A stretch of 64,000 bases of DNA from an uncultured Clostridia bacterium (GTDB taxonomy: Bacteria > Bacillota > Clostridia > Oscillospirales > Ruminococcaceae), in assembly GCA_944386045.1 (NCBI GenBank), contig CALWZO010000046.1, forward strand, positions 1 to 64,000. Reading direction: 5' to 3'. Positions 1-64,000 of the stretch are shown in pieces. The position numbers and the translations under genes are program-made. Numbering within the stretch: position 1 is the stretch's first letter; each line of letters starts with the position of its first letter. The notes beneath the pieces were generated by a model. It worked only from the letters and a program-made list of their open reading frames with translations, made no database searches and was not told where the DNA came from.

Positions 1-120
1 TTGTTGTTCCTTGCAGTTGCCAGACCGCTTATCTATTCTACAACAAAAGGAGTTTTTCTTTCTTCATCATCGGCATAAGCCTTCTTTTGAACCACTCGCC
101 TAGCGAGTGGTTTTCTTCAT
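1..120 (-). mobile_element. Possible IS200/IS605-type element end (fragment at window edge)
   Basis: Read on the minus strand this stretch begins with a perfect 10-bp stem and 3-base loop (92-114, AACCACTCGC/GCGAGTGGTT), followed by a non-coding leader that runs off the window. Subterminal hairpins followed by an untranslated leader before a small transposase gene are typical of IS200/IS605 left ends, and the leader looks familiar from clostridial IS200-like elements. The transposase gene itself would lie outside the window, so the assignment rests on the hairpin and a remembered resemblance only. An ordinary terminator hairpin is the main alternative. Confidence 0.35.
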
Positions 121-123
121 ACA

Positions 124-151
124 ATAAAAAGCGGAGAAAATCTCCGCTTTT
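124..151 (-). terminator. Rho-independent terminator after DUF6440 gene
   Basis: A 10-bp perfect stem (128-137 with 141-150, core GCGGAGA/TCTCCGC) has an A-rich loop and a U-run on the minus strand. It lies just past the stop of the small gene at 156-341 and ends the iadA operon. It could also stop plus-strand transcription. Confidence 0.8.
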
Positions 152-155
152 ATTT

Positions 156-341
156 TTATATATCGTCATACATAATCGGTGTTATAACCGGCCTGCCGTC
201 TTTGTCCAGCAATGGAGTGAGGCCGCCGGAATATCCCGCCTGATGGTAAAGATAATTGACACCGGTCTGCCTGTCAACCCAGATTTCCATTGTGCCCATA
301 AATCCCTGGGAGTAAACCTTTTCAAATCTGTCCTCTGCCAT
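156..341 (-). CDS. DUF6440 family small protein
   Basis: This 61-residue soluble protein carries the pattern I associate with the DUF6440 family: an N-terminal RFEKVYSQG, then VDRQTGVNYLYHQAGYSGGLTPLLD, and a C-terminal GRPVI. The function of the family is unknown. Its ATG follows directly on the TAA of the upstream dipeptidase gene, with no spacer, so the two are almost certainly translated from one mRNA by coupling. No signal peptide or membrane segment is visible. A terminator lies immediately downstream. The family call is fairly firm; nothing here suggests a biochemical role beyond its link to iadA. Confidence 0.75.
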   Translation of the reverse strand: MAEDRFEKVYSQGFMGTMEIWVDRQTGVNYLYHQAGYSGGLTPLLDKDGRPVITPIMYDDI

Positions 342-1496
342 TTATCTCACAACACCTTTGCCTTTTTCCCACACGGTTTTACCGTTGAGAATTGTCCGGG
401 CCAGTGTCAGGTCAGCGTCCAGTACCGCAAAGTTGGCTGTGCCGTTTTCCACAATTCGGCCGGCTGAATTTTTCAGGCCGTAAGCTGCCGCCGGTGTGGT
501 GGTCATGGTTTTCAGCACTTCTTCAAAGGGAACAACGCCTCTGTCTGCCGCTTTTTTCAGGTCTGCCAGCAACACTTTGCAGCTGCCTTTGCCCATGCCT
601 ATCATGTTGCCCAGTTCGTCCCAGATGGGGGCGGAGCCGTTGCCGTCGCTGGTCATGGAAACGCGGTCCAGACTGCCGTATTTTTTGTATATGATTTCCA
701 GGCCTTCCACCGAGCCGTAGGAATGCTGGGACGCGTCGCCGTCGCCGCCGGCGGTGATGTCCACCTGTCCGCCGTATTCCAAAAATTTCATACAGCTGTC
801 AAACACATAGTCTTTTCTGGTGATGTGTGTAGGCACGATAAGGGGACGGAAGGTGATGTCCTCTTCGCACAGGCGGATAAAGTAATCGCTGGGGTTGGGA
901 TAGTTGCCCAGGTGGATGTTCAGCACACCTTTCAGGCCTGCCAGGCGGGCACCGTTTCTGGTGTCGGCGGCAATGCGGCTGAACTCTTCAAAGGTCAGCA
1001 TACTGCCGCGGTGGTCGCAGTGAGCCACCTCGCCGGTGCCCAGGCAGTATTCGTTGAATATTATATCCTCTGCCACGCTGCCGCGCATGGTGGTGATGGG
1101 GTGGGTATAGCTGCCGGTGAGGAAATAGCAGTCAAAGCCTTCCTCCCTCAGGGCCATACATTTTACCAGCACGTCTTCCACCCTTCTGGCATAGCCGTCG
1201 GTGCCCAGTACGCCCACCAGGGTGGTAACGCCGGCTTCGGCTATCTCTTCAAAGGTTATTTCGCTGGTGCGTGTGGTAAAGCCGCCTTCACCGCCGCCGC
1301 CGGTGATATGTACATGGCTGTCCACTATGCCGGGAATTATAACTTTGCCGGACATGTCTGTTTCTTCGCCCTCAAAGCCCCGGGGCAAAGTCAGGCCTTC
1401 GCCTATTTTTATCACCCTGTCCTCCCACAGCAGGATATCTTTTTTACCCAGATTTTCGGGAGCATAAACCTGAGCGTTTTTCAGCAGTTTGAACAT
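342..1496 (-). CDS. iadA: Beta-aspartyl (isoaspartyl) dipeptidase
   Basis: A 384-residue amidohydrolase-superfamily enzyme that hydrolyses isoaspartyl dipeptides formed during protein ageing. The metal-binding HxH is H61-H63 in GIVDSHVHITGGGGEGG, a signature of IadA, followed by RT at the substrate-binding loop. Further conserved blocks are LTGSYTHP, the PTHITR histidine and the catalytic aspartate in MTSDGNGS. Length matches the family (about 385-390). The ATG has a good AAGGAGG about 10 bases upstream. It is the first gene of a two-gene operon with the DUF6440 protein. It is a cytoplasmic enzyme of peptide salvage; the assignment to IadA rather than a generic dihydroorotase-like protein rests on the GGGGEGG motif. 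Confidence 0.9.
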   Translation of the reverse strand: MFKLLKNAQVYAPENLGKKDILLWEDRVIKIGEGLTLPRGFEGEETDMSGKVIIPGIVDSHVHITGGGGEGGFTTRTSEITFEEIAEAGVTTLVGVLGTDGYARRVEDVLVKCMALREEGFDCYFLTGSYTHPITTMRGSVAEDIIFNEYCLGTGEVAHCDHRGSMLTFEEFSRIAADTRNGARLAGLKGVLNIHLGNYPNPSDYFIRLCEEDITFRPLIVPTHITRKDYVFDSCMKFLEYGGQVDITAGGDGDASQHSYGSVEGLEIIYKKYGSLDRVSMTSDGNGSAPIWDELGNMIGMGKGSCKVLLADLKKAADRGVVPFEEVLKTMTTTPAAAYGLKNSAGRIVENGTANFAVLDADLTLARTILNGKTVWEKGKGVVR

Positions 1497-1569
1497 TTTT
1501 CTGTTCCTCCTTATATTTCATGCTTTTCAGCATTGTTTACTATACAAATTGTAATATGTATTAAAAATA

Positions 1570-2808
1570 TTACTCTTCTTTGGAACCGAAAGGGTTTACC
1601 TTCGGCTTTTTGGTTATGTCGCTGGTCATTATCGTGGCGCTTTGCACTGCCGATGAACCGTATTTTTCGCGTATTTTGTCAATGGCAGACTGTAATTTTT
1701 CATTTTTCTGCCGCTTTTCCTCCCTGCCGGTGTCAAACATCGACAGCTGGCTGACCCTTTTTTCCTTTTCCAGGTCTATGGCAGTGACGGTAAGGGCGCG
1801 CACCGCTGTCTGGCCGTCGTGATTAGCGATGAAAAGTTTCAGCGCCGCCGCATATATATCGCTGGTGACACAGGTGGAATTTATCTTTTCCTGGCGTGAA
1901 AAGGTGTAAAAGTCCGGATACCTTATGGTAAGCTGTACGCCGTTGGCGTACAGGCTGTGTTTGCGCAGGCGGGTGCCCACATCTTCGCACAGGCTTAGGA
2001 TTGCCGGCTTTATATCGCTCATCTTTATCAGGTTGCGGCTGAATGTGTTGCCGCTGCCCACGCTTTTTATCTCCCTTTCCCGGGTGTAGGCTGTTACCGG
2101 CGAATCGTCCAGGCCGTTGGCGTATTTGTGCATCTGCAAGCCGTGTTTGCCAAACCTTTCTTCCAGCGTGTGCCGGGGCATGGCCGCCAGCTGGCCTATG
2201 GTGTGCACCCCCATGTTGTTCAGGGCGTTTTGGGTGCTTTTGCCTATATAAATCATATCCTGCACCGGCAGCGGGAAAACTATATCCTTGTAATTATTTT
2301 GGTCTATGACGGTGGTGGCGTCCGGCTTTTTGTAGTCAGAGCCCAGCTTGGCAAATATTTTGTTGAAGCTGACGCCCACCGAAATGGTCAGGCCCGTTTC
2401 CAGCTTTACACGCTGTCTTATCATGTCTGCCAGCCGGGCAGGGCTGTCGGCAAAAAGATGATAGGTGCCGGTGACATCCAGCCAGCTTTCATCAATGCCG
2501 AAAGGCTCTACCAGGTCGGTGTATTGCAGGTATATGCCGTTGATTATTTTGCTGTATTTTCGGTATTTGTCGTGGTGGGGCGGCAGTATTATCAGGTCGG
2601 GGCATTTGCTTTTTGCCTGCCACAGTGTTTCGGCGGTTTTGACACCGAATTTTTTGGCCGCCTCGTTTTTGGCCAGCACAATGCCGTGGCGGCTTTCGCT
2701 GTCACCGCCTACAGCCACCGGTTTGTCCCACAGTTCCGGGTAGCACAGCAGTTCCACCGACGCAAAGAAGCCGTTGCAGTCGCAGTGGAGAATATGCCTT
2801 TCCTTCAA
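1570..2808 (-). CDS. dinB: DNA polymerase IV (Y-family)
   Basis: A 412-residue translesion polymerase. The first catalytic carboxylate is in HCDCNGFFASVE (D10, with E19 nearby) and the DE pair is D106-E107 in GIDESWLDVTG. The palm, fingers, thumb and little-finger regions follow in usual order and length. An upstream in-frame extension of about 100 codons is rejected: the best start is TTG at 2808, preceded by AAAGGCGGGTGG and giving normal family length. An extended -10 (TGT-TATACT, 2833-2838) lies about 25 bases upstream. No LexA-type box was found, so damage induction is not evident. The tail VNPFGSKEE lacks an obvious beta-clamp QLxLF motif, although QLSMFD occurs about 60 residues from the end and could serve. 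Confidence 0.9.
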   Translation of the reverse strand: MKERHILHCDCNGFFASVELLCYPELWDKPVAVGGDSESRHGIVLAKNEAAKKFGVKTAETLWQAKSKCPDLIILPPHHDKYRKYSKIINGIYLQYTDLVEPFGIDESWLDVTGTYHLFADSPARLADMIRQRVKLETGLTISVGVSFNKIFAKLGSDYKKPDATTVIDQNNYKDIVFPLPVQDMIYIGKSTQNALNNMGVHTIGQLAAMPRHTLEERFGKHGLQMHKYANGLDDSPVTAYTREREIKSVGSGNTFSRNLIKMSDIKPAILSLCEDVGTRLRKHSLYANGVQLTIRYPDFYTFSRQEKINSTCVTSDIYAAALKLFIANHDGQTAVRALTVTAIDLEKEKRVSQLSMFDTGREEKRQKNEKLQSAIDKIREKYGSSAVQSATIMTSDITKKPKVNPFGSKEE

Positions 2809-2832
2809 GATAACCACCCGCCTTTTAATAAC

Positions 2833-2841
2833 AGTATAACA
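2833..2841 (-). promoter_or_regulatory. Extended -10 promoter of dinB
   Basis: On the minus strand TGTTATACT provides TG-N-TATACT, an extended -10 element, 25 bases before the TTG start. No convincing -35 hexamer is present at 17 bp, as is common for extended -10 promoters. Confidence 0.45.
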
Positions 2842-2885
2842 CACCCCGCGGCAAAAATTAAATAGCTTTATGATAAATATACACC

Positions 2886-2907
2886 TATACCGCCCGTTGG
2901 CGGTATA
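2886..2907. promoter_or_regulatory. Perfect 9-bp inverted repeat between dinB and a lipoprotein gene
   Basis: TATACCGCC (2886-2894) and GGCGGTATA (2899-2907) are exact inverted arms around CGTT. No U-run follows on either strand, so this is not a typical terminator. It sits in the 260-bp divergent gap, about 50 bp upstream of the dinB -10 and 110 bp from the lipoprotein promoter, and could be a dimeric regulator operator. The regulator is unknown. Confidence 0.4.
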
Positions 2908-3016
2908 TAAATTACACCTTGTTTTTTGTGGGTTTGCACAAAAAAGCATTATATATTTCTGAAATGTGGCTGTTGTTTTATTTTTTAATATATAGACCCG
3001 TATATCTGCGCTATGG

Positions 3017-3022
3017 TATAAT
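3017..3022 (+). promoter_or_regulatory. -10 hexamer TATAAT of lipoprotein gene
   Basis: A consensus TATAAT lies 49 bases upstream of the ATG at 3071. No good -35 is visible. The surrounding DNA is strongly AT-rich. Confidence 0.4.
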
Positions 3023-3070
3023 TTAATTAAACAACACGAAAATAATCTTTTATCAAAAGGAGACATCGAT

Positions 3071-3646
3071 ATGAAAAAAAAAATTACAGCACAGGCCCTT
3101 GCCCTTATATTCTGCATAGGCGCGGCAGGCTGCAGCGAAAGCCCCCGGCAGCAGGAAGAAGCGGAAAAAGGCTATGACATAAGCGTGACATGGCAGGAAT
3201 TTACCCCGGCGGAATTTAGCGGCGGCGACAGCCTGGACCTGCCGGAAACCGACGGCGCCCGGGTGACGGTGGATTTTTATTCCGCGGAAGATATACCCGA
3301 CGAAACAAAGGAAATTGCACTGGCAGACATGGACCGGGATCCGTTTACAAAATCGGTGACCGTAACCATGAACCACCGGGATATAATGGTGTCCTTCGCC
3401 TTTTTGCTGGATGAAGAAAATATGGCACTGAGCAACCCATACTCAACCGCCATAGGCCGCACACAAAATGTGGGACATTTCAGCGTTTCCCCTCTTACCG
3501 GAAAGGCCAGCCGGCAGACCCCGGCCCATATGCGGGGCGAATTTTCCGCCGATGACGGAAAAATCACCGGCACGCTGGACTTTTACCTGACAGAGGAAGG
3601 CATTGCCACCATATCGCTGAAAATTCACAAAGCCGCCGCCCAGTGA
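3071..3646 (+). CDS. Putative lipoprotein of unknown function
   Basis: A 191-residue protein starting with a short basic segment, a hydrophobic stretch (about residues 6-19) and a lipobox AAGC, predicting cleavage before C21 and lipid anchoring to the outer face of the membrane. The mature part is polar and beta-rich in appearance, with no cysteine, metal-binding or catalytic motif I can name. The ATG has AAAAGGAG ten bases upstream. It stands alone, divergent from dinB, and ends at a shared terminator with the convergent hydrogenase operon. I do not recognise a family. Confidence 0.75.
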   Translation: MKKKITAQALALIFCIGAAGCSESPRQQEEAEKGYDISVTWQEFTPAEFSGGDSLDLPETDGARVTVDFYSAEDIPDETKEIALADMDRDPFTKSVTVTMNHRDIMVSFAFLLDEENMALSNPYSTAIGRTQNVGHFSVSPLTGKASRQTPAHMRGEFSADDGKITGTLDFYLTEEGIATISLKIHKAAAQ

Positions 3647-3730
3647 CAGAGGGATTACAGGCGTTTAATCAGGTAACACCAGTCCTCAAAATATACATTT
3701 TGTATAAAATTACTTTTTGTAATATAAATA

Positions 3731-3762
3731 AAAAAGAGCCGTTTTTGCGGCTCTTTTTATTT
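3731..3762. terminator. Bidirectional terminator between lipoprotein gene and hydrogenase operon
   Basis: An 11-bp perfect stem (3731-3741 with 3748-3758, core GAGCCG/CGGCTC) is flanked by an A-run on one side and a T-run on the other. It can end both the plus-strand lipoprotein gene and the minus-strand rex-hydrogenase operon. Confidence 0.85.
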
Positions 3763-3771
3763 TATGTTTTA

Positions 3772-5193
3772 TCAGATTTTTGCTTCACCTACTGTGACTT
3801 TTATGCTTTCGTTTGCCTGCTTGGCGTGGGCGTCAACCTTGGCTTTGGCTTTGTCGCCCATATGGGTCAGACAACCGTTGCCGTTGATACATCCGCCTTC
3901 GCATATCATACCTTCGATAAAGTTTTCTTTCAGCACATTTTTGGACAGTTTCAGCAATGCCAGTTTGCATTCATCAACACCGCTGCATGTGGCGGGAATA
4001 ACCTGGAAATCTATACCCTGTTCTTCCAGTGCCCTGGCCGCTGCGCCTGTAAGGCCGCCGGAGTGGGCAAAAATTCTGCCGTAGAATGAGGCGTCGTTCA
4101 GCTCGTCTTCGGCCAGGACTGTGATGTCGATGTTGCGGCTGTCAAACAGCGCCTGCAACTCTTCAAATGTCAGCACGCTGTCGATGTACGGGCGCACGCT
4201 GTCCTTTTTGATTTCGGCTTTTTTGGCTGTGCAGGGGCCGATAAACACAACTTTTGCGTCCGGGTCCTGCTCTTTGATAAATTTGCCCAGCTCTGCCATG
4301 GGGGACAGGTTGTGGGAAATGTAATCTGTCAGCGCGGGGAAGTTTTTCTCTATATAGCTTACAAAAGCCGGGCAGCAGCTGCTGGTCAGCTTGCCTTTTT
4401 CGCTCAGCTCTTTGGCCTCTTTCAACGCTACCATATCAGCACCCAGGGCAACCTCTTTTACATCGGTAAAGCCCAGCTCTTTGATGCCGGAAACAACCTG
4501 GCCCAATTTTGCATAGGAGAACTGGCTGGCGATGGCCGGGGCAACTATGGCGTACAGTTTGCTGCCGCTTCTTCTGGAGGCTTTGATCATGTTGATAACA
4601 TCCATGATATAGCTTTTGTCCATAATTGCGCCAAAGGGACAGCGGTATACACAGGCGCCGCAGGCGATACATTTTTCGTCATTTATGGCGGCGGACTGGT
4701 CTTCGTTTATGGTGATGGCGTTTACTTTACATGCAGACTGACAGGGGCGCATATTGTTGTGTATTGCGCTGAACTGGCATGCCCGGGCGCATTTGCCGCA
4801 GTTTACGCATTTTTCCTTGTCTATGTGGGCGTGGTGATTTTTGTCAAAGGATATGGCGCCTACCGGGCAGACATCGCTGCATCTTTTGGCTATACAGCCG
4901 CGGCAGGAGTCGGTTACTTCATAGCCGCCCATGGGACATTCGTCACAGGCTATGGGCATTACCTCGATAACATTGGGGTTGGATTTGTCACCGCCCATGG
5001 CGATTTTCATTCTTTCGGTAATAATCGCCCTTTCCTTGTAAACGCAGCAGCGCATTGTGGGCTCTTTGTTGGGCATGATTACCTTCGGAATTTCGGAAAA
5101 ATTTTCCAGAAGTGTGTCATTAAAGGCGTTTCTGGCAACCTCTCTCAGCACTTTATATTTGAGATGCTGTACCTTTGTATCAAATTTCTGCAT
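3772..5193 (-). CDS. [FeFe] hydrogenase, group B (monomeric, ferredoxin-like N-terminus)
   Basis: A 473-residue iron-sulfur protein. Residues 48-110 carry clustered cysteines (C49, C50, then CDEC, SCRGC and RCSDVCP); C129-C139 (VNCGKCARAC) and C175-C185 (IACGACVYRC) look like ferredoxin clusters. The H-cluster motifs follow: TSSCCPAF (C273/C274), IGPCTAKKAE (C321) and EGMICEGGCINGNG (C431/C435). This set, with no NADH-linked partner subunits, is characteristic of group B enzymes, which are widespread in Clostridia and poorly characterised; ferredoxin is the likely partner. It is the last gene of the rex-hydS-PP2C operon, 24 bases after the phosphatase, with AAAAGGAG before its ATG. Direction of catalysis in vivo is not deducible. 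Maturases HydEFG are not in the window. Confidence 0.88.
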   Translation of the reverse strand: MQKFDTKVQHLKYKVLREVARNAFNDTLLENFSEIPKVIMPNKEPTMRCCVYKERAIITERMKIAMGGDKSNPNVIEVMPIACDECPMGGYEVTDSCRGCIAKRCSDVCPVGAISFDKNHHAHIDKEKCVNCGKCARACQFSAIHNNMRPCQSACKVNAITINEDQSAAINDEKCIACGACVYRCPFGAIMDKSYIMDVINMIKASRRSGSKLYAIVAPAIASQFSYAKLGQVVSGIKELGFTDVKEVALGADMVALKEAKELSEKGKLTSSCCPAFVSYIEKNFPALTDYISHNLSPMAELGKFIKEQDPDAKVVFIGPCTAKKAEIKKDSVRPYIDSVLTFEELQALFDSRNIDITVLAEDELNDASFYGRIFAHSGGLTGAAARALEEQGIDFQVIPATCSGVDECKLALLKLSKNVLKENFIEGMICEGGCINGNGCLTHMGDKAKAKVDAHAKQANESIKVTVGEAKI

Positions 5194-5217
5194 GTTTTGC
5201 TCTCCTTTTCCTTTAGC

Positions 5218-6393
5218 TCAAAATTTATATATCTTGACAGTTTTATTCATTTTTTCCAGCACCCGGCAAAGCCTGTCTACCAGGTTTTGCTTCATGCCGA
5301 TTTTTACAAATTCCATATCCGCCCGCTGGGCGCTGTTGACAGCCTTTCCGAAGAAAAAGTTTATCTCGGTGGCTTTGTCTATCAGCATTTCCGCAATAAG
5401 GGAAGCGCCGTCCTGCTTGCAGGCATATTCCGGGAAGGGCTGCGGGCTTTCATACCGCTGCTCGGCGTATTGCAGCACCTTGTTCAGCGTTACCACCCCT
5501 TCGGTGACCAGCTGTACCCCTTCGATACTGCTCATGGGCGGTACCTCGTCGTCACCGGAATTTTCTATCGGGACAATGGGTTTGCCCAGATAGGCGCTGA
5601 CCAGCTTGGCAGTGGTGCCGCCGCTGACTATTTTATCACCTTTGCGGGAGAAAAACAGTGACAGCATCAGTCCGTCGTCCTTTTTGTCCGCCGGCGGACC
5701 TATCATCACATTAACTGTCTTGCGCCTGCGCATTTTTATGACGCATACGGTGGTGTCGTCTTTCGGCACCTTGCCGTACAGGTTGTAAATTTTGTCCATC
5801 AGTGAAGCAGACAGGCTTTGGGCCGTGGCTTCCGGCGAATATATGCTTTCGCAGTATTTTGCCACATGGTCACGGGTCCAGTTTTTCATGTCGAAAAATT
5901 CGTTGTCGCTGGCATACAGCGCACCGTCGGACATGCTGATAAATGTATCGTTTTCCTGTAAATGTATCACCGACTGGTAAATATCCTTGCCCTCGATGTT
6001 CCTTTTAGTCTGGGTGTAGTCATATATTTTTCCGCCGCGGAGCATTATGGTGTTGGGGTTGTCATAGTCTATGACCTGGGCGGTGCCGTCCGGGGATATT
6101 TTTACTATTGTAAAGGTGGAGTAGGCCACCCCTCTTTCGGAACATATTGGCAGGGTTTTGGCTATAGCCGCCACCGCCTGTTCCAGGCTGAGCTGCTGGG
6201 CCAGCATGGTTGATATTATCTTGCTGGTAAGGGTGGAAAGTATGTTGGCCTTTACCCCGCTGCCCAGGCCGTCCGCCAGCACCATAACGGTGCCGCCGTC
6301 TTCGGCGCGCAGTATCTGCACCCTGTCACCGCACAGCGTTTCGCCGTATTTGTTCAGGCTGGACCAGCTTGACTCTGCAAAAAGATTATTCAT
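5218..6393 (-). CDS. SpoIIE-type PP2C serine phosphatase in hydrogenase operon
   Basis: A 391-residue protein whose first ~215 residues form a SpoIIE/PP2C phosphatase domain: VLADGLGSGVKA supplies the metal-binding aspartate and glycine loop, FISMSDGAL a second aspartate, and PKDDTTVCVIKM the terminal DD. It starts inside the 3' end of hydS (8-base overlap), so the two are translationally coupled. Such phosphatases normally dephosphorylate anti-sigma-factor antagonists or related Ser/Thr-phosphorylated proteins; no such target lies in the window. Residues ~222-391 form an extra domain (VNVMIGPPADKKDDG onward, with GGTTAK and a helical C-terminus) I cannot assign. Context suggests it is the output of the HydS sensor. 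Confidence 0.82.
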   Translation of the reverse strand: MNNLFAESSWSSLNKYGETLCGDRVQILRAEDGGTVMVLADGLGSGVKANILSTLTSKIISTMLAQQLSLEQAVAAIAKTLPICSERGVAYSTFTIVKISPDGTAQVIDYDNPNTIMLRGGKIYDYTQTKRNIEGKDIYQSVIHLQENDTFISMSDGALYASDNEFFDMKNWTRDHVAKYCESIYSPEATAQSLSASLMDKIYNLYGKVPKDDTTVCVIKMRRRKTVNVMIGPPADKKDDGLMLSLFFSRKGDKIVSGGTTAKLVSAYLGKPIVPIENSGDDEVPPMSSIEGVQLVTEGVVTLNKVLQYAEQRYESPQPFPEYACKQDGASLIAEMLIDKATEINFFFGKAVNSAQRADMEFVKIGMKQNLVDRLCRVLEKMNKTVKIYKF

Positions 6394-8056
6394 CTTTCAG
6401 TGTTTCCTCCATTTTTGACAGGGCTATCTGGGTTTCGGCAACCGTTTCGCCCAGAAGAGAAGCTATCTCCTGCACCACCCTCATCTGCTTTTCAATTACA
6501 GAGCCGGTAATTTCCACCGCTTTGGCGTTGGTGCGGGCCTTGCGTTCTTTGGCTGTCCGTTCTTCGGTCACATCGCGGATTATCAGCGCGCTGACCTTGT
6601 ATTCGCTGTCGTAAAAAGCGGTCTGGGACACATATTTGTCATAGTCAGGCAGGTATGTGAGCCTGTCTTTTATCACCTGTCCGCTTTCCACCGCCTCTTC
6701 GCACACCGCTGTATCTATTATCCTGTCCAGCGGAAGGCCCACAATGGCCTTGGGCGCCGGCATGTTGACAATATCGCAGGCCGCCCGGTTAATCTGCTGA
6801 ATGATGAAATTTTCGTCCATCACTATTATTCCGTTGGGGGTGTGCTCTATAACATTGTCTGAAAAAGACTGGGATTTTTCTATCAGGTAGGGCAGGCACA
6901 TGTTTATCTGCGCTTTACCCTGGTAAACGGCTATGGCCTTTTCGTAGCAGGAGTTATATCCGCAGCTGCCGCAGTTCAGGCGCTTTGCCGGGTCGCTTTT
7001 GCCCATCTGGGCCAGTATGCGGTCGATTTCCGCCGCGCCCGGTCGTCTGTGGCCGCCGCCCATATAAGTATGGCTTTTGGAGGTGCTCTGCGGGAATTTG
7101 ACAGAAAAATCTTCCTGTCCGGCGTAGGAGTTTACCGTTATCGCATCGCGTACCGGCGCCGGTTTTTCCCTTTCCATTGCCGGGCCGCCTATACAGCTGC
7201 CGGTACAGAAACTCATTTCTATAAAGCAATCCTTTATATTGCCGTCTATAACATCTTTTATGGCATTGATACAGTTTTCCGGCCCGTCTATGGCTATATA
7301 GTCAATGTCCTGCTGCAATGTCATGGTTTTGATTATGCCGCCTGTGGTGGGGAACAGCCTGGCTTTACCCGGCCGGCTTTCCTCCGGCAGTGTTTCTATT
7401 GTCACACCCTCTTCTTTCAGCCAGCGGCTGAGCTCGATAAATGTTATGGCGCAGTCCACATCACCGGCATATTCTTCTATCTCTGCCTTTTTGGAGATGC
7501 ACGGGCCGATAAACACAATGAATGCGTCCGGGTGTTCTTCCTTTATCATTCGCCGGTGCGCCCGCATAGGTGTGACCACTTTGGCCAGGTAAGGCAATGC
7601 CATGGGATAATATTTTTCTATAAGAGAGTTGAGCGTATGACAGCAGGAGGATATGACAACACCCGCCTGTTTTTCTTTCAGTATGTTTTCGTATTCCGTC
7701 TTTACCACCGTGGCACCCAGGGCGGTTTCCTGCACATCGTAAAAGCCCAGTTTTTTCAGCGCGGCCTTCATGGATGTTATGTTGAAACCCGGATAGTTTG
7801 CCACAAAGCTGGGCGCCAGGGAAGCTATAACCTTTTTGCCCTCTTTCAGCCGCTGCTTTACCAGCGGGTAATCGGTCCTTATGACCTTGGCGTTTTGCGG
7901 ACACACCACAAAGCAGGCGCCGCACTGTATACAGTCAGACTGTATTATCCGGGCGCGGTTGTCCTTGAAAGCAATGCTTTTTACCGGGCAGGCCCTGATG
8001 CACTTGTAGCAGTTCTGACAGTTTTCCCGGTTGAACTGTATATAATTTTCGCTCAT
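6386..8056 (-). CDS. hydS: HydS-type sensory [FeFe] hydrogenase (group C) with PAS domain
   Basis: A 556-residue protein. Two N-terminal [4Fe-4S] sites (C13-C23, C42-C52) precede an H-cluster domain with ISSCCHTLN (C138/C139), IGPCISKKAE (C186) and EMSFCTGSCIGG (C284/C288). A further cluster site follows (CGSCGYNSC, C362-C370, probably with C387), then a PAS domain (~400-510) and a short coiled-coil tail. This is the layout of group C hydrogenases, thought to sense hydrogen rather than turn it over quickly. In the first H-cluster motif the usual proline after CC is histidine. It has an AAAAGGAG ribosome site, follows rex by 17 bases and overlaps the phosphatase gene, which suggests sensor-output coupling (inference). 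Confidence 0.85.
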   Translation of the reverse strand: MSENYIQFNRENCQNCYKCIRACPVKSIAFKDNRARIIQSDCIQCGACFVVCPQNAKVIRTDYPLVKQRLKEGKKVIASLAPSFVANYPGFNITSMKAALKKLGFYDVQETALGATVVKTEYENILKEKQAGVVISSCCHTLNSLIEKYYPMALPYLAKVVTPMRAHRRMIKEEHPDAFIVFIGPCISKKAEIEEYAGDVDCAITFIELSRWLKEEGVTIETLPEESRPGKARLFPTTGGIIKTMTLQQDIDYIAIDGPENCINAIKDVIDGNIKDCFIEMSFCTGSCIGGPAMEREKPAPVRDAITVNSYAGQEDFSVKFPQSTSKSHTYMGGGHRRPGAAEIDRILAQMGKSDPAKRLNCGSCGYNSCYEKAIAVYQGKAQINMCLPYLIEKSQSFSDNVIEHTPNGIIVMDENFIIQQINRAACDIVNMPAPKAIVGLPLDRIIDTAVCEEAVESGQVIKDRLTYLPDYDKYVSQTAFYDSEYKVSALIIRDVTEERTAKERKARTNAKAVEITGSVIEKQMRVVQEIASLLGETVAETQIALSKMEETLKDE

Positions 8057-8073
8057 CTTTTATTCTCCTTTTT

Positions 8074-8706
8074 CTAACCCCGCAGCACTTCGTTAAGCTT
8101 GTTGGACAATATTGCCAGGCTGGTGGCCATGTTCTCGTTCTGTACTATTATCCCCCGGGGAACCGTCAGGCTGACCGGGGCAAAGTTCCATATGGCCAAC
8201 ACGCCGCTTTTTACCAGTGTATCGCATATGCTCTGGGCGTTTTCGGCCGGCGCGGTTATTATACCTATATGTATATTCATTCTTTTGGTCAGTTCCGGAA
8301 GTTTATCCACATGGAAAATGGTTTTGCCGTTTATCTGTTTGCCGCACAACGCGCTGTTCACATCAAAAGCCGCAACTATATTCAGCCCGTAGCTTTTGAA
8401 GCCGTCATACCCCAGCAGTGCCTTGCCCAGGCCGCCGGCGCCCACTATCACGGCGTCTTTTGTGTTGTTGTAATCCAGAAAATTCTGAAGGTCTTTTATC
8501 AGGACTTTGGTCTCGTAGCCGACCTTTGGCCTGCCGGCGCTGGAGGCGCAGGACAAATCCTTTCGCACCTGGACATGGTTCAGGCCCAGTATGTTTGCTA
8601 TTGATGTGGCGGAAATGTATTCCACCCCTTCTTTTGCTTTTTCCTGCAACAGCGAAAGATATACAGGCAGGCGATACAAAGTCCGTTTTGATATCTGTTT
8701 GTTCAT
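8074..8706 (-). CDS. rex: Redox-sensing transcriptional repressor Rex
   Basis: A 210-residue repressor that binds DNA when NADH/NAD+ is low and releases it on NADH binding. The N-terminal winged helix (residues ~1-75) has the typical RRLPVYLSLL-like entry (here YRLPVYLSLLQE) and LNHVQVRKDLS recognition helix; a Rossmann fold follows with VGAGGLGKALLGY and the C-terminal domain-swapped helix. Length is normal. It heads the hydrogenase operon and a candidate Rex operator overlaps its own promoter region, implying autoregulation and redox control of the hydrogenase genes. AGGTGGGAG precedes the ATG. Identification is firm. Confidence 0.95.
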   Translation of the reverse strand: MNKQISKRTLYRLPVYLSLLQEKAKEGVEYISATSIANILGLNHVQVRKDLSCASSAGRPKVGYETKVLIKDLQNFLDYNNTKDAVIVGAGGLGKALLGYDGFKSYGLNIVAAFDVNSALCGKQINGKTIFHVDKLPELTKRMNIHIGIITAPAENAQSICDTLVKSGVLAIWNFAPVSLTVPRGIIVQNENMATSLAILSNKLNEVLRG

Positions 8707-8720
8707 TCTCCCACCTCTTA

Positions 8721-8738
8721 TTGATATTTTTTTATCGA
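8721..8738. promoter_or_regulatory. Candidate Rex operator
   Basis: TTGATATTTTTTTATCGA matches the clostridial Rex consensus TTGTTAA-N4-TTAACAA at 10 of 14 defined positions, with both outer half-sites largely kept. It lies between the rex -10 and the ribosome site, where bound Rex would block transcription. The match was made by eye. Confidence 0.5.
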
Positions 8739-8753
8739 TAATTTCAACTATAT

Positions 8754-8780
8754 ATTATAACTATTTTTCCTTCATGTCAA
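8754..8780 (-). promoter_or_regulatory. Promoter of rex-hydrogenase operon
   Basis: On the minus strand a perfect TTGACA (8780-8775) precedes TATAAT (8759-8754) by 15 bp; the overlapping TAATAT gives the standard 17 bp. The candidate Rex operator begins 16 bp downstream of the TATAAT. Confidence 0.65.
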
Positions 8781-8903
8781 CGGCAAAATAACCACCTTTA
8801 AAATATTTCTTTTTTTAAACAAAAAGCACATAAGTCAGAAATAAAATTTGTACAATATTTATAAACACATTGTAAAATTAAAATGATTTTTTCGGTTTTT
8901 GTA

Positions 8904-8931
8904 TTGTAAAGGCGGGCAGCTGTGATAGAAT
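8904..8931 (+). promoter_or_regulatory. Promoter of HD-domain gene
   Basis: TTGTAA (8904-8909) and TAGAAT (8926-8931) are 16 bp apart, and TG-A precedes the -10 as an extended element. The ATG is 34 bases further on. Confidence 0.5.
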
Positions 8932-8964
8932 AAAATAAAAAGCTTTGCACTTACAGAGGTAGTT

Positions 8965-9624
8965 ATGACAATATACGAAAAAGTAAAAAGCAGTGAAGAG
9001 ATAAAAACATATATAAGAATGGCGGACGAGACGCTGGAAAAGCTGGGGTTTACCGAACACAGCTTTGCCCATGTGACCAGGTGCGCCGATGTGGCCGGAC
9101 ATATACTGGTAAAGCTGGGATATGACGAGCACACGGTGGAGCTGGGAAAAGCCGCCGGATATATGCACGACATAGGCAATGTGGTCAACAGGATAGACCA
9201 TGCCCAGTCCGGCGCGGTGATGGCCTTCAGGATACTGGACAAAATGGGAATAGACGCCGAAGATATAGCCAGGATAGTGTGCGCCATAGGCAACCATGAC
9301 GAGGGCACTGCATACCCGGTAAACGAGCTGGCCGCAGCGCTGATACTGGCGGACAAAAGCGATGTAAGGCGCAGCCGTGTAAGAAACAAGGACGCGATAA
9401 ATTTTGACATTCATGACAGGGTAAATTATGCGGTGGTAAAATCGAAGCTGGGCCTGGATGAGCAAAACAAAAAGATAGTGCTGCACCTGACGATAGACGA
9501 AAAGATCAGCCACATATCGGAGTATTTTGAAATATTCCTGTCCAGGATGCTGCTGTGCCGCCGCGCGGCGGACTACTTCTCCCTCAGCTTTGAGGTGCAT
9601 ATAAACGAAATGAGAGTGATGTAA
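8965..9624 (+). CDS. HD-domain phosphohydrolase
   Basis: A 219-residue soluble protein with the HD metal-binding pattern: H33 in HSFAHVTRCADVA, the HD pair in AGYMHDIGNVVNRIDHAQSG, then IGNHDEG and the distal aspartate in LILADKSDVRRSR. This is a hydrolase of phosphomonoesters or nucleotides; substrate is not deducible. The C-terminal ~70 residues are less distinctive. It has its own promoter divergent from rex and its own terminator, so it is monocistronic. A weak ribosome site (AGAGGTAG) precedes the ATG. YqeK-like or signalling hydrolases are possible relatives. Confidence 0.75.
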   Translation: MTIYEKVKSSEEIKTYIRMADETLEKLGFTEHSFAHVTRCADVAGHILVKLGYDEHTVELGKAAGYMHDIGNVVNRIDHAQSGAVMAFRILDKMGIDAEDIARIVCAIGNHDEGTAYPVNELAAALILADKSDVRRSRVRNKDAINFDIHDRVNYAVVKSKLGLDEQNKKIVLHLTIDEKISHISEYFEIFLSRMLLCRRAADYFSLSFEVHINEMRVM

Positions 9625-9650
9625 AAAAGCCGCCTGCGGGCGGTTTTTTC
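9623..9650 (+). terminator. Terminator of HD-domain gene
   Basis: A GC-rich hairpin (CCGCC with GGCGG, extended by A-T pairs) begins at the stop codon and is followed by TTTTTT. Confidence 0.8.
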
Positions 9651-9675
9651 TTTGCCGCAGATGTGGTGTTTTTCT

Positions 9676-9704
9676 TTGTATTTTCGGCGGTTTTGTTGTA
9701 TAAT
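9676..9704 (+). promoter_or_regulatory. Promoter of ispDF
   Basis: TTGTAT (9676-9681) and TATAAT (9699-9704) are separated by 17 bp, about 55 bases before the ATG. Confidence 0.6.
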
Positions 9705-9757
9705 TTATATAATGTAAAAATATATCTGTAAATATAAAAAAGGACAGTCGGACAAAT

Positions 9758-10885
9758 ATGTACAAAGACAAAAAAGTTTGGGCAATAGTGCTGGCCGCCG
9801 GCAAAGGCAGCCGCATGGGATTTGACAAAATGATGTATAAACTGGATAAACATACTGTTGTTTATCATTCGGTGGCGGCCTTTGAAAACAATGAGTACAT
9901 CGACAGCATTATCGTGGCCGCCGGAGAAAATATAGACCGGGTGCGCCGGCAGGTACGGGAATTTCCCAAAATGGCGGCGGTTGTACCCGGAGGTACTACC
10001 AGGGCGCAGTCGGTGATGAACGCGCTGGAAAAAGCAGAGCCGGACTGCCTGATAGCAATACATGACGGGGCCAGGCCCTTTGTCAGCCGACAGGTGATAG
10101 ACCGGGCAGTGCGGGCGGCATATACCCACGGCGCGGCGGTGCCCTGCGTAAAGGTAAAGGACACCATAAAGCAGGCTGAAGGGGACTTTATAGGTTTTAC
10201 CCCGGACAGAAACAACCTGTACATAACCCAGACGCCCCAGGTTTTTGATGTAAATTTATACAGAAAACTTGCAGCAAGCGGCTTTGATGAAAACATCACC
10301 GACGACGCACAGCTGTTTGAAAAGGCCGGCGTGAAGGTGATGATAACCCCCGGCGATTATGCAAACTACAAGATAACCACAAAAGACGATTTGAAAAAGG
10401 AGAGCAAAATGAGAATAGGCCACGGATATGATGTTCACAAACTGACAGGCGACAGAAAACTGATACTGGGTGGGGTGGAAATTCCCCACGATATGGGCCT
10501 GCTGGGCCATTCCGATGCTGATGTGGTGCTGCACGCAGTGATGGACAGCCTGCTGGGCGCGCTGGCCCTGGGGGATATAGGCAAACATTTCCCCGATACC
10601 GACGAAAAATATGCCGGTGCCGACAGCATGCAGCTGCTGCGCCGGGTGTCCGACATGATTTTTGACGCCGGTGCCGATGTGGAAAACATAGATGTAACCA
10701 TACTGTGTCAAAAGCCGAAACTGGCCCCGCATATTCCCCTTATGCGACAGAATATCGCCGACGCCCTGCACACCGACATATCCAGAATATCCGTAAAGGC
10801 CACAACGGAGGAAGGGCTGGGCTTTACCGGCGAGGAGCTGGGCATAGCCTGTCATTGCGTATGCCTGCTGAAAACCCCCGGCTGA
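9758..10885 (+). CDS. ispDF: Bifunctional IspD-IspF (MEP isoprenoid pathway)
   Basis: A 375-residue fusion. Residues 1-217 are IspD, 2-C-methyl-D-erythritol-4-phosphate cytidylyltransferase ([14 protein letters not shown] nucleotide loop, [13 protein letters not shown]). Residues 218-375 are IspF, MEcPP synthase ([20 protein letters not shown] zinc ligands, [11 protein letters not shown]). They catalyse non-consecutive steps of the pathway; IspE is not in the window. A strong ribosome site, AAAAAGGAG, lies just before the in-frame ATG at 10409, which would give a free 158-residue IspF of normal length. Fusions of these two enzymes are known in other bacteria. Confidence 0.93.
10396..10411 (+). 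promoter_or_regulatory. Internal ribosome-binding site for free IspF
   Basis: AAAGGAG at 10396-10402 is followed after 6 bases by ATG (10409-10411), in frame with the fusion and exactly at the IspF domain start. It could drive independent IspF translation or be a relic of a recent gene fusion. Confidence 0.55.
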
Positions 10886-10949
10886 AAAGCGAATTTTTTT
10901 AAAATTTTATTACAATCTGCATTTTTTGCTTTTTAAATTCTTATATATA

Positions 10950-10958
10950 TGTTATCAT
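10950..10958 (+). promoter_or_regulatory. Extended -10 promoter of cdaA
   Basis: TGTTATCAT gives TG-N-TATCAT, 60 bases before the cdaA ATG. No -35 at the usual distance stands out in this AT-rich gap. Confidence 0.4.
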
Positions 10959-11017
10959 TACAAGATAGCAAACCTTTGACTTTATTGCATTTAAACTATT
11001 AAAAAGGCGGTGTAACT

Positions 11018-11893
11018 ATGAATTTATCAGGTCTTGCAAGCTCTTTTGTCAGTGTTTTGCAGTCTATAGGCCTTTCAGATATACTTGATGTGGCAATAAT
11101 AACCCTGCTGGTTTACAGCGTGCTGAACCTGCTGAAAAAAACCAGGGCTTTCCAGCTGCTTAAAGGGCTGGCGCTGTTTTTTGCGGTGTATGTATTCGCC
11201 ACCCAGGCCAAACTTAAAACCCTTACATTTCTGATCGAGAACCTGCTTCAGGTGGGCTTTATCGCGCTTTTGGTGGTATTCCAGCCGGAACTGCGCCGCG
11301 CGCTGGAACAGGTGGGCAGCTCCAACCTGCTGACCCTCAGCTTTTTTCGCAAGAAAACAGCCGAACAGGCAGAGGTGGAACGCCTGCGCAAAGCCATTGC
11401 CGGAATATGCGACGGCGTGGAGCGCATGAGCGAAAAACAGACCGGTGCTTTGATTGTAATGGAAAAATTCACCAGCCTGGCCAGCATAAAGGTGTCCGGC
11501 ACTGTTGTAAACGGCGACATAACCCCGGAACTTATCGGCACCATATTTTACGACGGCTCCCCCCTGCATGACGGCGCAGTTATAATACATGACGGACGAA
11601 TAACCCATGCGGGCTGTGTTCTGCCGCTGTCTGACAATCTGGAGATAAGCAAGGATATGGGAACGCGTCACCGCGCCGCCCTGGGACTGAGCGAAGTAAG
11701 CGATGCCATAGCCCTGGTGGTCAGCGAGGAAACCGGAACAATTTCCTTTGCCAAAAACGGAGTCCTGGTGAGAAATATGGACAGACAGTCCCTTTATGAC
11801 ATGCTGGAAAAGGAATTTATACTGCCTATTATCGAGGCCAACGAAAAAACCCAGGCCAGCAATATTTTAAGGAGGAAGAACAATGAACAGTAA
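11018..11893 (+). CDS. cdaA: Diadenylate cyclase CdaA
   Basis: A 291-residue membrane enzyme that makes cyclic di-AMP from two ATP. Three N-terminal hydrophobic helices (about residues 21-38, 46-62, 72-89) anchor the DAC domain, whose catalytic DGA is residues 185-187 (SPLHDGAVI) and RHR is 217-219 (GTRHRAALG). Length and order match CdaA. It overlaps cdaR by 11 bases, the usual partner. c-di-AMP controls potassium, osmolytes and wall homeostasis; a c-di-AMP receptor (darA) lies at 50388-50711. The ATG has AAAAGGCGG upstream. Confidence 0.95.
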   Translation: MNLSGLASSFVSVLQSIGLSDILDVAIITLLVYSVLNLLKKTRAFQLLKGLALFFAVYVFATQAKLKTLTFLIENLLQVGFIALLVVFQPELRRALEQVGSSNLLTLSFFRKKTAEQAEVERLRKAIAGICDGVERMSEKQTGALIVMEKFTSLASIKVSGTVVNGDITPELIGTIFYDGSPLHDGAVIIHDGRITHAGCVLPLSDNLEISKDMGTRHRAALGLSEVSDAIALVVSEETGTISFAKNGVLVRNMDRQSLYDMLEKEFILPIIEANEKTQASNILRRKNNEQ

Positions 11894-13127
11894 AAAGTTT
11901 TCCCGTCTTTTTGAAGACAACAGATTTTTGTTTCTGGTCTCCTTTGTTGTGGCTGTTCTGCTGTGGATGTATGTGGTTGTTTATGTGAACAACGAGCACA
12001 CCGATGTCATAAGGAATGTACCGATAAATGTGCAGTACAGACAAAGCGCATATCAGTCCCTGGGGCTGGATGTGATAGAAATGGACATTGAAACGGTAAA
12101 TGTATCGGTAACCGGCCCGCGCAGTGTAACCGGCAACCTGACTGCCGATGACATAATTGTATACCCCAACATAACAGGCGTTGACGGCGCAGGCAAATAC
12201 ACCGTAACCCTTACGGCGGAAAAAACCTCCAGCGTCAAGAATTTTTCCATAAATTCACTCAGCCGCGACACCGTGACCATACGCCTGGACAAAGTTATCA
12301 GCAAGGATTTCCCGGTGGAGGCTGACATATCCAGCATTGTGGTGGCCGGCGACTATATGGCTGACCTGCCCATAACATCACCGTCCACAATAACCATCAC
12401 AGGCCCGGAATACAAAGTAAGCACCATAGACAAGGTTGTGGCCGCAACTGTACAGCAGCAGACGCTCAGCCAGACGACCGTTTTCACCAGCGAGGTGCTG
12501 TTGTATGACGAAAGCGACAACCTGATAGACCACAACCTGCTGACCCTCAGTGCCGAGGAAATAGACATAACAATACCGATAATCAAGGAGATAACAGTTC
12601 CGCTGAAGGTGGACTACATCAATGTGCCGGACGGTTTCAACACCGATACCCTGCACCGGTCACTTTCCGTGTCGGAAATCAGGCTGGCAGTGCCTGCCAA
12701 AGACGCAGACTCCATATCTGAATTTGTGGCAGGTTATATAGACCTGGCCACCCTTCAGACAGATACGGCCTATACTTTTGACATAAAACTGCCCACCGGC
12801 TGGCGCAGCATTGATGATATAACTCAGGTGACAGCCAGCATTTCTTCCTCCAACCTGGTGGAAAAGAATGTGTCGGTATCCGAAATAAAGGTTATAAACG
12901 ATGCCGAAAATCTGATTGAAGTGCTGACCCAGGTGATAAACAATGTGACAATAGTGGGGGACGCCCGGGCGGTGGAGGAGCTGTCCATAGGCGGAGTTAT
13001 CGCCCAGATAGACGCTTCCAGGCTGACTGCCGCCCAGGGACAGCAGTCCGTACAGGTCAGCTTTATAATTCCATCAACCGACAAGGTATATGTAAAAGGC
13101 GTATACAATGTAACCATAAGAATTTAA
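11883..13127 (+). CDS. cdaR: YbbR-domain regulator CdaR
   Basis: A 414-residue protein with one N-terminal membrane helix (about residues 14-36) and a long beta-rich extracytoplasmic part built of repeated YbbR-type domains, seen as recurring segments such as VNVSVTGPRSVTGNL, ITITGPEYKVSTI and VTIVGDARAVEEL. CdaR partners with CdaA and modulates cyclase activity. The start overlaps the cdaA end by 11 bases, with GGAGGAAG upstream, implying coupled translation. The next gene, in a different pathway, begins 22 bases downstream. Confidence 0.92.
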   Translation: MNSKKFSRLFEDNRFLFLVSFVVAVLLWMYVVVYVNNEHTDVIRNVPINVQYRQSAYQSLGLDVIEMDIETVNVSVTGPRSVTGNLTADDIIVYPNITGVDGAGKYTVTLTAEKTSSVKNFSINSLSRDTVTIRLDKVISKDFPVEADISSIVVAGDYMADLPITSPSTITITGPEYKVSTIDKVVAATVQQQTLSQTTVFTSEVLLYDESDNLIDHNLLTLSAEEIDITIPIIKEITVPLKVDYINVPDGFNTDTLHRSLSVSEIRLAVPAKDADSISEFVAGYIDLATLQTDTAYTFDIKLPTGWRSIDDITQVTASISSSNLVEKNVSVSEIKVINDAENLIEVLTQVINNVTIVGDARAVEELSIGGVIAQIDASRLTAAQGQQSVQVSFIIPSTDKVYVKGVYNVTIRI

Positions 13128-13149
13128 AAAACTACCGGCGGGAAAATAT

Positions 13150-14733
13150 ATGATTTTGGTAAACAACATAAAACTGAATATTGACCGGGACCCCCGGCAG
13201 GCCTGCACCGCGGCTTTGAAGCTGCTTAAGCTGCCTGCCGGCCAGGTAAGTGATATATGGCTGCACAAAACCAGCATCGACGCCAGAAAAGGCGATGTAA
13301 AGTTTGTGCACAGTGTGGCTGTGGTGCTGAAAGATGAAAATCTGGAGGCAAAATACCGGGGCAAAAGCAGGGATATATCCGTCAAAAAGGTATCTCCCAT
13401 AGCCTTTCCCACCGGCAAACAGCCGATGGAACACCCGCCGGTGGTGTGCGGTTTTGGGCCGGCAGGCTTTATGTGCCGGCTGGTGCTGGCCAGGCAGGGT
13501 TTCTGCCCGGTGGTTATCGAACAGGGCCAGCGGATTGACGAAAGAATTGAAACGGTGCGCAGGTTTGAACAGACAGGCCGTCTGAACACCGCCAGCAACA
13601 TACAGTTCGGCGAAGGCGGCGCCGGCACATTTTCCGACGGAAAACTGACCACAAGAATTACCGATGAAAGATGCGCTTTTGTCACCCGGACTTTTATACA
13701 GCACGGCGCTCCGGAAGAGATAAAAAGAATGGCTAAACCCCACATAGGCACAGACCTTCTGGCCGGGGTTATAAAAAATATACGACAGGAGATTATCCGC
13801 CTGGGCGGCAGGGTTATGTTTGACACTGCCCTGCTGGACCTGATAATAAAAAACGGCCGCGTCCGGGGTGTAAAAACCACAGCCGGAGATATAGCCACAG
13901 ACCATTTGATACTGGCCACAGGCCACAGTGCCAGGCAGGTATTTTTCATGCTGGCACAGCGCGGCGCTGACATACAGGCCAAGCCTTTTTCGGTGGGTGT
14001 AAGGATAGAGCACCTGCAAAGTGAAATTGACAAGGGGCTGTATCATTCCCTGGCCGGACACCCGGCACTGCCCAAAGGCGAATATCAGCTGTCCGACACC
14101 ACCGGGCGGCGAGGTGTGTACACATTCTGTATGTGTCCCGGCGGCAGTGTGGTGGCCGCAGCCAGTGAAAGCGACGCCGTGGTGGTAAACGGCATGAGCC
14201 GACACGCCCGCGACGGCAAAAATGCCAACAGCGCGGTGGTAGTTTCGGTGGAGCCGAAAGATTTTGACAACGATTTTGCCAAGGCGATAGATTTTCAGAG
14301 AAAGCTGGAAAAAGCGGCCTTTGCCGCCGGCGGCGCAAACTACAAAGCTCCCCGGCAGACGGTAAACAGATTTCTGGCCGGCAAAGGCGGCGCAGATTAC
14401 AAAAGGGTTGTTCCCAGCTATCCGCTGGGGGTCACCGACGCGGCTTTTGACAGTTTTCTGCCGGATTTTGTCTGCCGGGGCCTGAGGAAATCTCTGCCCG
14501 CAATGGACAGAAAACTGCCCGGCTTTGCCCGGGAAGACAGCGTGCTGACAGCCGTGGAAAGCCGAACCAGCTCCCCGGCCAGAATTTTGCGCGCTGAAGA
14601 CTTTCAGAGCAATATCAAGGGGCTGTACCCGGCCGGAGAGGGTGCCGGCTACGCCGGCGGCATAATGAGCGCTGCTGTTGACGGGGTAAAGATAGCCCAG
14701 TATATATGTGCACAGCACAAACCGTTGCTGTGA
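13150..14733 (+). CDS. FAD-dependent dehydrogenase (COG2509 type)
   Basis: A 527-residue flavoprotein. A short N-terminal domain (~1-90, with the substrate-side KTSIDARKGDVKF) precedes the FAD Rossmann motif VCGFGPAGFMCRLVLARQG; further FAD-fold blocks are FGEGGAGTFSDGKLTTR, ILATGHSAR and the C-terminal GLYPAGEGAGYAGGIMSAAVDG. This pattern defines the uncharacterised COG2509 group, annotated as NAD(P)/FAD-dependent oxidoreductases. The substrate is unknown. It sits between cdaR and recJ with short gaps, so it is probably part of the same plus-strand transcription unit. GGCGGG precedes the ATG. Confidence 0.85.
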   Translation: MILVNNIKLNIDRDPRQACTAALKLLKLPAGQVSDIWLHKTSIDARKGDVKFVHSVAVVLKDENLEAKYRGKSRDISVKKVSPIAFPTGKQPMEHPPVVCGFGPAGFMCRLVLARQGFCPVVIEQGQRIDERIETVRRFEQTGRLNTASNIQFGEGGAGTFSDGKLTTRITDERCAFVTRTFIQHGAPEEIKRMAKPHIGTDLLAGVIKNIRQEIIRLGGRVMFDTALLDLIIKNGRVRGVKTTAGDIATDHLILATGHSARQVFFMLAQRGADIQAKPFSVGVRIEHLQSEIDKGLYHSLAGHPALPKGEYQLSDTTGRRGVYTFCMCPGGSVVAAASESDAVVVNGMSRHARDGKNANSAVVVSVEPKDFDNDFAKAIDFQRKLEKAAFAAGGANYKAPRQTVNRFLAGKGGADYKRVVPSYPLGVTDAAFDSFLPDFVCRGLRKSLPAMDRKLPGFAREDSVLTAVESRTSSPARILRAEDFQSNIKGLYPAGEGAGYAGGIMSAAVDGVKIAQYICAQHKPLL

Positions 14734-14766
14734 TGAGGAAAATAAAAGTATATTCAAGAGGTTTAA

Positions 14767-16797
14767 ATGCTTTATAGAAAATGGAAGGCAAACAGGTTTT
14801 CACCGCGGCAGGTGGGACAGCTGAGCCGGCGGCTGGGCGTTGACAGCCTGGCGGCCAAGGTTCTGCTGGCAAGGCATATAGAAACAAAAGAGCAGGCCAT
14901 GGAAAAATACCTGGCCGAAGTTCCTTTGTCCGACCCGTTTTTGCTGAAAGACATGGACAAGGCCGTGGCCAGGATATGGCAGGCCATAAACAACGAGGAA
15001 AAGATTGTCGTCTATGGTGATTATGATGTGGACGGCGTGTGCGCCACCGCTGTTTTGTTTTCCTATCTGGAAAATGTGGGGGCACAGGTTTTTTACAAAC
15101 TGCCCAACCGCGAAAAGGAAGGCTACGGCCTGAACAGTGATGTGCTGCAAAGGCTGAAGGACAAGGGCGTCAGCCTGGTCATAACAGTGGACAACGGCAT
15201 ATCCGCCAACGAGCAGATTGATTTTGCCGCCGAAATAGGCCTGGATGTGGTGGTTACCGACCACCACCTGCCCAAAGAACAGCTTCCGGCGGCCTGTGCA
15301 GTGGTGGACCCCCAGAGAAAAGATGATTACAGCCCCTGCAAGACCCTGGCCGGCGTGGGCGTGGCTTTCAAGCTGGTATGTGCGCTGGAAGGCGCCGACT
15401 GTGAAGAGATGCTGGAATATTATTCTGACCTGGTGTGTGTGGGAACAATAGCAGACCTTATGCTGCTGGAAGGAGAAAACCGCACGCTGGTAAAATCCGG
15501 CCTGGAAATGATAAATTCCGAGCCCAGATGCGGCCTGGAAAGCCTGATGGCCGTCAGCGGAATAGCCGGAAAGACAGTCACCAGCGAAAACATAGCCTAT
15601 ACCATCGCCCCCAGGATAAACGCCGCAGGCAGGATGGGAGATGCGGCAAACCGGCTGGAACTGCTGTTGTGCGAAGACCCGCGGCAGGCACAGGAGCTGG
15701 CTGTATTCCTGGAGGAAGAAAATAAAAAGCGCCAGGATACACAGAACAAAATAGCCGACGAGATAACCCGGGAAATATCCTCCAACAAAGACTTTGCCAA
15801 AGACAGAGTGATAGTTGTCCGGGGTGAAAACTATCATCCCGGCGTAATAGGTATAGTGGCCTCCAAGCTGGTGGAAAATTTCGGAAAACCGGCTATTGTT
15901 TTCACCAAAGACGGCGATATATACAAAGGCAGCGGCCGCAGCATACCTGCATTCAACCTGCACGCCGCGCTGTCCCATACGGCAGAACACCTTGTTCAGT
16001 TCGGCGGACACGAACTGGCGGCAGGTGCGGCGGTATCCCCGGAAAATTTGGAAAAATTCCGCCGGCGGATAAACTCTTTTGCCATGGAAAACGAAGATAT
16101 GTCCAGAACTGCCGACCTTGTGGCGGACTGCGTGCTGGATTTTGACGAGATAAACACCCGTTCAGTGGCCCAGGCGGACCTGCTGGCGCCCTTTGGCAAC
16201 GGGAACCCGGCGCCGCTGTTTGTCAGCGAAAACCTGCTGGTGACAGCAGTGTTTCCTGTCAGTGACGGCAAGCACTGCCGAATAAAGATGAAAGGCGGCA
16301 GGACAGAGCTGGGCGGAATGATGTTTGGTGTTTCTCCGGCACAACTGGCCTACAAGCCGGGCGATTATATAGACGCCTGCTACAGCCTGTCAATTTTCCA
16401 CGGAAATGACAGCGACATGGTGTCAATGAAGCTGAAAGAGATAAGACCGGCGGCCATGCCGGACAAGGTGATAGACCGGTATGATGTTTACCGACTGTTT
16501 GTAAACAGGTTTCCGCTGTCGGAGGAAAAGAAACACCTGCTGATGCCCACAAGGGACGAAGTGGCCCGGATATACCGCAAAATAAGGGCAGAAAAGGTAA
16601 ACTGTGAAGACTTGAGGCCGCTGTTTGCCGCCTTCCCTGCCATTCCCAGCGGAAAGATACAGGTTATTATAGATGTTTTACAGGATTTGAGCCTGATAGA
16701 GACAAAACACACGGCGACTGCAAATTATTTTGCCGCCGCCAGTGTACAGGAGAAAAAAGATTTGATGAGCAGCAAGGTGCTGATTGCCTTGCAATAA
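14767..16797 (+). CDS. recJ: Single-stranded-DNA exonuclease RecJ
   Basis: A 676-residue DHH-family 5'-3' exonuclease used in recombination and mismatch repair. Motifs: GDYDVDG (residues 84-90), VDNGISA, TDHH (164-167), the DHHA1 region with GGHELAAGA, and the OB-fold part around RIKMKGG. The C-terminal ~100 residues are an extension common in Firmicutes. It lies directly upstream of relA, an arrangement often seen in Clostridia. A GAGG serves as ribosome site. Confidence 0.93.
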   Translation: MLYRKWKANRFSPRQVGQLSRRLGVDSLAAKVLLARHIETKEQAMEKYLAEVPLSDPFLLKDMDKAVARIWQAINNEEKIVVYGDYDVDGVCATAVLFSYLENVGAQVFYKLPNREKEGYGLNSDVLQRLKDKGVSLVITVDNGISANEQIDFAAEIGLDVVVTDHHLPKEQLPAACAVVDPQRKDDYSPCKTLAGVGVAFKLVCALEGADCEEMLEYYSDLVCVGTIADLMLLEGENRTLVKSGLEMINSEPRCGLESLMAVSGIAGKTVTSENIAYTIAPRINAAGRMGDAANRLELLLCEDPRQAQELAVFLEEENKKRQDTQNKIADEITREISSNKDFAKDRVIVVRGENYHPGVIGIVASKLVENFGKPAIVFTKDGDIYKGSGRSIPAFNLHAALSHTAEHLVQFGGHELAAGAAVSPENLEKFRRRINSFAMENEDMSRTADLVADCVLDFDEINTRSVAQADLLAPFGNGNPAPLFVSENLLVTAVFPVSDGKHCRIKMKGGRTELGGMMFGVSPAQLAYKPGDYIDACYSLSIFHGNDSDMVSMKLKEIRPAAMPDKVIDRYDVYRLFVNRFPLSEEKKHLLMPTRDEVARIYRKIRAEKVNCEDLRPLFAAFPAIPSGKIQVIIDVLQDLSLIETKHTATANYFAAASVQEKKDLMSSKVLIALQ

Positions 16798-16814
16798 TAA
16801 AGGTGGTGCATGTA

Positions 16815-18980
16815 ATGAAATACGATGAACTGCAAAAGATATTGAAAGATTCCGGCAAAAATTACGATTTCCCCCTTATTGACAAAGCCTACCGCCTGGC
16901 AGAAAAAAGCCACGCAGGACAATTCAGAAAAACCGGCGAGCCGTATATAGAGCACCCGGTGTCAGTGGCCGGTATACTGGCGGAAATGGGCATGGACTCT
17001 GCCTGTATCGCTGCGGCCCTGCTGCACGATGTGGTGGAAGATACAGATGTGTCCCTGGAAGAAATTGAAAAAGAATTCAACAAGGATATAGCCCTGCTGG
17101 TGGACGGCGTGACAAAGCTGGGTCAGATAACTTTTTCAACCCTTGAAGAGCAGCAGGCGGAAAATCTGCGCAAAATGCTGCTGGCCATGAGCAAGGATAT
17201 CAGGGTTATGATTATAAAGCTGTGTGACCGCCTGCACAACATGCGCACCGCCCAGGGCTGGAAGCCGCAGAAACAGCGTGACAAAGCCCTGGAGGTAATG
17301 GACATTTACGCCCCCATTGCCCACCGCCTGGGCATGAGCAACATCAAGGACGAATTGCAGGACATATCCCTGCGAATACTGGACCCGGTGGGATACGAAG
17401 AGGTTAAAACCGCCATTTCCCGCAACGGAACAGCCCAGGCCTTTGTGGACTCTATAGTAAGGACCGTACAGCAAAGGCTGGAGGAATTCGGCCTGAAAGA
17501 CGCCACTGTTTTTGGCAGGGTTAAAAGCGTTTACGGCGTATACCGCAAGGTATACATCCAAAACAGGGACTGGGGCGAAATATATGACATTTACGCAGTC
17601 AGGATAATACTTAACAGCGTGGCGGAATGTTACAACGCCCTTATGCTGGTGCATGATATTTTCCGCCCCATTCCGTCCAGGTTCAAAGATTATATATCAT
17701 CCCCCAAGGCAAATATGTATCAGTCACTGCACACCAGCGTTATAGGAAAAGACGGTGTGCCCTTTGAAATACAGATACGCACCTGGGAAATGCACTACAC
17801 CGCCGAATACGGCATCGCCGCCCACTGGAAATACAAAAGCGGCATACAGGGCCGGGACAATATGGAAGAAAAACTGGCCTGGGTGCGTCAGCTGCTGGAA
17901 AGACAGCAGGACGCAGACGACGATGTGGAGATACTGCGGGGTATTAAAAGCGACCTGGTACCCGATGACATTTATGTTTTCACCCCCAAGGGCGATGTCG
18001 TCAACCTGCCGGCAGGGGCAACCGTAATAGATTTTGCCTATGCGATACACTCTGCCGTGGGCAACCGAATGATAGGCGCCAAGGTAAACGGCCGTATGGT
18101 ATCTATAGATTACAAAGTGTCCACCGGTGAAATTGTGGAGGTTGTAACCGGCCCGCAGGACAAAGGCCCCAGCCGCGACTGGCTGAATATTGTGGTGACC
18201 AGCGAAGCGAAAAGCAAGATACGCTCCTGGTTCAAGAAAGAACGCAAGGAAGAAAACATTGCCGAGGGCAAGGCCGCACTGGAAAAAGAGCTGCGCCGCA
18301 ATATGATAAACATACCCGACGAGGATTACGACGACTTTGTGGAAGATCTGGCCAGAAGGCAGAAATTCAACAACAAAGAAGAGCTGTACGCCGCTTTGGG
18401 TTATGGCGGTTTGCAGATGTCAAAGGTGATTTTCAAGGCCAAAGACGCCTATGCAAAAATACAAAAAGAGGCCCGGGCCGCAGAGCAGGCACCGCGGCCG
18501 GTGGTCGCCCAGATCAAAAAACCGAAAAGCAGCAACGGCGTAATTGTGGAAGGGCTGGACAACTGTCTGGTCAAATTTGCCAAATGCTGTTCACCGCTGC
18601 CCGGCGATGAAATTATAGGTTTTGTAACCAGGGGCTTCGGCGTTTCCATACACAAGAAAAGCTGTGTGAACGCTCAGCCGGAAAACATTGACCGGGAAAA
18701 CAAGGCCCGCTGGGTAAAGGCTTACTGGGCAGACAACATCAAGGAAGATTTCAAGGCTTCGCTGGAAATTGTGGCACTGGACAACGGTATGGCACTGGCG
18801 GAAGTTTCCACAATACTGAACAATATGCGCGTGCCGATTTTTGCCCTTAACGCCAGACAGACACCGGATAAACGCCTGTCTATGAGCGTTACCATCGGCG
18901 TCAGCAACACAGTTCACCTGAACAGTGTCATCGCCAAATTCAACAAGGCAAAAACAGTTATTTCCGTTACCAGAAGCTGA
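16815..18980 (+). CDS. relA: RelA/SpoT bifunctional (p)ppGpp synthetase/hydrolase
   Basis: A 721-residue stringent-response enzyme. The N-terminal HD hydrolase domain (HD at residues 71-72 in LLHDVVEDTD) is intact, so both hydrolysis and synthesis are likely. The synthetase domain (~240-350, SPKANMYQSLHTSVIG, FEIQIRTWEMH) is followed by TGS (~390-450, VFTPKGDVVNLP), a helical region with KFAKCCSPLPGDEIIGF, and a C-terminal ACT domain. GTG codons at 16803/16806 lie within the ribosome site AAAGGTGG, so ATG 16815 is preferred. It follows recJ by 17 bases. Confidence 0.95.
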   Translation: MKYDELQKILKDSGKNYDFPLIDKAYRLAEKSHAGQFRKTGEPYIEHPVSVAGILAEMGMDSACIAAALLHDVVEDTDVSLEEIEKEFNKDIALLVDGVTKLGQITFSTLEEQQAENLRKMLLAMSKDIRVMIIKLCDRLHNMRTAQGWKPQKQRDKALEVMDIYAPIAHRLGMSNIKDELQDISLRILDPVGYEEVKTAISRNGTAQAFVDSIVRTVQQRLEEFGLKDATVFGRVKSVYGVYRKVYIQNRDWGEIYDIYAVRIILNSVAECYNALMLVHDIFRPIPSRFKDYISSPKANMYQSLHTSVIGKDGVPFEIQIRTWEMHYTAEYGIAAHWKYKSGIQGRDNMEEKLAWVRQLLERQQDADDDVEILRGIKSDLVPDDIYVFTPKGDVVNLPAGATVIDFAYAIHSAVGNRMIGAKVNGRMVSIDYKVSTGEIVEVVTGPQDKGPSRDWLNIVVTSEAKSKIRSWFKKERKEENIAEGKAALEKELRRNMINIPDEDYDDFVEDLARRQKFNNKEELYAALGYGGLQMSKVIFKAKDAYAKIQKEARAAEQAPRPVVAQIKKPKSSNGVIVEGLDNCLVKFAKCCSPLPGDEIIGFVTRGFGVSIHKKSCVNAQPENIDRENKARWVKAYWADNIKEDFKASLEIVALDNGMALAEVSTILNNMRVPIFALNARQTPDKRLSMSVTIGVSNTVHLNSVIAKFNKAKTVISVTRS

Positions 18981-18993
18981 GAAAGGACAATTT

Positions 18994-19452
18994 ATGAAAG
19001 CAGTTATACAAAGAGTAAAAGACGCCTGGATAACCATAAACGGCGGCGAAAAACAGACCATGGGCCCCGGCCTGGTGGTGCTGTTCGGCGTGGGAGAAAA
19101 CGACGACGGCGCCGACTGCGAAACTTTGCGGAACAAAATTGCCCAGCTGAGAATTTTTGAAGACCGGGAGGGCAAAATGAACCTGTGTGCCCGGGAGCTG
19201 GGCCTGGAATGTATGGTGGTCAGCCAGTTTACACTGTTTGCAGACACAAAAAAGGGCAGGCGCCCGTCTTTTGTAAAGGCGGCCCGCCCCGAAACAGCCA
19301 TACCTATATACGAAAACTTTCTGGACAAAATGAACTGCGCCGGCTTTAAAAATGTGATACACGGCCAGTTTGGCGCCGATATGCAGATAAACCTGACCAA
19401 CGACGGCCCGGTTACCATAATAATAGACACCGATGAGTGGAGGAAAAACTGA
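18994..19452 (+). CDS. dtd: D-aminoacyl-tRNA deacylase
   Basis: A 152-residue enzyme that hydrolyses D-amino acids mischarged onto tRNA. Signature segments are MKAVIQRVKDAWI, SQFTLFADTKKGRRPSF and the C-terminal NDGPVTI (Gly-cisPro region is the equivalent structural hallmark). The ATG at 18994 has GAAAGGAC upstream; an upstream in-frame extension into relA is not needed. Its TGA overlaps the next ATG (TGATG), so translation is coupled to the metallo-hydrolase. Confidence 0.93.
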   Translation: MKAVIQRVKDAWITINGGEKQTMGPGLVVLFGVGENDDGADCETLRNKIAQLRIFEDREGKMNLCARELGLECMVVSQFTLFADTKKGRRPSFVKAARPETAIPIYENFLDKMNCAGFKNVIHGQFGADMQINLTNDGPVTIIIDTDEWRKN

Positions 19453-20033
19453 TGAAAACCTATCATCTTACAGGCAAGGCCCCGTATTTTACCAACTGCT
19501 ATGTTATGACCGACAACGACGGCAACGCCGTTATGGTAGAAGCCAGTGCTGATGTAAACAAGGTGCAGGACATACTGGACAACGACCGCGCACAGCTGAA
19601 AGCCATACTGCTGACCCACGGCCATGCAGACCACAGGGAAACGCTGGAGCAGTGCAGGGAAAAGTTTGGCTGTCCGGTGTACATCTCCTCCGCTGACGGC
19701 GAATTTTTTGACATTGGCGGCACACTGCCGCTGTCAGACGGCGAAAAGCTGACCTTTGGGCAGATAGATATACAGGTGATAGCCACACCGGGACACACCC
19801 CCGGCGGGTGCTGTTTTGTGTGCGAGGACATGCTGTTTTCCGGCGACACATTGTTTGCCGGCACTGTCGGCAGGACCGACCTGGCCGGCGGCGACTTTGA
19901 CACGCTGATGCAAAGCCTTGAAAAACTGGCCGGTGCTGTAAAAGAAAACCTGAAAGTCCTGCCCGGACACAATCATTTTTCCACAATGGATTTGGAAAAA
20001 GAGCACAATCCCTATCTTAAAAACATAAGGTAA
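19452..20033 (+). CDS. Metallo-beta-lactamase-fold hydrolase (glyoxalase II-like)
   Basis: A 193-residue hydrolase with the zinc motif THGHADH, then ATPGHTPGG, the bridging aspartate in LFSGDTLF, and a C-terminal GHNH. Short glyoxalase II-like proteins of this type sit between dtd and hemZ in many Clostridia; the physiological substrate is not established. GTG at 19437 is possible, but ATG 19452 is correctly spaced from GGAGG and overlaps the dtd stop. hemZ starts 6 bases after its stop. Confidence 0.88.
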   Translation: MKTYHLTGKAPYFTNCYVMTDNDGNAVMVEASADVNKVQDILDNDRAQLKAILLTHGHADHRETLEQCREKFGCPVYISSADGEFFDIGGTLPLSDGEKLTFGQIDIQVIATPGHTPGGCCFVCEDMLFSGDTLFAGTVGRTDLAGGDFDTLMQSLEKLAGAVKENLKVLPGHNHFSTMDLEKEHNPYLKNIR

Positions 20034-20038
20034 TTTAT

Positions 20039-21487
20039 ATGCAGCTTATATTGGTAAATTATGACGCCCACTATGAAATAGAACAGCTGAGCAGGATGTT
20101 TTTCCGCCCGCTGACGCTGGTCAAAACAGACCGCAGACCAAGGGGCGTGCAGGAAGACTTTGTATATATAAGAAAAACCGCAGGCAGGTTTTTTGTCTGC
20201 CTGGTCAAAGGCGGGGAGAAATCATCAGTTTTTGTCCCTGTAAGGATAAACGAAAACCCCGATATGGATTTGTGCATTGCCGCATACAGGCTGTATGAAA
20301 AATCAGCCGGCAAAGGCCTGCCCTGGGGTGTGCTCACCGGGGTGCGCCCTGTCAGATTGTTTCGCAATCTGTATAAACAAAGCAAAGTATTACAGGAAGT
20401 AATTGACAAATTTAAAAATTACTACCTGGTCAGCGACGAAAAAATAAAGCTGTGCCGGGATATTTTCCGTTTGCAGCGGCCTGTTATACAATCCCGGAAG
20501 CCGCTGGACTATTCGCTGTATATATCCATACCCTTTTGCCCCAGCCGATGCAGTTATTGCTCCTTTGTGTCCACCTCTGTCAAGGCGGCCGGACGGCTGA
20601 TGGCCCCTTACACCGACAGGCTGTGCCGGGAAATTGAATACACTGCCAAAAAAGCGGCAGAAAACGGAATGAAGCTGAAAACAGTGTACATAGGCGGAGG
20701 CACCCCCACCGCTGTCAGCGCAGATATGCTGCGCCGGATAATGGACACCGTACACCGCTGTTTTGATGTAAACAGTCTGGAGGAATACACGGTGGAAGCC
20801 GGCAGGCCGGACTGCACCGACCTGGAAAAGCTGAAAATAATCAAGGAATACGGCGCGCGCCGTGTTTCCATAAACCCCCAGACATTTTCTGACAATGTGC
20901 TGAAAGCCATCGGCCGCAACCACAGCCACCGGGACTTTTTAAGGTGTGTGGATATGGCCCGACAGGTTGGTTTTGACAGCATAAACATGGACCTTATCGC
21001 CGGACTGCCGGAAGATACGGTGGAAGGATTTGAAAAATCTTTGCGCGGATGTATACGGCTGGGCGCGGAAAACATAACAGTACACACCCTTACGCTGAAA
21101 CGAGCTTCCAACCTGGTTATAAAGGCGGAAGAACACCATTATGACGATGTGGAAAAAATGATAGCCAAAAACAACATACTGACACAAAACGGCTATCAGC
21201 CATACTATATGTACAGACAGAAATCCACCGTAAAAAACCTGGAAAATGTAGGTTTTTCACTTTCCGGACATGAAAGTCTGTATAATATATACATTATGGA
21301 GGAGGTACAGTCCATAATATCCTGCGGTGCCGGCGGCGTAAGCAAAATTGTCGGCGGCGGCAACCGGATAAAAAGGGTGTACAACTACAAATACCCGACG
21401 GAATATATAAACGACTTTCCGTCTATAATCAAACGAAAGGACGAGGTTTTCGGCCTATGGCAGCAATTTGGATACCAAAAAGATTAG
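20039..21487 (+). CDS. hemZ: Radical-SAM coproporphyrinogen dehydrogenase-like HemZ
   Basis: A 482-residue radical SAM protein. The cluster-binding CxxxCxxC is C167-C171-C174 (PFCPSRCSYCSF), followed by YIGGGTPT, the HemN-like ISINPQTFS segment and a C-terminal HemN domain. An N-terminal ~150 residues distinguishes HemZ from HemN. It is proposed to act in oxygen-independent haem synthesis; no other haem gene is nearby, so another radical-SAM reaction cannot be excluded. The gene overlaps the next by 31 bases. Confidence 0.88.
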   Translation: MQLILVNYDAHYEIEQLSRMFFRPLTLVKTDRRPRGVQEDFVYIRKTAGRFFVCLVKGGEKSSVFVPVRINENPDMDLCIAAYRLYEKSAGKGLPWGVLTGVRPVRLFRNLYKQSKVLQEVIDKFKNYYLVSDEKIKLCRDIFRLQRPVIQSRKPLDYSLYISIPFCPSRCSYCSFVSTSVKAAGRLMAPYTDRLCREIEYTAKKAAENGMKLKTVYIGGGTPTAVSADMLRRIMDTVHRCFDVNSLEEYTVEAGRPDCTDLEKLKIIKEYGARRVSINPQTFSDNVLKAIGRNHSHRDFLRCVDMARQVGFDSINMDLIAGLPEDTVEGFEKSLRGCIRLGAENITVHTLTLKRASNLVIKAEEHHYDDVEKMIAKNNILTQNGYQPYYMYRQKSTVKNLENVGFSLSGHESLYNIYIMEEVQSIISCGAGGVSKIVGGGNRIKRVYNYKYPTEYINDFPSIIKRKDEVFGLWQQFGYQKD

Positions 21488-22383
21488 TTGACCTGAACCT
21501 GATAAACACCGCCGGCCTGGCCGGACAAAGCTTTATCAGGCATTGTGAGTTTGAATATGAGTCCCGCGTATATGCGGCGGCAAAAGAGATTATCAGCGAG
21601 GGGCGCAGGGTTGTGATGCTGACAGGCCCTTCCGCCAGCGGCAAAACCACCACAGCCCACAAGCTCAGGGACAAAATCGTAAACCTGGGGCACACCGCAC
21701 AGGTGATTTCCCTGGACAACTTCTTCAAAAACAAAGAGGACTACCCCAGGCTGGAAAACGGACAAAAGGACTATGAAAATGTGACGGCCCTGGAGCTGGG
21801 CATTTTTCAAAGCTGTATAACACAGCTGCTGAAAGACGGCAAAGCCTCTTTCCCCTATTTCGATTTTGCCAGCGAAACACGCATAGACAACCACACCGAA
21901 ATAGAAATTGACGGCGGCTTTATAATTGTGGAGGGCATACACGCGCTGAACCCGGCGCTGCTGGACCTGCTGCCCGACAGCGACACATTCACCATCTACG
22001 CCGGTCTGAGGGAGGAATATTCCTTCAAAGGGCAGAGAATACTGCCCACAAGGGACATCAGGCTGCTGCGCAGAATGATACGCGATTACAAATACCGCGG
22101 CCACTCACCGCAAAAAACCATAAGTATGTGGGACGCAGTGTGCGAGGGTGAAGACAAATACATCAAAATTTTCAAGCCCAACGCCGACCTGCTGCTGGAC
22201 ACATCTTTCAGCTATGAAATACTGGTAATGCATTCCATTTTACAGCAGTTTGTCAGCTTTGCCCGGGAGGACAGCCCCGAGGGCGAAAGGCTGCGCCAAC
22301 TGATGGAGGTATTTGACAATATAGGTTATCTGCCTGCGGGCAGTCTGCCGGAAAACTCCATGCTGTGTGAATTTTTTAAATAA
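21457..22383 (+). CDS. Uridine kinase-like nucleoside kinase
   Basis: A 308-residue P-loop kinase. GPSASGKTT (57-65) is the Walker A motif; ISLDNFFKN and the DGGFIIVEGIHALNP segment match the uridine kinase/phosphoribulokinase fold, and LRRMIRDYKYRGHSP is the lid. Unlike threonyl-tRNA-synthetase-like nucleoside kinases it lacks a long TGS-type N-terminus, having only ~45 extra residues. It starts inside hemZ (31-base overlap) with GAAAGGACGAGG upstream. The substrate, uridine/cytidine or another nucleoside, cannot be decided. Confidence 0.82.
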   Translation: MAAIWIPKRLVDLNLINTAGLAGQSFIRHCEFEYESRVYAAAKEIISEGRRVVMLTGPSASGKTTTAHKLRDKIVNLGHTAQVISLDNFFKNKEDYPRLENGQKDYENVTALELGIFQSCITQLLKDGKASFPYFDFASETRIDNHTEIEIDGGFIIVEGIHALNPALLDLLPDSDTFTIYAGLREEYSFKGQRILPTRDIRLLRRMIRDYKYRGHSPQKTISMWDAVCEGEDKYIKIFKPNADLLLDTSFSYEILVMHSILQQFVSFAREDSPEGERLRQLMEVFDNIGYLPAGSLPENSMLCEFFK

Positions 22384-22421
22384 TACCGCTATGCGGTTTG
22401 AATATGAAAAGGAGAATTATT

Positions 22422-22853
22422 ATGAAAATACTTGAAGATTTTATCGAAGCTTCTGCCAAAATAGCAGACCAGGCGGCAAAAGTGGCCGGCGAAGCCTTTG
22501 AACAGTCCAAGGTGCTGGCCGGTGAGGCTGTGGATATGGGCAAAAGAAAAATGAACATACTGGCGCTGGAAAACGACCTGGCCAAAGCACAAAGACAGCT
22601 GGGCGCACTGTACTATGTGATGAGAAAAACCGGCGAAGAAAACGAAGAACTGATGACACAGTATTATGAGGATGTGGTCAGGATCAACGACCGGCTGGAA
22701 AAGCTGAAAGCCGAAGACCGGAGCGCCGAAGAAGGTGTGTGCGAAGAAGAATGCGGCGACTGCTGTGACGAAGCACCCCGGGAAGAGTGCGGCGAAATAT
22801 GCGCCGATGTTCCTGCGGAATGCGAAGAAAAAAGCGACGCTGAAAATCTGTAA
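22422..22853 (+). CDS. Small coiled-coil protein with Cys-rich acidic tail
   Basis: A 143-residue protein with an alanine-rich amphipathic helix (~1-50), a helical middle (~50-105, coiled-coil-like) and an acidic tail (~108-143) holding eight cysteines as C-x3-C-x2-CC, C-x3-C and a last one near ECEEK. The tail could bind a metal or cluster, or be a degraded zinc ribbon. There is no signal peptide. ATG 22422 follows AAAAGGAG; an in-frame ATG at 22398 lacks one. It is the last gene of the recJ-to-kinase series and precedes a terminator. I do not recognise a named family. Confidence 0.75.
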   Translation: MKILEDFIEASAKIADQAAKVAGEAFEQSKVLAGEAVDMGKRKMNILALENDLAKAQRQLGALYYVMRKTGEENEELMTQYYEDVVRINDRLEKLKAEDRSAEEGVCEEECGDCCDEAPREECGEICADVPAECEEKSDAENL

Positions 22854-22854
22854 T

Positions 22855-22890
22855 AAAAAAACGGAAGACTTTGAAAGTCTTCCGTTTTTT
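22855..22890 (+). terminator. Terminator after Cys-rich protein gene
   Basis: A strong hairpin (ACGGAAGACTT with AAGTCTTCCGT) with T6 directly after the stem closes the long plus-strand gene series. Confidence 0.9.
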
Positions 22891-23043
22891 GTTTTATCCG
22901 TTTATCTGCTGACTTTTCACAGCCTGTTTATGGCCCGGGAAATAAAGCCGTTTCTGTCGCTTTGCTGTCCATGTAAATACCAAAAGCGGCCGAAAAGCAA
23001 TATTCGCCGCAAAAAACCAGAAAATATACATAAACACGCTGTT

Positions 23044-24141
23044 TTATCTTCCCATATCTTCGGCAATCTTTTTCATTCTGGACACCCGGTCCACGCCAAA
23101 AGGACAATGGCTGTTGCATCTGCCGCATGATACACAGTCAGCGGCTGTTTTTTCCAGGTTGTTGTAATGCTGCACCGCCATTTCGTCCCCTATCATCGCC
23201 AGGTCATAGTATTTGTTTATCAGCGCTATGTCCAGGCCCGCCGGGCAGGGCTGGCAATGGTTGCAGTACACACATCTGCCCTTGTCCCGGGACGGGGCAA
23301 AAGATGAAATAACCGAATAGTCCTTGTCTTTTTCGTCAGCTTCCAGGTAGCCGAGCACCCGCTGTACATCCTCCACCGAAGAATAACCGGGCAAAACAGT
23401 CAGCACACCCGGTTTGTCAAGGGCGTAATGTATACACTGATTTTTTGTCAGTGCCTTTCCAAAGGGTGACAGGGCATCTGTCAGCAGCTGGCCGCCGCCA
23501 AAGCATTTCATAACAGAAATACCCACACCCATGCTCTGGGCTTTGAGATATACCTGCATTCTGTAATAACTGTCGCCCTTTGCGTATTTACCCTTTCTGT
23601 AATCATAAGCCGGGTTTATGCTGAACATTGCCATATCTATAACATTCATATCCAGTACCCTGTCAAGTATTGACGGTGTGTGGGTTGACAGGCCGATATG
23701 TCTTACAACTCCCTGTTTTTTCAGCCGCTGTATATATTCCAGCACCCCCAGGTTTATATATTCGTCCAGCACCTTGTCGTCGTCTATACAGTGTATCATG
23801 CCATAATCTATATAGTCTGTTCCGGAAGTTTTCAGCTGCCAGTCAATGCTGTGTTTCACATCTTCCAGCCTGTAGCTGCGGCCGTAATCGCCTTTGGAAT
23901 AGTCTGCACCGAAATGCACCTGATAAAAAATATTCTTTCTTTCAGAAGGGGTTACAGCCTGCTTCAGCGCGGGGAAAATTTTATCATTGGCGGCGGCCAG
24001 ATCTATATAATTTATCCCATGCTCTATTGCATAGCGCACAACTTTGACTATATCATCACTTTTCGCCTGACCGATGTAGGATGTGCCAAAGCCTATTATG
24101 CTTATATTGTCATTTGTCCTTGCATTTTTGCGGTATAACAT
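23044..24141 (-). CDS. Aldo/keto reductase with C-terminal ferredoxin-like domain
   Basis: A 365-residue protein. The AKR barrel (~1-285) shows GFGTSYIGQA, the segment NYIDLAAAND in place of the usual DTA-Y region, and HIGLSTHTP. The catalytic tyrosine normally found there is not evident (D-L-A-A-A-N-D), which may alter activity. The last ~75 residues carry two cysteine sets, CVYCNHCQPCPAG and CVSCGRCNSHCPFG, for two [4Fe-4S] clusters. Such iron-sulfur AKRs are common in anaerobes and have unclear substrates. GGAGG precedes the ATG. It is monocistronic. Confidence 0.85.
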   Translation of the reverse strand: MLYRKNARTNDNISIIGFGTSYIGQAKSDDIVKVVRYAIEHGINYIDLAAANDKIFPALKQAVTPSERKNIFYQVHFGADYSKGDYGRSYRLEDVKHSIDWQLKTSGTDYIDYGMIHCIDDDKVLDEYINLGVLEYIQRLKKQGVVRHIGLSTHTPSILDRVLDMNVIDMAMFSINPAYDYRKGKYAKGDSYYRMQVYLKAQSMGVGISVMKCFGGGQLLTDALSPFGKALTKNQCIHYALDKPGVLTVLPGYSSVEDVQRVLGYLEADEKDKDYSVISSFAPSRDKGRCVYCNHCQPCPAGLDIALINKYYDLAMIGDEMAVQHYNNLEKTAADCVSCGRCNSHCPFGVDRVSRMKKIAEDMGR

Positions 24142-24204
24142 AATTGCCTCCTGTAAGTATTGTTTTTCTTCATTATAAATGCTAAAGTCAGCTTTATGTC
24201 AATA

Positions 24205-24233
24205 AAAAAAGACGGGATACCCCGTCTTTTTTA
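24205..24233 (-). terminator. Terminator of M24 peptidase gene
   Basis: Stem GACGGG/CCCGTC (24211-24216 with 24221-24226) is extended by A-T pairs and has a U-run on the minus strand. It lies just past the peptidase stop codon. Confidence 0.85.
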
Positions 24234-24242
24234 TATTCAGTT

Positions 24243-25340
24243 TCAGATAATTTCTATCAGCTCTTTGGTGCATTTGTTCAGCACTTCTGTTTCGCCTTTT
24301 TCGTTGATTATAACCACATCTTCAATGCGTATGCCTATCTCATCCTTGATGTAGATGCCCGGCTCGCAGGAGAAGGCCATGCCGGGGGCAAGGTGCATAT
24401 GGTAGTCGCCGTGGATATAAGGTGCTTCGTGTCCGGCGTAACCGATGCCGTGACCCAGGCGGTGATTGAAGTTTCTGCCGTATCCGGCATCTTCGATAAC
24501 CTTTCTTGCGGCCGCGTCCACATCGGGTATGTATGCGCCGTTTACCGCCGCAGCTTCACCGGCCAGGTTGGCCTGCAATACCAGGTTATACAGATATTTT
24601 TCCCTTTCGGTGGCTTTGCCCACAAATACTGTCCTGGTGATGTCACTGTACATACCGCCCACGGTGCAGCCAAAGTCCATTTCCACCACCGCGTGTTCGC
24701 CTATCACTGCGCTGTCACCGAAATAATGGGGCATGGCCGCATTGGCATTTATTGCAACTATACCGCCGCTGCAATCATCGCCGCCGTAAACCTTGCACAG
24801 ACGGGCAATTTCGTTTTTGACATCGCGCTCTGTCAGACCCGGACGGATAAATTTTATAATATCTTCATAAACCTTGTCCACAACCAAAGAGGATTTTCTC
24901 AGGTTTTCCAGCTCTTCGGGAGTTTTGATTATTCTGGTCAGTTCCAGGTAGTCTTTGCCGTTTACCGGGGTAAAGTCCACATTTTCCATCATTCTTACCA
25001 GGTTAAAGGCCCTCACTGCGCTGTTTACCGCAATTTTTTTGCCCAGCAGTCCGTTTTCTTCAAAGGCTTTCTTTACCGTAACGGTGAAATCGTCGCAGTC
25101 AAACCAGGAGTACACCTTTTCGCCGTCCATAAAGTCTGCGGCTTCGTCCTCGGTCAGCATATTGCATATATAAAAGCACTTTTCGTCATCTGTCACCACC
25201 ATAGCCTGAAAACGCTCGCAAAGGTATGGTTTGTGCCCCACCAAAAACACCATATCGGCGCTGGGTGCAACCATAAGCGCGCTGACGCCGTCATCTTTCA
25301 GCTGCTGTGCCAGTTTTTTGACCAGTTGTCTGTTAATCAT
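24243..25340 (-). CDS. M24 family Xaa-Pro peptidase
   Basis: A 365-residue metallopeptidase cleaving N-terminal residues before proline or Xaa-Pro dipeptides. The N-terminal creatinase-like domain (~1-125) precedes the pita-bread catalytic domain, with metal ligands in MDFGCTVGGMYSDITRT (two Asp), HRLGHGIGYAGHEAP (His), CEPGIY (Glu) and IRIEDVV (Glu). Aminopeptidase versus prolidase activity is not resolvable. AAAGGAGA precedes the ATG; it is monocistronic with its own terminator. Confidence 0.9.
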   Translation of the reverse strand: MINRQLVKKLAQQLKDDGVSALMVAPSADMVFLVGHKPYLCERFQAMVVTDDEKCFYICNMLTEDEAADFMDGEKVYSWFDCDDFTVTVKKAFEENGLLGKKIAVNSAVRAFNLVRMMENVDFTPVNGKDYLELTRIIKTPEELENLRKSSLVVDKVYEDIIKFIRPGLTERDVKNEIARLCKVYGGDDCSGGIVAINANAAMPHYFGDSAVIGEHAVVEMDFGCTVGGMYSDITRTVFVGKATEREKYLYNLVLQANLAGEAAAVNGAYIPDVDAAARKVIEDAGYGRNFNHRLGHGIGYAGHEAPYIHGDYHMHLAPGMAFSCEPGIYIKDEIGIRIEDVVIINEKGETEVLNKCTKELIEII

Positions 25341-25461
25341 TGTAATATCTCCTTTGCTTTTTTATAGTTACATAGTATCACTAAACACCGGCTTTTGCAA
25401 TAAAATAATGTTTTCTTGTAAAAAACAAACGGCCGCCGTTTCAGGGCGTCCGTCATATATG

Positions 25462-25968
25462 TCAGCCGGCTATTTTGCTTTCCACCGTATTCCGGACTTC
25501 CTGCCGGCTGATGTTAAGCGCATAGGAAAGTTCGCCGTATAACATCTCCTGGGCCCTTTTCAAAAAAGTGCTCTGGGTCCGGTTGAGGTGCTTGTTTTTT
25601 GCCGCACATTCCCTGCGTTTGCAGGTGAGGCTGACAATAACCTGCAGCAGGTCCTCGCATTTATATGTGCTGATAAGTCCGCTGTAAAAATCTGAAACAG
25701 CCTTTGGATTGCGGGTGGCAGGGTAAACAGGTTTCATATTTTCCACCTGCTGTATATACCGGCGTGCCTGCCGCCGGGAAATCACCGGGCGCATTTTTGC
25801 GCAGGTGTTTACAGGTACATATATCGCTTCTTTATGGTTTTGTGAAACCGGCCTGAGGGTATAGTAATCCACATTGTCGGGCAGGCCGCCTATGTCCGGA
25901 ACACCGACTTTTTCCACCGAACAGACTCCGGTAGAAGAATAAAAAACCACATCGCCAACATTGTACAT
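25462..25968 (-). CDS. CarD family transcriptional regulator
   Basis: A 168-residue protein beginning MYNVGDVVFYSSTGVCSVEKV, the RNA-polymerase-interacting Tudor-like domain (~1-60) shared with Mfd and CarD, then a helical DNA-contacting part (~75-168). CarD proteins stabilise or modulate open complexes at promoters. GTG at 25971 is immediately before the preferred ATG 25968, which has better spacing from AGGGAG. It stands alone with a good sigma-A-type promoter. Regulatory targets are unknown. Confidence 0.88.
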   Translation of the reverse strand: MYNVGDVVFYSSTGVCSVEKVGVPDIGGLPDNVDYYTLRPVSQNHKEAIYVPVNTCAKMRPVISRRQARRYIQQVENMKPVYPATRNPKAVSDFYSGLISTYKCEDLLQVIVSLTCKRRECAAKNKHLNRTQSTFLKRAQEMLYGELSYALNISRQEVRNTVESKIAG

Positions 25969-26001
25969 CACTATCTCCCTTTCTGTTATTTATTAAGTAT
26001 A

Positions 26002-26030
26002 ATTATATCATATTTTCAATAAAAAATCAA
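26002..26030 (-). promoter_or_regulatory. Promoter of CarD-family gene
   Basis: TTGATT (26030-26025) and TATAAT (26007-26002) are 17 bp apart on the minus strand, about 35 bases upstream of the start. Confidence 0.65.
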
Positions 26031-26121
26031 TTTTTAATAAAATATTTATATTATTCAGCATTTTAATTGTTCCATAAACCTACCTGACAGGTGTTTTTTG
26101 TACAAGTTGACCTATTTCGAC

Positions 26122-26147
26122 AAAAAACGCCCCGGTGGCCGGGGCGC
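26122..26147 (-). terminator. Terminator of neuB-neuA operon
   Basis: An 8-bp GC stem (CGCCCCGG 26128-26135 with CCGGGGCG 26139-26146) is followed on the minus strand by TTTTTTG. It lies 15 bases past the neuA stop. Confidence 0.85.
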
Positions 26148-26161
26148 TGGAAAGTTTGTAT

Positions 26162-26917
26162 TTATCTTATTATATCGCGGACTTTTTTAAAGCCTTCCAC
26201 ATTTTCAAACAGGTACGAGCCTATCAGCTGCATCATCCGGAAATCTTCCTCGCTGTCGATGTCCAGCACTGCGGTGTCGCGCATGGGATACAGCAGGCAT
26301 TTGGTTTCCCAAAGGATGCCTGTGGTGTTTGTCCTGAGAAAATCCGTTTCAAACACATATATGGACGCGTTCAGGTCGTATATGGCCGGTGCCTGCTGGC
26401 GGGCAGTGTAAGGACTTTCAATGACCTTTTCCACATGATCACCGGCCCGCTTTACCATATTGAAATACGGGTTGCGTCTGCTGGGGCACCCGGAGAAAAC
26501 CAGACCGGCGTCCGGCCTGTCCAGCTTCATTTTGTACGCGCCCAGCACATCGTCTATCTGGCGCAGGGGGCTGGTTATATCCAAATCTATCAGATAGTCA
26601 TATTTTTTGCCCAGTTTTTCTTCCATATATTCCAGGCTCTGCTGGAAAACTGCCATTTTGGGCACCACATCTCCGGCCAGGTCCCGGGGACGGGGAATGT
26701 ATGTCACCTCCTGATATTTTTCGGCCACAATGCCGGCCAGAATGTCACTGTCGGTATTCAGGCATATATCCACATCGGCGCCGCTGTTTTCCTTGAAATA
26801 AACGGCGGAAGCCAGTGTGTAATAAACCAGGGGTTTGTCCAGGAAAACTTTCAGATTTTTGTTTTTAAAGCCTTTGCTGCCGGCACGGCCGCAGACTGTT
26901 ATCAGAACTTTTTTCAT
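26162..26917 (-). CDS. neuA: Acylneuraminate (nonulosonate) cytidylyltransferase
   Basis: A 251-residue enzyme activating a nonulosonic acid with CTP. The nucleotide loop RAGSKGFKNKNLK, the LDITSPLRQIDDV metal-binding segment and ARQQAPAIYDLNASIY fit the family. The acceptor could be sialic, legionaminic or pseudaminic acid; the legB/legC/ptmE genes further up point to a legionaminic type (LegF role, inference). It is the last gene of the operon, starting 3 bases after the preceding stop. It is cytoplasmic. Confidence 0.88.
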   Translation of the reverse strand: MKKVLITVCGRAGSKGFKNKNLKVFLDKPLVYYTLASAVYFKENSGADVDICLNTDSDILAGIVAEKYQEVTYIPRPRDLAGDVVPKMAVFQQSLEYMEEKLGKKYDYLIDLDITSPLRQIDDVLGAYKMKLDRPDAGLVFSGCPSRRNPYFNMVKRAGDHVEKVIESPYTARQQAPAIYDLNASIYVFETDFLRTNTTGILWETKCLLYPMRDTAVLDIDSEEDFRMMQLIGSYLFENVEGFKKVRDIIR

Positions 26918-26919
26918 TT

Positions 26920-27843
26920 TTACACCTCTTTGCCCAGTGTCAGTGCCAGCACTTTGTTGGCTTTTGCCGGAGGATTGATGTTTTCGGCCCTGCCGTCCAT
27001 GATGTCCAGCACATTTCTCATCTCGCGCACAAAACGCATGTTAGCCTCTTCGGCGCAGTCGATAACACTGCCGTCGGGCATTTTCACACTGCCGACGCCG
27101 AATTCTGCCTCTATGGTGCCTTCGGAAACAAACACTTCACAGGTGCGGCGATACTGCCTGCCGAAATAGTCCAGGTGAACTTCGCACAGTTTGTCCGGAT
27201 AGCGGGCGATGTAAACGCTCAAATCGTCGCTGTCAATTTCCAGGTCGGAATATGTGCCTTTGAAGTTATAGCTTTCCCGCGGGAAGCCGAACAGGTCTGT
27301 CATATAGTCCAGCTCGTGTATCAGGTCAATGGTTACACCACCGCCCAGTGCGCGTATGGCGGAATAGTTCTTGCGGTAGTCGATGTTGGGACGCCAGCCG
27401 GGAAGATAGCTGGAGCATATAATCCTTACGCTGAAAGCTTTTTTGTCTTTCAGCACCTCTTTCAGCTTCATATAAGCGCCGCAGTACCTCATGGGGCAGG
27501 CCACATAGGCGTTGGTTTCATCCAGGCCCAGCCGTGAAAGGTCATATATGCAGTCTTCAAAAATTGGTTTTTCGATAAAGAAAAACTTTGCCTTGCCCTT
27601 AAGGCTTTCCAGCGCACCGTAGTGCAGTGTGGTGGGGTTGGTGATAAAGGCCAGGTCATAAACGGTATCGTCCAGCGCGTTTATCTGTCTGTCAATCAGG
27701 CGCGCGGTTTCCTCCGGAAGCCGTCTGTCGCTGCTGCGCCATGCGGTGACATCCAGCGGTATATTTCTTTCAGCGGCCACTGAATGGAGGTTTTTCAGAT
27801 GTCTTGTACCTATGCTTCCTATGCCTACAAACAAAACTTTCAT
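26920..27843 (-). CDS. Gfo/Idh/MocA family sugar oxidoreductase (second)
   Basis: A 307-residue NAD(P)-dependent oxidoreductase with the N-terminal Rossmann motif FVGIGSIGTRHLKNL and the EKPIF motif typical of the family. LGGGVTIDLIHELDYMTDLFG corresponds to the substrate-side histidine region. Its ATG overlaps the preceding gene's TAA (TAATG). It lies between another Gfo/Idh gene and neuA, so it probably modifies the nonulosonate or a precursor. Sequence resemblance to its neighbour is low, so this is not a recent duplication. Confidence 0.83.
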   Translation of the reverse strand: MKVLFVGIGSIGTRHLKNLHSVAAERNIPLDVTAWRSSDRRLPEETARLIDRQINALDDTVYDLAFITNPTTLHYGALESLKGKAKFFFIEKPIFEDCIYDLSRLGLDETNAYVACPMRYCGAYMKLKEVLKDKKAFSVRIICSSYLPGWRPNIDYRKNYSAIRALGGGVTIDLIHELDYMTDLFGFPRESYNFKGTYSDLEIDSDDLSVYIARYPDKLCEVHLDYFGRQYRRTCEVFVSEGTIEAEFGVGSVKMPDGSVIDCAEEANMRFVREMRNVLDIMDGRAENINPPAKANKVLALTLGKEV

Positions 27844-28820
27844 TACTCTATCCCCTCAATCTTATCCATTACGGATATGGTGTACAGGTCTTTTTCAAAG
27901 GAATATTTCGGCTGCTGTGTGCCGGCCACAACACCCAGGAAATTCTGCATTTCGTCCACATAGGCGTTTTCCACTATGTTGTCGGAATAACGGCTGTCGT
28001 GTTCAAATGTTTCATAGGTGTTGATAAACTCTTTTTCTTTGGTTTCGTTGTTAAAGGCGTACAGCGCTTTGGGGTTGCCCTCCCAGAACAGGTGCAGGCC
28101 TTCGCCGAACACTTCCAGGTTTCTCACCGCTTTGGGGCATACTATGTCCACCGCCAGCACGCCCCGGGTGCCGTCTTCGTGGGTCAGGGTGATAAAGTAT
28201 CTGTCCGGGAAGTCGATTTCCAGGTTTGTCAGCTTTGCGCTGACTGCATGTACATCTTTTATCCTGCCGAAGGTTTCAATCAGCCAGGGCAGTTCTATGC
28301 CGAAAATTTCGCGGCAGCCGTTGGTTCTTTTGTTGCCCACAAAAAAGTTTTTGTAGCTTTCCCACGGGTGCCAGTCGGGCAGGTACTGACCGATATGGTA
28401 AATATAGCTTACCGGGCCGTCAAATTTTTTGACGCTGTCCATTATAAAATTGATTTCGCCGCGATACAGCATTGTGCTGGACAAAAACAGCACTGTGCCG
28501 CTTTCTTTGGACATGCTCATCAGTTCTTCATAGCCGTCCTTTACCAGATTGAGTTCGGTAAAGGTGTTTATTTTGTTTTCCAGCAGTTCTTTGATTATGG
28601 CATAATGTGACAGCGGCGCTGTGCACACAAAGGCCACATCCGGTTTTTCTGCCGCCGCCCGTGTGATGCTGTCATAAACATTATAGCCCGTTTCCTCCAC
28701 CTGCCGGCGGCGTTCGGGGTTGGTGTCAACGCCGATGATCTGTGCTGACGGGTCGATGCCTTTCAGCAGGCGTATGCGTCTTTTGCCCATGGAACCCAGG
28801 CCAACAATAAGTGCTTTCAT
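27843..28820 (-). CDS. Gfo/Idh/MocA family sugar oxidoreductase (first)
   Basis: A 325-residue protein with the NAD-binding VGLGSMGKRRIRLLKG. The usual EKP signature is replaced by TELNLVKD, which often marks variants that may not act as simple dehydrogenases. NGCREIFGIELPWLIETFG is the C-terminal substrate-domain segment. Its ribosome site GGAG lies within the last codons of neuC (4-base gap), and its stop overlaps the next start. The role in the nonulosonate pathway is inferred from position only. Confidence 0.8.
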   Translation of the reverse strand: MKALIVGLGSMGKRRIRLLKGIDPSAQIIGVDTNPERRRQVEETGYNVYDSITRAAAEKPDVAFVCTAPLSHYAIIKELLENKINTFTELNLVKDGYEELMSMSKESGTVLFLSSTMLYRGEINFIMDSVKKFDGPVSYIYHIGQYLPDWHPWESYKNFFVGNKRTNGCREIFGIELPWLIETFGRIKDVHAVSAKLTNLEIDFPDRYFITLTHEDGTRGVLAVDIVCPKAVRNLEVFGEGLHLFWEGNPKALYAFNNETKEKEFINTYETFEHDSRYSDNIVENAYVDEMQNFLGVVAGTQQPKYSFEKDLYTISVMDKIEGIE

Positions 28821-28824
28821 AAGT

Positions 28825-29991
28825 TTATTCTCCTTTTATATCATGGAAGACTTTGCCCCGCTGCAGTTTGCCGAGGGGAAAATCCCTTAAAATTTCCGCT
28901 ATTTTTTCGCTGGTTTTACAGCCGGCGTCATAGGGATTGGTGACATTTTTGCACCGCTGTCTGAACTGTTCGGACAAGGCTTTTTGTACCCCGTCCAGAA
29001 TATCCTGCCGCCGTGTGGTGGTGCATATCACATTTTCGGCGATAAAACGGCCTTTCTGCCTGTCGCCTATATTGACGGTAGGGGTGCCGAAAGCCGGCGT
29101 TTCCACAACTCCGGAAGAAGAGTTGCCTATGACCACCCGGGTATATTTCATCGCAGACAGATACCTTTTAAGCCCCAGGGAATAAAAAGCTTTGGCCCTG
29201 CGGCTGTTTTTGGCGCAGTACTCGTCCACCATGCGGTTTATCAGCCGGCCGCCGGCGTCGGCGTTGGATTTGGTGAAAATCAGGTTGAGGTCTGTTTTGT
29301 CCAGCGCGCTGAACAGATTTTCCATATCCCGCCGCGGACTTTCGTCTTTCTGGGTTTCCGGGTGATAGGTTATCAGCGCAAATGGGACAAGATTTTTAAA
29401 TTCCAGGCTTTCTTCCAGCCGGTTTAAAGGCATCAGCTGAACATTTTTGATATTTTCATTGCCCAGGCCGCCCACATTGAACACCCTGTCCGGCTCTTCT
29501 CCCAGCTGTATCAGCCTTTGGGCGCTGTCGGCGCAGGAGGGAAAATGCACTGCCGCCATTTTGCTGATACAGTGGCGGTAAAAATCGTCCTTGGCGCCGG
29601 TGGTCACATCGCCGCCGGAAATATGGGCAATGGGCACCGAAAGGGCGCTGGCGGCAGTGGCTACGGCAAAAATTTCGTACCTGTCCCCCAGCAAAAGCAG
29701 TATGTCCGGCCTGACAGTTTCCAGCAGGTCTGTGAATTTTTCTATTGTATAGGCTATTGTCCTGGCTGTGCCCACCTGGTCAAAGCCGAATTTCATTATA
29801 TCAATTTGGGCCCCGGGCTCAAAGCCGTCGGCCTTAATCTCTGACACTGTGGCGCCGAAATCCGCCAGCAGGTGTGTGCCGGTGACCGCCAAAAACAGGG
29901 ACAGACCCTCTGTATTCTGTATCCGCCGGGCGACGGGGCGAAGAAGGCCCCAGTCCGCCCTGGTGGATGTGACAATCATTATTTTTCTCAT
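28825..29991 (-). CDS. neuC: Hydrolysing UDP/GDP-N-acetylhexosamine 2-epimerase (NeuC/LegG-like)
   Basis: A 388-residue GT-B-fold enzyme that releases a 2-epimerised N-acetyl sugar (ManNAc-type) from a nucleotide sugar. Motifs: TSTRADWGLLRPV, LGDRYEIFA, HISGGDVTTGAKDD and VIGNSSSGVVETP. The family usually has GGE at the third site; here it is GGD. An upstream extension of 24 codons overlapping neuB was rejected; ATG 29991 begins the classic N-terminus although its ribosome site is weak, implying coupling with neuB, whose stop is 10 bases away. In a legionaminic pathway this is the LegG step. Confidence 0.88.
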   Translation of the reverse strand: MRKIMIVTSTRADWGLLRPVARRIQNTEGLSLFLAVTGTHLLADFGATVSEIKADGFEPGAQIDIMKFGFDQVGTARTIAYTIEKFTDLLETVRPDILLLLGDRYEIFAVATAASALSVPIAHISGGDVTTGAKDDFYRHCISKMAAVHFPSCADSAQRLIQLGEEPDRVFNVGGLGNENIKNVQLMPLNRLEESLEFKNLVPFALITYHPETQKDESPRRDMENLFSALDKTDLNLIFTKSNADAGGRLINRMVDEYCAKNSRRAKAFYSLGLKRYLSAMKYTRVVIGNSSSGVVETPAFGTPTVNIGDRQKGRFIAENVICTTTRRQDILDGVQKALSEQFRQRCKNVTNPYDAGCKTSEKIAEILRDFPLGKLQRGKVFHDIKGE

Positions 29992-30001
29992 AAATGGATA
30001 T

Positions 30002-30997
30002 TTACAGTTCGATAAGCTCGTCCAGGGAGAAATCTCTCTTGGCGCTCTGGCCCAGCACTTCATACCAGCGCATGGGGCTGATGCCGTTGCCCGGGCGTTT
30101 TACGGTTATATTGTCTGTGGTGAACACTTCGCCGGCTTTTATCGGCACTTTGGCCACAATGCTCTTGCGGGCCACATCCTTGTTTTTGGCTTCGCTTTCG
30201 GTGACTTTCTTCACACCGTCGCCCAGGGCCAGTTCTGTGTTTCTTATGGCTTTTACCAGCGCTGTCAGCTCTTCGGGGCTCATGGAAGCGGCGTGGTCCG
30301 GGCCTTCCATGTTTTTGTCCAGGGTGAAATGTTTTTCCACCACTGTGGCGCCCAGTGCAACCGCTGCCAGTGGTGCTTCCAGACCCAAGGTATGGTCAGA
30401 GTAACCCACCTTTGTGCCGAAATTTTTCTGTATGTCCAGCATGGCTTTTACATTGGCATCTTTCAGCGGAGTGGGGTATTCGGTGTTGCAGTGGAGTATG
30501 GTAACATCCTCTGCTCCGTTGGAATACAGCACATCCAAAGCGGCCTTTATCTCCGGTATTTCGCACATGCCGGTGGACATGATTATCGGTTTTTTCAGCC
30601 TGGCAACCTTTTCCAGATAGGGCAGGTTGGTAACTTCGCCGGAAGGAATTTTCCACACCGGCATATCCATGCCGGCAAGGAAGTCTATGGAGTCCATATC
30701 AAAAGGGGTGGACAGATATTTTATACCTATGCTGTCGCAGTATTCTTTCAGTTTCCGGTGTTCGGCAAAACCGAAATGAATTTTTTTCACCATTTCCAGC
30801 TGGCTTTCCGCCTCGCCGGTGGACTCTTTCTGATATTCCGCCTTGGGGGCAAAGCGGCTGATAACCAGTTCCGGAACAGCAGTCTGATATTTTACTATAT
30901 CGGCGCCTGCGGCCTTGGCCACATCCGCCATTTTTTTGGCAAGTTCAAAGGAGCCGTTATGGTTTACACCTGCTTCGGCTATTATCAAAACTGACAT
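30002..30997 (-). CDS. neuB: N-acetylneuraminate/legionaminate synthase
   Basis: A 331-residue PEP-dependent synthase that condenses an N-acetyl hexosamine with phosphoenolpyruvate. The TIM barrel has IIAEAGVNHNGS, the STPFD motif, KIPSGEVTN, MSTGM and GYSDHT; the C-terminal ~60 residues are the antifreeze-like SAF domain (KRPGNGISP). Length is normal. It is the first gene of the neuB-neuC-Gfo-Gfo-neuA operon, with AAGGAG before the ATG and its own promoter. LegI is the equivalent name if the product is legionaminic acid. Confidence 0.9.
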   Translation of the reverse strand: MSVLIIAEAGVNHNGSFELAKKMADVAKAAGADIVKYQTAVPELVISRFAPKAEYQKESTGEAESQLEMVKKIHFGFAEHRKLKEYCDSIGIKYLSTPFDMDSIDFLAGMDMPVWKIPSGEVTNLPYLEKVARLKKPIIMSTGMCEIPEIKAALDVLYSNGAEDVTILHCNTEYPTPLKDANVKAMLDIQKNFGTKVGYSDHTLGLEAPLAAVALGATVVEKHFTLDKNMEGPDHAASMSPEELTALVKAIRNTELALGDGVKKVTESEAKNKDVARKSIVAKVPIKAGEVFTTDNITVKRPGNGISPMRWYEVLGQSAKRDFSLDELIEL

Positions 30998-31030
30998 ATT
31001 ATTTCTCCTTGTGTTGAAAAATCATAGTTG

Positions 31031-31058
31031 ATTATATTTTAACATATTTTTTATACAA
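31031..31058 (-). promoter_or_regulatory. Promoter of neuB operon
   Basis: TTGTAT (31058-31053) and a consensus TATAAT (31036-31031) are 16 bp apart on the minus strand, 34 bases before neuB. Confidence 0.65.
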
Positions 31059-31083
31059 TAAAAAGAGGTAACGGCATATTGTA

Positions 31084-31110
31084 AAAAATTAAACCGCCGT
31101 GCGGCGGTTT
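31084..31110 (-). terminator. Terminator of legB-ptmE operon
   Basis: AAACCGCC (31091-31098) and GGCGGTTT (31103-31110) form a perfect stem just past ptmE, with TTTAATTTTTT on the minus strand. It separates the two nonulosonate operons. Confidence 0.8.
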
Positions 31111-31114
31111 TATT

Positions 31115-32161
31115 TTATTGATTTTCCAGTTTTCGGCGCATGGCTTCCAGCTCTTCCAGCTGACCCATATCCATCCAGCTGTCCTCACTGACGGGGTATA
31201 CACCCACTTTGAAGCCTTTCCGGCGATAACTTTCCATTATTTCCGGGAAAGAAACAGCCTTGTTTTCTTCCAGTTCGTCAATAACTCTTTTGTCCACCAG
31301 ATACATACCGGTGTTGGTGAGAAAATTCATGGTCGGTTTTTCCACCACTTTGTCTATCTCGCCGTCCTCCTTCATGGAAAACACGCCATAGGGTATTGTC
31401 ACATGTTTAAGGGCACACACCACCGTTATGAAATTTTTGTTTTTGGTGTGGAACTTGTATATATCGTTGTAATCAGCCTCTATCAGCACATCGCAGTTGG
31501 TCAGGAAAAAAGGCGTATGTATCTGACCTTTGAGCAGGGACAGGCCGCCGCCGGTGCCCAGGAATACCTCCTCGTCGGCAAAGCTGACGGTGTAATCCTT
31601 TTTGCACTGTTCGCCGAAATAGGCCTTTATCATGTTTTTCTTGTGGTTGACAATCATTTTGAAATCACTGCAGCCAAAGTTTTTGAACCTGTCGATGATA
31701 TGTTCCACAATGGGTTTTTCGCCTACCGGGATAAGGGCTTTGGGCAGTATTTTGGTGTACGGATACAGCCTGGTGCCCAGGCCGCCGGCCATAATAACCA
31801 CCGGTATGTCCAGCTCTTTTTTGGACATTATGCTGCTTTCGTCAAAAAACGCCACATCCACAACCCTGCCGGAACTGTCCACAATCGGCACAGCGGAAAT
31901 GGAATTTTTCACCATACATGTGTTGGCCTGGCTTTTTTGGTTGACCGGCAATGATATAAAATTGTAATTGGCCATATCCTTCACCGGGGCGTCCAGCCGT
32001 CCGCCGTGAAGAATATGCCTGCGCACATCGCCGTCTGTCAGCACCGCCTGAATTTTAAAATCCGGCGCGATAAACAAAATCCTTTTGCCTTTTTCGTTCA
32101 GTTTTGCCATGGCGTCCAGCACGGTTATGTCGCCGCTGATAATCAAATCGTCTATAAGCAT
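31115..32161 (-). CDS. ptmE: CBS-domain sugar-1-phosphate nucleotidyltransferase (PtmE-like)
   Basis: A 348-residue protein with a pair of CBS domains (~1-118) joined to a nucleotidyltransferase domain (~122-345) showing VVIMAGGLGTRLYPYTKILPKALIPVGEKPI and the metal aspartate in LTNCDVLIEADY. This architecture is that of PtmE/LegE-like glucosamine-1-phosphate guanylyltransferases, which start the GDP-sugar route to legionaminic acid. Nucleotide preference cannot be read with certainty. GGGGGAA precedes the ATG. It is the last gene of the operon, 23 bases after legC. Confidence 0.82.
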   Translation of the reverse strand: MLIDDLIISGDITVLDAMAKLNEKGKRILFIAPDFKIQAVLTDGDVRRHILHGGRLDAPVKDMANYNFISLPVNQKSQANTCMVKNSISAVPIVDSSGRVVDVAFFDESSIMSKKELDIPVVIMAGGLGTRLYPYTKILPKALIPVGEKPIVEHIIDRFKNFGCSDFKMIVNHKKNMIKAYFGEQCKKDYTVSFADEEVFLGTGGGLSLLKGQIHTPFFLTNCDVLIEADYNDIYKFHTKNKNFITVVCALKHVTIPYGVFSMKEDGEIDKVVEKPTMNFLTNTGMYLVDKRVIDELEENKAVSFPEIMESYRRKGFKVGVYPVSEDSWMDMGQLEELEAMRRKLENQ

Positions 32162-32184
32162 ATGGGTTCCCCCGCAAAATCAAA

Positions 32185-33366
32185 TTATTTTGTCAAATCC
32201 AGAATTTCATCGCAGACAATCTTTACATCTTCTGCTGTCAGGTTGGAAGAGCAGGGAATGTTTACGATTTTATCCACATAATTCCTGGCGTTGGGAAGGG
32301 GCATGCACAGGCTGTTTTTGTAGGGTGCCTGGTCCGGGTTGAGCATCCATATAGGACGAGACTGTATCTTTCTTTCGGCCAGTTTTTCCATCAGTTCGTT
32401 GCGGCTGATTTTGCAGTCTTCCAGGTACAGGCTGTAAAACCACATGCTGGAACGGATACCGGGAGTATAGGGTATCAGGCGCAGGCCGTTTTTGCCGTTG
32501 AGGTGCTGGCAGTACAGCCGGTAGTTTTCGTTTTTGGTCTTTACAAATTTTTCCAGGCTTTCCAGCTGGGCCAGGCCCAGGGCTGCCGCTATGTTGTTCA
32601 TGCGGTAGTTGTAGCCCACCTCTGTGTGAATGAACAGCAGGTTATCTTCTTTTTTGCTCATGTCCTGAGCTTCTTCTGTAAGTATTGCCATGTGGTGCCT
32701 TACCACATCGTCGTGGCATATTGCCATACCGCCGCCGCCGGTGGTCATAACTTTGTTGCCGTTGAAAGACAATGCGCCGTAATGGCCTATTGTGCCCAGG
32801 TGTTTGCCTTTATAGCGGCCCTCTGTCACAAATGTTCCGACGCTTTCGGTGGCATCTTCCACAACTATAAGGTTGTATTTTTCGGCAATGTCCATCAGTC
32901 TTTCCATGTTGGCCATATTGCCGAACACATGCACCGGTATCATGGCTTTTACATGGGCACCTGTGGTTTTGTTTATCAGGTTGCCGCCCTGCATTTCGCA
33001 GTAGTTGTCGATAAAATACTGTACGCTGTCCGGGTCCATGCAGAAATATTCATCACAGTCCACAAACACCGGCTCTGCTCCGCAGAAGCGTATGGGGTTG
33101 ACCGCGGCGATAAATGTCAGGGAGGCGGCTATTACCTCGTCGCCGGGGCCTATGCCTGCATCGATAAGGGATATGTGCAGTGCGGATGTGCCGCTGTTGG
33201 TTGCCACCACATGTTCGCATCCCATATAGTCCGCCATGGCTTTTTCAAATTTGGGGATCAGGGGGCCGGCGGTGGAAACCCAGGTGGAAGCTATTGCGTC
33301 ATCAACATATTTTCTTTCATTGCCCGGGAAATTGGGCACGGAAAGGGGTATATTTTTATTGTTCAT
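32185..33366 (-). CDS. legC: LegC-family PLP aminotransferase
   Basis: A 393-residue DegT/DnrJ/EryC1/StrS aminotransferase that adds the 4-amino group to a nucleotide 4-keto-6-deoxy sugar. The PLP lysine is K205 in GALSFNGNKVMTTGGGG; GTSALH (59-64) and VVEDATESVG (168-177) are cofactor-site segments. The N-terminal PLSVPNFPGNERKYVDDAIASTWVS is typical of LegC rather than PseC. AGGAG precedes the ATG. It lies between a membrane protein gene and ptmE in the legB operon. Confidence 0.88.
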   Translation of the reverse strand: MNNKNIPLSVPNFPGNERKYVDDAIASTWVSTAGPLIPKFEKAMADYMGCEHVVATNSGTSALHISLIDAGIGPGDEVIAASLTFIAAVNPIRFCGAEPVFVDCDEYFCMDPDSVQYFIDNYCEMQGGNLINKTTGAHVKAMIPVHVFGNMANMERLMDIAEKYNLIVVEDATESVGTFVTEGRYKGKHLGTIGHYGALSFNGNKVMTTGGGGMAICHDDVVRHHMAILTEEAQDMSKKEDNLLFIHTEVGYNYRMNNIAAALGLAQLESLEKFVKTKNENYRLYCQHLNGKNGLRLIPYTPGIRSSMWFYSLYLEDCKISRNELMEKLAERKIQSRPIWMLNPDQAPYKNSLCMPLPNARNYVDKIVNIPCSSNLTAEDVKIVCDEILDLTK

Positions 33367-33430
33367 ATCTTTTCTCCTGTAAACAATTTATGTCAATAAT
33401 TATACAACTAAATTTTAAATTTTTATATAG

Positions 33431-34054
33431 TTATTCAAATTTTTTTGTAAAAATTTCCTGAACAAATCTTAAAACAGAGCTTATTATGCCTGTATACAGC
33501 AGCAGATTGAATATCCGCCGCGCGTCCGGAGCAATGTAATCTGACAAAGTTCTTTCTTCGTTTATGACAAAAGTGCCGAATGTCATCTGGTTTCCGGCGT
33601 ACATTGTGGGGTCAATACGCAGGCCGCGGACATTTTTCAGGCCCAATTCCACCACATACCAGTTGTCCTCTCCGTCTGCCGGGTGCGCCCACAGGCGTTT
33701 GTTTTCCGAAAAGCCCTCTCCGTCCTTTGTGGTGTAATACACCACAATTTCTCCCGGATAAAGACTGGTTTCCATATAAAATTTGATGTTGGTAATTTTC
33801 TGGTCCGCCTGCCATATCAGCTGCGGGTCGCTGTCTGTGGAAGTCAGCCGGTCGCCGTCAGCCTTCATGGATATCTGCTGAAAGTCCGATACGGTCATCC
33901 GGCTTTGCACCAGCGTTTCGTTTGACCTGGATATATTCTCGGCCGCATAGCTCCAAAAGCCGCGCAGCAAAAACAACGCCACCAGAAAAAACGCGCTGAA
34001 AGCTATTATCTGCCGGGAAGCAATTTTCTTTACAAAATCAGAAATCTTTTCCAT
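33431..34054 (-). CDS. Membrane protein with extracytoplasmic beta-rich domain, unknown
   Basis: A 207-residue protein with an N-terminal membrane helix (~17-34) and a hydrophobic segment near the C-terminus (~183-200), so the middle ~145 residues probably lie outside. That part (ITNIKFYMETSLYPGEIVVYYTTKDGEGF, WYVVELGLKNVRGLRIDPTM) resembles beta-sandwich, carbohydrate-interaction-like domains in pattern, but I cannot assign it. It starts within the end of the 648-aa gene (17-base overlap) with GGGAGG upstream, so it is coupled to the GT-C-like proteins and may be their partner. Confidence 0.7.
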   Translation of the reverse strand: MEKISDFVKKIASRQIIAFSAFFLVALFLLRGFWSYAAENISRSNETLVQSRMTVSDFQQISMKADGDRLTSTDSDPQLIWQADQKITNIKFYMETSLYPGEIVVYYTTKDGEGFSENKRLWAHPADGEDNWYVVELGLKNVRGLRIDPTMYAGNQMTFGTFVINEERTLSDYIAPDARRIFNLLLYTGIISSVLRFVQEIFTKKFE

Positions 34055-35984
34055 CAGCTATATAACCTCCCTTTTCCAAAGTGAAATAAAATCCGTCATC
34101 TGTATAATTTACCTTGTAATAACCCAGGGAATCCAGGCCTATGTCATTCATTGGCACATCAAACAAGCCTCCGAAATTTTCTGCAAATTCGGCAGAGGAG
34201 TTGTCTATCAGGATATGGGTTACACCTTTTTCCATAAAATACTCTCGCAGTTCGCGCTGGTATTTTTCCATTTTCTCAGGTTGTTCCAGCCCGTAAACAT
34301 CTATATATATATCCGGTGCGATATAATTGTCTGTAAATTCATATGTGTATATAAACCATCTCATGCCGTCATCGCCGCCGCTGTAACAATATATGACATC
34401 TTCCTCGCCTATATACGGGCGGATATAATCTGTCTTCAGCATGACATTTTTTCTGAATGAGGCATAATTTTCGTCACAGGACACAAACAGGTTTCCGCTG
34501 TCGGTGTATCTGACAAACAAAGCCGTTGCGGCAAGGCAGACCGCCAGCAGTGATGCGCCGCCGGCAATGCGTTTTTTCTGCCGGCAGGCCGCCAGCATAC
34601 ACACCGCCATAACAAACCAGCCTGCATAATAGATATTCATATACCTTTCATAGCTGGCAAGGTTGTATGCGTCGTTGCGGAAAACATACACATACAAAAA
34701 CAGATGGAATATATAATAGCCTGCAAAACCGACAGCTCCGGTGGCCAGCAGGGCCGCCCGGCGTTTTTTGCCGTTCCTGTCTGCCGAAACAAACGCGGCA
34801 AACAGCACCGCTGCAATTACACACACAACAATAAAACCGCTGCCTGCCATGGCTGTTTTCCTGTCAAAGAAGGCGGAAAACATCATGTCCCTCACCGCGG
34901 CAAATTTTTCGTCCGCAGGGCCGATGAGAAGCTGCCTGAAGCCGGATATTATTATCTGCGCCATGCCCATTTGGGACGAGCCGCCAAAATCCGTGCGGTC
35001 TACCCCTGACACGCCCGACAGGTGCACAGACCAGCCGGCAAATGCTGCACATGCCACCAGAAACATGGCGGCGGCAGCAGCCAGTTTCAACGCGGCTGTT
35101 TTAAAGAATTGGCCCTTTGGCGCCTGCTCGCAGACAAGGCTGTCAAAGAATATAACAAACACGGCCACCCGCGCCAGGGCAAAACCCATGTCCTTTACAA
35201 ACACAAGAACAGCCAGCGGCATGCTGACAGACAGCAGGCCGCGCAAACCTTTCCTTTCGCACAAGTACACTGCCACCCGTCCGGCAAACAAAAACGCCAT
35301 GGGCATATCTGAATATGCGCTTATATATGTGTTTTGGATGTAGCTTACCCTGGCGGTAAACCGGAAGATAAAAGGTGTCAGAAATGCCGTTATATATACC
35401 GGCACGGACCTGTGCCAGCTATCGCCGGCAGTCCGGGCCGCGGCCGCCATACAGGCAAACAACAGCACATCATAGGCAAAAAAGCAGGCCCATTCGCAAA
35501 ACTGCGGGGTGAACCGCTGGAAAATATAGCACAACACCGGCATGGCGGGCGGTATGGAATTGCCCAGCATACTGGAAGAGTAAAAAGTATAGATGGCGTC
35601 ATGCTCTTTTACCAGCTTCCGCGCCATACCCCAAAAGCTGAATTCATCCCAGGAACTCATCATGGGCTGTCTGACAGCCAGGAAAGCCAGCATAAGACCG
35701 CTGCTTGCACAAAATAAAATCACCGGTGCGCTGAAAAAAGAAACAGCTTTTGTTCTGATGCCGCCTCTGTTTTTATACACAGCAAAAGCAAAACTGCCGT
35801 ATGCCGCCAAAAGGGAAATCACAACGCCGGCCTGCAAAAGATCCGCCATAGCAAAAATCACGCCGGTCAAAATCATCACGCACAGTGCCAGCAAAGGTGT
35901 AATCCCGCTTTTTATGTCAAACAGCGTATGCAAAGCAAAGGCAAAGGCCATCACCGCGCCAAACGCCAGCAAAATATTCAGCAA
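34038..35984 (-). CDS. GT-C-like polytopic membrane protein (paralogue 2)
   Basis: A 648-residue protein with about twelve hydrophobic segments over residues 1-500 and a C-terminal ~140-residue soluble domain (DVIYCYSGGDDGMRWFIYTYEF, VTHILIDNSSAEF). SSWDEFSFWGMARKLVKEHDAIY after the third to fourth helix is an acidic loop like the catalytic DE loop of GT-C (PMT/ArnT-type) glycosyltransferases. It is co-linear with the equally long upstream gene. The start is TTG at 35984, with AAAGGCGGTG upstream. Probably it transfers a sugar from a lipid carrier on the outer face of the membrane (inference). Confidence 0.72.
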   Translation of the reverse strand: MLNILLAFGAVMAFAFALHTLFDIKSGITPLLALCVMILTGVIFAMADLLQAGVVISLLAAYGSFAFAVYKNRGGIRTKAVSFFSAPVILFCASSGLMLAFLAVRQPMMSSWDEFSFWGMARKLVKEHDAIYTFYSSSMLGNSIPPAMPVLCYIFQRFTPQFCEWACFFAYDVLLFACMAAAARTAGDSWHRSVPVYITAFLTPFIFRFTARVSYIQNTYISAYSDMPMAFLFAGRVAVYLCERKGLRGLLSVSMPLAVLVFVKDMGFALARVAVFVIFFDSLVCEQAPKGQFFKTAALKLAAAAAMFLVACAAFAGWSVHLSGVSGVDRTDFGGSSQMGMAQIIISGFRQLLIGPADEKFAAVRDMMFSAFFDRKTAMAGSGFIVVCVIAAVLFAAFVSADRNGKKRRAALLATGAVGFAGYYIFHLFLYVYVFRNDAYNLASYERYMNIYYAGWFVMAVCMLAACRQKKRIAGGASLLAVCLAATALFVRYTDSGNLFVSCDENYASFRKNVMLKTDYIRPYIGEEDVIYCYSGGDDGMRWFIYTYEFTDNYIAPDIYIDVYGLEQPEKMEKYQRELREYFMEKGVTHILIDNSSAEFAENFGGLFDVPMNDIGLDSLGYYKVNYTDDGFYFTLEKGGYIADGKDF

Positions 35985-36013
35985 TATATCACCGCCTTTA
36001 TATTTTTTCTATG

Positions 36014-37960
36014 TCAGCCGTAGACATACTCCATCGCCACAAGGGTGAAGTTGAAAAAGTCCTGTGTATAGTTGACTTTATAATAGGCTACCGTATCCAG
36101 TCCCACATCGTCCATGGGAACATCAAACAGATCACCGAATGTTTTTACAAAAAATTCCGATGAGTTGTCTATCAGAATATGGGTAACGCCTTCCTGTTTA
36201 AACCTTTCATACAGTGACTGACGGTATTTTTCCCTGGCCTGCCCCTCGTCCAGGCCTTCGGTGTCCACCGACAGGTCCTCAATCAGGTAGTTGTCAGCCA
36301 GCTCGAAGGTGTACATAAACCACCTTTCGCTGTTGTCACCGCCGCTGTAACAGTATATAACATCATCCTTGCCCACATATCCGCGTATTGCATCAGCTTT
36401 GTTTTTCACACTTATCCTGGTGGTATAGGTCAGCTGATTTGCCTCTATAAACAGGCAGTCGTATCTGGTGAAATAGGTAAACATCCGGAATACCGCCGCC
36501 ACAAATACGAACAGCACAGCTTTGGCCCGGGCCTTTTTACCGTTTTTCACGGCCAGGCACAGACTGAAAACAGCCAGGCACAGCCAGCCAATATAGTATG
36601 GGTAAATATACCTGTTATAGCTTACAAGACCGTAAGCATTGTCTTTGAAAATATAAACATACAAAAACAGATGGAAGATGTAATAGCCGGCAAATCCTAT
36701 CCGGCTGCTCAGCGCCATGGCCACTGTGCGTTTTCTGCCCGTTTTGTCCGACAGGACAAAGGATACGGCAAAAAGGCCCATTACTATCGCCGCTATCACC
36801 ACGCCGCTGCCCAGGAAAGACAGTTTTGTGTGGAAAAACGCATCGATCATCTGCTGCTGTATTATAACAAACTTTTCGCTTTGCGGACCTATAAGCAGTT
36901 CCTTTACGCCGGTTATCAGCATCTGGGCCATGCCCATGTTTGTCCGGCCGCCCAGCTCAAATCGGTTTACTTCCATGACTGTGGCCATGTGTATTGCCCA
37001 GGCCATAAACGCGCCCACAGTGACGGCCAGCATGGACACGGCCGCCCGGCATTTGCCCCAAAAGCCTTTCAGGCAGGCAAATGAAAATTCTTTCTTGCCG
37101 GCAAAAGCGTCGAAAAAGAATATGAATATAACAATGCAGGCCAGCGCAAAGCCCATATCTTTTATAAGGGTGAGAAACATCAGCACCGGCAAAACCGCCA
37201 GTACATCCCTGCTTTTGCCGCTGCCTGCAAACAGTGCCAGCGCCATGGCACCGGCGAACACAACCCCCAGCGGTATATCCGCATAGGAAGAGATATAGAC
37301 CGGCTCCAGATATATTATTTTGGTGTAAACTTCAAATATATAAGGGCTTAAAAAGCCGAACAGGTACACGGCAAAGGCGCTGTTCCAGCCTTTTTTCTCA
37401 AAAGGTGCGGTAAAGGCCGCATAGCAGGCAAAAAACATCACATCATAGCCGAAATAGCTGATCCATTCGGTAAAAGCCGGGTTGAACCGCTGGAAAAAGT
37501 AGCTGAGCACTGCCAGGGTGGGCGGGGTGGAATTGCCTATCATGCTGGATTTGTAATATGTGTACAGCGCATCATGGTTTTTTACCAGTTTCTGACTGAT
37601 ACCCCAAAAGCTGAATTCGTCCCATTCGTACATCAGCGGCTGTTTATATGCCAGGAATGCCAGCATTGCCAGGCTGCTGACAATAAACAAAATCACTCCG
37701 GGAGAGAAAAACCGCCGCGCCTTTTCTTTCACACTGTCCCTGTTTTTGTACAGGGCAAAGGCAAAAAGGCCGAAAGCCAGCCCATAGGAAAAAGCCACAC
37801 CGGCTTTGAGCATATTCACCAGCGCAAATATTACCGACAGGTCCACCAGTACAGCCAGTGATACCAACGGGGTAAATGCCGGTTTTATTTCAAACAATGA
37901 AGCCAGCGCAAAGGCAAAAGCCAGTACCGCCAGCAAGGCTGTAAAGCTGTTAAGCAACAA
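36014..37960 (-). CDS. GT-C-like polytopic membrane protein (paralogue 1)
   Basis: A 648-residue protein of the same layout as its downstream neighbour: the acidic loop YEWDEFSFWGISQKLVKNHDALY, about twelve membrane segments, and a C-terminal domain with DVIYCYSGGDNSERWFMYTFEL and EGVTHILIDNSSEFF. The two are clearly paralogous but well diverged, so the duplication is not recent. TTG at 37960, after AAGGGCGGTGG, is the likely start and overlaps the DUF2142 gene by 11 bases. Function as for the paralogue; donor and acceptor unknown. Confidence 0.72.
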   Translation of the reverse strand: MLLNSFTALLAVLAFAFALASLFEIKPAFTPLVSLAVLVDLSVIFALVNMLKAGVAFSYGLAFGLFAFALYKNRDSVKEKARRFFSPGVILFIVSSLAMLAFLAYKQPLMYEWDEFSFWGISQKLVKNHDALYTYYKSSMIGNSTPPTLAVLSYFFQRFNPAFTEWISYFGYDVMFFACYAAFTAPFEKKGWNSAFAVYLFGFLSPYIFEVYTKIIYLEPVYISSYADIPLGVVFAGAMALALFAGSGKSRDVLAVLPVLMFLTLIKDMGFALACIVIFIFFFDAFAGKKEFSFACLKGFWGKCRAAVSMLAVTVGAFMAWAIHMATVMEVNRFELGGRTNMGMAQMLITGVKELLIGPQSEKFVIIQQQMIDAFFHTKLSFLGSGVVIAAIVMGLFAVSFVLSDKTGRKRTVAMALSSRIGFAGYYIFHLFLYVYIFKDNAYGLVSYNRYIYPYYIGWLCLAVFSLCLAVKNGKKARAKAVLFVFVAAVFRMFTYFTRYDCLFIEANQLTYTTRISVKNKADAIRGYVGKDDVIYCYSGGDNSERWFMYTFELADNYLIEDLSVDTEGLDEGQAREKYRQSLYERFKQEGVTHILIDNSSEFFVKTFGDLFDVPMDDVGLDTVAYYKVNYTQDFFNFTLVAMEYVYG

Positions 37961-39542
37961 AAACCACCGCCCTTTCGGGTAAATAATAAACTATAAGCAT
38001 CAGCACCGCACCCAGTATTGAAAAGCAATAGCTGGTCAGCACGCAGGAATAATCTGTATTTTTTACACTGCGGGCCGTACGGGCGCCAAAATATTGTCCG
38101 ATAACCATACAAAAGCCTAAAAATGCCGGGTAAACATATCTCATCTGCAAGCCGATTATCTGCGGCAGTGTCACCGGTGTCCAGGACAGGTACAGGCCTG
38201 TGAGCACCACGGCATAGGTCAGCAGTGAGCAAATGAAAAACACCGCTGTTTTACCCAGGTCGGATTTGTCAAACACATCTGCCTGTTTCACACAGCACAA
38301 AATTGCTATGACCGGCGTCAGATAGCTTATCAGCGGCAGGTTTACATCCAGCCAGCCCAGCAGGCCGCCGCTGAAAAGGAAAAAGGCATTGTTTTTCAGT
38401 GTGTCAAAAAACACTGCGGCATATCTCAGCGGATTGGATATCACAAAGGCAAGCTGCCGCGCCGGGTCGCTGTCTGCCATTGTCCTGTCTATAGGCGCAT
38501 AGTTGGAAAACAGCTGTACATATACGCTCATCCCTTCGTACAGCACCATGAACAACACGACACAGCCGGCCAGCGCCAGGCCTTTTTTCAGCTGTCTGCC
38601 CTTCAGGTCCGCTTTCCATCTGTCTTTGGGCACACACAGCAAAACGGGATAAAAGACCACATAGCTCATTTTACAAACTGTCAGCACCGCCATGGACAGG
38701 GCAAACACCGCCAGCTTTTTGTTGTCAAAGTCCCCGGTGAGCACAGTGGAAAAAGCCAGGAACATCAGCGCAAACAGAAAACTGTCGCTGTTGCAGGAGG
38801 CGTACATAAAGCACATCAGCGGCATGGCCATAAGGCAGAAAAATATAACTTTGAATTTTCCGGCATATCTCAGCGCGAAATATGAGCAGAAACAGAAAAA
38901 CACAAGGTTGGCAATCCTGTGGGCGTAAAAAGCTCCCAGTGCCCCGAGGCCCAGTATTTTTGCCAGAAAAATTCCTATTGTTCCGGGTATATAAGGTATC
39001 ACCTGAAAAATGATGATGCCTGCATTTGGCGCTTTTTCACCGCCTTTTACCGCATCAAAATATTCCAGGAAACGGTTGTACACCGTGTTGCCCTCTTTGG
39101 CGGGATAGCCGTTGTTGTGGGCAGTGGGAAAATGCAGGACAAAGCTGTTTACATCATCCGGATACAGATGATTTTCGTCAAAGCCCCACTGTCCCTGGGC
39201 CATGGCATAGCTGCGCAGAAAATGGGTGTGCTCGTCCGGCACCTGGTTGGGCGGTGTGGCAAAGGCGTACACCAAGCCCATGACAAACAGCAGAAGTGCC
39301 ATAAACAGCGGCATGTTTTTTTCTTTCAGCTTTGAGGAAAACACAAAAACCGCCGACAGCACCAGCAGGAATACAAACACCACGGCACTGCCGCTCATCT
39401 GTTCCAGCCATGAGGGGGAGTATATAACGCGCAGGTAATATACAAACAAAAAAGAAAAAACAGCCAAAAGCAAACAGCCCATACCGTAAAACAGCACGGG
39501 CTTTTGTCTTATGGATAAAATTTTGTTCTTTAAACTGTCCAT
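37950..39542 (-). CDS. DUF2142 family polytopic membrane protein
   Basis: A 530-residue membrane protein with about twelve hydrophobic segments. PPNQVPDEHTHFLRSYAMAQG, between the third and fourth helices, is the hallmark of DUF2142 and resembles a GT-C acidic catalytic loop. Members are found in cell-surface polysaccharide loci, where glycosyl transfer from lipid-linked donors is suspected but not proven. It lies second in the operon, 26 bases after legB, and overlaps the following gene. AAAGAG is its ribosome site. Confidence 0.82.
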   Translation of the reverse strand: MDSLKNKILSIRQKPVLFYGMGCLLLAVFSFLFVYYLRVIYSPSWLEQMSGSAVVFVFLLVLSAVFVFSSKLKEKNMPLFMALLLFVMGLVYAFATPPNQVPDEHTHFLRSYAMAQGQWGFDENHLYPDDVNSFVLHFPTAHNNGYPAKEGNTVYNRFLEYFDAVKGGEKAPNAGIIIFQVIPYIPGTIGIFLAKILGLGALGAFYAHRIANLVFFCFCSYFALRYAGKFKVIFFCLMAMPLMCFMYASCNSDSFLFALMFLAFSTVLTGDFDNKKLAVFALSMAVLTVCKMSYVVFYPVLLCVPKDRWKADLKGRQLKKGLALAGCVVLFMVLYEGMSVYVQLFSNYAPIDRTMADSDPARQLAFVISNPLRYAAVFFDTLKNNAFFLFSGGLLGWLDVNLPLISYLTPVIAILCCVKQADVFDKSDLGKTAVFFICSLLTYAVVLTGLYLSWTPVTLPQIIGLQMRYVYPAFLGFCMVIGQYFGARTARSVKNTDYSCVLTSYCFSILGAVLMLIVYYLPERAVVFVA

Positions 39543-39568
39543 AAATAACGCTCTTTCGTTATTTATTT

Positions 39569-40552
39569 TTACAAATTATATATATCGGGTTTGTAGCGGT
39601 CCATATTGTGTCTTATCCACTCGATGGTTTCTGCCAGACCCTGTTCAAAGGTGTAGTTGGGTTTCCAGCCGGTCAGGCCGTTCAGCTTTTTGGCTGTGCC
39701 CAGCAGGCGGTTGACCTCGCTTTTTTCCGGACGCAGACGGTCGGAGTCGGTCACTATCCTGGCAGAGGGGTTGATCTGTCTGATAAGTTCGTTTGCCAGG
39801 TCGCCTATGGAAATTTCCCTTTCGGTGGCTATATTCAGTTCCCGGCCGATGGTGTTGTCATGTTTTGCTATGGTGACAAAACCGTTGGCGGTGTCCTTTA
39901 CATAGTTGAAGTCCCTGGTGGGTGTCAGTGAACCCAGGTGTATCTCCTCTTTGCCGGCCAGCAGCTGGGAGATGATTGTGGGTATAACCGCCCTTGCGGA
40001 CTGACGGGGGCCGAAGGTGTTGAATGGGCGCACTATTGTCACCGGTGTGTTGAAGCTGCGGTAAAAGCTTTCCGCAATCCTGTCCGCGCCTATTTTGGTG
40101 GCAGAATAGGGGCTCTGGCCCTGATAGGGGTGTTTTTCGTCAATGGGCACATACTGTGCGGTACCGTACACCTCGCTGGTGGAGGTCACCAGCACCCTGG
40201 CGGTGTCCAAATCTCTGGCCGCCTGCAAAACATTCAGCGTACCTTTGATGTTGGTGTCCACATAGGTGTCGGGGGAATGATAGGAAAACGGAATGGCGAT
40301 AAGGGCCGCCAGGTGAAAAACAGTGTCAATGCCTTTCATTGCCACTCTCACACCGTTGGGGTCACGCACATCGCCCATTATTACATTCAGCGCATCCTTT
40401 TCCTCTTTGGAAAAAGTGTCCACCCAGCCCCATGTGCCGAAGGAGTTATATGCGCAGAAAGCGGTTACATCATATCCTTCGTGTATCAGCTGCTGTGTCA
40501 GGTGGGAGCCTATAAAACCGTCGGCTCCGGTTACCAGTACTTTTTTTGACAT
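39569..40552 (-). CDS. legB: NAD-dependent 4,6-dehydratase LegB
   Basis: A 327-residue extended short-chain dehydrogenase. The N-terminal VTGADGFIGSHLTQQL binds NAD; the catalytic triad region is TSTSEVYG with YSATK (Tyr-x3-Lys). Segments FCAYNSFGTWGWVD and FNTFGPRQSARAVIPTII are typical of LegB-type enzymes that convert GDP-GlcNAc to the 4-keto-6-deoxy sugar. It is the first gene of the minus operon running to ptmE, with a strong promoter and ATGAGGA as ribosome site. Together with legC it defines the legionaminic-type branch. Confidence 0.87.
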   Translation of the reverse strand: MSKKVLVTGADGFIGSHLTQQLIHEGYDVTAFCAYNSFGTWGWVDTFSKEEKDALNVIMGDVRDPNGVRVAMKGIDTVFHLAALIAIPFSYHSPDTYVDTNIKGTLNVLQAARDLDTARVLVTSTSEVYGTAQYVPIDEKHPYQGQSPYSATKIGADRIAESFYRSFNTPVTIVRPFNTFGPRQSARAVIPTIISQLLAGKEEIHLGSLTPTRDFNYVKDTANGFVTIAKHDNTIGRELNIATEREISIGDLANELIRQINPSARIVTDSDRLRPEKSEVNRLLGTAKKLNGLTGWKPNYTFEQGLAETIEWIRHNMDRYKPDIYNL

Positions 40553-40591
40553 TTATATATCCTCATTTCAGTTTGATTGCATTTTCCATAT

Positions 40592-40620
40592 ATTATATAT
40601 GAATATGTTTAAAATTACAA
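40592..40620 (-). promoter_or_regulatory. Promoter of legB operon
   Basis: TTGTAA (40620-40615) and TATAAT (40597-40592) are separated by exactly 17 bp on the minus strand, 40 bases before legB. Confidence 0.7.
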
Positions 40621-40700
40621 TAACAAACCCTTTTTATATCCACAGCTTTTACATTCTGTTAACAGTTTGGACACCTATTTTATTTACAAAAAGTTTTATG

Positions 40701-40706
40701 TATAAT
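40701..40706 (+). promoter_or_regulatory. -10 hexamer of SGNH-like gene operon
   Basis: A consensus TATAAT lies 40 bases before the ATG at 40746 in the divergent gap. No good -35 is visible; the region is AT-rich. Confidence 0.35.
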
Positions 40707-40745
40707 ATAATATACTTTAAATCATTTATAATTTAAGAGGATTTT

Positions 40746-41669
40746 ATGCTGAAACTTATAAAAAAGCTGGCGCTGATAGCGCTGCCCATTGTTATATATT
40801 TTGCAATCTTCATCGCTTTTGAACCTTATAACTATTTTGGTCTGAAGCACAGCGAATACACAGCCGACAGCGCAATAGTCCGCGTGAGGCAGTTCAATGC
40901 CGACCCGGCAGATGTGCTGATACTGGGCGACAGCCGTGTGGCCCACTTTGACATGGACCAGGTAGAGGAATATGTGGGCGAAGAGGTCAGCCAGCTGAGC
41001 TTCGGCGGAGCCAGCCTGAACGAAAGCATGGATCTGCTGGAATACGCGCTGGAAAAGAACGAAAACATACATACGGTGTATTTCGCCGTCAGCTTTTACA
41101 CGCTGAACGAAAGCTATTACAAGGACAGGATGTCCTCGATAGAAACAATAGCCGCCAACCCCTTTGCCTATATGCTCAACTTCAACTACAATGTGGAGAT
41201 GCTCAACGAGATAAAATGGTTTATAAAAGGGGAGAAAAATGTGGCCAGCGACCACCACGAGGACTGGAGGGAAGAAGATTATTACTATCCCGACGGCACC
41301 CCACGCGAATACCGCAAAAACCTGGAGGAATATGCGCAGACCATATATTCGGTGTGCGAAAACTACAAGCTGGACCGGGCGGATGCACAAAGATACATCC
41401 GGCTGGCGGAAAAATGCCGCGATATGGGGATAACGGTGTACACCGTGCTGCCGCCTATGGACGATTCCCTGAAAGACCTGGTGATAGAGCCGCTGGGCAT
41501 ATACCGGCAGATAGAGCCGTTTATCCGGCGGGCAGAGGAATGCACCACAGTGCTGAATTACGAATACCGGCAGCCAAATTATTTCACCAGTGACGAATTT
41601 TACGACGGTTTCCACCTGGACGATTTCACCGGACTGCCCAAATTTACACAGATGCTGTTTGAAAGGTAA
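40746..41669 (+). CDS. SGNH-like membrane-anchored protein (possible O-acyl transfer)
   Basis: A 307-residue protein with one N-terminal membrane helix (~7-26). The GDSR motif (ILGDSRVAHFDMD, about residues 60-63) gives the SGNH/GDSL serine block, as in DltD and AlgX-like proteins, and the late DGFHLDDF supplies a D-x2-H pair for a catalytic dyad. Such proteins transfer or remove acyl groups on exported polysaccharides, usually with an MBOAT partner, which is not in the window. It begins the plus-strand glycan set, with AAGAGGA before the ATG and 5 bases to the next gene. Confidence 0.72.
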   Translation: MLKLIKKLALIALPIVIYFAIFIAFEPYNYFGLKHSEYTADSAIVRVRQFNADPADVLILGDSRVAHFDMDQVEEYVGEEVSQLSFGGASLNESMDLLEYALEKNENIHTVYFAVSFYTLNESYYKDRMSSIETIAANPFAYMLNFNYNVEMLNEIKWFIKGEKNVASDHHEDWREEDYYYPDGTPREYRKNLEEYAQTIYSVCENYKLDRADAQRYIRLAEKCRDMGITVYTVLPPMDDSLKDLVIEPLGIYRQIEPFIRRAEECTTVLNYEYRQPNYFTSDEFYDGFHLDDFTGLPKFTQMLFER

Positions 41670-41674
41670 TTGAT

Positions 41675-42988
41675 ATGAGCTTGGATTTTTTGATTTTGTA
41701 CGAACATATTGTCAGGGAATATGAAAGCATAACCCTGCTGAAACTGGAGCTGGAAAGGCGCGGCTACACCGCCGAAATACGCCAGCTGCTGGACAGGAAA
41801 AAACTGAAATACTTCACCTGGAAAAAGCCCAAAGTGCTGGTGGCCAGCGCAATGTATGACGACAAGACGATGAACAGCTTTGTGTACAACAATGTGGGCG
41901 TGTGCAACAAGGTGGTAAACCTGCACTGGGAACAGGTGCTCAGCGAAGAGCAGGAAAACAGCCCGTTTTTCAACTGCGGCCAGTCCGCCAGTTACGCCAT
42001 GCACACCTGCTGGGGCACACAGGCCCGCGACAGGATTGTAAAATACGGCGTGCCCATTGAAAACACCGCCATAACCGGCCCAATACAGATGGACTTTCTG
42101 CGTGACCAGTTCAAAGGCTATTACAAGGACAAGGACAGCCTGTGCGAGGAATTCGGACTGGACAAAAACAAAAAGCTGGTGCTGTACATCTCCTCCTTTT
42201 CCACCGCATATATGACCGACCAGGAGGTGGAGGAGCTGAACAAGCTGGCAGGTGTCGGCTTTAACCAGTTCAAAATAACCAGTCAGAAAACCATGAACAC
42301 CACCCTGGACTGGGTGGACAGGTTCCTGGACAGCGACGAGGGCAAAAACATTGAATTTGTATACCGCCGCCACCCCAGCGAATGGAACAGCCCCATACTG
42401 GAAAAGATGGCCGCAAAACACAAAAACTTCCACCTGATAAGCCAATATTCGGTAAAACAGTGGATAACCGCATCGGACACCATTTTCACATGGATGTCCA
42501 CATCCATAGCAGAGATATATTTTGCAAAAAAGAGCTGTTTTGTAATCCGCCCGTACCCGGTGGAATGGGAGTACGACCCGGTGGTGTACAAAAACTGCGA
42601 TTATATAGACAATTACGAAGATTTTGCCGCGGCCTTTGGCGCCGAAAGTCCGAAATTCCCGGTGGATGAGGCGCTGATGCTCAGCCATTATGATTTTACA
42701 GACACGCCCAGCTATATACGCATGGCCGATGTGCTGGAAAAGGTGCTGAAAGAGGACGAGGGAGACAGGCGACCCTTTGACCATTTCAAACCTCATTTCA
42801 GCTGGCTGAAATACTTCTCACTGATAGGCCTGCACGCCATGTACGCCATCAGGCTGGACCCGGGCAAGCTGAAAATTTTCGGACCGCTGTCCACCTGGGC
42901 CGGCAGAATTTACGGCCATATAAAAAATACCCGTGTGTCAAAAGAGCAGCGGCGGGAATATGCCGCACAGATAAAGAAATTTATGTAA
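41675..42988 (+). CDS. Surface carbohydrate biosynthesis protein, probable GT-B glycosyltransferase
   Basis: A 437-residue soluble protein. The C-terminal half looks like a GT-B donor domain: KLVLYISSFSTAY at its entry, FVYRRHPSEWNSP and ASDTIFTWMSTSIAEIYFAKKSCFV, which resembles capsule and teichoic-acid type transferases. It is similar to proteins labelled surface carbohydrate biosynthesis protein in nonulosonate loci. It may transfer the CMP-activated nonulosonate or a polyol phosphate; neither is proven. It lies between the SGNH-like gene and the flippase with short gaps. Confidence 0.65.
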   Translation: MSLDFLILYEHIVREYESITLLKLELERRGYTAEIRQLLDRKKLKYFTWKKPKVLVASAMYDDKTMNSFVYNNVGVCNKVVNLHWEQVLSEEQENSPFFNCGQSASYAMHTCWGTQARDRIVKYGVPIENTAITGPIQMDFLRDQFKGYYKDKDSLCEEFGLDKNKKLVLYISSFSTAYMTDQEVEELNKLAGVGFNQFKITSQKTMNTTLDWVDRFLDSDEGKNIEFVYRRHPSEWNSPILEKMAAKHKNFHLISQYSVKQWITASDTIFTWMSTSIAEIYFAKKSCFVIRPYPVEWEYDPVVYKNCDYIDNYEDFAAAFGAESPKFPVDEALMLSHYDFTDTPSYIRMADVLEKVLKEDEGDRRPFDHFKPHFSWLKYFSLIGLHAMYAIRLDPGKLKIFGPLSTWAGRIYGHIKNTRVSKEQRREYAAQIKKFM

Positions 42989-43000
42989 GGGGGACAAGTT

Positions 43001-44467
43001 ATGCAACAGCAATCCTCCTCCATGTCAGCCAAAAACCTGCTGGTGTCAATATTCAAATACTCCATTGCCACCTGGGTGAACTTTGTGATATACGGGCTTT
43101 CACTGCTGCTGTCAGCCTGGTTTATCAGCGCCGAGGTGTACGGCCAGGTGGATATATTTATCTCCACATCCACCCTGTTTATGAATATATGTATACTGGG
43201 GCTGGATCAGTCTTTTATACGCTTTTTCAACGAGCCGCCGGCACCGCTGGACAAACAGCACCTGTTCGGTGCCTGCTTCGGCCTGTCGGCTGTCGCCCTG
43301 TCGGTGACCTGCCTGGTAAGCTGTATATTTTTCCCGCAGCAGGTACTGGGAATATTCTTTTCCCGTCCGCTGGATAACATATATCTGGCACTGCTGTTTT
43401 TGAACGCTTTCATGTCCATGATAGGCAGGTATATAAATATCCTCTACCGCATGGACGGCAACATAAAACTGTACACGCTGGAAAGCGTGGCTATGCAGTT
43501 TTTCTCAAAGATGTTCTATCTGGTGGCGGTGCTGATAAACCCCAGCTTTGAAAACCTGGTGCTGTGGACGGTGCTGGGCATGTCTGCCTTTGCATTTGTT
43601 TTCCTGTGGCCCAACCGTTCAGGCCTCAGCTTTTCCGCCGGTGTGCTGTTTTCCAAAGCCAACCGACGGCTGCTGCCCTACGGGCTGGCTTTGGCGCCCA
43701 CCGCAGTCATGCTGTGGCTGAACAGCCTGTTTTCCAAAGTTTACATATCCAAAACCATAGGCGAAGGGCCTGCCGGCGTGTTCAGCATGGTAAACCTGCT
43801 GAGCAATGTGGTGGCCCTTATACAGGCCGGTTTTGCCACCTTCTGGTCGGCGTTTATCTATGCCAACTACAAGACCGAACAGGAAAAGATAAAACATGTG
43901 CACGACTATCTCACATTCCTGATAGTGGAATTTTTGTGCCTTATCATCGCCTTTGAAGACATTATCTTCTTCATACTGGGCCGGCAGTACAGAAGCGGCA
44001 TACTGGTGTTTCCGATAATGCTGCTGGTGCCGGTGTTCTCCATAATATCCGAAACCACCGTATACGGCATATCCATCGCCAAAAAGCCAATTTATGACAC
44101 CATAGGCATAGGCCTGTCGGTGGTCTGCAATATAATCTTCTGTATGATTATGGCTCCGGTGTGGGGCATCTGGGGTGTGTGCATCGCCCTGGCCGGCGCC
44201 AATGTGGTGATGTTTTTGTTCCGCACAATCATCGCCCAGCGTTTTTATCAAAGTATTCTCAGCCCGCAGCGCACTGCCGGTGTGCTGGCACTGATGTTTG
44301 TGATAGTGGCCGGCGGCTGTGTGTTCAGCTCAAACTTTGTGATAAAATTTATCATAAGCATTGCCGGAATGGCGGCCTATGTGCTGATATACCGCCGACA
44401 GCTGCTCAGCGCGGTGGAACTGGTAAAGGAAATGCTGGCCTCCCTCAAATCAAAACGGCAGCCGTAA
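43001..44467 (+). CDS. Wzx-type oligosaccharide flippase
   Basis: A 488-residue MOP-superfamily transporter with about fourteen hydrophobic segments, including FVIYGLSLLLSAWFISAEVYGQVDIF at the N-terminus, typical of polysaccharide flippases that move lipid-linked oligosaccharides across the membrane. GGGGG is its ribosome site, 12 bases after the upstream stop. It is the last gene of the divergent glycan set. The substrate is presumably the glycan built with the neighbouring nonulosonate genes. No Wzy polymerase was recognised. Confidence 0.87.
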   Translation: MQQQSSSMSAKNLLVSIFKYSIATWVNFVIYGLSLLLSAWFISAEVYGQVDIFISTSTLFMNICILGLDQSFIRFFNEPPAPLDKQHLFGACFGLSAVALSVTCLVSCIFFPQQVLGIFFSRPLDNIYLALLFLNAFMSMIGRYINILYRMDGNIKLYTLESVAMQFFSKMFYLVAVLINPSFENLVLWTVLGMSAFAFVFLWPNRSGLSFSAGVLFSKANRRLLPYGLALAPTAVMLWLNSLFSKVYISKTIGEGPAGVFSMVNLLSNVVALIQAGFATFWSAFIYANYKTEQEKIKHVHDYLTFLIVEFLCLIIAFEDIIFFILGRQYRSGILVFPIMLLVPVFSIISETTVYGISIAKKPIYDTIGIGLSVVCNIIFCMIMAPVWGIWGVCIALAGANVVMFLFRTIIAQRFYQSILSPQRTAGVLALMFVIVAGGCVFSSNFVIKFIISIAGMAAYVLIYRRQLLSAVELVKEMLASLKSKRQP

Positions 44468-44508
44468 ATATACATACTGTCACCCTGCAAAAATATTCAT
44501 GTTATCTA

Positions 44509-44537
44509 TTGACATAATATATTTTCGGTTGTATAGT
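44509..44537 (+). promoter_or_regulatory. Promoter of amino-acid ABC transporter operon
   Basis: A perfect TTGACA (44509-44514) and TATAGT (44532-44537) lie 17 bp apart, 38 bases before the ATG of the binding-protein gene. Confidence 0.8.
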
Positions 44538-44575
44538 ATGAATATGCAAATTTTAAGCTATCAGGAGTATATATC

Positions 44576-45361
44576 ATGAAAAAAATAATTTCACTTGTCC
44601 TGGCTTTTGCCATGGCAGCATCACTCGCCGCCTGCTCGGCCGATGACAGCAGCAGCGAATCACAGACAGCAAAACTGACACTGGCCACCAGCGCAGACTT
44701 TCCGCCTTACGAATATGTGGCCGATGACGGTTCCTACGCCGGCATTGATGTGGAAATCGCCGGTAAAATTGCCGAAAAAATGGGCATGGAGCTGGAAGTT
44801 GTAAACATGGATTTCAACTCTATCGTTGCTTCCGTTTCCTCCGGCAAATACGACATGGGTATGGCCGGCCTGACAGTTACAGAAGACCGTTTGGAATCTG
44901 TTGATTTTTCAGATTCTTACGCCAACGGTGTTCAGGCAATTATAGTAAAAGAAGGCAGTGATATAGAATCTGTTGACGATCTGTATGCAGAGGGCGCTTC
45001 CTACACAGTGGGCGCACAGATTTCCACCACCGGTGCAATCTACTTTGCCACAGACATCGAAGACGGCCGGACAACCTGCACTTTGCAGGAATTCAACACA
45101 GGCGCCGATGCCGTTCTGGCTCTTTCCAGCGGTAAAATTGACTGCGTTATCATCGACAACGAGCCGGCAAAAAGCTTTGTGGCTGCCAACGAAGGCCTGA
45201 AAATTCTGGAAACAGAATATACAAACGAAGATTATGCTATCTGCGTGGCAAAAGGCAACACAGAACTGCTGGACAAAATCAACACAGCTTTGAACGAACT
45301 TATCAGCGACGGCACAGTGCAGTCAATAATTGACAAGTACATTTCCGCCGACGCACAGTAA
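44576..45361 (+). CDS. Amino-acid ABC transporter substrate-binding lipoprotein
   Basis: A 261-residue family 3 solute-binding protein. The signal peptide ends in a lipobox LAAC (C20), so it is lipid-anchored outside the membrane. The mature part has LATSADFPPYEYV, GIDVEIAGKIAEKM, the DMGMAGLTVTEDR segment and VDFSDSYANGVQAIIV, all typical of polar amino-acid binders. Codons lean to GCT, GTT and AAA, as expected for strong expression. It is separated from the permease by a stem-loop. Specificity is unknown. Confidence 0.9.
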   Translation: MKKIISLVLAFAMAASLAACSADDSSSESQTAKLTLATSADFPPYEYVADDGSYAGIDVEIAGKIAEKMGMELEVVNMDFNSIVASVSSGKYDMGMAGLTVTEDRLESVDFSDSYANGVQAIIVKEGSDIESVDDLYAEGASYTVGAQISTTGAIYFATDIEDGRTTCTLQEFNTGADAVLALSSGKIDCVIIDNEPAKSFVAANEGLKILETEYTNEDYAICVAKGNTELLDKINTALNELISDGTVQSIIDKYISADAQ

Positions 45362-45377
45362 AGCAAAAAAATAAACA

Positions 45378-45402
45378 GAGGGCAGACTTTCAGCCTGCCC
45401 TC
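45378..45402 (+). promoter_or_regulatory. Intercistronic stem-loop after binding-protein gene
   Basis: GAGGGCAG (45378-45385) pairs exactly with CTGCCCTC (45395-45402). No U-run follows, so it is more likely an mRNA-stabilising or partial-termination structure that favours the binding-protein message over the permease genes. Confidence 0.6.
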
Positions 45403-45425
45403 ATTATCTGTCTTTGGAGGAATTT

Positions 45426-46151
45426 ATGAGCGCTTGGCTTGAAGATTTCAAAAGCGAATTTTATCTTAACTTTATAAAGGGCGACAAATGGCTGTGGCTG
45501 GTTGACGGCCTGAAAGCCACACTGAAAATCGCCTTTTTTGCCGTCATACTGGGTATTGTGATAGGTGTGCTTGTGGCTGTTATCCGTTCGTCCTGGGACC
45601 AGAACGGCAAGAAGCTGCGCGGCGGCGCAAAGTTTATAATGCGCATACTGAACTTTATCGCCAAAACATACCTTACCGTTATCCGCGGCACCCCGGTGGT
45701 GGTACAGCTGATGATAATGTACTATGTCATCTTTGCCTCATCCACCAACGCCATACTTATCGCCACCATGGCTTTCGGCATCAACAGCGGCGCCTATGTG
45801 GCCGAAATATTCCGCAGCGGCATAATGTCTGTGGACAAAGGTCAGTTTGAAGCCGGACGCTCCCTGGGTTTTAACTACATACAGACAATGTGGTATATTG
45901 TAATCCCCCAGGCGCTGAAAAATGTACTGCCCGCACTGGCAAACGAATTTATAACCCTGCTGAAGGAAACTTCCGTCGCCGGCTATGTTACCATAACCGA
46001 CCTGACCAGAGCCGGTGACCTTATCCGCGGCAAGACATTTTCCGCCTTTATGCCGCTGATTGCCGTGGCCCTGATATACCTGGTAATGGTTGTTATACTC
46101 ACCTGGCTGGTGGGAATACTGGAAAGGAAGCTGAGAACAAGTGACCACTGA
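45426..46151 (+). CDS. Amino-acid ABC transporter permease
   Basis: A 241-residue membrane protein with about five hydrophobic segments and the HisM-type coupling loop [42 protein letters not shown] is the typical permease segment. ATG 45426 has TTTGGAGGA directly upstream; a TTG at 45414 lies inside that ribosome site and is rejected. The 3' end overlaps the ATPase gene by 11 bases. A single permease gene suggests a homodimer. Confidence 0.92.
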
Positions 46152-46881
46152 TGAAATTTTGATAAAAGTAGAAGATTTGAAGATGGATTTTGGCCCTGTA
46201 AAGGTGCTGAAAGGAATTTCCACACAGATTAAAAAAGGCGAGGTGCTGGTTATCGTAGGCGCTTCCGGCAGCGGCAAAAGCACATTCCTGCGCACGCTGA
46301 ACCTGCTGGAGGAGCCCACCGGAGGCCACATCTTTTTTGAAGGCGTGGACATAACCGACGAAAAGATAGACATCAACCTGCACCGACAGAAGATGGGCAC
46401 CGTGTTCCAGCAGTTCAACCTGTTCCCGCACATGAGCATACTGTACAACATGACGCTGGGCCCGATAAAACTGCTGAAAAAAAGCAAAGCCGAAGCAGAG
46501 GCAGAGGCCATGGAACTGCTGAAAAGGGTGGGCCTGGCCGACAGGGCCAAGGCGTATCCCAGCCAGCTATCCGGCGGACAGAAACAGCGTGTCGCCATTG
46601 TGCGCGCACTGGCAATGCACCCGGATGTGATGCTGTTTGACGAGCCCACCAGCGCCCTGGACCCGGAGATGGTGGGGGAAGTGCTGGATGTAATGAAAAA
46701 CCTGGCCAAAGACGGTATGACCATGGTGGTGGTGACCCACGAAATGGGTTTTGCCCGCGAGGTGGCCGACAGGGTTATGTTTATATGCGACGGCGTGATA
46801 GGAGAAGAAGGAACCCCGCAGGAATTTTTCGCAAGCCCCAAAAACCCCCGTCTGAAAGATTTTCTTTCCAAAGTTTTGTAA
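46141..46881 (+). CDS. Amino-acid ABC transporter ATP-binding protein
   Basis: A 246-residue ATPase of the GlnQ/HisP type: Walker [12 protein letters not shown], signature [12 protein letters not shown], Walker [15 protein letters not shown], and the H-loop in VVTHEMGFA. Translation starts at a GTG within the end of the permease gene, so the two are coupled. A terminator lies directly downstream, closing the three-gene operon. Confidence 0.94.
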
Positions 46882-46886
46882 AATAA

Positions 46887-46914
46887 AAAACCGGCCAAAA
46901 GGCCGGTTTTATTT
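46887..46914 (+). terminator. Terminator of ABC transporter operon
   Basis: AAAACCGGCC and GGCCGGTTTT (46887-46896, 46901-46910) form a perfect 10-bp stem with an AAAA loop and a following T-rich run. Confidence 0.88.
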
Positions 46915-46979
46915 TGGATTACAGTTTGCCCGCCGTGGGGTTTTGTGTTATACTTATAAAAAAATATCAGGAGAAAATT

Positions 46980-47777
46980 ATGATAAAACTTATTGCCACA
47001 GACCTGGACGGCACTTTGCTGAATGACGACAAAAAGCTGCCGGCTGACTTTGACCGGGTGCTGGACCGGCTGGAAGAAAAGGGGGTTGTGCTGGTGGCCG
47101 CCTCCGGCCGCGATTACAATGGTGCGGCGCAGTTTTTCGGCGACAGGGCCAAAGATATGATGTTTGTATGTGACAACGGGGCCAACATATATGACAGGGG
47201 CAGGTTGATACAGACCCACACCATACCGCGGCAGACGGTGCACAGGATACTGACACTGCTGGAAGGCATACCGGACGCCGACCCGCTGCTGTGTTCCACC
47301 AATGGTTCGTACATAACCTACGGCACGCCGGCCTTTATGGAAAAGATGAAAAACCACTACTCACCGGTGACACTGGTGGAGGATATTCACGGCCAGGACA
47401 GCGGCGTGTTCAAAATATCCGTATATGATGTGACAGGGGATATACGCAATCACCTGTATATGCCGCTGACAGAGGCTTTCGGCGACGAGCTGACAATACA
47501 TATATCCGCAAACATATGGGTGGATATAATGGCGGACACCGCCGACAAGGGCCGGGGTATAGAATATATACAGAGCCTGCTGGGAGCAACCAGGGAGCAG
47601 ACCATGGCCTTCGGCGATTTTTACAACGATGTGCCGCTGCTGAGCAAGGCAAAATACGCCTTTGTGATGGACAATGCCAACGACGATTTGAAAAAGATGT
47701 TCCTCTACCGCGCCGATGACAACAACAGCGGCGGCGTGACAAAGGCGATAAAAGAATGGGTGCTGGATAAGGAATAA
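46980..47777 (+). CDS. Cof-type HAD hydrolase
   Basis: A 265-residue haloacid-dehalogenase phosphatase. DLDGTLLNDD gives the nucleophile motif I, AASGRD motif II, the cap domain spans ~80-190, and FGDFYNDVPLL carries the motif IV acidic pair (usually GDxxND). Members dephosphorylate sugar phosphates or flavin nucleotides. ATG 46980 after CAGGAGAAA is the start; an upstream in-frame extension lacks a ribosome site. It is monocistronic. Confidence 0.87.
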   Translation: MIKLIATDLDGTLLNDDKKLPADFDRVLDRLEEKGVVLVAASGRDYNGAAQFFGDRAKDMMFVCDNGANIYDRGRLIQTHTIPRQTVHRILTLLEGIPDADPLLCSTNGSYITYGTPAFMEKMKNHYSPVTLVEDIHGQDSGVFKISVYDVTGDIRNHLYMPLTEAFGDELTIHISANIWVDIMADTADKGRGIEYIQSLLGATREQTMAFGDFYNDVPLLSKAKYAFVMDNANDDLKKMFLYRADDNNSGGVTKAIKEWVLDKE

Positions 47778-47889
47778 CTCTTTGTTCTCATTTTTAAGGC
47801 CATAAAAAGGTTTTCATATAAAAATGACATGGTTTACCCCGGCGGACTGCCGGAGATGTTGAAATATTTTTTCCAAATTTTATACCGAA

Positions 47890-47918
47890 AAAGACCGCCG
47901 TAACGGCGGTCTTTTTGT
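47890..47918. terminator. Bidirectional terminator between HAD gene and small ORF
   Basis: AAAGACCGCCG (47890-47900) pairs with CGGCGGTCTTT (47904-47914), flanked by A-runs and T-runs. It ends the HAD gene on plus and the 64-aa gene on minus. Confidence 0.85.
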
Positions 47919-47919
47919 T

Positions 47920-48114
47920 TCAGTCCAGCAGGCCGTACACCCTGTAAATTGCCAGGATATTCCGGTCTGTGAGCCTGGTGCCCATAAGCTGGCGGTAGGT
48001 GACGGTTTTCTCTTTGCCCTGCCGTTTCAGCCGGGCCATTTTGTCTGTGGTATCGGCGTATCGGGCCTGTATATCCCGCAGCATTTTTTCAAATGCCCGC
48101 AGTCTTTCTTCCAT
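47920..48114 (-). CDS. Small basic helical protein, unknown
   Basis: A 64-residue protein, basic and predicted helical, with no cysteine and no membrane segment. MEERLRAFEKMLRDIQARY begins a long amphipathic helix; the second part (RQLMGTRLTDRNILAIYRVYGLLD) may be a second helix. A strong ribosome site, ATGGAGG, precedes the ATG and a terminator directly follows, which supports a real gene. I do not recognise the family. Confidence 0.6.
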   Translation of the reverse strand: MEERLRAFEKMLRDIQARYADTTDKMARLKRQGKEKTVTYRQLMGTRLTDRNILAIYRVYGLLD

Positions 48115-48202
48115 GTTTTTCCTCCATATTTTGCAAAGTCGGTCAATTTTTACAGCCGCCGTGCGGTGTGCGGATATATTATATCAAAAACAGCACAAAA
48201 GA

Positions 48203-48230
48203 AAAACCGCGGACAAACCGCGGTTTTCTC
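48203..48230 (-). terminator. Terminator of ferredoxin gene
   Basis: AAAACCGCGG (48203-48212) and CCGCGGTTTT (48218-48227) form a perfect stem; TTTTTCTTTT follows on the minus strand. Confidence 0.85.
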
Positions 48231-48241
48231 CGAAGTAAAAA

Positions 48242-48418
<177 letters not shown>

Positions 48419-48488
48419 TTACCTCCATTTATTATTGGCCAAAGCCATATATATCTAACTGCAACAGCAGATAAATATACCTGTACAA

Positions 48489-48504
48489 AACGGCCTGCGC
48501 CGTT
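48489..48504 (-). promoter_or_regulatory. Leader hairpin of ferredoxin mRNA
   Basis: AACGGC and GCCGTT (48489-48494, 48499-48504) pair in the roughly 90-base leader, followed by TTTG on the minus strand. A weak attenuator or a stabilising element are both possible. Confidence 0.35.
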
Positions 48505-48511
48505 CATAAAC

Positions 48512-48540
48512 AGTCTACTATAACACGACTGTTTGTGCAA
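48512..48540 (-). promoter_or_regulatory. Promoter of ferredoxin gene
   Basis: TTGCAC (48540-48535) and TAGACT (48517-48512) lie 17 bp apart on the minus strand; the leader to the ATG is about 90 bases. Confidence 0.6.
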
Positions 48541-48574
48541 GTACTTTATTGAATTTTGTGACAAATCACAAAAT

Positions 48575-49444
48575 TTAATCCTCCAGCTCCTTTAGTTCTC
48601 TTTCCAGGTTTCTGTCAACCCGGCCTTTTCCGGCGCGGCGCAGCACATTTATCTCTTTTACCTTGTATTCTTTCGGCACGCCTTCCTTGTTTTTATCCAG
48701 GCGGACCTTTACGGTGCCGGCCAGCAGGCTGACCTCGCTGACAATGCCGTTGCCGTCAGGTGTTTTAACCAGCGAACCGGCGGGCGGGGTAAGCTCGTTA
48801 AGATATTCGTAAACATTCTGCTCATAGCTGAGGCAGCACATAAGCCTGCCGCAGCTGCCGCTGATTTTTGCGGGGTTCAAAGACAGACCCTGTTCCTTGG
48901 CCATTTTTATGCTTACGGGGGTAAACTCTGTCAAAAAGCGTGAACAGCAGAACGGCTGTCCGCACACGCCGATACCGCCCATCATCTTGCTTTCGTCCCT
49001 GACGCCTATCTGACGCAGTTCTATCCTGGTGCGGAATATCCGTGCCAGCTCCTTGACCAGCTCGCGGAAATCCACCCTTCCGTCGGCGGTGAAGTAAAAC
49101 AGCACTTTGCTGCGGTCAAAGGTGTACTCCACATCTATCAGTTTCATTTCCAGCTTGTGCTTTTCTATCTTTTCCAGACAGATGTTAAACGCCCTTTTCT
49201 CGTCCCGGCGATTTTGGTTCATTTTCTCTATATCCTGCGGGGCCGCAACTCGTTTTACCGCTTTCAGCGGCTTAATAATCTTGTCTTTGGATTCTTCATG
49301 TATACCCTGCACCACCAGGCCGCATTCCATGCCGCGGGCAGTGTCTACAATGACATAATCCCCTTTTTTAATTTTAAAACCGGCAGGGTCAAAAAAATAA
49401 ACCTTGCCGTTTTCTTTAAATCTGACTCCGATAACCTGTATCAT
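48575..49444 (-). CDS. ricT: PSP1-domain protein RicT (YaaT)
   Basis: A 289-residue protein with the PSP1 domain (~60-145) and two cysteine-rich stretches, CGQPFCCSRFL (C161, C166, C167) and CGRLMCCLSYE (C198, C203, C204). In Bacillus RicT forms the iron-sulfur Ric (Y) complex that affects RNA processing and sporulation initiation. The order darA-holB-ricT matches the Bacillus neighbourhood. RicA and RicF are not in the window. It ends with an acidic, basic-mixed helical tail. Confidence 0.9.
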   Translation of the reverse strand: MIQVIGVRFKENGKVYFFDPAGFKIKKGDYVIVDTARGMECGLVVQGIHEESKDKIIKPLKAVKRVAAPQDIEKMNQNRRDEKRAFNICLEKIEKHKLEMKLIDVEYTFDRSKVLFYFTADGRVDFRELVKELARIFRTRIELRQIGVRDESKMMGGIGVCGQPFCCSRFLTEFTPVSIKMAKEQGLSLNPAKISGSCGRLMCCLSYEQNVYEYLNELTPPAGSLVKTPDGNGIVSEVSLLAGTVKVRLDKNKEGVPKEYKVKEINVLRRAGKGRVDRNLERELKELED

Positions 49445-49524
49445 ATATTCGCAAATGCCAAAGGCATATCCTTTCCTGAAAATCTATAATTTATATTTTA
49501 CATAAACATCTGCAAAAAATCAAA

Positions 49525-50388
49525 TTATTTTATGCACCGTATGCTGAAAGCCTCGATTACCAGGTTAAGGCTGGCATTTGTGTTCAAAACAGATGAAAAT
49601 TGCTGTACGGCATCCAGGGTCCCCACGGCAGAGGGGCTCAGACGGCTGTGGCATATCCGCCGCAGGTCGTCCAGCATCAGTCTGAAACCGTCTTTGTTTT
49701 TGACATAGGTGTAGCACACCACCGACAGGCGGTACCTGTCACGGTTTTGTATGCACTCATAGGCATCCAGCGCGCTTTGAAGTATCGCGTGTCGCTTTTC
49801 GTCGGCGGCCGCTTTGATTTTGCCGATATTGGGGCCGTAGATACTCCGCAGGCTGTCAAACAGCGCGCTGTCCATGCCCTGACCGGCAAAATATTCCCTG
49901 GCCCGTGCCATGTCCGGCACCGAAAGGGTGTACACTGCACAGCGGGAGCGTATGGTGGGCAAAATTGCCCGGGGGTTGTTGGTGGTAAGAATATATGTTA
50001 TATCATCTTTGGGCTCTTCCAGGTTTTTCAGCATGGCGTTGGCGGAAGGCAGGTTGAAGTTTTCGCAGTTTTGTATTATCACAACCCTTTTGTCGCCGCT
50101 TATGGCAGAAAAGTTTACATTGTTGTTTATCTGCCTGATCCTGTCCACCTTTATCTGTCCGGAGGCGCCTTCGCCTTTTACCGTCTGCACCAGCGGGTTC
50201 TGCCGCTGTTCTATCCGTTCGGTGTCCTGCCGGCCGACTATGTCAGCGGCCAGCAAAAAAGCAAAATGGTTTACCCCGGTGCCTTTTTCCCCGCACAGGA
50301 GCAAACCATGAGAAAGCCGCCCTGACGCCAAGGCGGCAAGGAGGCTTTCTTTTACACTATTATTACCGATAAAGGAACTTAACAGCAT
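49525..50388 (-). CDS. holB: DNA polymerase III delta' subunit
   Basis: A 287-residue clamp-loader subunit. LLLCGEKGTGVNHFAF holds a degenerate P-loop, consistent with delta' not hydrolysing ATP; KVVIIQNCENFNLPSANAMLKNLEEP and NPRAILPTIRSRCAVY (SRC motif) are diagnostic. No zinc-binding cysteines are evident, unlike the E. coli subunit. Its ATG overlaps the darA stop by one base (TAATG). Confidence 0.88.
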   Translation of the reverse strand: MLLSSFIGNNSVKESLLAALASGRLSHGLLLCGEKGTGVNHFAFLLAADIVGRQDTERIEQRQNPLVQTVKGEGASGQIKVDRIRQINNNVNFSAISGDKRVVIIQNCENFNLPSANAMLKNLEEPKDDITYILTTNNPRAILPTIRSRCAVYTLSVPDMARAREYFAGQGMDSALFDSLRSIYGPNIGKIKAAADEKRHAILQSALDAYECIQNRDRYRLSVVCYTYVKNKDGFRLMLDDLRRICHSRLSPSAVGTLDAVQQFSSVLNTNASLNLVIEAFSIRCIK

Positions 50389-50711
50389 TATACCTTTTCA
50401 AATCTTTCGATGTTGAGCACAAATATGGTGGCGCCGCCCACTGTAACTTCCAGCGGGAAAGCAGTTGTAACACCGATGCCGTAGGTAGCTGTTGAAGGAA
50501 CAATCTCTGTGCGCTTCTGTGAATGCGCTTCGATAATTTTGATAGCTTCATCCACTTTTTCGTCTTCTGTACCGATCATAAGGGTGATGTTTCCGGACAT
50601 AAGGAAGCCACCGGTTGTAGCAAGTTTGGTAACAGAATATTTGGCTTTTGTCAAAGACTGAGAAACCTCTGTAGAGTCTTCTTTGTTGATGATAGCAATG
50701 ATAAGTTTCAT
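50388..50711 (-). CDS. darA: Cyclic di-AMP receptor DarA (PstA)
   Basis: A 107-residue PII-like protein that binds c-di-AMP. KLIIAIINKEDSTEVSQSL, ATTGGFLMSGNITLMIGTED and GGATIFVLNIERFEKV are typical. It is likely read together with the diadenylate cyclase at 11018-11893. Its codons lean to GTT and GCT, so it is probably well expressed. AAGGAGG precedes the ATG. It overlaps holB by one base, as the first gene of the darA-holB-ricT cluster. Confidence 0.94.
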   Translation of the reverse strand: MKLIIAIINKEDSTEVSQSLTKAKYSVTKLATTGGFLMSGNITLMIGTEDEKVDEAIKIIEAHSQKRTEIVPSTATYGIGVTTAFPLEVTVGGATIFVLNIERFEKV

Positions 50712-50749
50712 ATATAAACCTCCTTATTGAGCGCCTGGACGCCCTAATA

Positions 50750-50778
50750 ACAATGTCATTGTCTTTATGTATATAATA
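50750..50778 (-). promoter_or_regulatory. Extended -10 promoter and palindrome upstream of darA
   Basis: TG-G-TATTAT (-10 at 50778-50773) is an extended -10 on the minus strand. Just downstream, ACAATG and CATTGT (50750-50755, 50757-50762) are a perfect palindrome around one base, close to the expected transcription start, and could be an operator. Confidence 0.45.
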
Positions 50779-50834
50779 CCACTATTTTCTGAAAATTTCT
50801 ACTGTTTTTTATTTTTTCATTTTATATACACAAT

Positions 50835-52460
50835 TCAGCGTACCGCCGTTTTTTCCCTTTCTTCGGTCAGATGCCGCTTTATGGGAATCATGGCATTCTG
50901 CGCCATTGACAGACAGCGTATGCCTATATCTATATATGCTTTGGCGCAGACGACATCGGCCGCGCTTTCGCCGCACACCGACACTTTTATACCGGCTTTG
51001 CGGGCGTTTTCCACAGTGATTTCCATAAGTTTCAGCACCGCCGGGTGCATGGGGTCATAATAAGGCGCAGCGCCTACATTCACCCTGTCAGCCGCCAGGG
51101 TGTACTGGGTCAGGTCGTTGGTACCTATGCTGAAAAAACTGACATATTTGGCCAGCACATCACTGATAAGGGCCGCTGCCGGTGTTTCTATCATAATTCC
51201 CCAGGTTATGCCGTCGGTTTTTATAACCCCGTCAGCCATCAGCCTGTCCCTGACACCATAGGCCATATCCAGATAATCCTTCACATCTTTTTCCAGGCTT
51301 ATCATGGGTATCATGACATTTATGGGCCTTTCCATGTCTGCGGCGATATACAGCGCCTTTATCTGTGTTTCAAACAGTTCGCGGTGTATGTATTGCAGCC
51401 TTACTCCGCGCACGCCCAAGGCCGGGTTGGGCTCTTTGTCAACGCTGACATTCCCGGCCGGCTTGTCCGCGCCCACATCAAAAGTGCGTATGGTTACAGG
51501 CTTTCCGTCGGCCGCCTGTATGCAGCTGCGGTAAAATTCCAGCTGGCTGTCGAAGGTGGGCAGGCTCTGTTTCATAAACAATATTTCACTGCGCACAAGA
51601 CCTATGCCCGCCGCCCCGTTGTTGACCGCCATCGATATATCCTGCGGGTCGTTGCAGTTGGCATAAATTTCCACATGGTCCCCGTCGGACAGGACTATTT
51701 TTTTCTCTTTCAGCGCCATAAGGGACAACTTGGCCCTTTTTTCCTGCAATATCCTGTGGTTGAACAGCGCCAGCGTGCCGTCGTTGGGGTTTACAAACAC
51801 CTCGCCGGAATATCCGTCCAGGCACACCTTCCTGCCGTTGTTCAGCGGATTTAAAATTTCGCTGTCCACGCCGCACACCGACGGAATTCCCATGGTGCGG
51901 GCTATTATGTTTGCGTGGCTCTGGTAACTGCCGCCTGCGGTTATAAATCCCAGGGCGTACCGGCGGTCTATGGAAGCCAGGTCGCTGGGCAGTATCTCGT
52001 CTGCCACTATAACCGCCGGCTCTGTCAGTTTAAAGCGTTCGCGGCTGCGGCCGTCCAGTATGTCCACCAGCCTGCCCAGCACATCGCGGATGTCGCCGGT
52101 GCGCCGCATAAGATATTCGTCCCCGATGTTTTTCAGCCTTTGGCAGTATTCTTCCATGGCCATCTCCACAGACCTGGCCGCGCCGTTGTCTGCGGCGATG
52201 TGCTCCTGTATCATCCGGTTAAGGCCGAAATCATCCAGCATAACCAGCTGAAAATTGAGTATATCCCGATGTTCGCCGTCGCTGCCCATCATCAGCCGGT
52301 GCAGCTCGTCTTTGGCCAGTATGACCGCCGCTTCATACAGCGCCTTTTCCCTGTGGGTGGCCAGCACCACGCGCTTGAAACCGGTGATACGGCGGTTTAT
52401 CACCTTTATTTTTCCCACGGACAATCCGCCGGAGGCGGCATTTCCAACATATTTAATCAT
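50835..52460 (-). CDS. ptsI: PTS enzyme I-like phosphotransferase
   Basis: A 541-residue protein that passes phosphate from PEP to HPr. The phosphohistidine is H182 in AGGSYQSHANIIART; the common form is GGRTSHSAIMAR, so this loop is diverged. The PEP-binding barrel has RTFDVGADKP, GVRGVRLQ, MIPMIS and FFSIGTNDLTQYTLAADR, and CGESAAD replaces the usual CGEMAGD. No HPr, EII or antiterminator gene is nearby. ATG 52460 after TTGGAGGA is the start; a further upstream start is rejected. Confidence 0.85.
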   Translation of the reverse strand: MIKYVGNAASGGLSVGKIKVINRRITGFKRVVLATHREKALYEAAVILAKDELHRLMMGSDGEHRDILNFQLVMLDDFGLNRMIQEHIAADNGAARSVEMAMEEYCQRLKNIGDEYLMRRTGDIRDVLGRLVDILDGRSRERFKLTEPAVIVADEILPSDLASIDRRYALGFITAGGSYQSHANIIARTMGIPSVCGVDSEILNPLNNGRKVCLDGYSGEVFVNPNDGTLALFNHRILQEKRAKLSLMALKEKKIVLSDGDHVEIYANCNDPQDISMAVNNGAAGIGLVRSEILFMKQSLPTFDSQLEFYRSCIQAADGKPVTIRTFDVGADKPAGNVSVDKEPNPALGVRGVRLQYIHRELFETQIKALYIAADMERPINVMIPMISLEKDVKDYLDMAYGVRDRLMADGVIKTDGITWGIMIETPAAALISDVLAKYVSFFSIGTNDLTQYTLAADRVNVGAAPYYDPMHPAVLKLMEITVENARKAGIKVSVCGESAADVVCAKAYIDIGIRCLSMAQNAMIPIKRHLTEEREKTAVR

Positions 52461-52522
52461 AAAATCCTCCAATTTTCACATACGGCTTTTCCAGTCGGTA
52501 AATTTATATGAGGTATTTTGGC

Positions 52523-54190
52523 TTAATATTCAAAATTTTTCACCAGGCCCAGCACGGAATAAGCTATAAGCAAAGGATGCACCGTAGACAGGTACATCAC
52601 ATAGGTGCCTATGCCAAAGCTGGACACTTCCATAAACGCTATCATCGCACAGCGCAGCAGGGCCATGCCTATAAACCCAAGCAGGATTATATTCAGCATA
52701 TCTTCCGTAGTAAATTTTTTGTCTGCCAGCGCCTGCCTGAGCCTTTTTATCTGCCACATTGCTGATGAAACAAATGCTATGGGTATGAAAATTTTATAAA
52801 TTATATTTACGGCCCTTAAAAATGTATGGCCAACGCTTCTGACCGGTGAAAGATATGGTATCTCTGTGTAAGGTATGAGGGCGGTTGCGCCATTTTGATG
52901 TACAAACTGTTCCACCGGCTGTATCTCATCCGTCCTGCCCACTGCGCGCTCTGCCAGCGGGTCACACTGTTCAAGGAACATGCACACCTTAAACCCTGCC
53001 AGGGTCTCCTCCAGCACCCGCGGCACATACCGCGCTTTTATAGGCGGAGTGGTGGACTTTCTCAGCTTTGTGGAGCCGTTTTGGGTTTTCAGCCGGCCGC
53101 TGTCCACCGCCCGCTGTATCTGCCGGGTAAGCTGTGTGTAATAATCCTGTGCTTTCTGCGGACTGTCGTAAACCCCCAGGCTGGCCAGCGCCTGCCTGAG
53201 CGCCCAGTAAAATGCACCGGAGGGAAAATCGCCTATGGCTTCGTTTTTGTATCCGTTTACCAGCAGCGGCTCTTCCAGCGCCTGCTCCACCGGCGCAAAC
53301 ATCTCCACAGCCCGGTACACATCCTGCCTGACATCTTCCGGCACTGACACCATGGGATGCCAGTTGTCCTGTTCCAGGCTGGTGAGGGCACCGTAGGCGC
53401 TTTTGAATTCCCGGCTGGTAAAATCGCTGACAATAAATCTGCCGTAATACTGCCAGTTCATATAGCAGTATCCGCCTATTATCAATGCGCCGATTGCAGC
53501 CGGCGCCAGCATGGCGGCTGTTTTGACCGCCGCAGTCCTGACACCCTGCCGGCTGACCAGCAGGCCGGCTGTTATCACCAAGGCCACCGCCCCGAAAGGC
53601 AGCACCCAGATGCCGTCTTCACGCCGCAGGTATATGCAGCCGTAGCTTGCACCGTAAAGGACAGCCCACCGCCGCCACTTTTTTACAGGCAGGCGGCTGC
53701 GCAGTCCCACCGCCGCAACGGCGGAAAAGAACATCAGGCACAAGGCCGGGAAGATTGCATCGCGGTAAATCCTGGTGGCGTACTGGGCGCTGGCCGCCGG
53801 GTTGTAAAGCAAAAACAGGAACAAAACCAGCGACGCCCACCTTCTTTTCAGCACCGGGGCAAAGGCTGCCGCCGCAACACCGCAGGCCGCCGCCCACAGC
53901 GCCATATTGCCCACCAGGTAAGGCACCTTGACAACATGGAGAAATGCCAGCCACAGCGCAAAAAACATATGTTTTGATATGGTCAGATAGCCGTATTCGC
54001 CCAGCCAGTTTCCGCTGACTATACTTTGCGCCGCCCTGAACATAAGGTCATCATCCAACGGGGCCAAAGGCGGGTATATGGTGACATACTGCCGGTAGCT
54101 GAGCACCAGCCTGAAAGCCACCGCCAGCAGGATTATAACCGCTGCCGCGCTCTTTTTTATATCATCTTTTTCAAAAAGGAATTTTTTCAT
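52523..54190 (-). CDS. GT-C-like polytopic membrane protein, unknown
   Basis: A 555-residue membrane protein with about ten to eleven hydrophobic segments. The first extracytoplasmic loop holds PPLAPLDDDLMFRAAQSI, an acidic motif as in GT-C glycosyltransferases, followed by WLGEYGYLTISKHMFFALWLA. A large soluble loop (~260-440) precedes the last membrane segments. It is unrelated in detail to the 648-aa pair but may have a similar role. GGAGG precedes the ATG. It reads toward ptsI, 63 bases downstream. Confidence 0.7.
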   Translation of the reverse strand: MKKFLFEKDDIKKSAAAVIILLAVAFRLVLSYRQYVTIYPPLAPLDDDLMFRAAQSIVSGNWLGEYGYLTISKHMFFALWLAFLHVVKVPYLVGNMALWAAACGVAAAAFAPVLKRRWASLVLFLFLLYNPAASAQYATRIYRDAIFPALCLMFFSAVAAVGLRSRLPVKKWRRWAVLYGASYGCIYLRREDGIWVLPFGAVALVITAGLLVSRQGVRTAAVKTAAMLAPAAIGALIIGGYCYMNWQYYGRFIVSDFTSREFKSAYGALTSLEQDNWHPMVSVPEDVRQDVYRAVEMFAPVEQALEEPLLVNGYKNEAIGDFPSGAFYWALRQALASLGVYDSPQKAQDYYTQLTRQIQRAVDSGRLKTQNGSTKLRKSTTPPIKARYVPRVLEETLAGFKVCMFLEQCDPLAERAVGRTDEIQPVEQFVHQNGATALIPYTEIPYLSPVRSVGHTFLRAVNIIYKIFIPIAFVSSAMWQIKRLRQALADKKFTTEDMLNIILLGFIGMALLRCAMIAFMEVSSFGIGTYVMYLSTVHPLLIAYSVLGLVKNFEY

Positions 54191-54238
54191 CGCTCGCCTC
54201 CGCCCGCAGGCCGAATTTATAAATATCTTTAATATATT

Positions 54239-54247
54239 ATTTTAGCA
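54239..54247 (-). promoter_or_regulatory. Extended -10 promoter of GT-C-like gene
   Basis: TGC-TAAAAT on the minus strand gives an extended -10, about 50 bases before the ATG at 54190. Confidence 0.4.
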
Positions 54248-54284
54248 TATATATCTACTTATATAAAGCGGTATTTTTGCATTT

Positions 54285-54341
54285 TTGTATAAAAAGTTAG
54301 ATTTTGGCAAAAATATCGGTATTTTTTTACTTTTTATACAA
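54285..54341. repeat. Nested inverted repeat in divergent gap
   Basis: TTGTATAAAAAGT (54285-54297) and ACTTTTTATACAA (54329-54341) are perfect 13-base inverted arms. Between them AAAAATA and TATTTTT (54309-54315, 54320-54326) form an inner stem around TCGG. The whole lies upstream of the CofE-like gene promoter and may be an operator or a cruciform-prone element. Confidence 0.5.
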
Positions 54342-54377
54342 TTTTTCAGAAAAACGATAATTTTTTGAAAAATCGTA

Positions 54378-54406
54378 TTGAAAAATCCTCTTATCAGCTT
54401 TATAAT
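54378..54406 (+). promoter_or_regulatory. Promoter of CofE-like gene
   Basis: TTGAAA (54378-54383) and a perfect TATAAT (54401-54406) are 17 bp apart, 50 bases before the ATG. The decamer TTGAAAAATC is present twice (54365-54374 and 54378-54387), the second copy covering the -35. Confidence 0.75.
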
Positions 54407-54455
54407 ATAATGTCGTTGAGACTTTTAATTTAACTTATAAAGCGAGGTTTTTTAT

Positions 54456-55649
54456 ATGTCAAGAACTGTCGGCGCGGTATCCCGCGGAATAAGAACACCT
54501 ATCATCCGCCAGGGCGACGATCTGGTAAAAATTGTAAGTGACAGCCTGGGAAAGGCTTTCCGGGAAGAAAACATCACCCTGCATGACAGGGATATTGTGG
54601 GCGTTACCGAAGCGGTAGTGGCCAGAAGCCAGGGCAACTATGCCTCATGCGACGACATAGCCGCTGACATAAAGGCCAAATTCGGCGACGAAACTATCGG
54701 CCTGATATTTCCCATACTGTCCAGAAACCGTTTTTCCATTGTGCTCAAAGGCATAGCCAGAGGCGCAAAGAAAATTGTCCTGATGCTCAGCTATCCTTCC
54801 GATGAGGTGGGCAACCACCTGATCTCCCTGGACCAGCTGGACGAAAAGGGCATTGACCCCTGGACCACAATAATGGACGAAAAAACATACCGTGACAACT
54901 TTGGCGAAAACCGCCACCCCTTCACACAGGTGGACTATGTGGCATACTATAAAGAGCTTATCGAAAAGGAAGGCTGCCGGGTAGAGGTTATTTTTGCAAA
55001 CCGCGCCACAGATATACTGAAATACACACACTGCGTGCTGTGCGCTGATATACACTCCCGCGAAAGAAGCAAACGCCTGCTGAAAAACGCCGGTGCAAAA
55101 CTGGTGCTGGGCCTGGACGAAATACTGACAGTCCCTGTAAACGGCAGCGGATATAACCCCGATTACGGCCTGCTGGGCTCCAACAAAGCCACAGAAGAAA
55201 CCGTAAAACTGTTCCCCAGAAACTGCAAGGAATTTTGTCTTGCTTTGCAGAGCAGCCTGAAAGAAATGACAGGCAAAACAATGGAAGTGCTGGTTTACGG
55301 CGACGGCGCATTTAAAGACCCCCGGGGCAAAATCTGGGAGCTGGCCGACCCGGTGGTATCCCCCGGACACACAGACGGTCTTATCGGACTGCCCAGCGAG
55401 CTGAAACTGAAATACCTGGCCGACAACCAGTTTGCAGACCTGTCCGGCGAAGAGCTGACCAAGGCCATGACCGAATATATCGCCCACAAAGACAAAGATC
55501 TGATGGGCAGCATGGAAAGCCAGGGCACAACCCCCAGAAGACTGACAGACCTTATCGGCTCCCTGTGCGATTTGACCAGCGGTTCCGGCGACAAAGGCAC
55601 ACCTGTTATATTTATCCAGGGTTACTTTGACAACTATTCCAACGACTGA
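54456..55649 (+). CDS. CofE-like (F420-0:L-glutamate ligase family) protein
   Basis: A 397-residue protein that I place in the F420_ligase family (CofE-like) from RDIVGVTEAVVARSQGNYASCDDIA, IFPILSRNRFSIVLKGIARGAKKIVL and the C-terminal VYGDGAFKDPRGKIWELADPVVSPG. True CofE proteins are about 250 residues and add glutamate to coenzyme F420; this one is much longer, and clostridia of this kind are not known to make F420. The actual reaction is unknown; an amide ligase acting on another cofactor is possible. It has its own strong promoter and terminator, and GAGG before the ATG. Confidence 0.75.
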   Translation: MSRTVGAVSRGIRTPIIRQGDDLVKIVSDSLGKAFREENITLHDRDIVGVTEAVVARSQGNYASCDDIAADIKAKFGDETIGLIFPILSRNRFSIVLKGIARGAKKIVLMLSYPSDEVGNHLISLDQLDEKGIDPWTTIMDEKTYRDNFGENRHPFTQVDYVAYYKELIEKEGCRVEVIFANRATDILKYTHCVLCADIHSRERSKRLLKNAGAKLVLGLDEILTVPVNGSGYNPDYGLLGSNKATEETVKLFPRNCKEFCLALQSSLKEMTGKTMEVLVYGDGAFKDPRGKIWELADPVVSPGHTDGLIGLPSELKLKYLADNQFADLSGEELTKAMTEYIAHKDKDLMGSMESQGTTPRRLTDLIGSLCDLTSGSGDKGTPVIFIQGYFDNYSND

Positions 55650-55662
55650 TTTTGAATACAGG

Positions 55663-55693
55663 AAAAGCGAAGGCATCCGCCTTCGCTTTTTTA
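55663..55693 (+). terminator. Terminator of CofE-like gene
   Basis: AAAAGCGAAGGC (55663-55674) pairs with GCCTTCGCTTTT (55679-55690) and is followed by more T. Confidence 0.9.
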
Positions 55694-55769
55694 TTTTCAG
55701 CAAATATTCCGCCGGGAATTCATTGCTTTCCAAAATGTTATAATTTTAAAACAAAATACTTTTTGTAAT

Positions 55770-56282
55770 TTATTTATAATCTACCCAGTAGACCTGGCCG
55801 GTCATTTTTTCACCTTTTTCAAAAACTTCCGTTTCCCTTTCCAGGACACCGCCGCAGTTTATAATGGTCTTTGCGCTGGCGGCATTGTCTTTTTTGCAGC
55901 ATATCATCACTTTTTCCAGCCCGGTGGAGCGCATAAAAGGCACGGCCAGCTTTACCATCTGCGCCGCCAGGCCTTTTCCTCGCCGGGAGGGGCGCACTCC
56001 GTAGCCTATGTGGCCGCCATACCTGGCCAATCCGTCGTTGAGAAAATGCCTGATATCTATGGCGCCCAGTATCTTTTCGCCGTCTGTGAGGAAAAATACG
56101 GTGGCCGGCACCAGCAGGCGGGGCGGGTCTTTTTCCATCATTTCAAGATAGTCCAGATACTCTTTTATATCGCCTTTGTACTGCCGCACAGCCGCCGGGA
56201 CCATGGGCTCGCTCCATTCGGCCACAAAATCGTCCAGCGCTGATTTCATGCCGGCGTCCAGCCTTGTCAGCCTCAATTCCAT
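55770..56282 (-). CDS. GNAT family N-acetyltransferase
   Basis: A 170-residue acetyltransferase. IGYGVRPSRRGKGLAAQMV is the acetyl-CoA-binding motif A, followed by CKKDNAASAKTIINCGG (motif B region). The N-terminal part has no extra domain. The substrate is unknown; RimJ/RimL-like or small-molecule acetylation are possible. It is a monocistronic minus gene with GGGGG as ribosome site. It is far from the nonulosonate locus, so a LegH role is unlikely but not excluded. Confidence 0.85.
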   Translation of the reverse strand: MELRLTRLDAGMKSALDDFVAEWSEPMVPAAVRQYKGDIKEYLDYLEMMEKDPPRLLVPATVFFLTDGEKILGAIDIRHFLNDGLARYGGHIGYGVRPSRRGKGLAAQMVKLAVPFMRSTGLEKVMICCKKDNAASAKTIINCGGVLERETEVFEKGEKMTGQVYWVDYK

Positions 56283-56399
56283 AAAACATTACCCCCTGAA
56301 AAATTAAAATAATTTTATCACACAAATTTTTCCTGTCAAGGTATATGTAAAACGGCAAAAAAGTGATAAAATTGACTTAATAAACAGGAGGAGCCGATT

Positions 56400-57545
56400 A
56401 TGAAACAACTTTTAAGCGAAAGACTGGAAAAATATCTGTCGGAAAACCGGCAGGCTCACTATGACATGACCCTGCGGCTGGCACAAATTCCCGCCCCCAG
56501 CCACAAGGAGGACAAAAGGGTAAAATGGATAACGGATTACCTGAACTCCATCGGCGCAAAGGGACACTATGTGGACAAGGCGCTGAATGTGGTGCTGCCG
56601 CTGAACTGCGAAAACAGCGACGAGATAACCGTTTTCTGCGCCCATACCGATGTGGTTTTCCCCGACGAGGACACACTGCCGCTGACGGTGGACGGAAACA
56701 AAGTTTCATGCCCCGGAATATGCGATGACACCGCAAATGTGACCGGCCTGCTGCTGATTGCAAAATACATTGTCCAAAACAACCTGACACCCAAAAAGGG
56801 GCTGCTTATTGTGGCCAACAGCTGCGAGGAAGGGCTGGGCAACCTGAAAGGTGCCAGGCAGATAATGGAGGATTACAAAGGCAGGGTAAAGCAGTTTATC
56901 TCCTTTGACGGGACTTTCGGCAGCGTGTGCAACGATGCAGTGGGCAGCCACAGATACAATGTGCGCATAACCACCGAAGGCGGCCACAGCTACGGAAATT
57001 TCGGCAACCGCAACGCAATAGCGATACTTTCATCAATGATAAACACCCTGTATTCCATGAAGGTGCCACCCATGGGCAAAACCACATACAATGTGGGCAC
57101 TATTTCCGGCGGCACCAGCGTAAACACCATCGCCCAGGACGCCCGGATGCTGTACGAGTACCGTTCCGACAGCATGGAAAGCCTTGAAATAATGGAAAAG
57201 TTTTTCAACTCTGTGTGCGAAAGCTACAAAAACATGGGCATAGGCGTTGAGGTGCAGGTGCTGGGCAAGCGCCCCTGCAAAGGTGATGTAGACCGGCAGG
57301 CTTTGGAAGCGATGACAAAAACCGCCGTGGAAATAGGCCAGCGGATAACCGGTATGGAATATGTCTGTGTTGCCAGCAGCACCGACTGCAATATTCCACT
57401 GTCCCTGGGTGTGCCGGCGGTGTGCCTGGGTCTTTGCAAGGGAAGCGGTGCCCACACCAGGCAGGAATATCTGGAGGCCGACTCCCTGCCCACAGGCGCA
57501 AAAATTGCCGGGGCCTTTATCGGCCAGTTCTTTGATGAATTCTGA
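56400..57545 (+). CDS. M20 family metallopeptidase
   Basis: A 381-residue di-zinc peptidase or amidohydrolase. Zinc ligands are in CAHTDVVF (His), CDDTANVTG (bridging Asp) and NSCEEGLGN (Glu pair, one catalytic), with late-chain histidine in GSGAHTRQEYL. A dimerisation domain spans ~185-300. Tripeptidase (PepT), aminoacyl-histidine dipeptidase or aminoacylase roles are possible. AGGAGGAG precedes the ATG. It is divergent from the GNAT gene. Confidence 0.87.
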   Translation: MKQLLSERLEKYLSENRQAHYDMTLRLAQIPAPSHKEDKRVKWITDYLNSIGAKGHYVDKALNVVLPLNCENSDEITVFCAHTDVVFPDEDTLPLTVDGNKVSCPGICDDTANVTGLLLIAKYIVQNNLTPKKGLLIVANSCEEGLGNLKGARQIMEDYKGRVKQFISFDGTFGSVCNDAVGSHRYNVRITTEGGHSYGNFGNRNAIAILSSMINTLYSMKVPPMGKTTYNVGTISGGTSVNTIAQDARMLYEYRSDSMESLEIMEKFFNSVCESYKNMGIGVEVQVLGKRPCKGDVDRQALEAMTKTAVEIGQRITGMEYVCVASSTDCNIPLSLGVPAVCLGLCKGSGAHTRQEYLEADSLPTGAKIAGAFIGQFFDEF

Positions 57546-57738
57546 TGAGCAAACAAGGTAATTTTGTATTTTATAAGAATACATTTATATTGACAAATAC
57601 GCCCACCGTTCTCCTTTGTTTTTTACACAAAATATACAAGAATATATAATTGTTATAAAAGTTTGAAAATCGCTCTGAAAAACTTGCACAAAAATATTCA
57701 ACCAAATTGAACATAATGTAGATTTTCATTTTTCTCTA

Positions 57739-57767
57739 TTCACAAAACAATTTTCTTGTAGTACAAT
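57739..57767 (+). promoter_or_regulatory. Promoter of PatB/MalY-like gene
   Basis: TTCACA (57739-57744) and TACAAT (57762-57767) are 17 bp apart. The leader to the ATG is about 55 bases and contains a short hairpin, GTACAG/CTGTAC (57780-57803), just before the ribosome site. Confidence 0.6.
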
Positions 57768-57828
57768 GTATCTCGAAAGGTACAGTACTGAAGTTCGCTG
57801 TACAAAGACGAAAGGATGGTATACAACC

Positions 57829-59058
57829 ATGGCATATTCAAAATTCGAAAAAAGATTTGACTTCACCACAGTAACAGACCGTACAGGTTTGGACTCAACC
57901 AAATGGGAAAACATCCCGATTCCGGGCGCAAAAGTTGAAGAAGGCTTCTCTCACATCCCGATGTGGGTTGCTGATATGGACTTCCCGACAGCTCCTTCCG
58001 TAATCGCAGCTATCCAGGCTCGTTTGGCAGCTTCTCCGGCTATGGGTTACTTCAACCTGGAAAAAACAGGCTTCCATGAAGCTATCAAAGGTTGGCAGAA
58101 GAGAAGAAACGGCGTAGAAATCGAAGACAACGATGTTATCTCTTACGAGAACTCTGTTCTGGGCGGCGTTTCCAATGTTATCCGCACATACACAAACGAA
58201 GGCGATCCGGTTCTGCTGCACAGCCCCACATACATCGGTTTCACAGGTACAGTTAACGCTGCAAAACGTAAAATCATTCTGTCCGAACTGAAACAGGATG
58301 CTGAAGGCACATACAGAATGGACTTCGAAGACATGGAGAAAAAAGTTGTTGAAAACAACATCAAAGTTGCTATCTTCTGTAACCCTCACAACCCCACAGG
58401 CCGTGTTTGGGAAAAAGAAGAAATCCAGGCTTTCGTAGAACTGATGGTTAAACATGGCGTTCACATCATCTCCGACGAAATCTGGTCTGACTTTATCGTT
58501 GGCGATCAGCCGTTTACTCCTACTCAGTCTGTTTCCGAACTGGCAAAACAGAATGTTGCTGCTATGTATGCTTGCACAAAGACATTCAACCTTGCTGGTC
58601 TGGTAGGTGCTTACTCAATCATCTACAACAAAGAAACCAGAGATGCTTGCCGTGAACTGGCTGCTCAGACACACTACAACCAGCCTAACGTTCTGTCTGT
58701 ACACGCTCTTGTTGGCGCTTACAACGAAGGCGAAGAATATGTTGAAGAGCTGAAGAAAGTTATCAAATCCAACCAGGAGCATGCTTACAATGTAATCCAG
58801 ACATGGGGTGGCCTTGTTAAAACACAGAAACCTCAGGGTACATACGTAATGTTCCTTGACTGGACAGAATTCTGCGAAAAACGCGGCAAAACAATGGATG
58901 AAGTTCTGAACAAGTGCGTATCCGTTGGTGTTATCTGCCAGGACGGTCGTCCGTTCCATGGTCCTTGTCACTCTCGTTTCAACTTCGCTTGCCCGCACTC
59001 TTCTGTTGTTGAGGCATTCGACAGATTGACAAAATACGTTATCAACGCTGAGTGGTAA
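57829..59058 (+). CDS. PatB/MalY-type PLP C-S lyase or aminotransferase
   Basis: A 409-residue fold-type I PLP enzyme. PMWVADMDFPTAPSV is the PatB/MalY signature, NPHNPTGRVW the cofactor-site Asn segment, IISDEIWSDF the PLP Asp, and K251 in ACTKTFNLAGL the Schiff-base lysine. C-terminal RFNFACPHS holds the carboxylate Arg. Members act as cystathionine or cysteine-S-conjugate beta-lyases, sometimes as aminotransferases. ATG 57829 is chosen; 21 upstream codons fall in the leader. Codon use (GCT, GTT, CGT, AAA, CAG) differs from neighbours and resembles that of rpsT and ferredoxin, so high expression is likely. Confidence 0.87.
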   Translation: MAYSKFEKRFDFTTVTDRTGLDSTKWENIPIPGAKVEEGFSHIPMWVADMDFPTAPSVIAAIQARLAASPAMGYFNLEKTGFHEAIKGWQKRRNGVEIEDNDVISYENSVLGGVSNVIRTYTNEGDPVLLHSPTYIGFTGTVNAAKRKIILSELKQDAEGTYRMDFEDMEKKVVENNIKVAIFCNPHNPTGRVWEKEEIQAFVELMVKHGVHIISDEIWSDFIVGDQPFTPTQSVSELAKQNVAAMYACTKTFNLAGLVGAYSIIYNKETRDACRELAAQTHYNQPNVLSVHALVGAYNEGEEYVEELKKVIKSNQEHAYNVIQTWGGLVKTQKPQGTYVMFLDWTEFCEKRGKTMDEVLNKCVSVGVICQDGRPFHGPCHSRFNFACPHSSVVEAFDRLTKYVINAEW

Positions 59059-59074
59059 TAAATTAAATCTTTTT

Positions 59075-59104
59075 GAAAGGGGCGCAAGCGCCCCTTTCTT
59101 TTTG
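59075..59104 (+). terminator. Terminator of PatB/MalY-like gene
   Basis: GAAAGGGGCG (59075-59084) pairs with CGCCCCTTTC (59089-59098) around CAAG and is followed by TTTTT. Confidence 0.9.
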
Positions 59105-59133
59105 ATTGAAACGCAAAGGTATTTAATCTTTAC

Positions 59134-59163
59134 TTGCATATATAAAATATGTTATTATATATT
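59134..59163 (+). promoter_or_regulatory. Possible promoter of galactokinase-like gene
   Basis: TTGCAT (59134-59139) and TATATT (59158-59163) are 18 bp apart. A second possible -10, TATAAA, lies at 59171-59176. Confidence 0.4.
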
Positions 59164-59184
59164 GTGCTGGTATAAATTCTTTTG

Positions 59185-59216
59185 CGGAAAGATGCCCTTT
59201 GCCGGGCGTTTTTCCG
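59185..59216 (+). promoter_or_regulatory. 13-bp leader hairpin of galactokinase-like gene
   Basis: CGGAAAGATGCCC (59185-59197) pairs with GGGCGTTTTTCCG (59204-59216) with two G-U pairs and a six-base loop. It lies 34 bases before the ATG and has no direct U-run, so a leader control element is more likely than a full terminator. Confidence 0.5.
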
Positions 59217-59249
59217 GAAAATAATTTTTGTTTTAAAGAGGTAATCAAA

Positions 59250-60416
59250 ATGCAAAGAGTAGACAAAGTAAAAAAACTGCTGGACCGGGGAGAACTGGAC
59301 AGCGTGCTGATACAGCGCTATGGACAGGAACACCTGGAGGAGCAGAAACTGCGCTATGCTGAAGCAGTGGACTTTTTTGGCAAAACCTACGGCTGGGACA
59401 GGAAGATAAACATTTATTGTGTTCCATATTCAGTTTTGCTGGCGGGCGATGGTGCAGATGTGTCCATTGCCACAGACATGGACGCTTTGCTGCTGGCGGC
59501 AGACAGCGGTGTCAATGTTTCCCGTCTGCGTATAAAGAATTATACAGGCGAAGACAACATAGACCTGTACCAGCACGGGCCGTACACTTCCGAATATCCG
59601 CTGACCGCCGGAGTTATGCGCGGCATTCAGCAGGCATTTTTGCATTTCAAATATGATATTTACGGTGCCGACATATACCTGGTGGCTGACACTGTGCCCG
59701 GTTCCGGCCTGGACGAGGCTGCGCACATGGCAATGAGCCTGGCATATGTTTACAACGATATGTTCAACGACGGCAAGCTGACACCGTCACAGATTTCCAA
59801 GGCTGTGCAGTGGGCGCTGGCCAACTATGTGCTGACAGATTCCTATGCAACTGATACATATTCCTCCCTGACCGGTGAAAGCCTGACAGGCGATTTTACA
59901 AACGCCGACGCAGAGGTTGTCGCACCGATACAGCCTGATATGCAGGACTGCCGGATGTACACTGTCAACATCAACACAACTGCTGTTGACCTGCCGGAAG
60001 AGGAGGTTGACGGTCGCCTGGATGCCTTTATGGCCAAATTGGGAAATGATGTTGACCGGATGAGCGAAAAGGAATTTTACGAAATTCTTTCCGCCATGGA
60101 AGAACCGGACTGCGAAGCAGCCCTGTTCCTGATGGATTACTTTACACAGGAAAATTTTGCCGGAATTTATGCGGTAAACGCCGTTGACGGCATAGGCAGC
60201 CCCACTGTCGAACAGACAGTTGAAAGCCGGGGCGAAACTGTCGGCGGGGCAATCAAATGGCACAACAAGATTTACCATCCCTACTGGATGACCCTTTGTT
60301 GCGTCAGCGGTGATGCACAGGAAGCCTTTGAAAAAGCGATGGACCACCTTTTTGGGGAAAATCACACATCAAAGCTGTCATTTGCAAAACAGCCCGCCGC
60401 AAAAGTTATAGGATAA
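59250..60416 (+). CDS. Galactokinase-family GHMP protein with degenerate active site
   Basis: A 388-residue protein of galactokinase length and fold order. Where GalK has PGRVNLIGEHTDYN the sequence reads VPYSVLLAGDGADV (58-71), losing the Arg, Glu and His of the sugar/phosphate site. The P-loop GLSSSAA is VPGSGLDEAAHMA (149-161), losing the serines. The remainder follows the family (DTYSSL region, C-terminal CCVSGDAQEAFEKAMDHLFG). It is probably a non-catalytic paralogue or has a changed reaction. AAGAGGTAA precedes ATG 59250; an upstream extension runs through the leader hairpin and is rejected. It is monocistronic. Confidence 0.68.
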   Translation: MQRVDKVKKLLDRGELDSVLIQRYGQEHLEEQKLRYAEAVDFFGKTYGWDRKINIYCVPYSVLLAGDGADVSIATDMDALLLAADSGVNVSRLRIKNYTGEDNIDLYQHGPYTSEYPLTAGVMRGIQQAFLHFKYDIYGADIYLVADTVPGSGLDEAAHMAMSLAYVYNDMFNDGKLTPSQISKAVQWALANYVLTDSYATDTYSSLTGESLTGDFTNADAEVVAPIQPDMQDCRMYTVNINTTAVDLPEEEVDGRLDAFMAKLGNDVDRMSEKEFYEILSAMEEPDCEAALFLMDYFTQENFAGIYAVNAVDGIGSPTVEQTVESRGETVGGAIKWHNKIYHPYWMTLCCVSGDAQEAFEKAMDHLFGENHTSKLSFAKQPAAKVIG

Positions 60417-60423
60417 TATTTAA

Positions 60424-60453
60424 AAAGCCGGCCTTTGGGTCGGTTTTCTTTTT
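60424..60453 (+). terminator. Terminator of galactokinase-like gene
   Basis: AAAGCCGGCC pairs with GGTCGGTTTT (60424-60433, 60438-60447), with two G-U pairs, followed by a T-rich run. Confidence 0.8.
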
Positions 60454-60583
60454 TATGGTAAGATGTACAAACAGGAGTGTATATCTACGATTGGATTTCA
60501 TATCCTGCTCTTATGACCGTGACAATAAACCGGAAAAGGCCGTTTTTTGCCGTATTTTCAGATAAATATACAGCTCGTGGCGA

Positions 60584-60613
60584 TTGATCCATACATAGAT
60601 TTTAATGTATAAT
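60584..60613 (+). promoter_or_regulatory. Promoter of DUF2185/Imm33 gene
   Basis: TTGATC (60584-60589) and TATAAT (60608-60613) are 18 bp apart, 31 bases before the ATG. Confidence 0.55.
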
Positions 60614-60643
60614 TAAAACAGAACATTTTACGGAGGCGGAAAG

Positions 60644-61438
60644 ATGGACAGGGTACTATCAGAAATCAGAAAAATAATTGACGAATGTATGACACAGTAT
60701 CTGCCGAATGTAAAAATCAACGACCTTGAAGACGAAGGCGCTGTTTTTTATATGAATGCTCAGAACGGAACAGAGTTTGACTGGTTTGTAAATGACCGAT
60801 TGCCATTTTTTATGATTTTTTATAACGATGAAGATAATCTGGGGTCAGCCAAGCTGGCTCTTAACAGCAACGGAGAGGTACAGTTGTTCCTTTATGATGA
60901 AAAGGGTAAAAAACTTGCCCGATCTATAACCAAACATCCGGATATAGACACAAAAAACATAATCAAATTAGCGGCTATACTCACCCGGGAAGCGGACGAT
61001 AAAAGAATATGGAATTCAAATATTGAAAATATAAATACGGATATAAATATAACCGACCATGACATAAACGAATTTGCCGGCAGGCAAAAAAACTACGCCG
61101 TTATGAAAAACAGAATGAATATATGCAATATGTATGCTGTTGTTTCAAAAAGGATAACAGATGAAGGCTGGAAGGTAGGGTATATGGAAAGATACGAGCC
61201 GCACAGCAAAGATGATAGCGGCTGGTTTTTTGCGGCAGGCAGTGAAGATGACGAATATCTTTCATCCCCTGAAAACCTGACGCTGGTTATGGTAGGGGTA
61301 GTATGGCAGAAACTTGACAAAGACATTTTTAAATATATAGATATGCCGGCGGGAACAAAGCTGATAAGAATATCACCGGATGAATTTGAAAAAGATAAAA
61401 ACGATAAAGAAATTTATATGGTAAAAAGGGAAGAATAA
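60644..61438 (+). CDS. DUF2185 (Imm33-like) domain protein
   Basis: A 264-residue protein. The C-terminal ~85 residues (VVSKRITDEGWKVGYMERYEP, DDSGWFFAAGSEDDEYL, MVGVVWQKLDKDIFKYIDMPAGTKLIR) match the DUF2185/Imm33 pattern found in immunity proteins of polymorphic toxin systems and in stand-alone proteins. The N-terminal ~165 residues are polar and unrecognised. The gene is visibly richer in AAA, GAT, AAT and ATA codons than its neighbours, suggesting a different origin. No toxin gene is adjacent. CGGAGGCGG precedes the ATG. Confidence 0.72.
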   Translation: MDRVLSEIRKIIDECMTQYLPNVKINDLEDEGAVFYMNAQNGTEFDWFVNDRLPFFMIFYNDEDNLGSAKLALNSNGEVQLFLYDEKGKKLARSITKHPDIDTKNIIKLAAILTREADDKRIWNSNIENINTDINITDHDINEFAGRQKNYAVMKNRMNICNMYAVVSKRITDEGWKVGYMERYEPHSKDDSGWFFAAGSEDDEYLSSPENLTLVMVGVVWQKLDKDIFKYIDMPAGTKLIRISPDEFEKDKNDKEIYMVKREE

Positions 61439-61787
61439 CATCTAAATTTGCATTTATAAGTATATATATTCGGTATGCTTTAACCTGCCGGTGATTACTC
61501 GCCTTTTATACTTGTTCTCCTGTACAGGTGCTCCGGCAGACTGAAATATTCGGCCATAACGACAGACATAAGAGAAATTTTGTCCGACTGTGAGTTTTAT
61601 CGATGTTTCAATATATTTATCGGCAGGCATAAAACACTGTTTTTGTGTATTTTGAATATAATACAGCAATTTTACATCGTTTTTTGTGGTATGATACAAA
61701 CTTTACTTTTTTGCTTTTACTCCTGTTAACAAACCGCTTATACTGTGTTATACTGATAACAAAATATTAAAAAAGGAGAAAAGAAAA
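61439..61787. other. 349-bp gap: no supported gene, promoter at right end
   Basis: This AT-rich stretch holds no convincing gene. An 81-codon minus-strand frame (61454-61699) has only a TTG start, no ribosome site and no family resemblance. CCTGCCGGT near 61485 and ATCGGCAGG near 61619 form a distant imperfect inverted pair. TTAACA (61726-61731) and extended-10 TG-T-TATACT (61749-61754), 17 bp apart, are the likely promoter of the next gene. Confidence 0.6.
61726..61754 (+). promoter_or_regulatory. Promoter of threonine-aldolase-like gene
   Basis: TTAACA (61726-61731) and TATACT (61749-61754) are 17 bp apart; TG-T directly precedes the -10 as an extended element. The ATG is 34 bases downstream. 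Confidence 0.6.
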
Positions 61788-62837
61788 ATGGTTCGTTTTG
61801 AATGCGATTACAGCGAAGGCGCCCTGCCGCAGATTTTGGACCTGATGGTCAAAACAAATATGGAGCAGACACCTGGGTACGGCGAAGATGTTTTCTGCGA
61901 AAAAGCCCGTGAGCTTATCCGACGGGAATGTCAGGCCCCGGATGCAGATGTTTATTTTGTAGTGGGCGGAACCCAGGCAAACAAAGTTGTCATACAGTCT
62001 TACCTGAAATCTTATCAGGGTGTGCTGTCTGCTGTTTCAGGTCATATAAATGTGCATGAAACCGGCACAATAGAAGCCGGCGGACACAAAGTGCTTCCTC
62101 TGGCCAGCGATGACGGAAAAATCACCGCACGGCAGATAAGACAGGCGGTTGAGGACCATGGCGGGGACTATCACTGTGTAAAACCCGGTATGGTTTACAT
62201 ATCCAACCCCACTGAGTTCGGCACCATGTACACAAAAAGCGAGCTGGAAAGCATAAGGGAAGCCTGTGATGAGCTGGATCTGCCGCTGTTTTTGGACGGT
62301 GCCCGTATGGGTTACGGCCTGGCCAGCCCCGGCAATGACCTGACACTGGCCGACTATGCCCGTCTGTGCGATGTGTTCTACATCGGCGCAACCAAGGCCG
62401 GTGCACTGTTTGGCGAAGCCATTGTTATATGCAACGAAAGCATGAAAAAGGATTTCAAATACAACATCAAGCAGAACGGCGCCCTGCTGGCCAAAGGCAG
62501 GCTGCTGGGACTGCAGTTCCTGGGACTTTTCGGAAACGACAAACCTTTTTACAGCGCATGTCAGCATGCCGTTGACCTGGCAATAAGGCTGAGGGATGCC
62601 ATGTCAGACCTGGGCATAAAATTTATGTACAACTCCCCCACAAACCAGCAGTTCCCCATTATGCCCAACAGCGTCCTGCGGCAGCTGGAGGACAAATACA
62701 GTTGGAATGTGCAGGAAAAAATTGACCGGGACAACACCTGTGTAAGATTTTGCACCAGCTGGGCCACAAGGGAAGAAGATGTAAACAACCTTATTGCCGA
62801 CCTGAAAAAAAATCTACAACAGCTGATAAACAGATAA
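61788..62837 (+). CDS. Threonine aldolase-like PLP enzyme
   Basis: A 349-residue fold-type I PLP enzyme of the beta-eliminating-lyase/threonine aldolase family. TPGYGEDVF (substrate-loop His is missing the usual form), VVGGTQANKVVIQSYL, the HINVHETGTIEAGGHK segment, LPLFLDGARMGYGLAS with the PLP Asp, and IGATKAGALFGEA with the PLP Lys are visible. It would cleave L-threonine or L-allo-threonine to glycine and acetaldehyde, or act on a related hydroxy amino acid. AAAAGGAGA precedes the ATG; it is monocistronic. Confidence 0.85.
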   Translation: MVRFECDYSEGALPQILDLMVKTNMEQTPGYGEDVFCEKARELIRRECQAPDADVYFVVGGTQANKVVIQSYLKSYQGVLSAVSGHINVHETGTIEAGGHKVLPLASDDGKITARQIRQAVEDHGGDYHCVKPGMVYISNPTEFGTMYTKSELESIREACDELDLPLFLDGARMGYGLASPGNDLTLADYARLCDVFYIGATKAGALFGEAIVICNESMKKDFKYNIKQNGALLAKGRLLGLQFLGLFGNDKPFYSACQHAVDLAIRLRDAMSDLGIKFMYNSPTNQQFPIMPNSVLRQLEDKYSWNVQEKIDRDNTCVRFCTSWATREEDVNNLIADLKKNLQQLINR

Positions 62838-62841
62838 AATG

Positions 62842-62872
62842 AAAAAGCCGCCTGTTTGGCGGCTTTTTCTTA
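62842..62872 (+). terminator. Terminator of threonine-aldolase-like gene
   Basis: AAAAAGCCGCC (62842-62852) and GGCGGCTTTTT (62858-62868) form a perfect stem directly after the stop codon. Confidence 0.9.
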
Positions 62873-63130
62873 TATAAAACTAATTAAAAGTATTGGGGGA
62901 AACTTTTTACCAGTTTTTGACAGGCAGGGTCCGGTGTTTATCCCATACAGGGTAAACAAAAAGGCGCCTTGGCGCCTTTAATCAAATTTTCCGTAAAAGC
63001 AGATAAAATTCAATAGTCGCGCCATTGACGGCGGCGCGGTAGAGACGCATGGGCCATATCCCCAGGCTATATTGAAATGTGCGTATGTACAATCTGTATA
63101 TAAATCCGGCCTGTTGCAGCCGGATTAAAC
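62873..63130. other. Gene-free stretch with several hairpins
   Basis: No ORF is supported here. Four stems occur: GTTTA(T)CCC/GGGTAAAC (62936-62957, one bulge), AAAGGCGCC/GGCGCCTTT (62960-62979), CGCGCC/GGCGCG (63018-63038) and AATCCGGC/GCCGGATT (63103-63126). A TTGACA lies at 62917-62922 without a clear -10. An unrecognised small RNA, or leftover terminators and repeats, could explain this. Confidence 0.45.
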
Positions 63131-63152
63131 AAAAACCGCCTGTAAAGGCGGT
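63131..63152 (-). terminator. Terminator of rpsT
   Basis: ACCGCC (63135-63140) pairs with GGCGGT (63147-63152), followed by TTTTTG on the minus strand, just past the rpsT stop. Confidence 0.8.
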
Positions 63153-63168
63153 GATTATTTATTGTAAA

Positions 63169-63432
63169 TTAAGCTTTGGCAGCGTTGGCTTTTTTCATCA
63201 GCTTGGAAATTTTTCTGGCTGCTGTGTTCTTGTGCAGAACGCCTTTGGAGCCTGCTTTGCCGATTGCTGAAACTGCTGCTACAACTGTCTTGTCTGCGTC
63301 AGCGGAACCATCAGATATCGCAATATTGGCTTTCTTGATAACTGTTTTAAGGTTGCTTTTCACAGTTCTGTTGTGAAGATTTTCCTTCTTAGCTTGAACA
63401 ACTCTGTCTTTCTGAGATTTAATGTTTGGCAT
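63169..63432 (-). CDS. rpsT: 30S ribosomal protein S20
   Basis: An 87-residue basic helical protein beginning MPNIKSQKDRVVQAKKEN and ending with KGVLHKNTAARKISKLMKKANAAKA, the S20 signature. It binds 16S rRNA in the 30S subunit. ATG 63432 has a perfect AAAGGAGGTG; an upstream in-frame extension is rejected. It has a strong promoter and its own terminator and is divergent from the probable spoIIP gene, a common Firmicute arrangement. Confidence 0.97.
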   Translation of the reverse strand: MPNIKSQKDRVVQAKKENLHNRTVKSNLKTVIKKANIAISDGSADADKTVVAAVSAIGKAGSKGVLHKNTAARKISKLMKKANAAKA

Positions 63433-63469
63433 GATCCCACCTCCTTTTAGTACCGTGACAGTATAAATT

Positions 63470-63498
63470 ATAATACCATTTTTATTTGCAAATTGCAA
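63470..63498 (-). promoter_or_regulatory. Promoter of rpsT
   Basis: TTGCAA (63498-63493) and TATTAT (63475-63470) are 17 bp apart on the minus strand, with TG-G directly before the -10 as an extended element. Confidence 0.7.
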
Positions 63499-63608
63499 GT
63501 GTTTTTTTTGAATTTGCAAAAATTATCCTGTTGGATTTTTTAACTGTCATATTATATCACATTATTTAATATATTTAAAGGTAAGATATTGATTTTGGTG
63601 GTGATTTT

Positions 63609-64000
63609 TTGCAAAATATTATAAATTTTTGTAAGAAAGCGGCGATTTTTTTGCCCTGTATAGTACTGCTGGCCTTTTCCGGCAGCTGGATAGGCATGGC
63701 TGTGGACTTTGACAGCCAAAGCGCGGAAAGCCGGTCGGTTATCAGCGAAGTAAGCCGGGAGGAAATATACCGCGGCCCCAACCCTTTTGAAGATTTCACC
63801 TTTGAAAAAAAGGAGGAAACGCGGCAGCCGGCTGCACAGCCCAACCCCAATTACACCGTGGAGAACCTGTTTTTCACCAGTGAAGAAAGCGATATCGTGC
63901 TGAAAAAAGACGCCTGCTATGTAAAAAACATGACGCATCTTTCCGCTGATGAGGTAAAAAACATTATGCTGCGGCCCGTTGCCTTTACAGTGGAAAAAAA
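63609..64000 (+). CDS. spoIIP: Probable SpoIIP family protein, N-terminal part (cut by window edge)
   Basis: An open frame of about 130 codons runs to the right edge from a TTG start after GGTGGTGA. A hydrophobic segment (~11-31) gives a membrane anchor or signal, followed by a polar, charged linker (to ~95) and then NLFFTSEESDIVLKKDACYVKNMTHLSADE-type text that resembles the region just before the SpoIIP amidase domain (an N-terminal Asn/Thr-rich strand leading into a proline block, RPVAF). SpoIIP degrades septal peptidoglycan during engulfment. Divergent placement next to rpsT supports the call; the catalytic domain is outside the window. gpr, often between them, is absent. Confidence 0.5.
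   Translation, partial: MQNIINFCKKAAIFLPCIVLLAFSGSWIGMAVDFDSQSAESRSVISEVSREEIYRGPNPFEDFTFEKKEETRQPAAQPNPNYTVENLFFTSEESDIVLKKDACYVKNMTHLSADEVKNIMLRPVAFTVEK

Follow-up and report, generated by a model that had tools for sequence, protein, structure and literature searches.

A GT-C-like membrane protein and a membrane-anchored CBM-like partner form a repeated two-gene cassette in the legionaminic acid operons of an uncultured Clostridia bacterium and its relatives

In the present study, we found that the real unit within the legionaminic acid operon of an uncultured Clostridia bacterium and its relatives is a repeated two-gene cassette, in which the gene of a large GT-C-like membrane protein (GT) is followed by that of a small membrane protein with a CBM-like beta domain (SMALL). 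The DNA analysed, called the window below, is a stretch of 64,000 nucleotides (GenBank contig CALWZO010000046.1). The initial annotation had described two GT genes (GTa and GTb) and one SMALL gene as a single three-gene unit; the coupling of the genes was upheld, but the three-gene form was probably derived by loss of one SMALL. We propose, with belief and doubt about evenly balanced, that GT is a GT-C transferase acting outside the cytoplasm, that its acceptor-binding subunit is a detached protein tethered to the membrane, and that it decorates a legionaminate-containing surface glycan.

Results

The operon of the window (Table 1) is a legionaminic acid operon, because LegB, LegC, NeuB/LegI and NeuC/LegG all exceed their NCBIfam cut-offs. 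GTa, GTb and SMALL sit between the DUF2142 gene and legC, and the location inside a nonulosonate operon that had been proposed for them was borne out by these matches and by the family-wide association with LegB given below. As called, the NeuC/LegG-type ORF has 62 bp in common with NeuB, and the true start of this gene therefore probably lies further downstream. The cytidylyltransferase was tested as a dedicated LegF CMP-synthetase and gave a CTP_transf_3 match and a weak PseF match far under the cut-off. In the divergent operon, family and context make the TIGR04396 protein a candidate cytoplasmic CMP-Leg (CMP-legionaminate) transferase. Its Wzx-like neighbour, which had no match in Pfam or NCBIfam, is by context a candidate flippase. 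No GtrA or GtrB gene was found among the window-locus genes scanned. The same genome carries, on another contig (C40), a GT2-GtrA fusion (L198:13387-14520) and a GtrB-like GT2 (L198:1159-2133) with no recognised GT-C adjoining, and these are possible donor suppliers for extracytoplasmic glycosylation.

Table 1. Features of the legionaminic acid locus, in positions of the window
Feature	Position	Strand	Basis
Cytidylyltransferase, CMP-nonulosonate synthetase-like	26162..26917	-	CTP_transf_3
Gfo/Idh/MocA oxidoreductase, second copy	26920..27843	-	
Gfo/Idh/MocA oxidoreductase	27843..28820	-	
NeuC/LegG-type UDP-GlcNAc 2-epimerase	28825..30063	-	TIGR03568, above cut-off
NeuB/LegI nonulosonate synthase	30002..30997	-	TIGR03569, above cut-off
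PtmE-like CBS + nucleotidyltransferase protein	31115..32161	-	Putative name, by domain order and context
LegC-family aminotransferase	32185..33366	-	TIGR04181, 435 bits vs cut-off 420
SMALL, 207-aa TM / CBM-like beta-sandwich / TM partner	33431..34054	-	ORF calls, AF2, Foldseek, tree
GTb, 648-aa paralogue of GTa	34038..35984	-	ORF calls, alignment, tree
GTa, 648-aa GT-C-like polytopic protein	36014..37960	-	ORF calls, pairwise alignment, homologue alignment, AF2, Foldseek
DUF2142 membrane protein, 530 aa, core locus member	37950..39542	-	Pfam, 162 bits
LegB, NAD-dependent 4,6-dehydratase	39569..40552	-	TIGR04180, 503 bits vs cut-off 475
SGNH/DltD-like protein, divergent operon	40746..41669	+	Weak DUF1574 match, under cut-off
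TIGR04396 surface carbohydrate biosynthesis protein	41675..42988	+	Related to BFO_1060-family glycosyltransferase model
Wzx-like membrane protein, 488 aa	43001..44467	+	Context

In some relatives the distance from the SGNH-like gene to legB is 1.5-2 kb greater, and an MBOAT acyltransferase gene can be present there (L049:1568-3160), whereas in the window (gap 40552-40746) the SGNH-like gene stands alone, which suggests that an O-acylation partner was lost or relocated here. Elsewhere in the window, positions 52523-54190 encode a 555-aa protein, membrane-like by sequence, with no match in Pfam or NCBIfam.

As initially described, GTa and GTb are tandem polytopic paralogues (47% identity over 645 aa) that have the motifs WDEFSFWG (GTa residues 113-120) and VTHILIDNSS in common. 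Their equal length depends on the choice of start, because both ORFs begin with TTG; in relatives the GT length is mostly 645-680 aa. In 43 homologues with 19-63% identity to GTa, residues D114, E115 and W119 of the WDEFSFWG loop were invariant, so that this motif, as judged from the alignment, is more than chance; D228, K267, R450 and Y451 were invariant in the same set. VTHILIDNSS was conserved less, with a consensus of G-T and one D only. Searches of Pfam, NCBIfam and PDB sequences, the last with single proteins and with profiles, gave no noteworthy match for GTa, GTb or SMALL, in agreement with the early remark that no named family fits them. Membership of DUF2142 was ruled out for GTa and GTb, which had no Pfam match to it. 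Neither protein scored above the Pfam gathering score for GtrII (PF14264); a paralogue (L045) that matches GTa with an E-value of 1e-16 was over this cut-off (32.4 vs 30 bits).

The AF2 model of GTa (pLDDT 90, pTM 0.91) was compared with the PDB by Foldseek. The best match was ArnT (5ezm/5f15; prob 1.00, E 1.2e-3, about 612 columns, TM-score 0.34-0.48), full-length yet weak, and the next were Pmt4 (prob 0.91) and PimE (0.69). On this model, the GT-C-like nature first proposed for the 648-aa proteins holds as a distant likeness at the fold level, with the multi-TM GT-C domain of the GT-C_A glycosyltransferases. An alpha/beta domain at about 529-648 forms the C-terminus of the model. By the positive-inside rule (loop 73-86 with 5 K/R of 14, and loop 474-476), this domain and the WDE loop are external, and D114/E115 are thus conserved acidic residues in an external loop, a feature of GT-C enzymes.

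The start of SMALL overlaps the end of GTb by 17 bp. Its model (pLDDT 95) consists of a helix (13-44), a beta domain (residues about 45-170) and a second helix (178-205), and the positive-inside rule places the beta domain outside, which confirms the overlapping gene and the external beta-rich domain noticed at first reading. Among solved structures, Foldseek matched it to CBM86 (8e-6), CBM6 (5e-5) and CBM29 (2e-4), all with prob 1.00. The predicted fold is therefore the beta-sandwich of CBM families; no Pfam match above the cut-off and no PDB sequence match placed the protein in such a family by sequence. SMALL is probably a membrane-anchored, sugar-binding-like helper, a CBM-like fold alone being no proof of sugar binding.

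A SMALL gene was located within 100 bp downstream of 124 of the 140 GT genes. The two genes overlapped in 111 of these 124 cases, by exactly 4 bp in 74, and some of the long overlaps reflect over-long ORF starts. Of the other 16 GT genes, most were at contig ends, belonged to loci with the fused domain, or were paralogues standing alone. GT has no absolute need of the partner, since six solitary GTs (L045-L048, L106, L145) lack any SMALL and GTa of the window has none directly downstream. One of these solitary genes (L048:3660-5573, contig C14 of the same genome) encodes a diverged paralogue of 637 aa with an RWDEYSHWA loop, and genes close to it were assigned by eye as NusG-like and ribosomal protein L7/L12-like; other genomes contain related solitary copies with no SMALL (L045-L047).

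The usual gene order was legB - DUF2142 - (GT - SMALL) x 1-3 - legC - ptmE - neuB - neuC - Gfo - Gfo - CMP-synthetase. The one to three cassettes of a locus were mostly between the DUF2142 gene and legC, and extra ones were interleaved after legC and after ptmE in some Fournierella and Faecalibacterium loci. The pair was also kept in unrelated loci outside the Leg operon (L042-L044, L070). In two of these (L042:7138-10885, L043:6849-10842) a polyprenyl glycosylphosphotransferase-type gene is next (Bac_transf in L042), which is an exopolysaccharide context.

A mirror-tree test was performed on the 124 GT-SMALL pairs, with a null in which SMALL partners were shuffled only among the copies within one locus. 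Across duplications, each GT has diverged in step with its own SMALL, since the observed correlation (r = 0.79) was reached by none of 2000 shuffles (0.40 +/- 0.02, maximum 0.54), although a history of linked duplication alone could yield much of this co-divergence with no need of physical contact. This result, together with the 124 of 140 GTs followed by SMALL, agrees with the idea of a dedicated accessory protein. In the tree, GTa and GTb of the window's genus formed two clades (100/100), and the whole GT set of this genus was separate from GT1/GT2 as found in other genera. The window has a single SMALL, which grouped, with moderate support (82/95), with the SMALL located after GTa in relatives and not with that of GTb; in another locus (L072) the order is swapped and both SMALLs are present. 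Because the SMALL of the window is of the GTa type though next to GTb, and because L072 displays the swapped order, the window has, on these sequences, probably lost one SMALL after a positional swap. The GTa-GTb-SMALL form is thus a derived state of the window's species and its nearest relative, and a fixed three-gene unit was rejected.

The window's genome is of the Oscillospiraceae/Ruminococcaceae group. Among the relatives that carry the locus, gut MAGs were the closest named records, and Gemmiger, Faecalibacterium, Fournierella, Anaerofilum, Ruthenibacterium and Subdoligranulum were more distant. Among culturable members, the cassette is present in Gemmiger or Fournierella massiliensis strains. 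GT was present in 45 of the 248 genomes of the family. SMALL was found in 38 of these 45 vs 2 of the 203 GT-negative genomes, and LegB above the cut-off in 41 vs 4. The remaining four GT-positive genomes had LegB fragments (G029, G101, G133) or a LegB score of 461 bits vs the cut-off of 475 (G186). The Fisher p for both associations was about 1e-35 or lower, a value that is overstated as the genomes are related. In 398 genomes across the phylum, only six others had GT homologues, even distant ones, and the SMALL-like domain was found in one besides the window's own genome. The cassette is almost confined to one family. Three genomes (G004, G163, G242) carry legB-DUF2142-legC with no GT-SMALL cassette; in the first, which is of the same genus as the window, the stretch L149:2523-6609 offers a natural cassette-free state. 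No relative was found in the viral contigs searched and no match in PHROGs; the viral fold library gave no match with E below 1e-3, and its best match was unnamed. In PLSDB, the only plasmid match was a GT homologue with 32% identity in an unannotated Subdoligranulum variabile record (OY725868.1:152966-154762). This record of 305 kb is listed as a plasmid and may not be a true one.

In addition, SMALL-like domains were found fused to other proteins. An iterated SMALL profile that had taken in whole DUF2142 proteins was discarded as drift, and the profile was rebuilt from true SMALL proteins only, with no match among 2000 shuffled decoys. This profile matched only the N-terminal 200 or so residues of long DUF2142 proteins (L051, L063, L069, L143, L147, L148 and, weakly, L158). 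Most loci with this fusion had no separate SMALL beside GT; L147 had no GT in the stretch read. Two tandem SMALL-like modules were present on a Wzm-like ABC-2 permease, one on a DUF6056 protein whose gene adjoins those of GtrB and GtrA (L173), and a weaker one on a glycosyltransferase of the WbsX kind (fusion proteins at L146:5801-7501, the permease; L173:6909-9020; L173:10034-12286; L147:167-2314). The beta domain has the motif ..DPQ...YY..R[IL]D... Because it is fused to these four kinds of protein, the SMALL-like domain appears to be an unnamed module that recurs on glycan-assembly proteins.

Discussion

We suggest that each GT-SMALL cassette may encode a two-subunit extracytoplasmic glycosyltransferase. 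GT would be the GT-C membrane enzyme, taking a sugar from a polyprenyl-phosphate carrier that has been flipped to the outer face and passing it to a glycan, with D114/E115 of the WDE loop, D228, K267 and R450 as the probable active site. SMALL, with its CBM-like domain tethered by two TM helices, would pair with its own GT and capture or position the acceptor glycan, a role modelled on the fused CBMs of the Emb, AftD and GT136 enzymes. As the cassettes are mostly between the DUF2142 gene and legC in one to three diverged copies, they would most likely attach different side-chain sugars to the legionaminic-acid-containing surface glycan, whose core assembly would need DUF2142. Transfer of single sugars is favoured because L045 passes the GtrII cut-off and because the operons of distant homologues resemble the three-component GtrA/GtrB systems; outside the family, such homologues lie beside a GT2 and an EamA-like flippase (G528) or beside a GT2-GtrA protein (G519). 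These parallels, the known CBM-bearing GT-C enzymes, the GT2-GtrA fusion and GtrB-like GT2 of the same genome, the optional presence of the cassette and its diverged copies together argue for decoration by a GT-C enzyme with a detached acceptor-binding subunit. Against it, the ArnT match is distant (E 1e-3), with no sequence match in the PDB, and the locus has no GtrA/GtrB genes, so that the donor source is hypothetical. A wider claim is unlikely in our view, namely that these pairs form a class of their own among extracytoplasmic glycosyltransferases, with two cognate subunits, a GT-C enzyme and a separate, membrane-tethered carbohydrate-binding protein, which were duplicated as a unit to build a combinatorial legionaminate glycan; the donor might then be a nonulosonate linked to polyprenyl phosphate. 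We know of no description of such a donor.

The initial annotation had proposed a glycan-polymerising or protein-glycosylating system, and neither activity was supported over the alternatives, the GtrA/GtrB-like parallels favouring the addition of single sugars to a glycan. It is somewhat unlikely that the GTs, with DUF2142, polymerise flipped repeat units that contain legionaminate while SMALL determines how long the chain becomes or keeps hold of it during growth, as has been proposed for lactococcal WpsI/WpsH. DUF2142 proteins have indeed been proposed as cell-wall polysaccharide polymerases or ligases, with WpsH as a partner (PMC12599335; PMC10821137), the window has the gene of a Wzx-like protein close by, and DUF2142 is the core left where the cassette is missing; but two or three diverged GTs per locus exceed the needs of a single polymerase, the nearest homologues outside the family accompany mono-sugar donor systems, and G004, G163 and G242 dispense with the cassette. 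The number of diverged GTs and their optional presence also tell against a ligase that joins the finished glycan, its chain made by DUF2142, to a cell-wall or lipid anchor. We consider this very unlikely, even though WpsJ, a transferase of GT-C fold, has been proposed to link chains to rhamnan (PMC12599335; PMC10821137).

Protein O-glycosylation, in which the GTs would be PMT-like and act on secreted proteins with SMALL as an adaptor for the acceptor protein, could explain the place of Pmt4 among the structural matches, and nonulosonates occur on the protein O-glycans of Tannerella (PMC6388019). However, the cassette comes with no acceptor protein, sequon or secretion gene, SMALL resembles carbohydrate-binding modules rather than protein-binding adaptors, and the homologous operons look like glycan modification, which makes this quite unlikely. 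It is highly improbable that GT and SMALL were duplicated together merely as neighbours that do no joint work. Tandem duplication of a linked pair gives co-divergence by itself and is compatible with the mirror-tree result; nevertheless, the pair persists in unrelated loci outside the Leg operon, the two genes overlap by 4 bp in 74 cases, and operons that lack a separate SMALL gene often have the domain on their own DUF2142 protein instead.

The relatives in Gemmiger, Faecalibacterium, Fournierella and Anaerofilum are common in the gut and have largely unknown surface glycans, and the cassette ties legionaminic acid, a mimic of sialic acid, to a dedicated assembly machine in them. Furthermore, it is a natural two-gene system in which to test how a GT-C enzyme benefits from a carbohydrate-binding subunit, still a question for Emb and GT136, in which this module is built into the enzyme.

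Among known systems, GtrII (PF14264) is approached through L045 and through the distant GT homologues that adjoin GT2 and GtrA/EamA proteins, but GTa and GTb do not match this family and their locus has no GtrA/GtrB; to our knowledge, known Gtr systems have no SMALL-type partner. ArnT/PMT-type enzymes share with GTa an acidic pair in an external loop and give its best matches among solved folds. The TM-score is below 0.5, however, with no sequence match, and GTa has three extra N-terminal TM helices before the helix that leads into the acidic loop. In Lactococcus, WpsI is a DUF2142 protein, its partner WpsH has one external loop flanked by membrane segments, and the structure of WpsJ was described as very similar to that of WpsI (PMC12599335; PMC10821137). 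By description, the likeness is that of a multi-TM protein and a small partner with one membrane-flanked external domain in a surface-polysaccharide locus; the difference is that GTa and GTb are not DUF2142 proteins, that family being represented in the window by their neighbour. GT-C enzymes with a CBM are known in Emb, AftD and GT136, and the CBM of GT136 binds the polysaccharide backbone (PMC11127046). Citrobacter ORF12 (GT136), mycobacterial EmbA/B/C and AftD resemble the cassette in combining a predicted GT-C domain with an extracytoplasmic CBM-like beta-sandwich, and here too the domain occurs fused, on DUF2142 versions. In the cassette, however, the module is a separate two-TM protein that overlaps and co-diverges with each GT, and its fused forms are on the DUF2142, DUF6056, Wzm-like and WbsX proteins rather than in the GT polypeptide. 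The cassette proteins match none of these families in Pfam or PDB sequences, and the window locus makes legionaminic acid, not a pentofuranose. Our literature search found no separate CBM partner of GT-C enzymes and nothing relevant on nonulosonate surface glycans in the window's bacterial group. Overall, the parts are of known kinds, and the split, co-diverging pair of a GT-C and a CBM-like protein in a nonulosonate locus appears, in the literature available to us, not to have been reported before.
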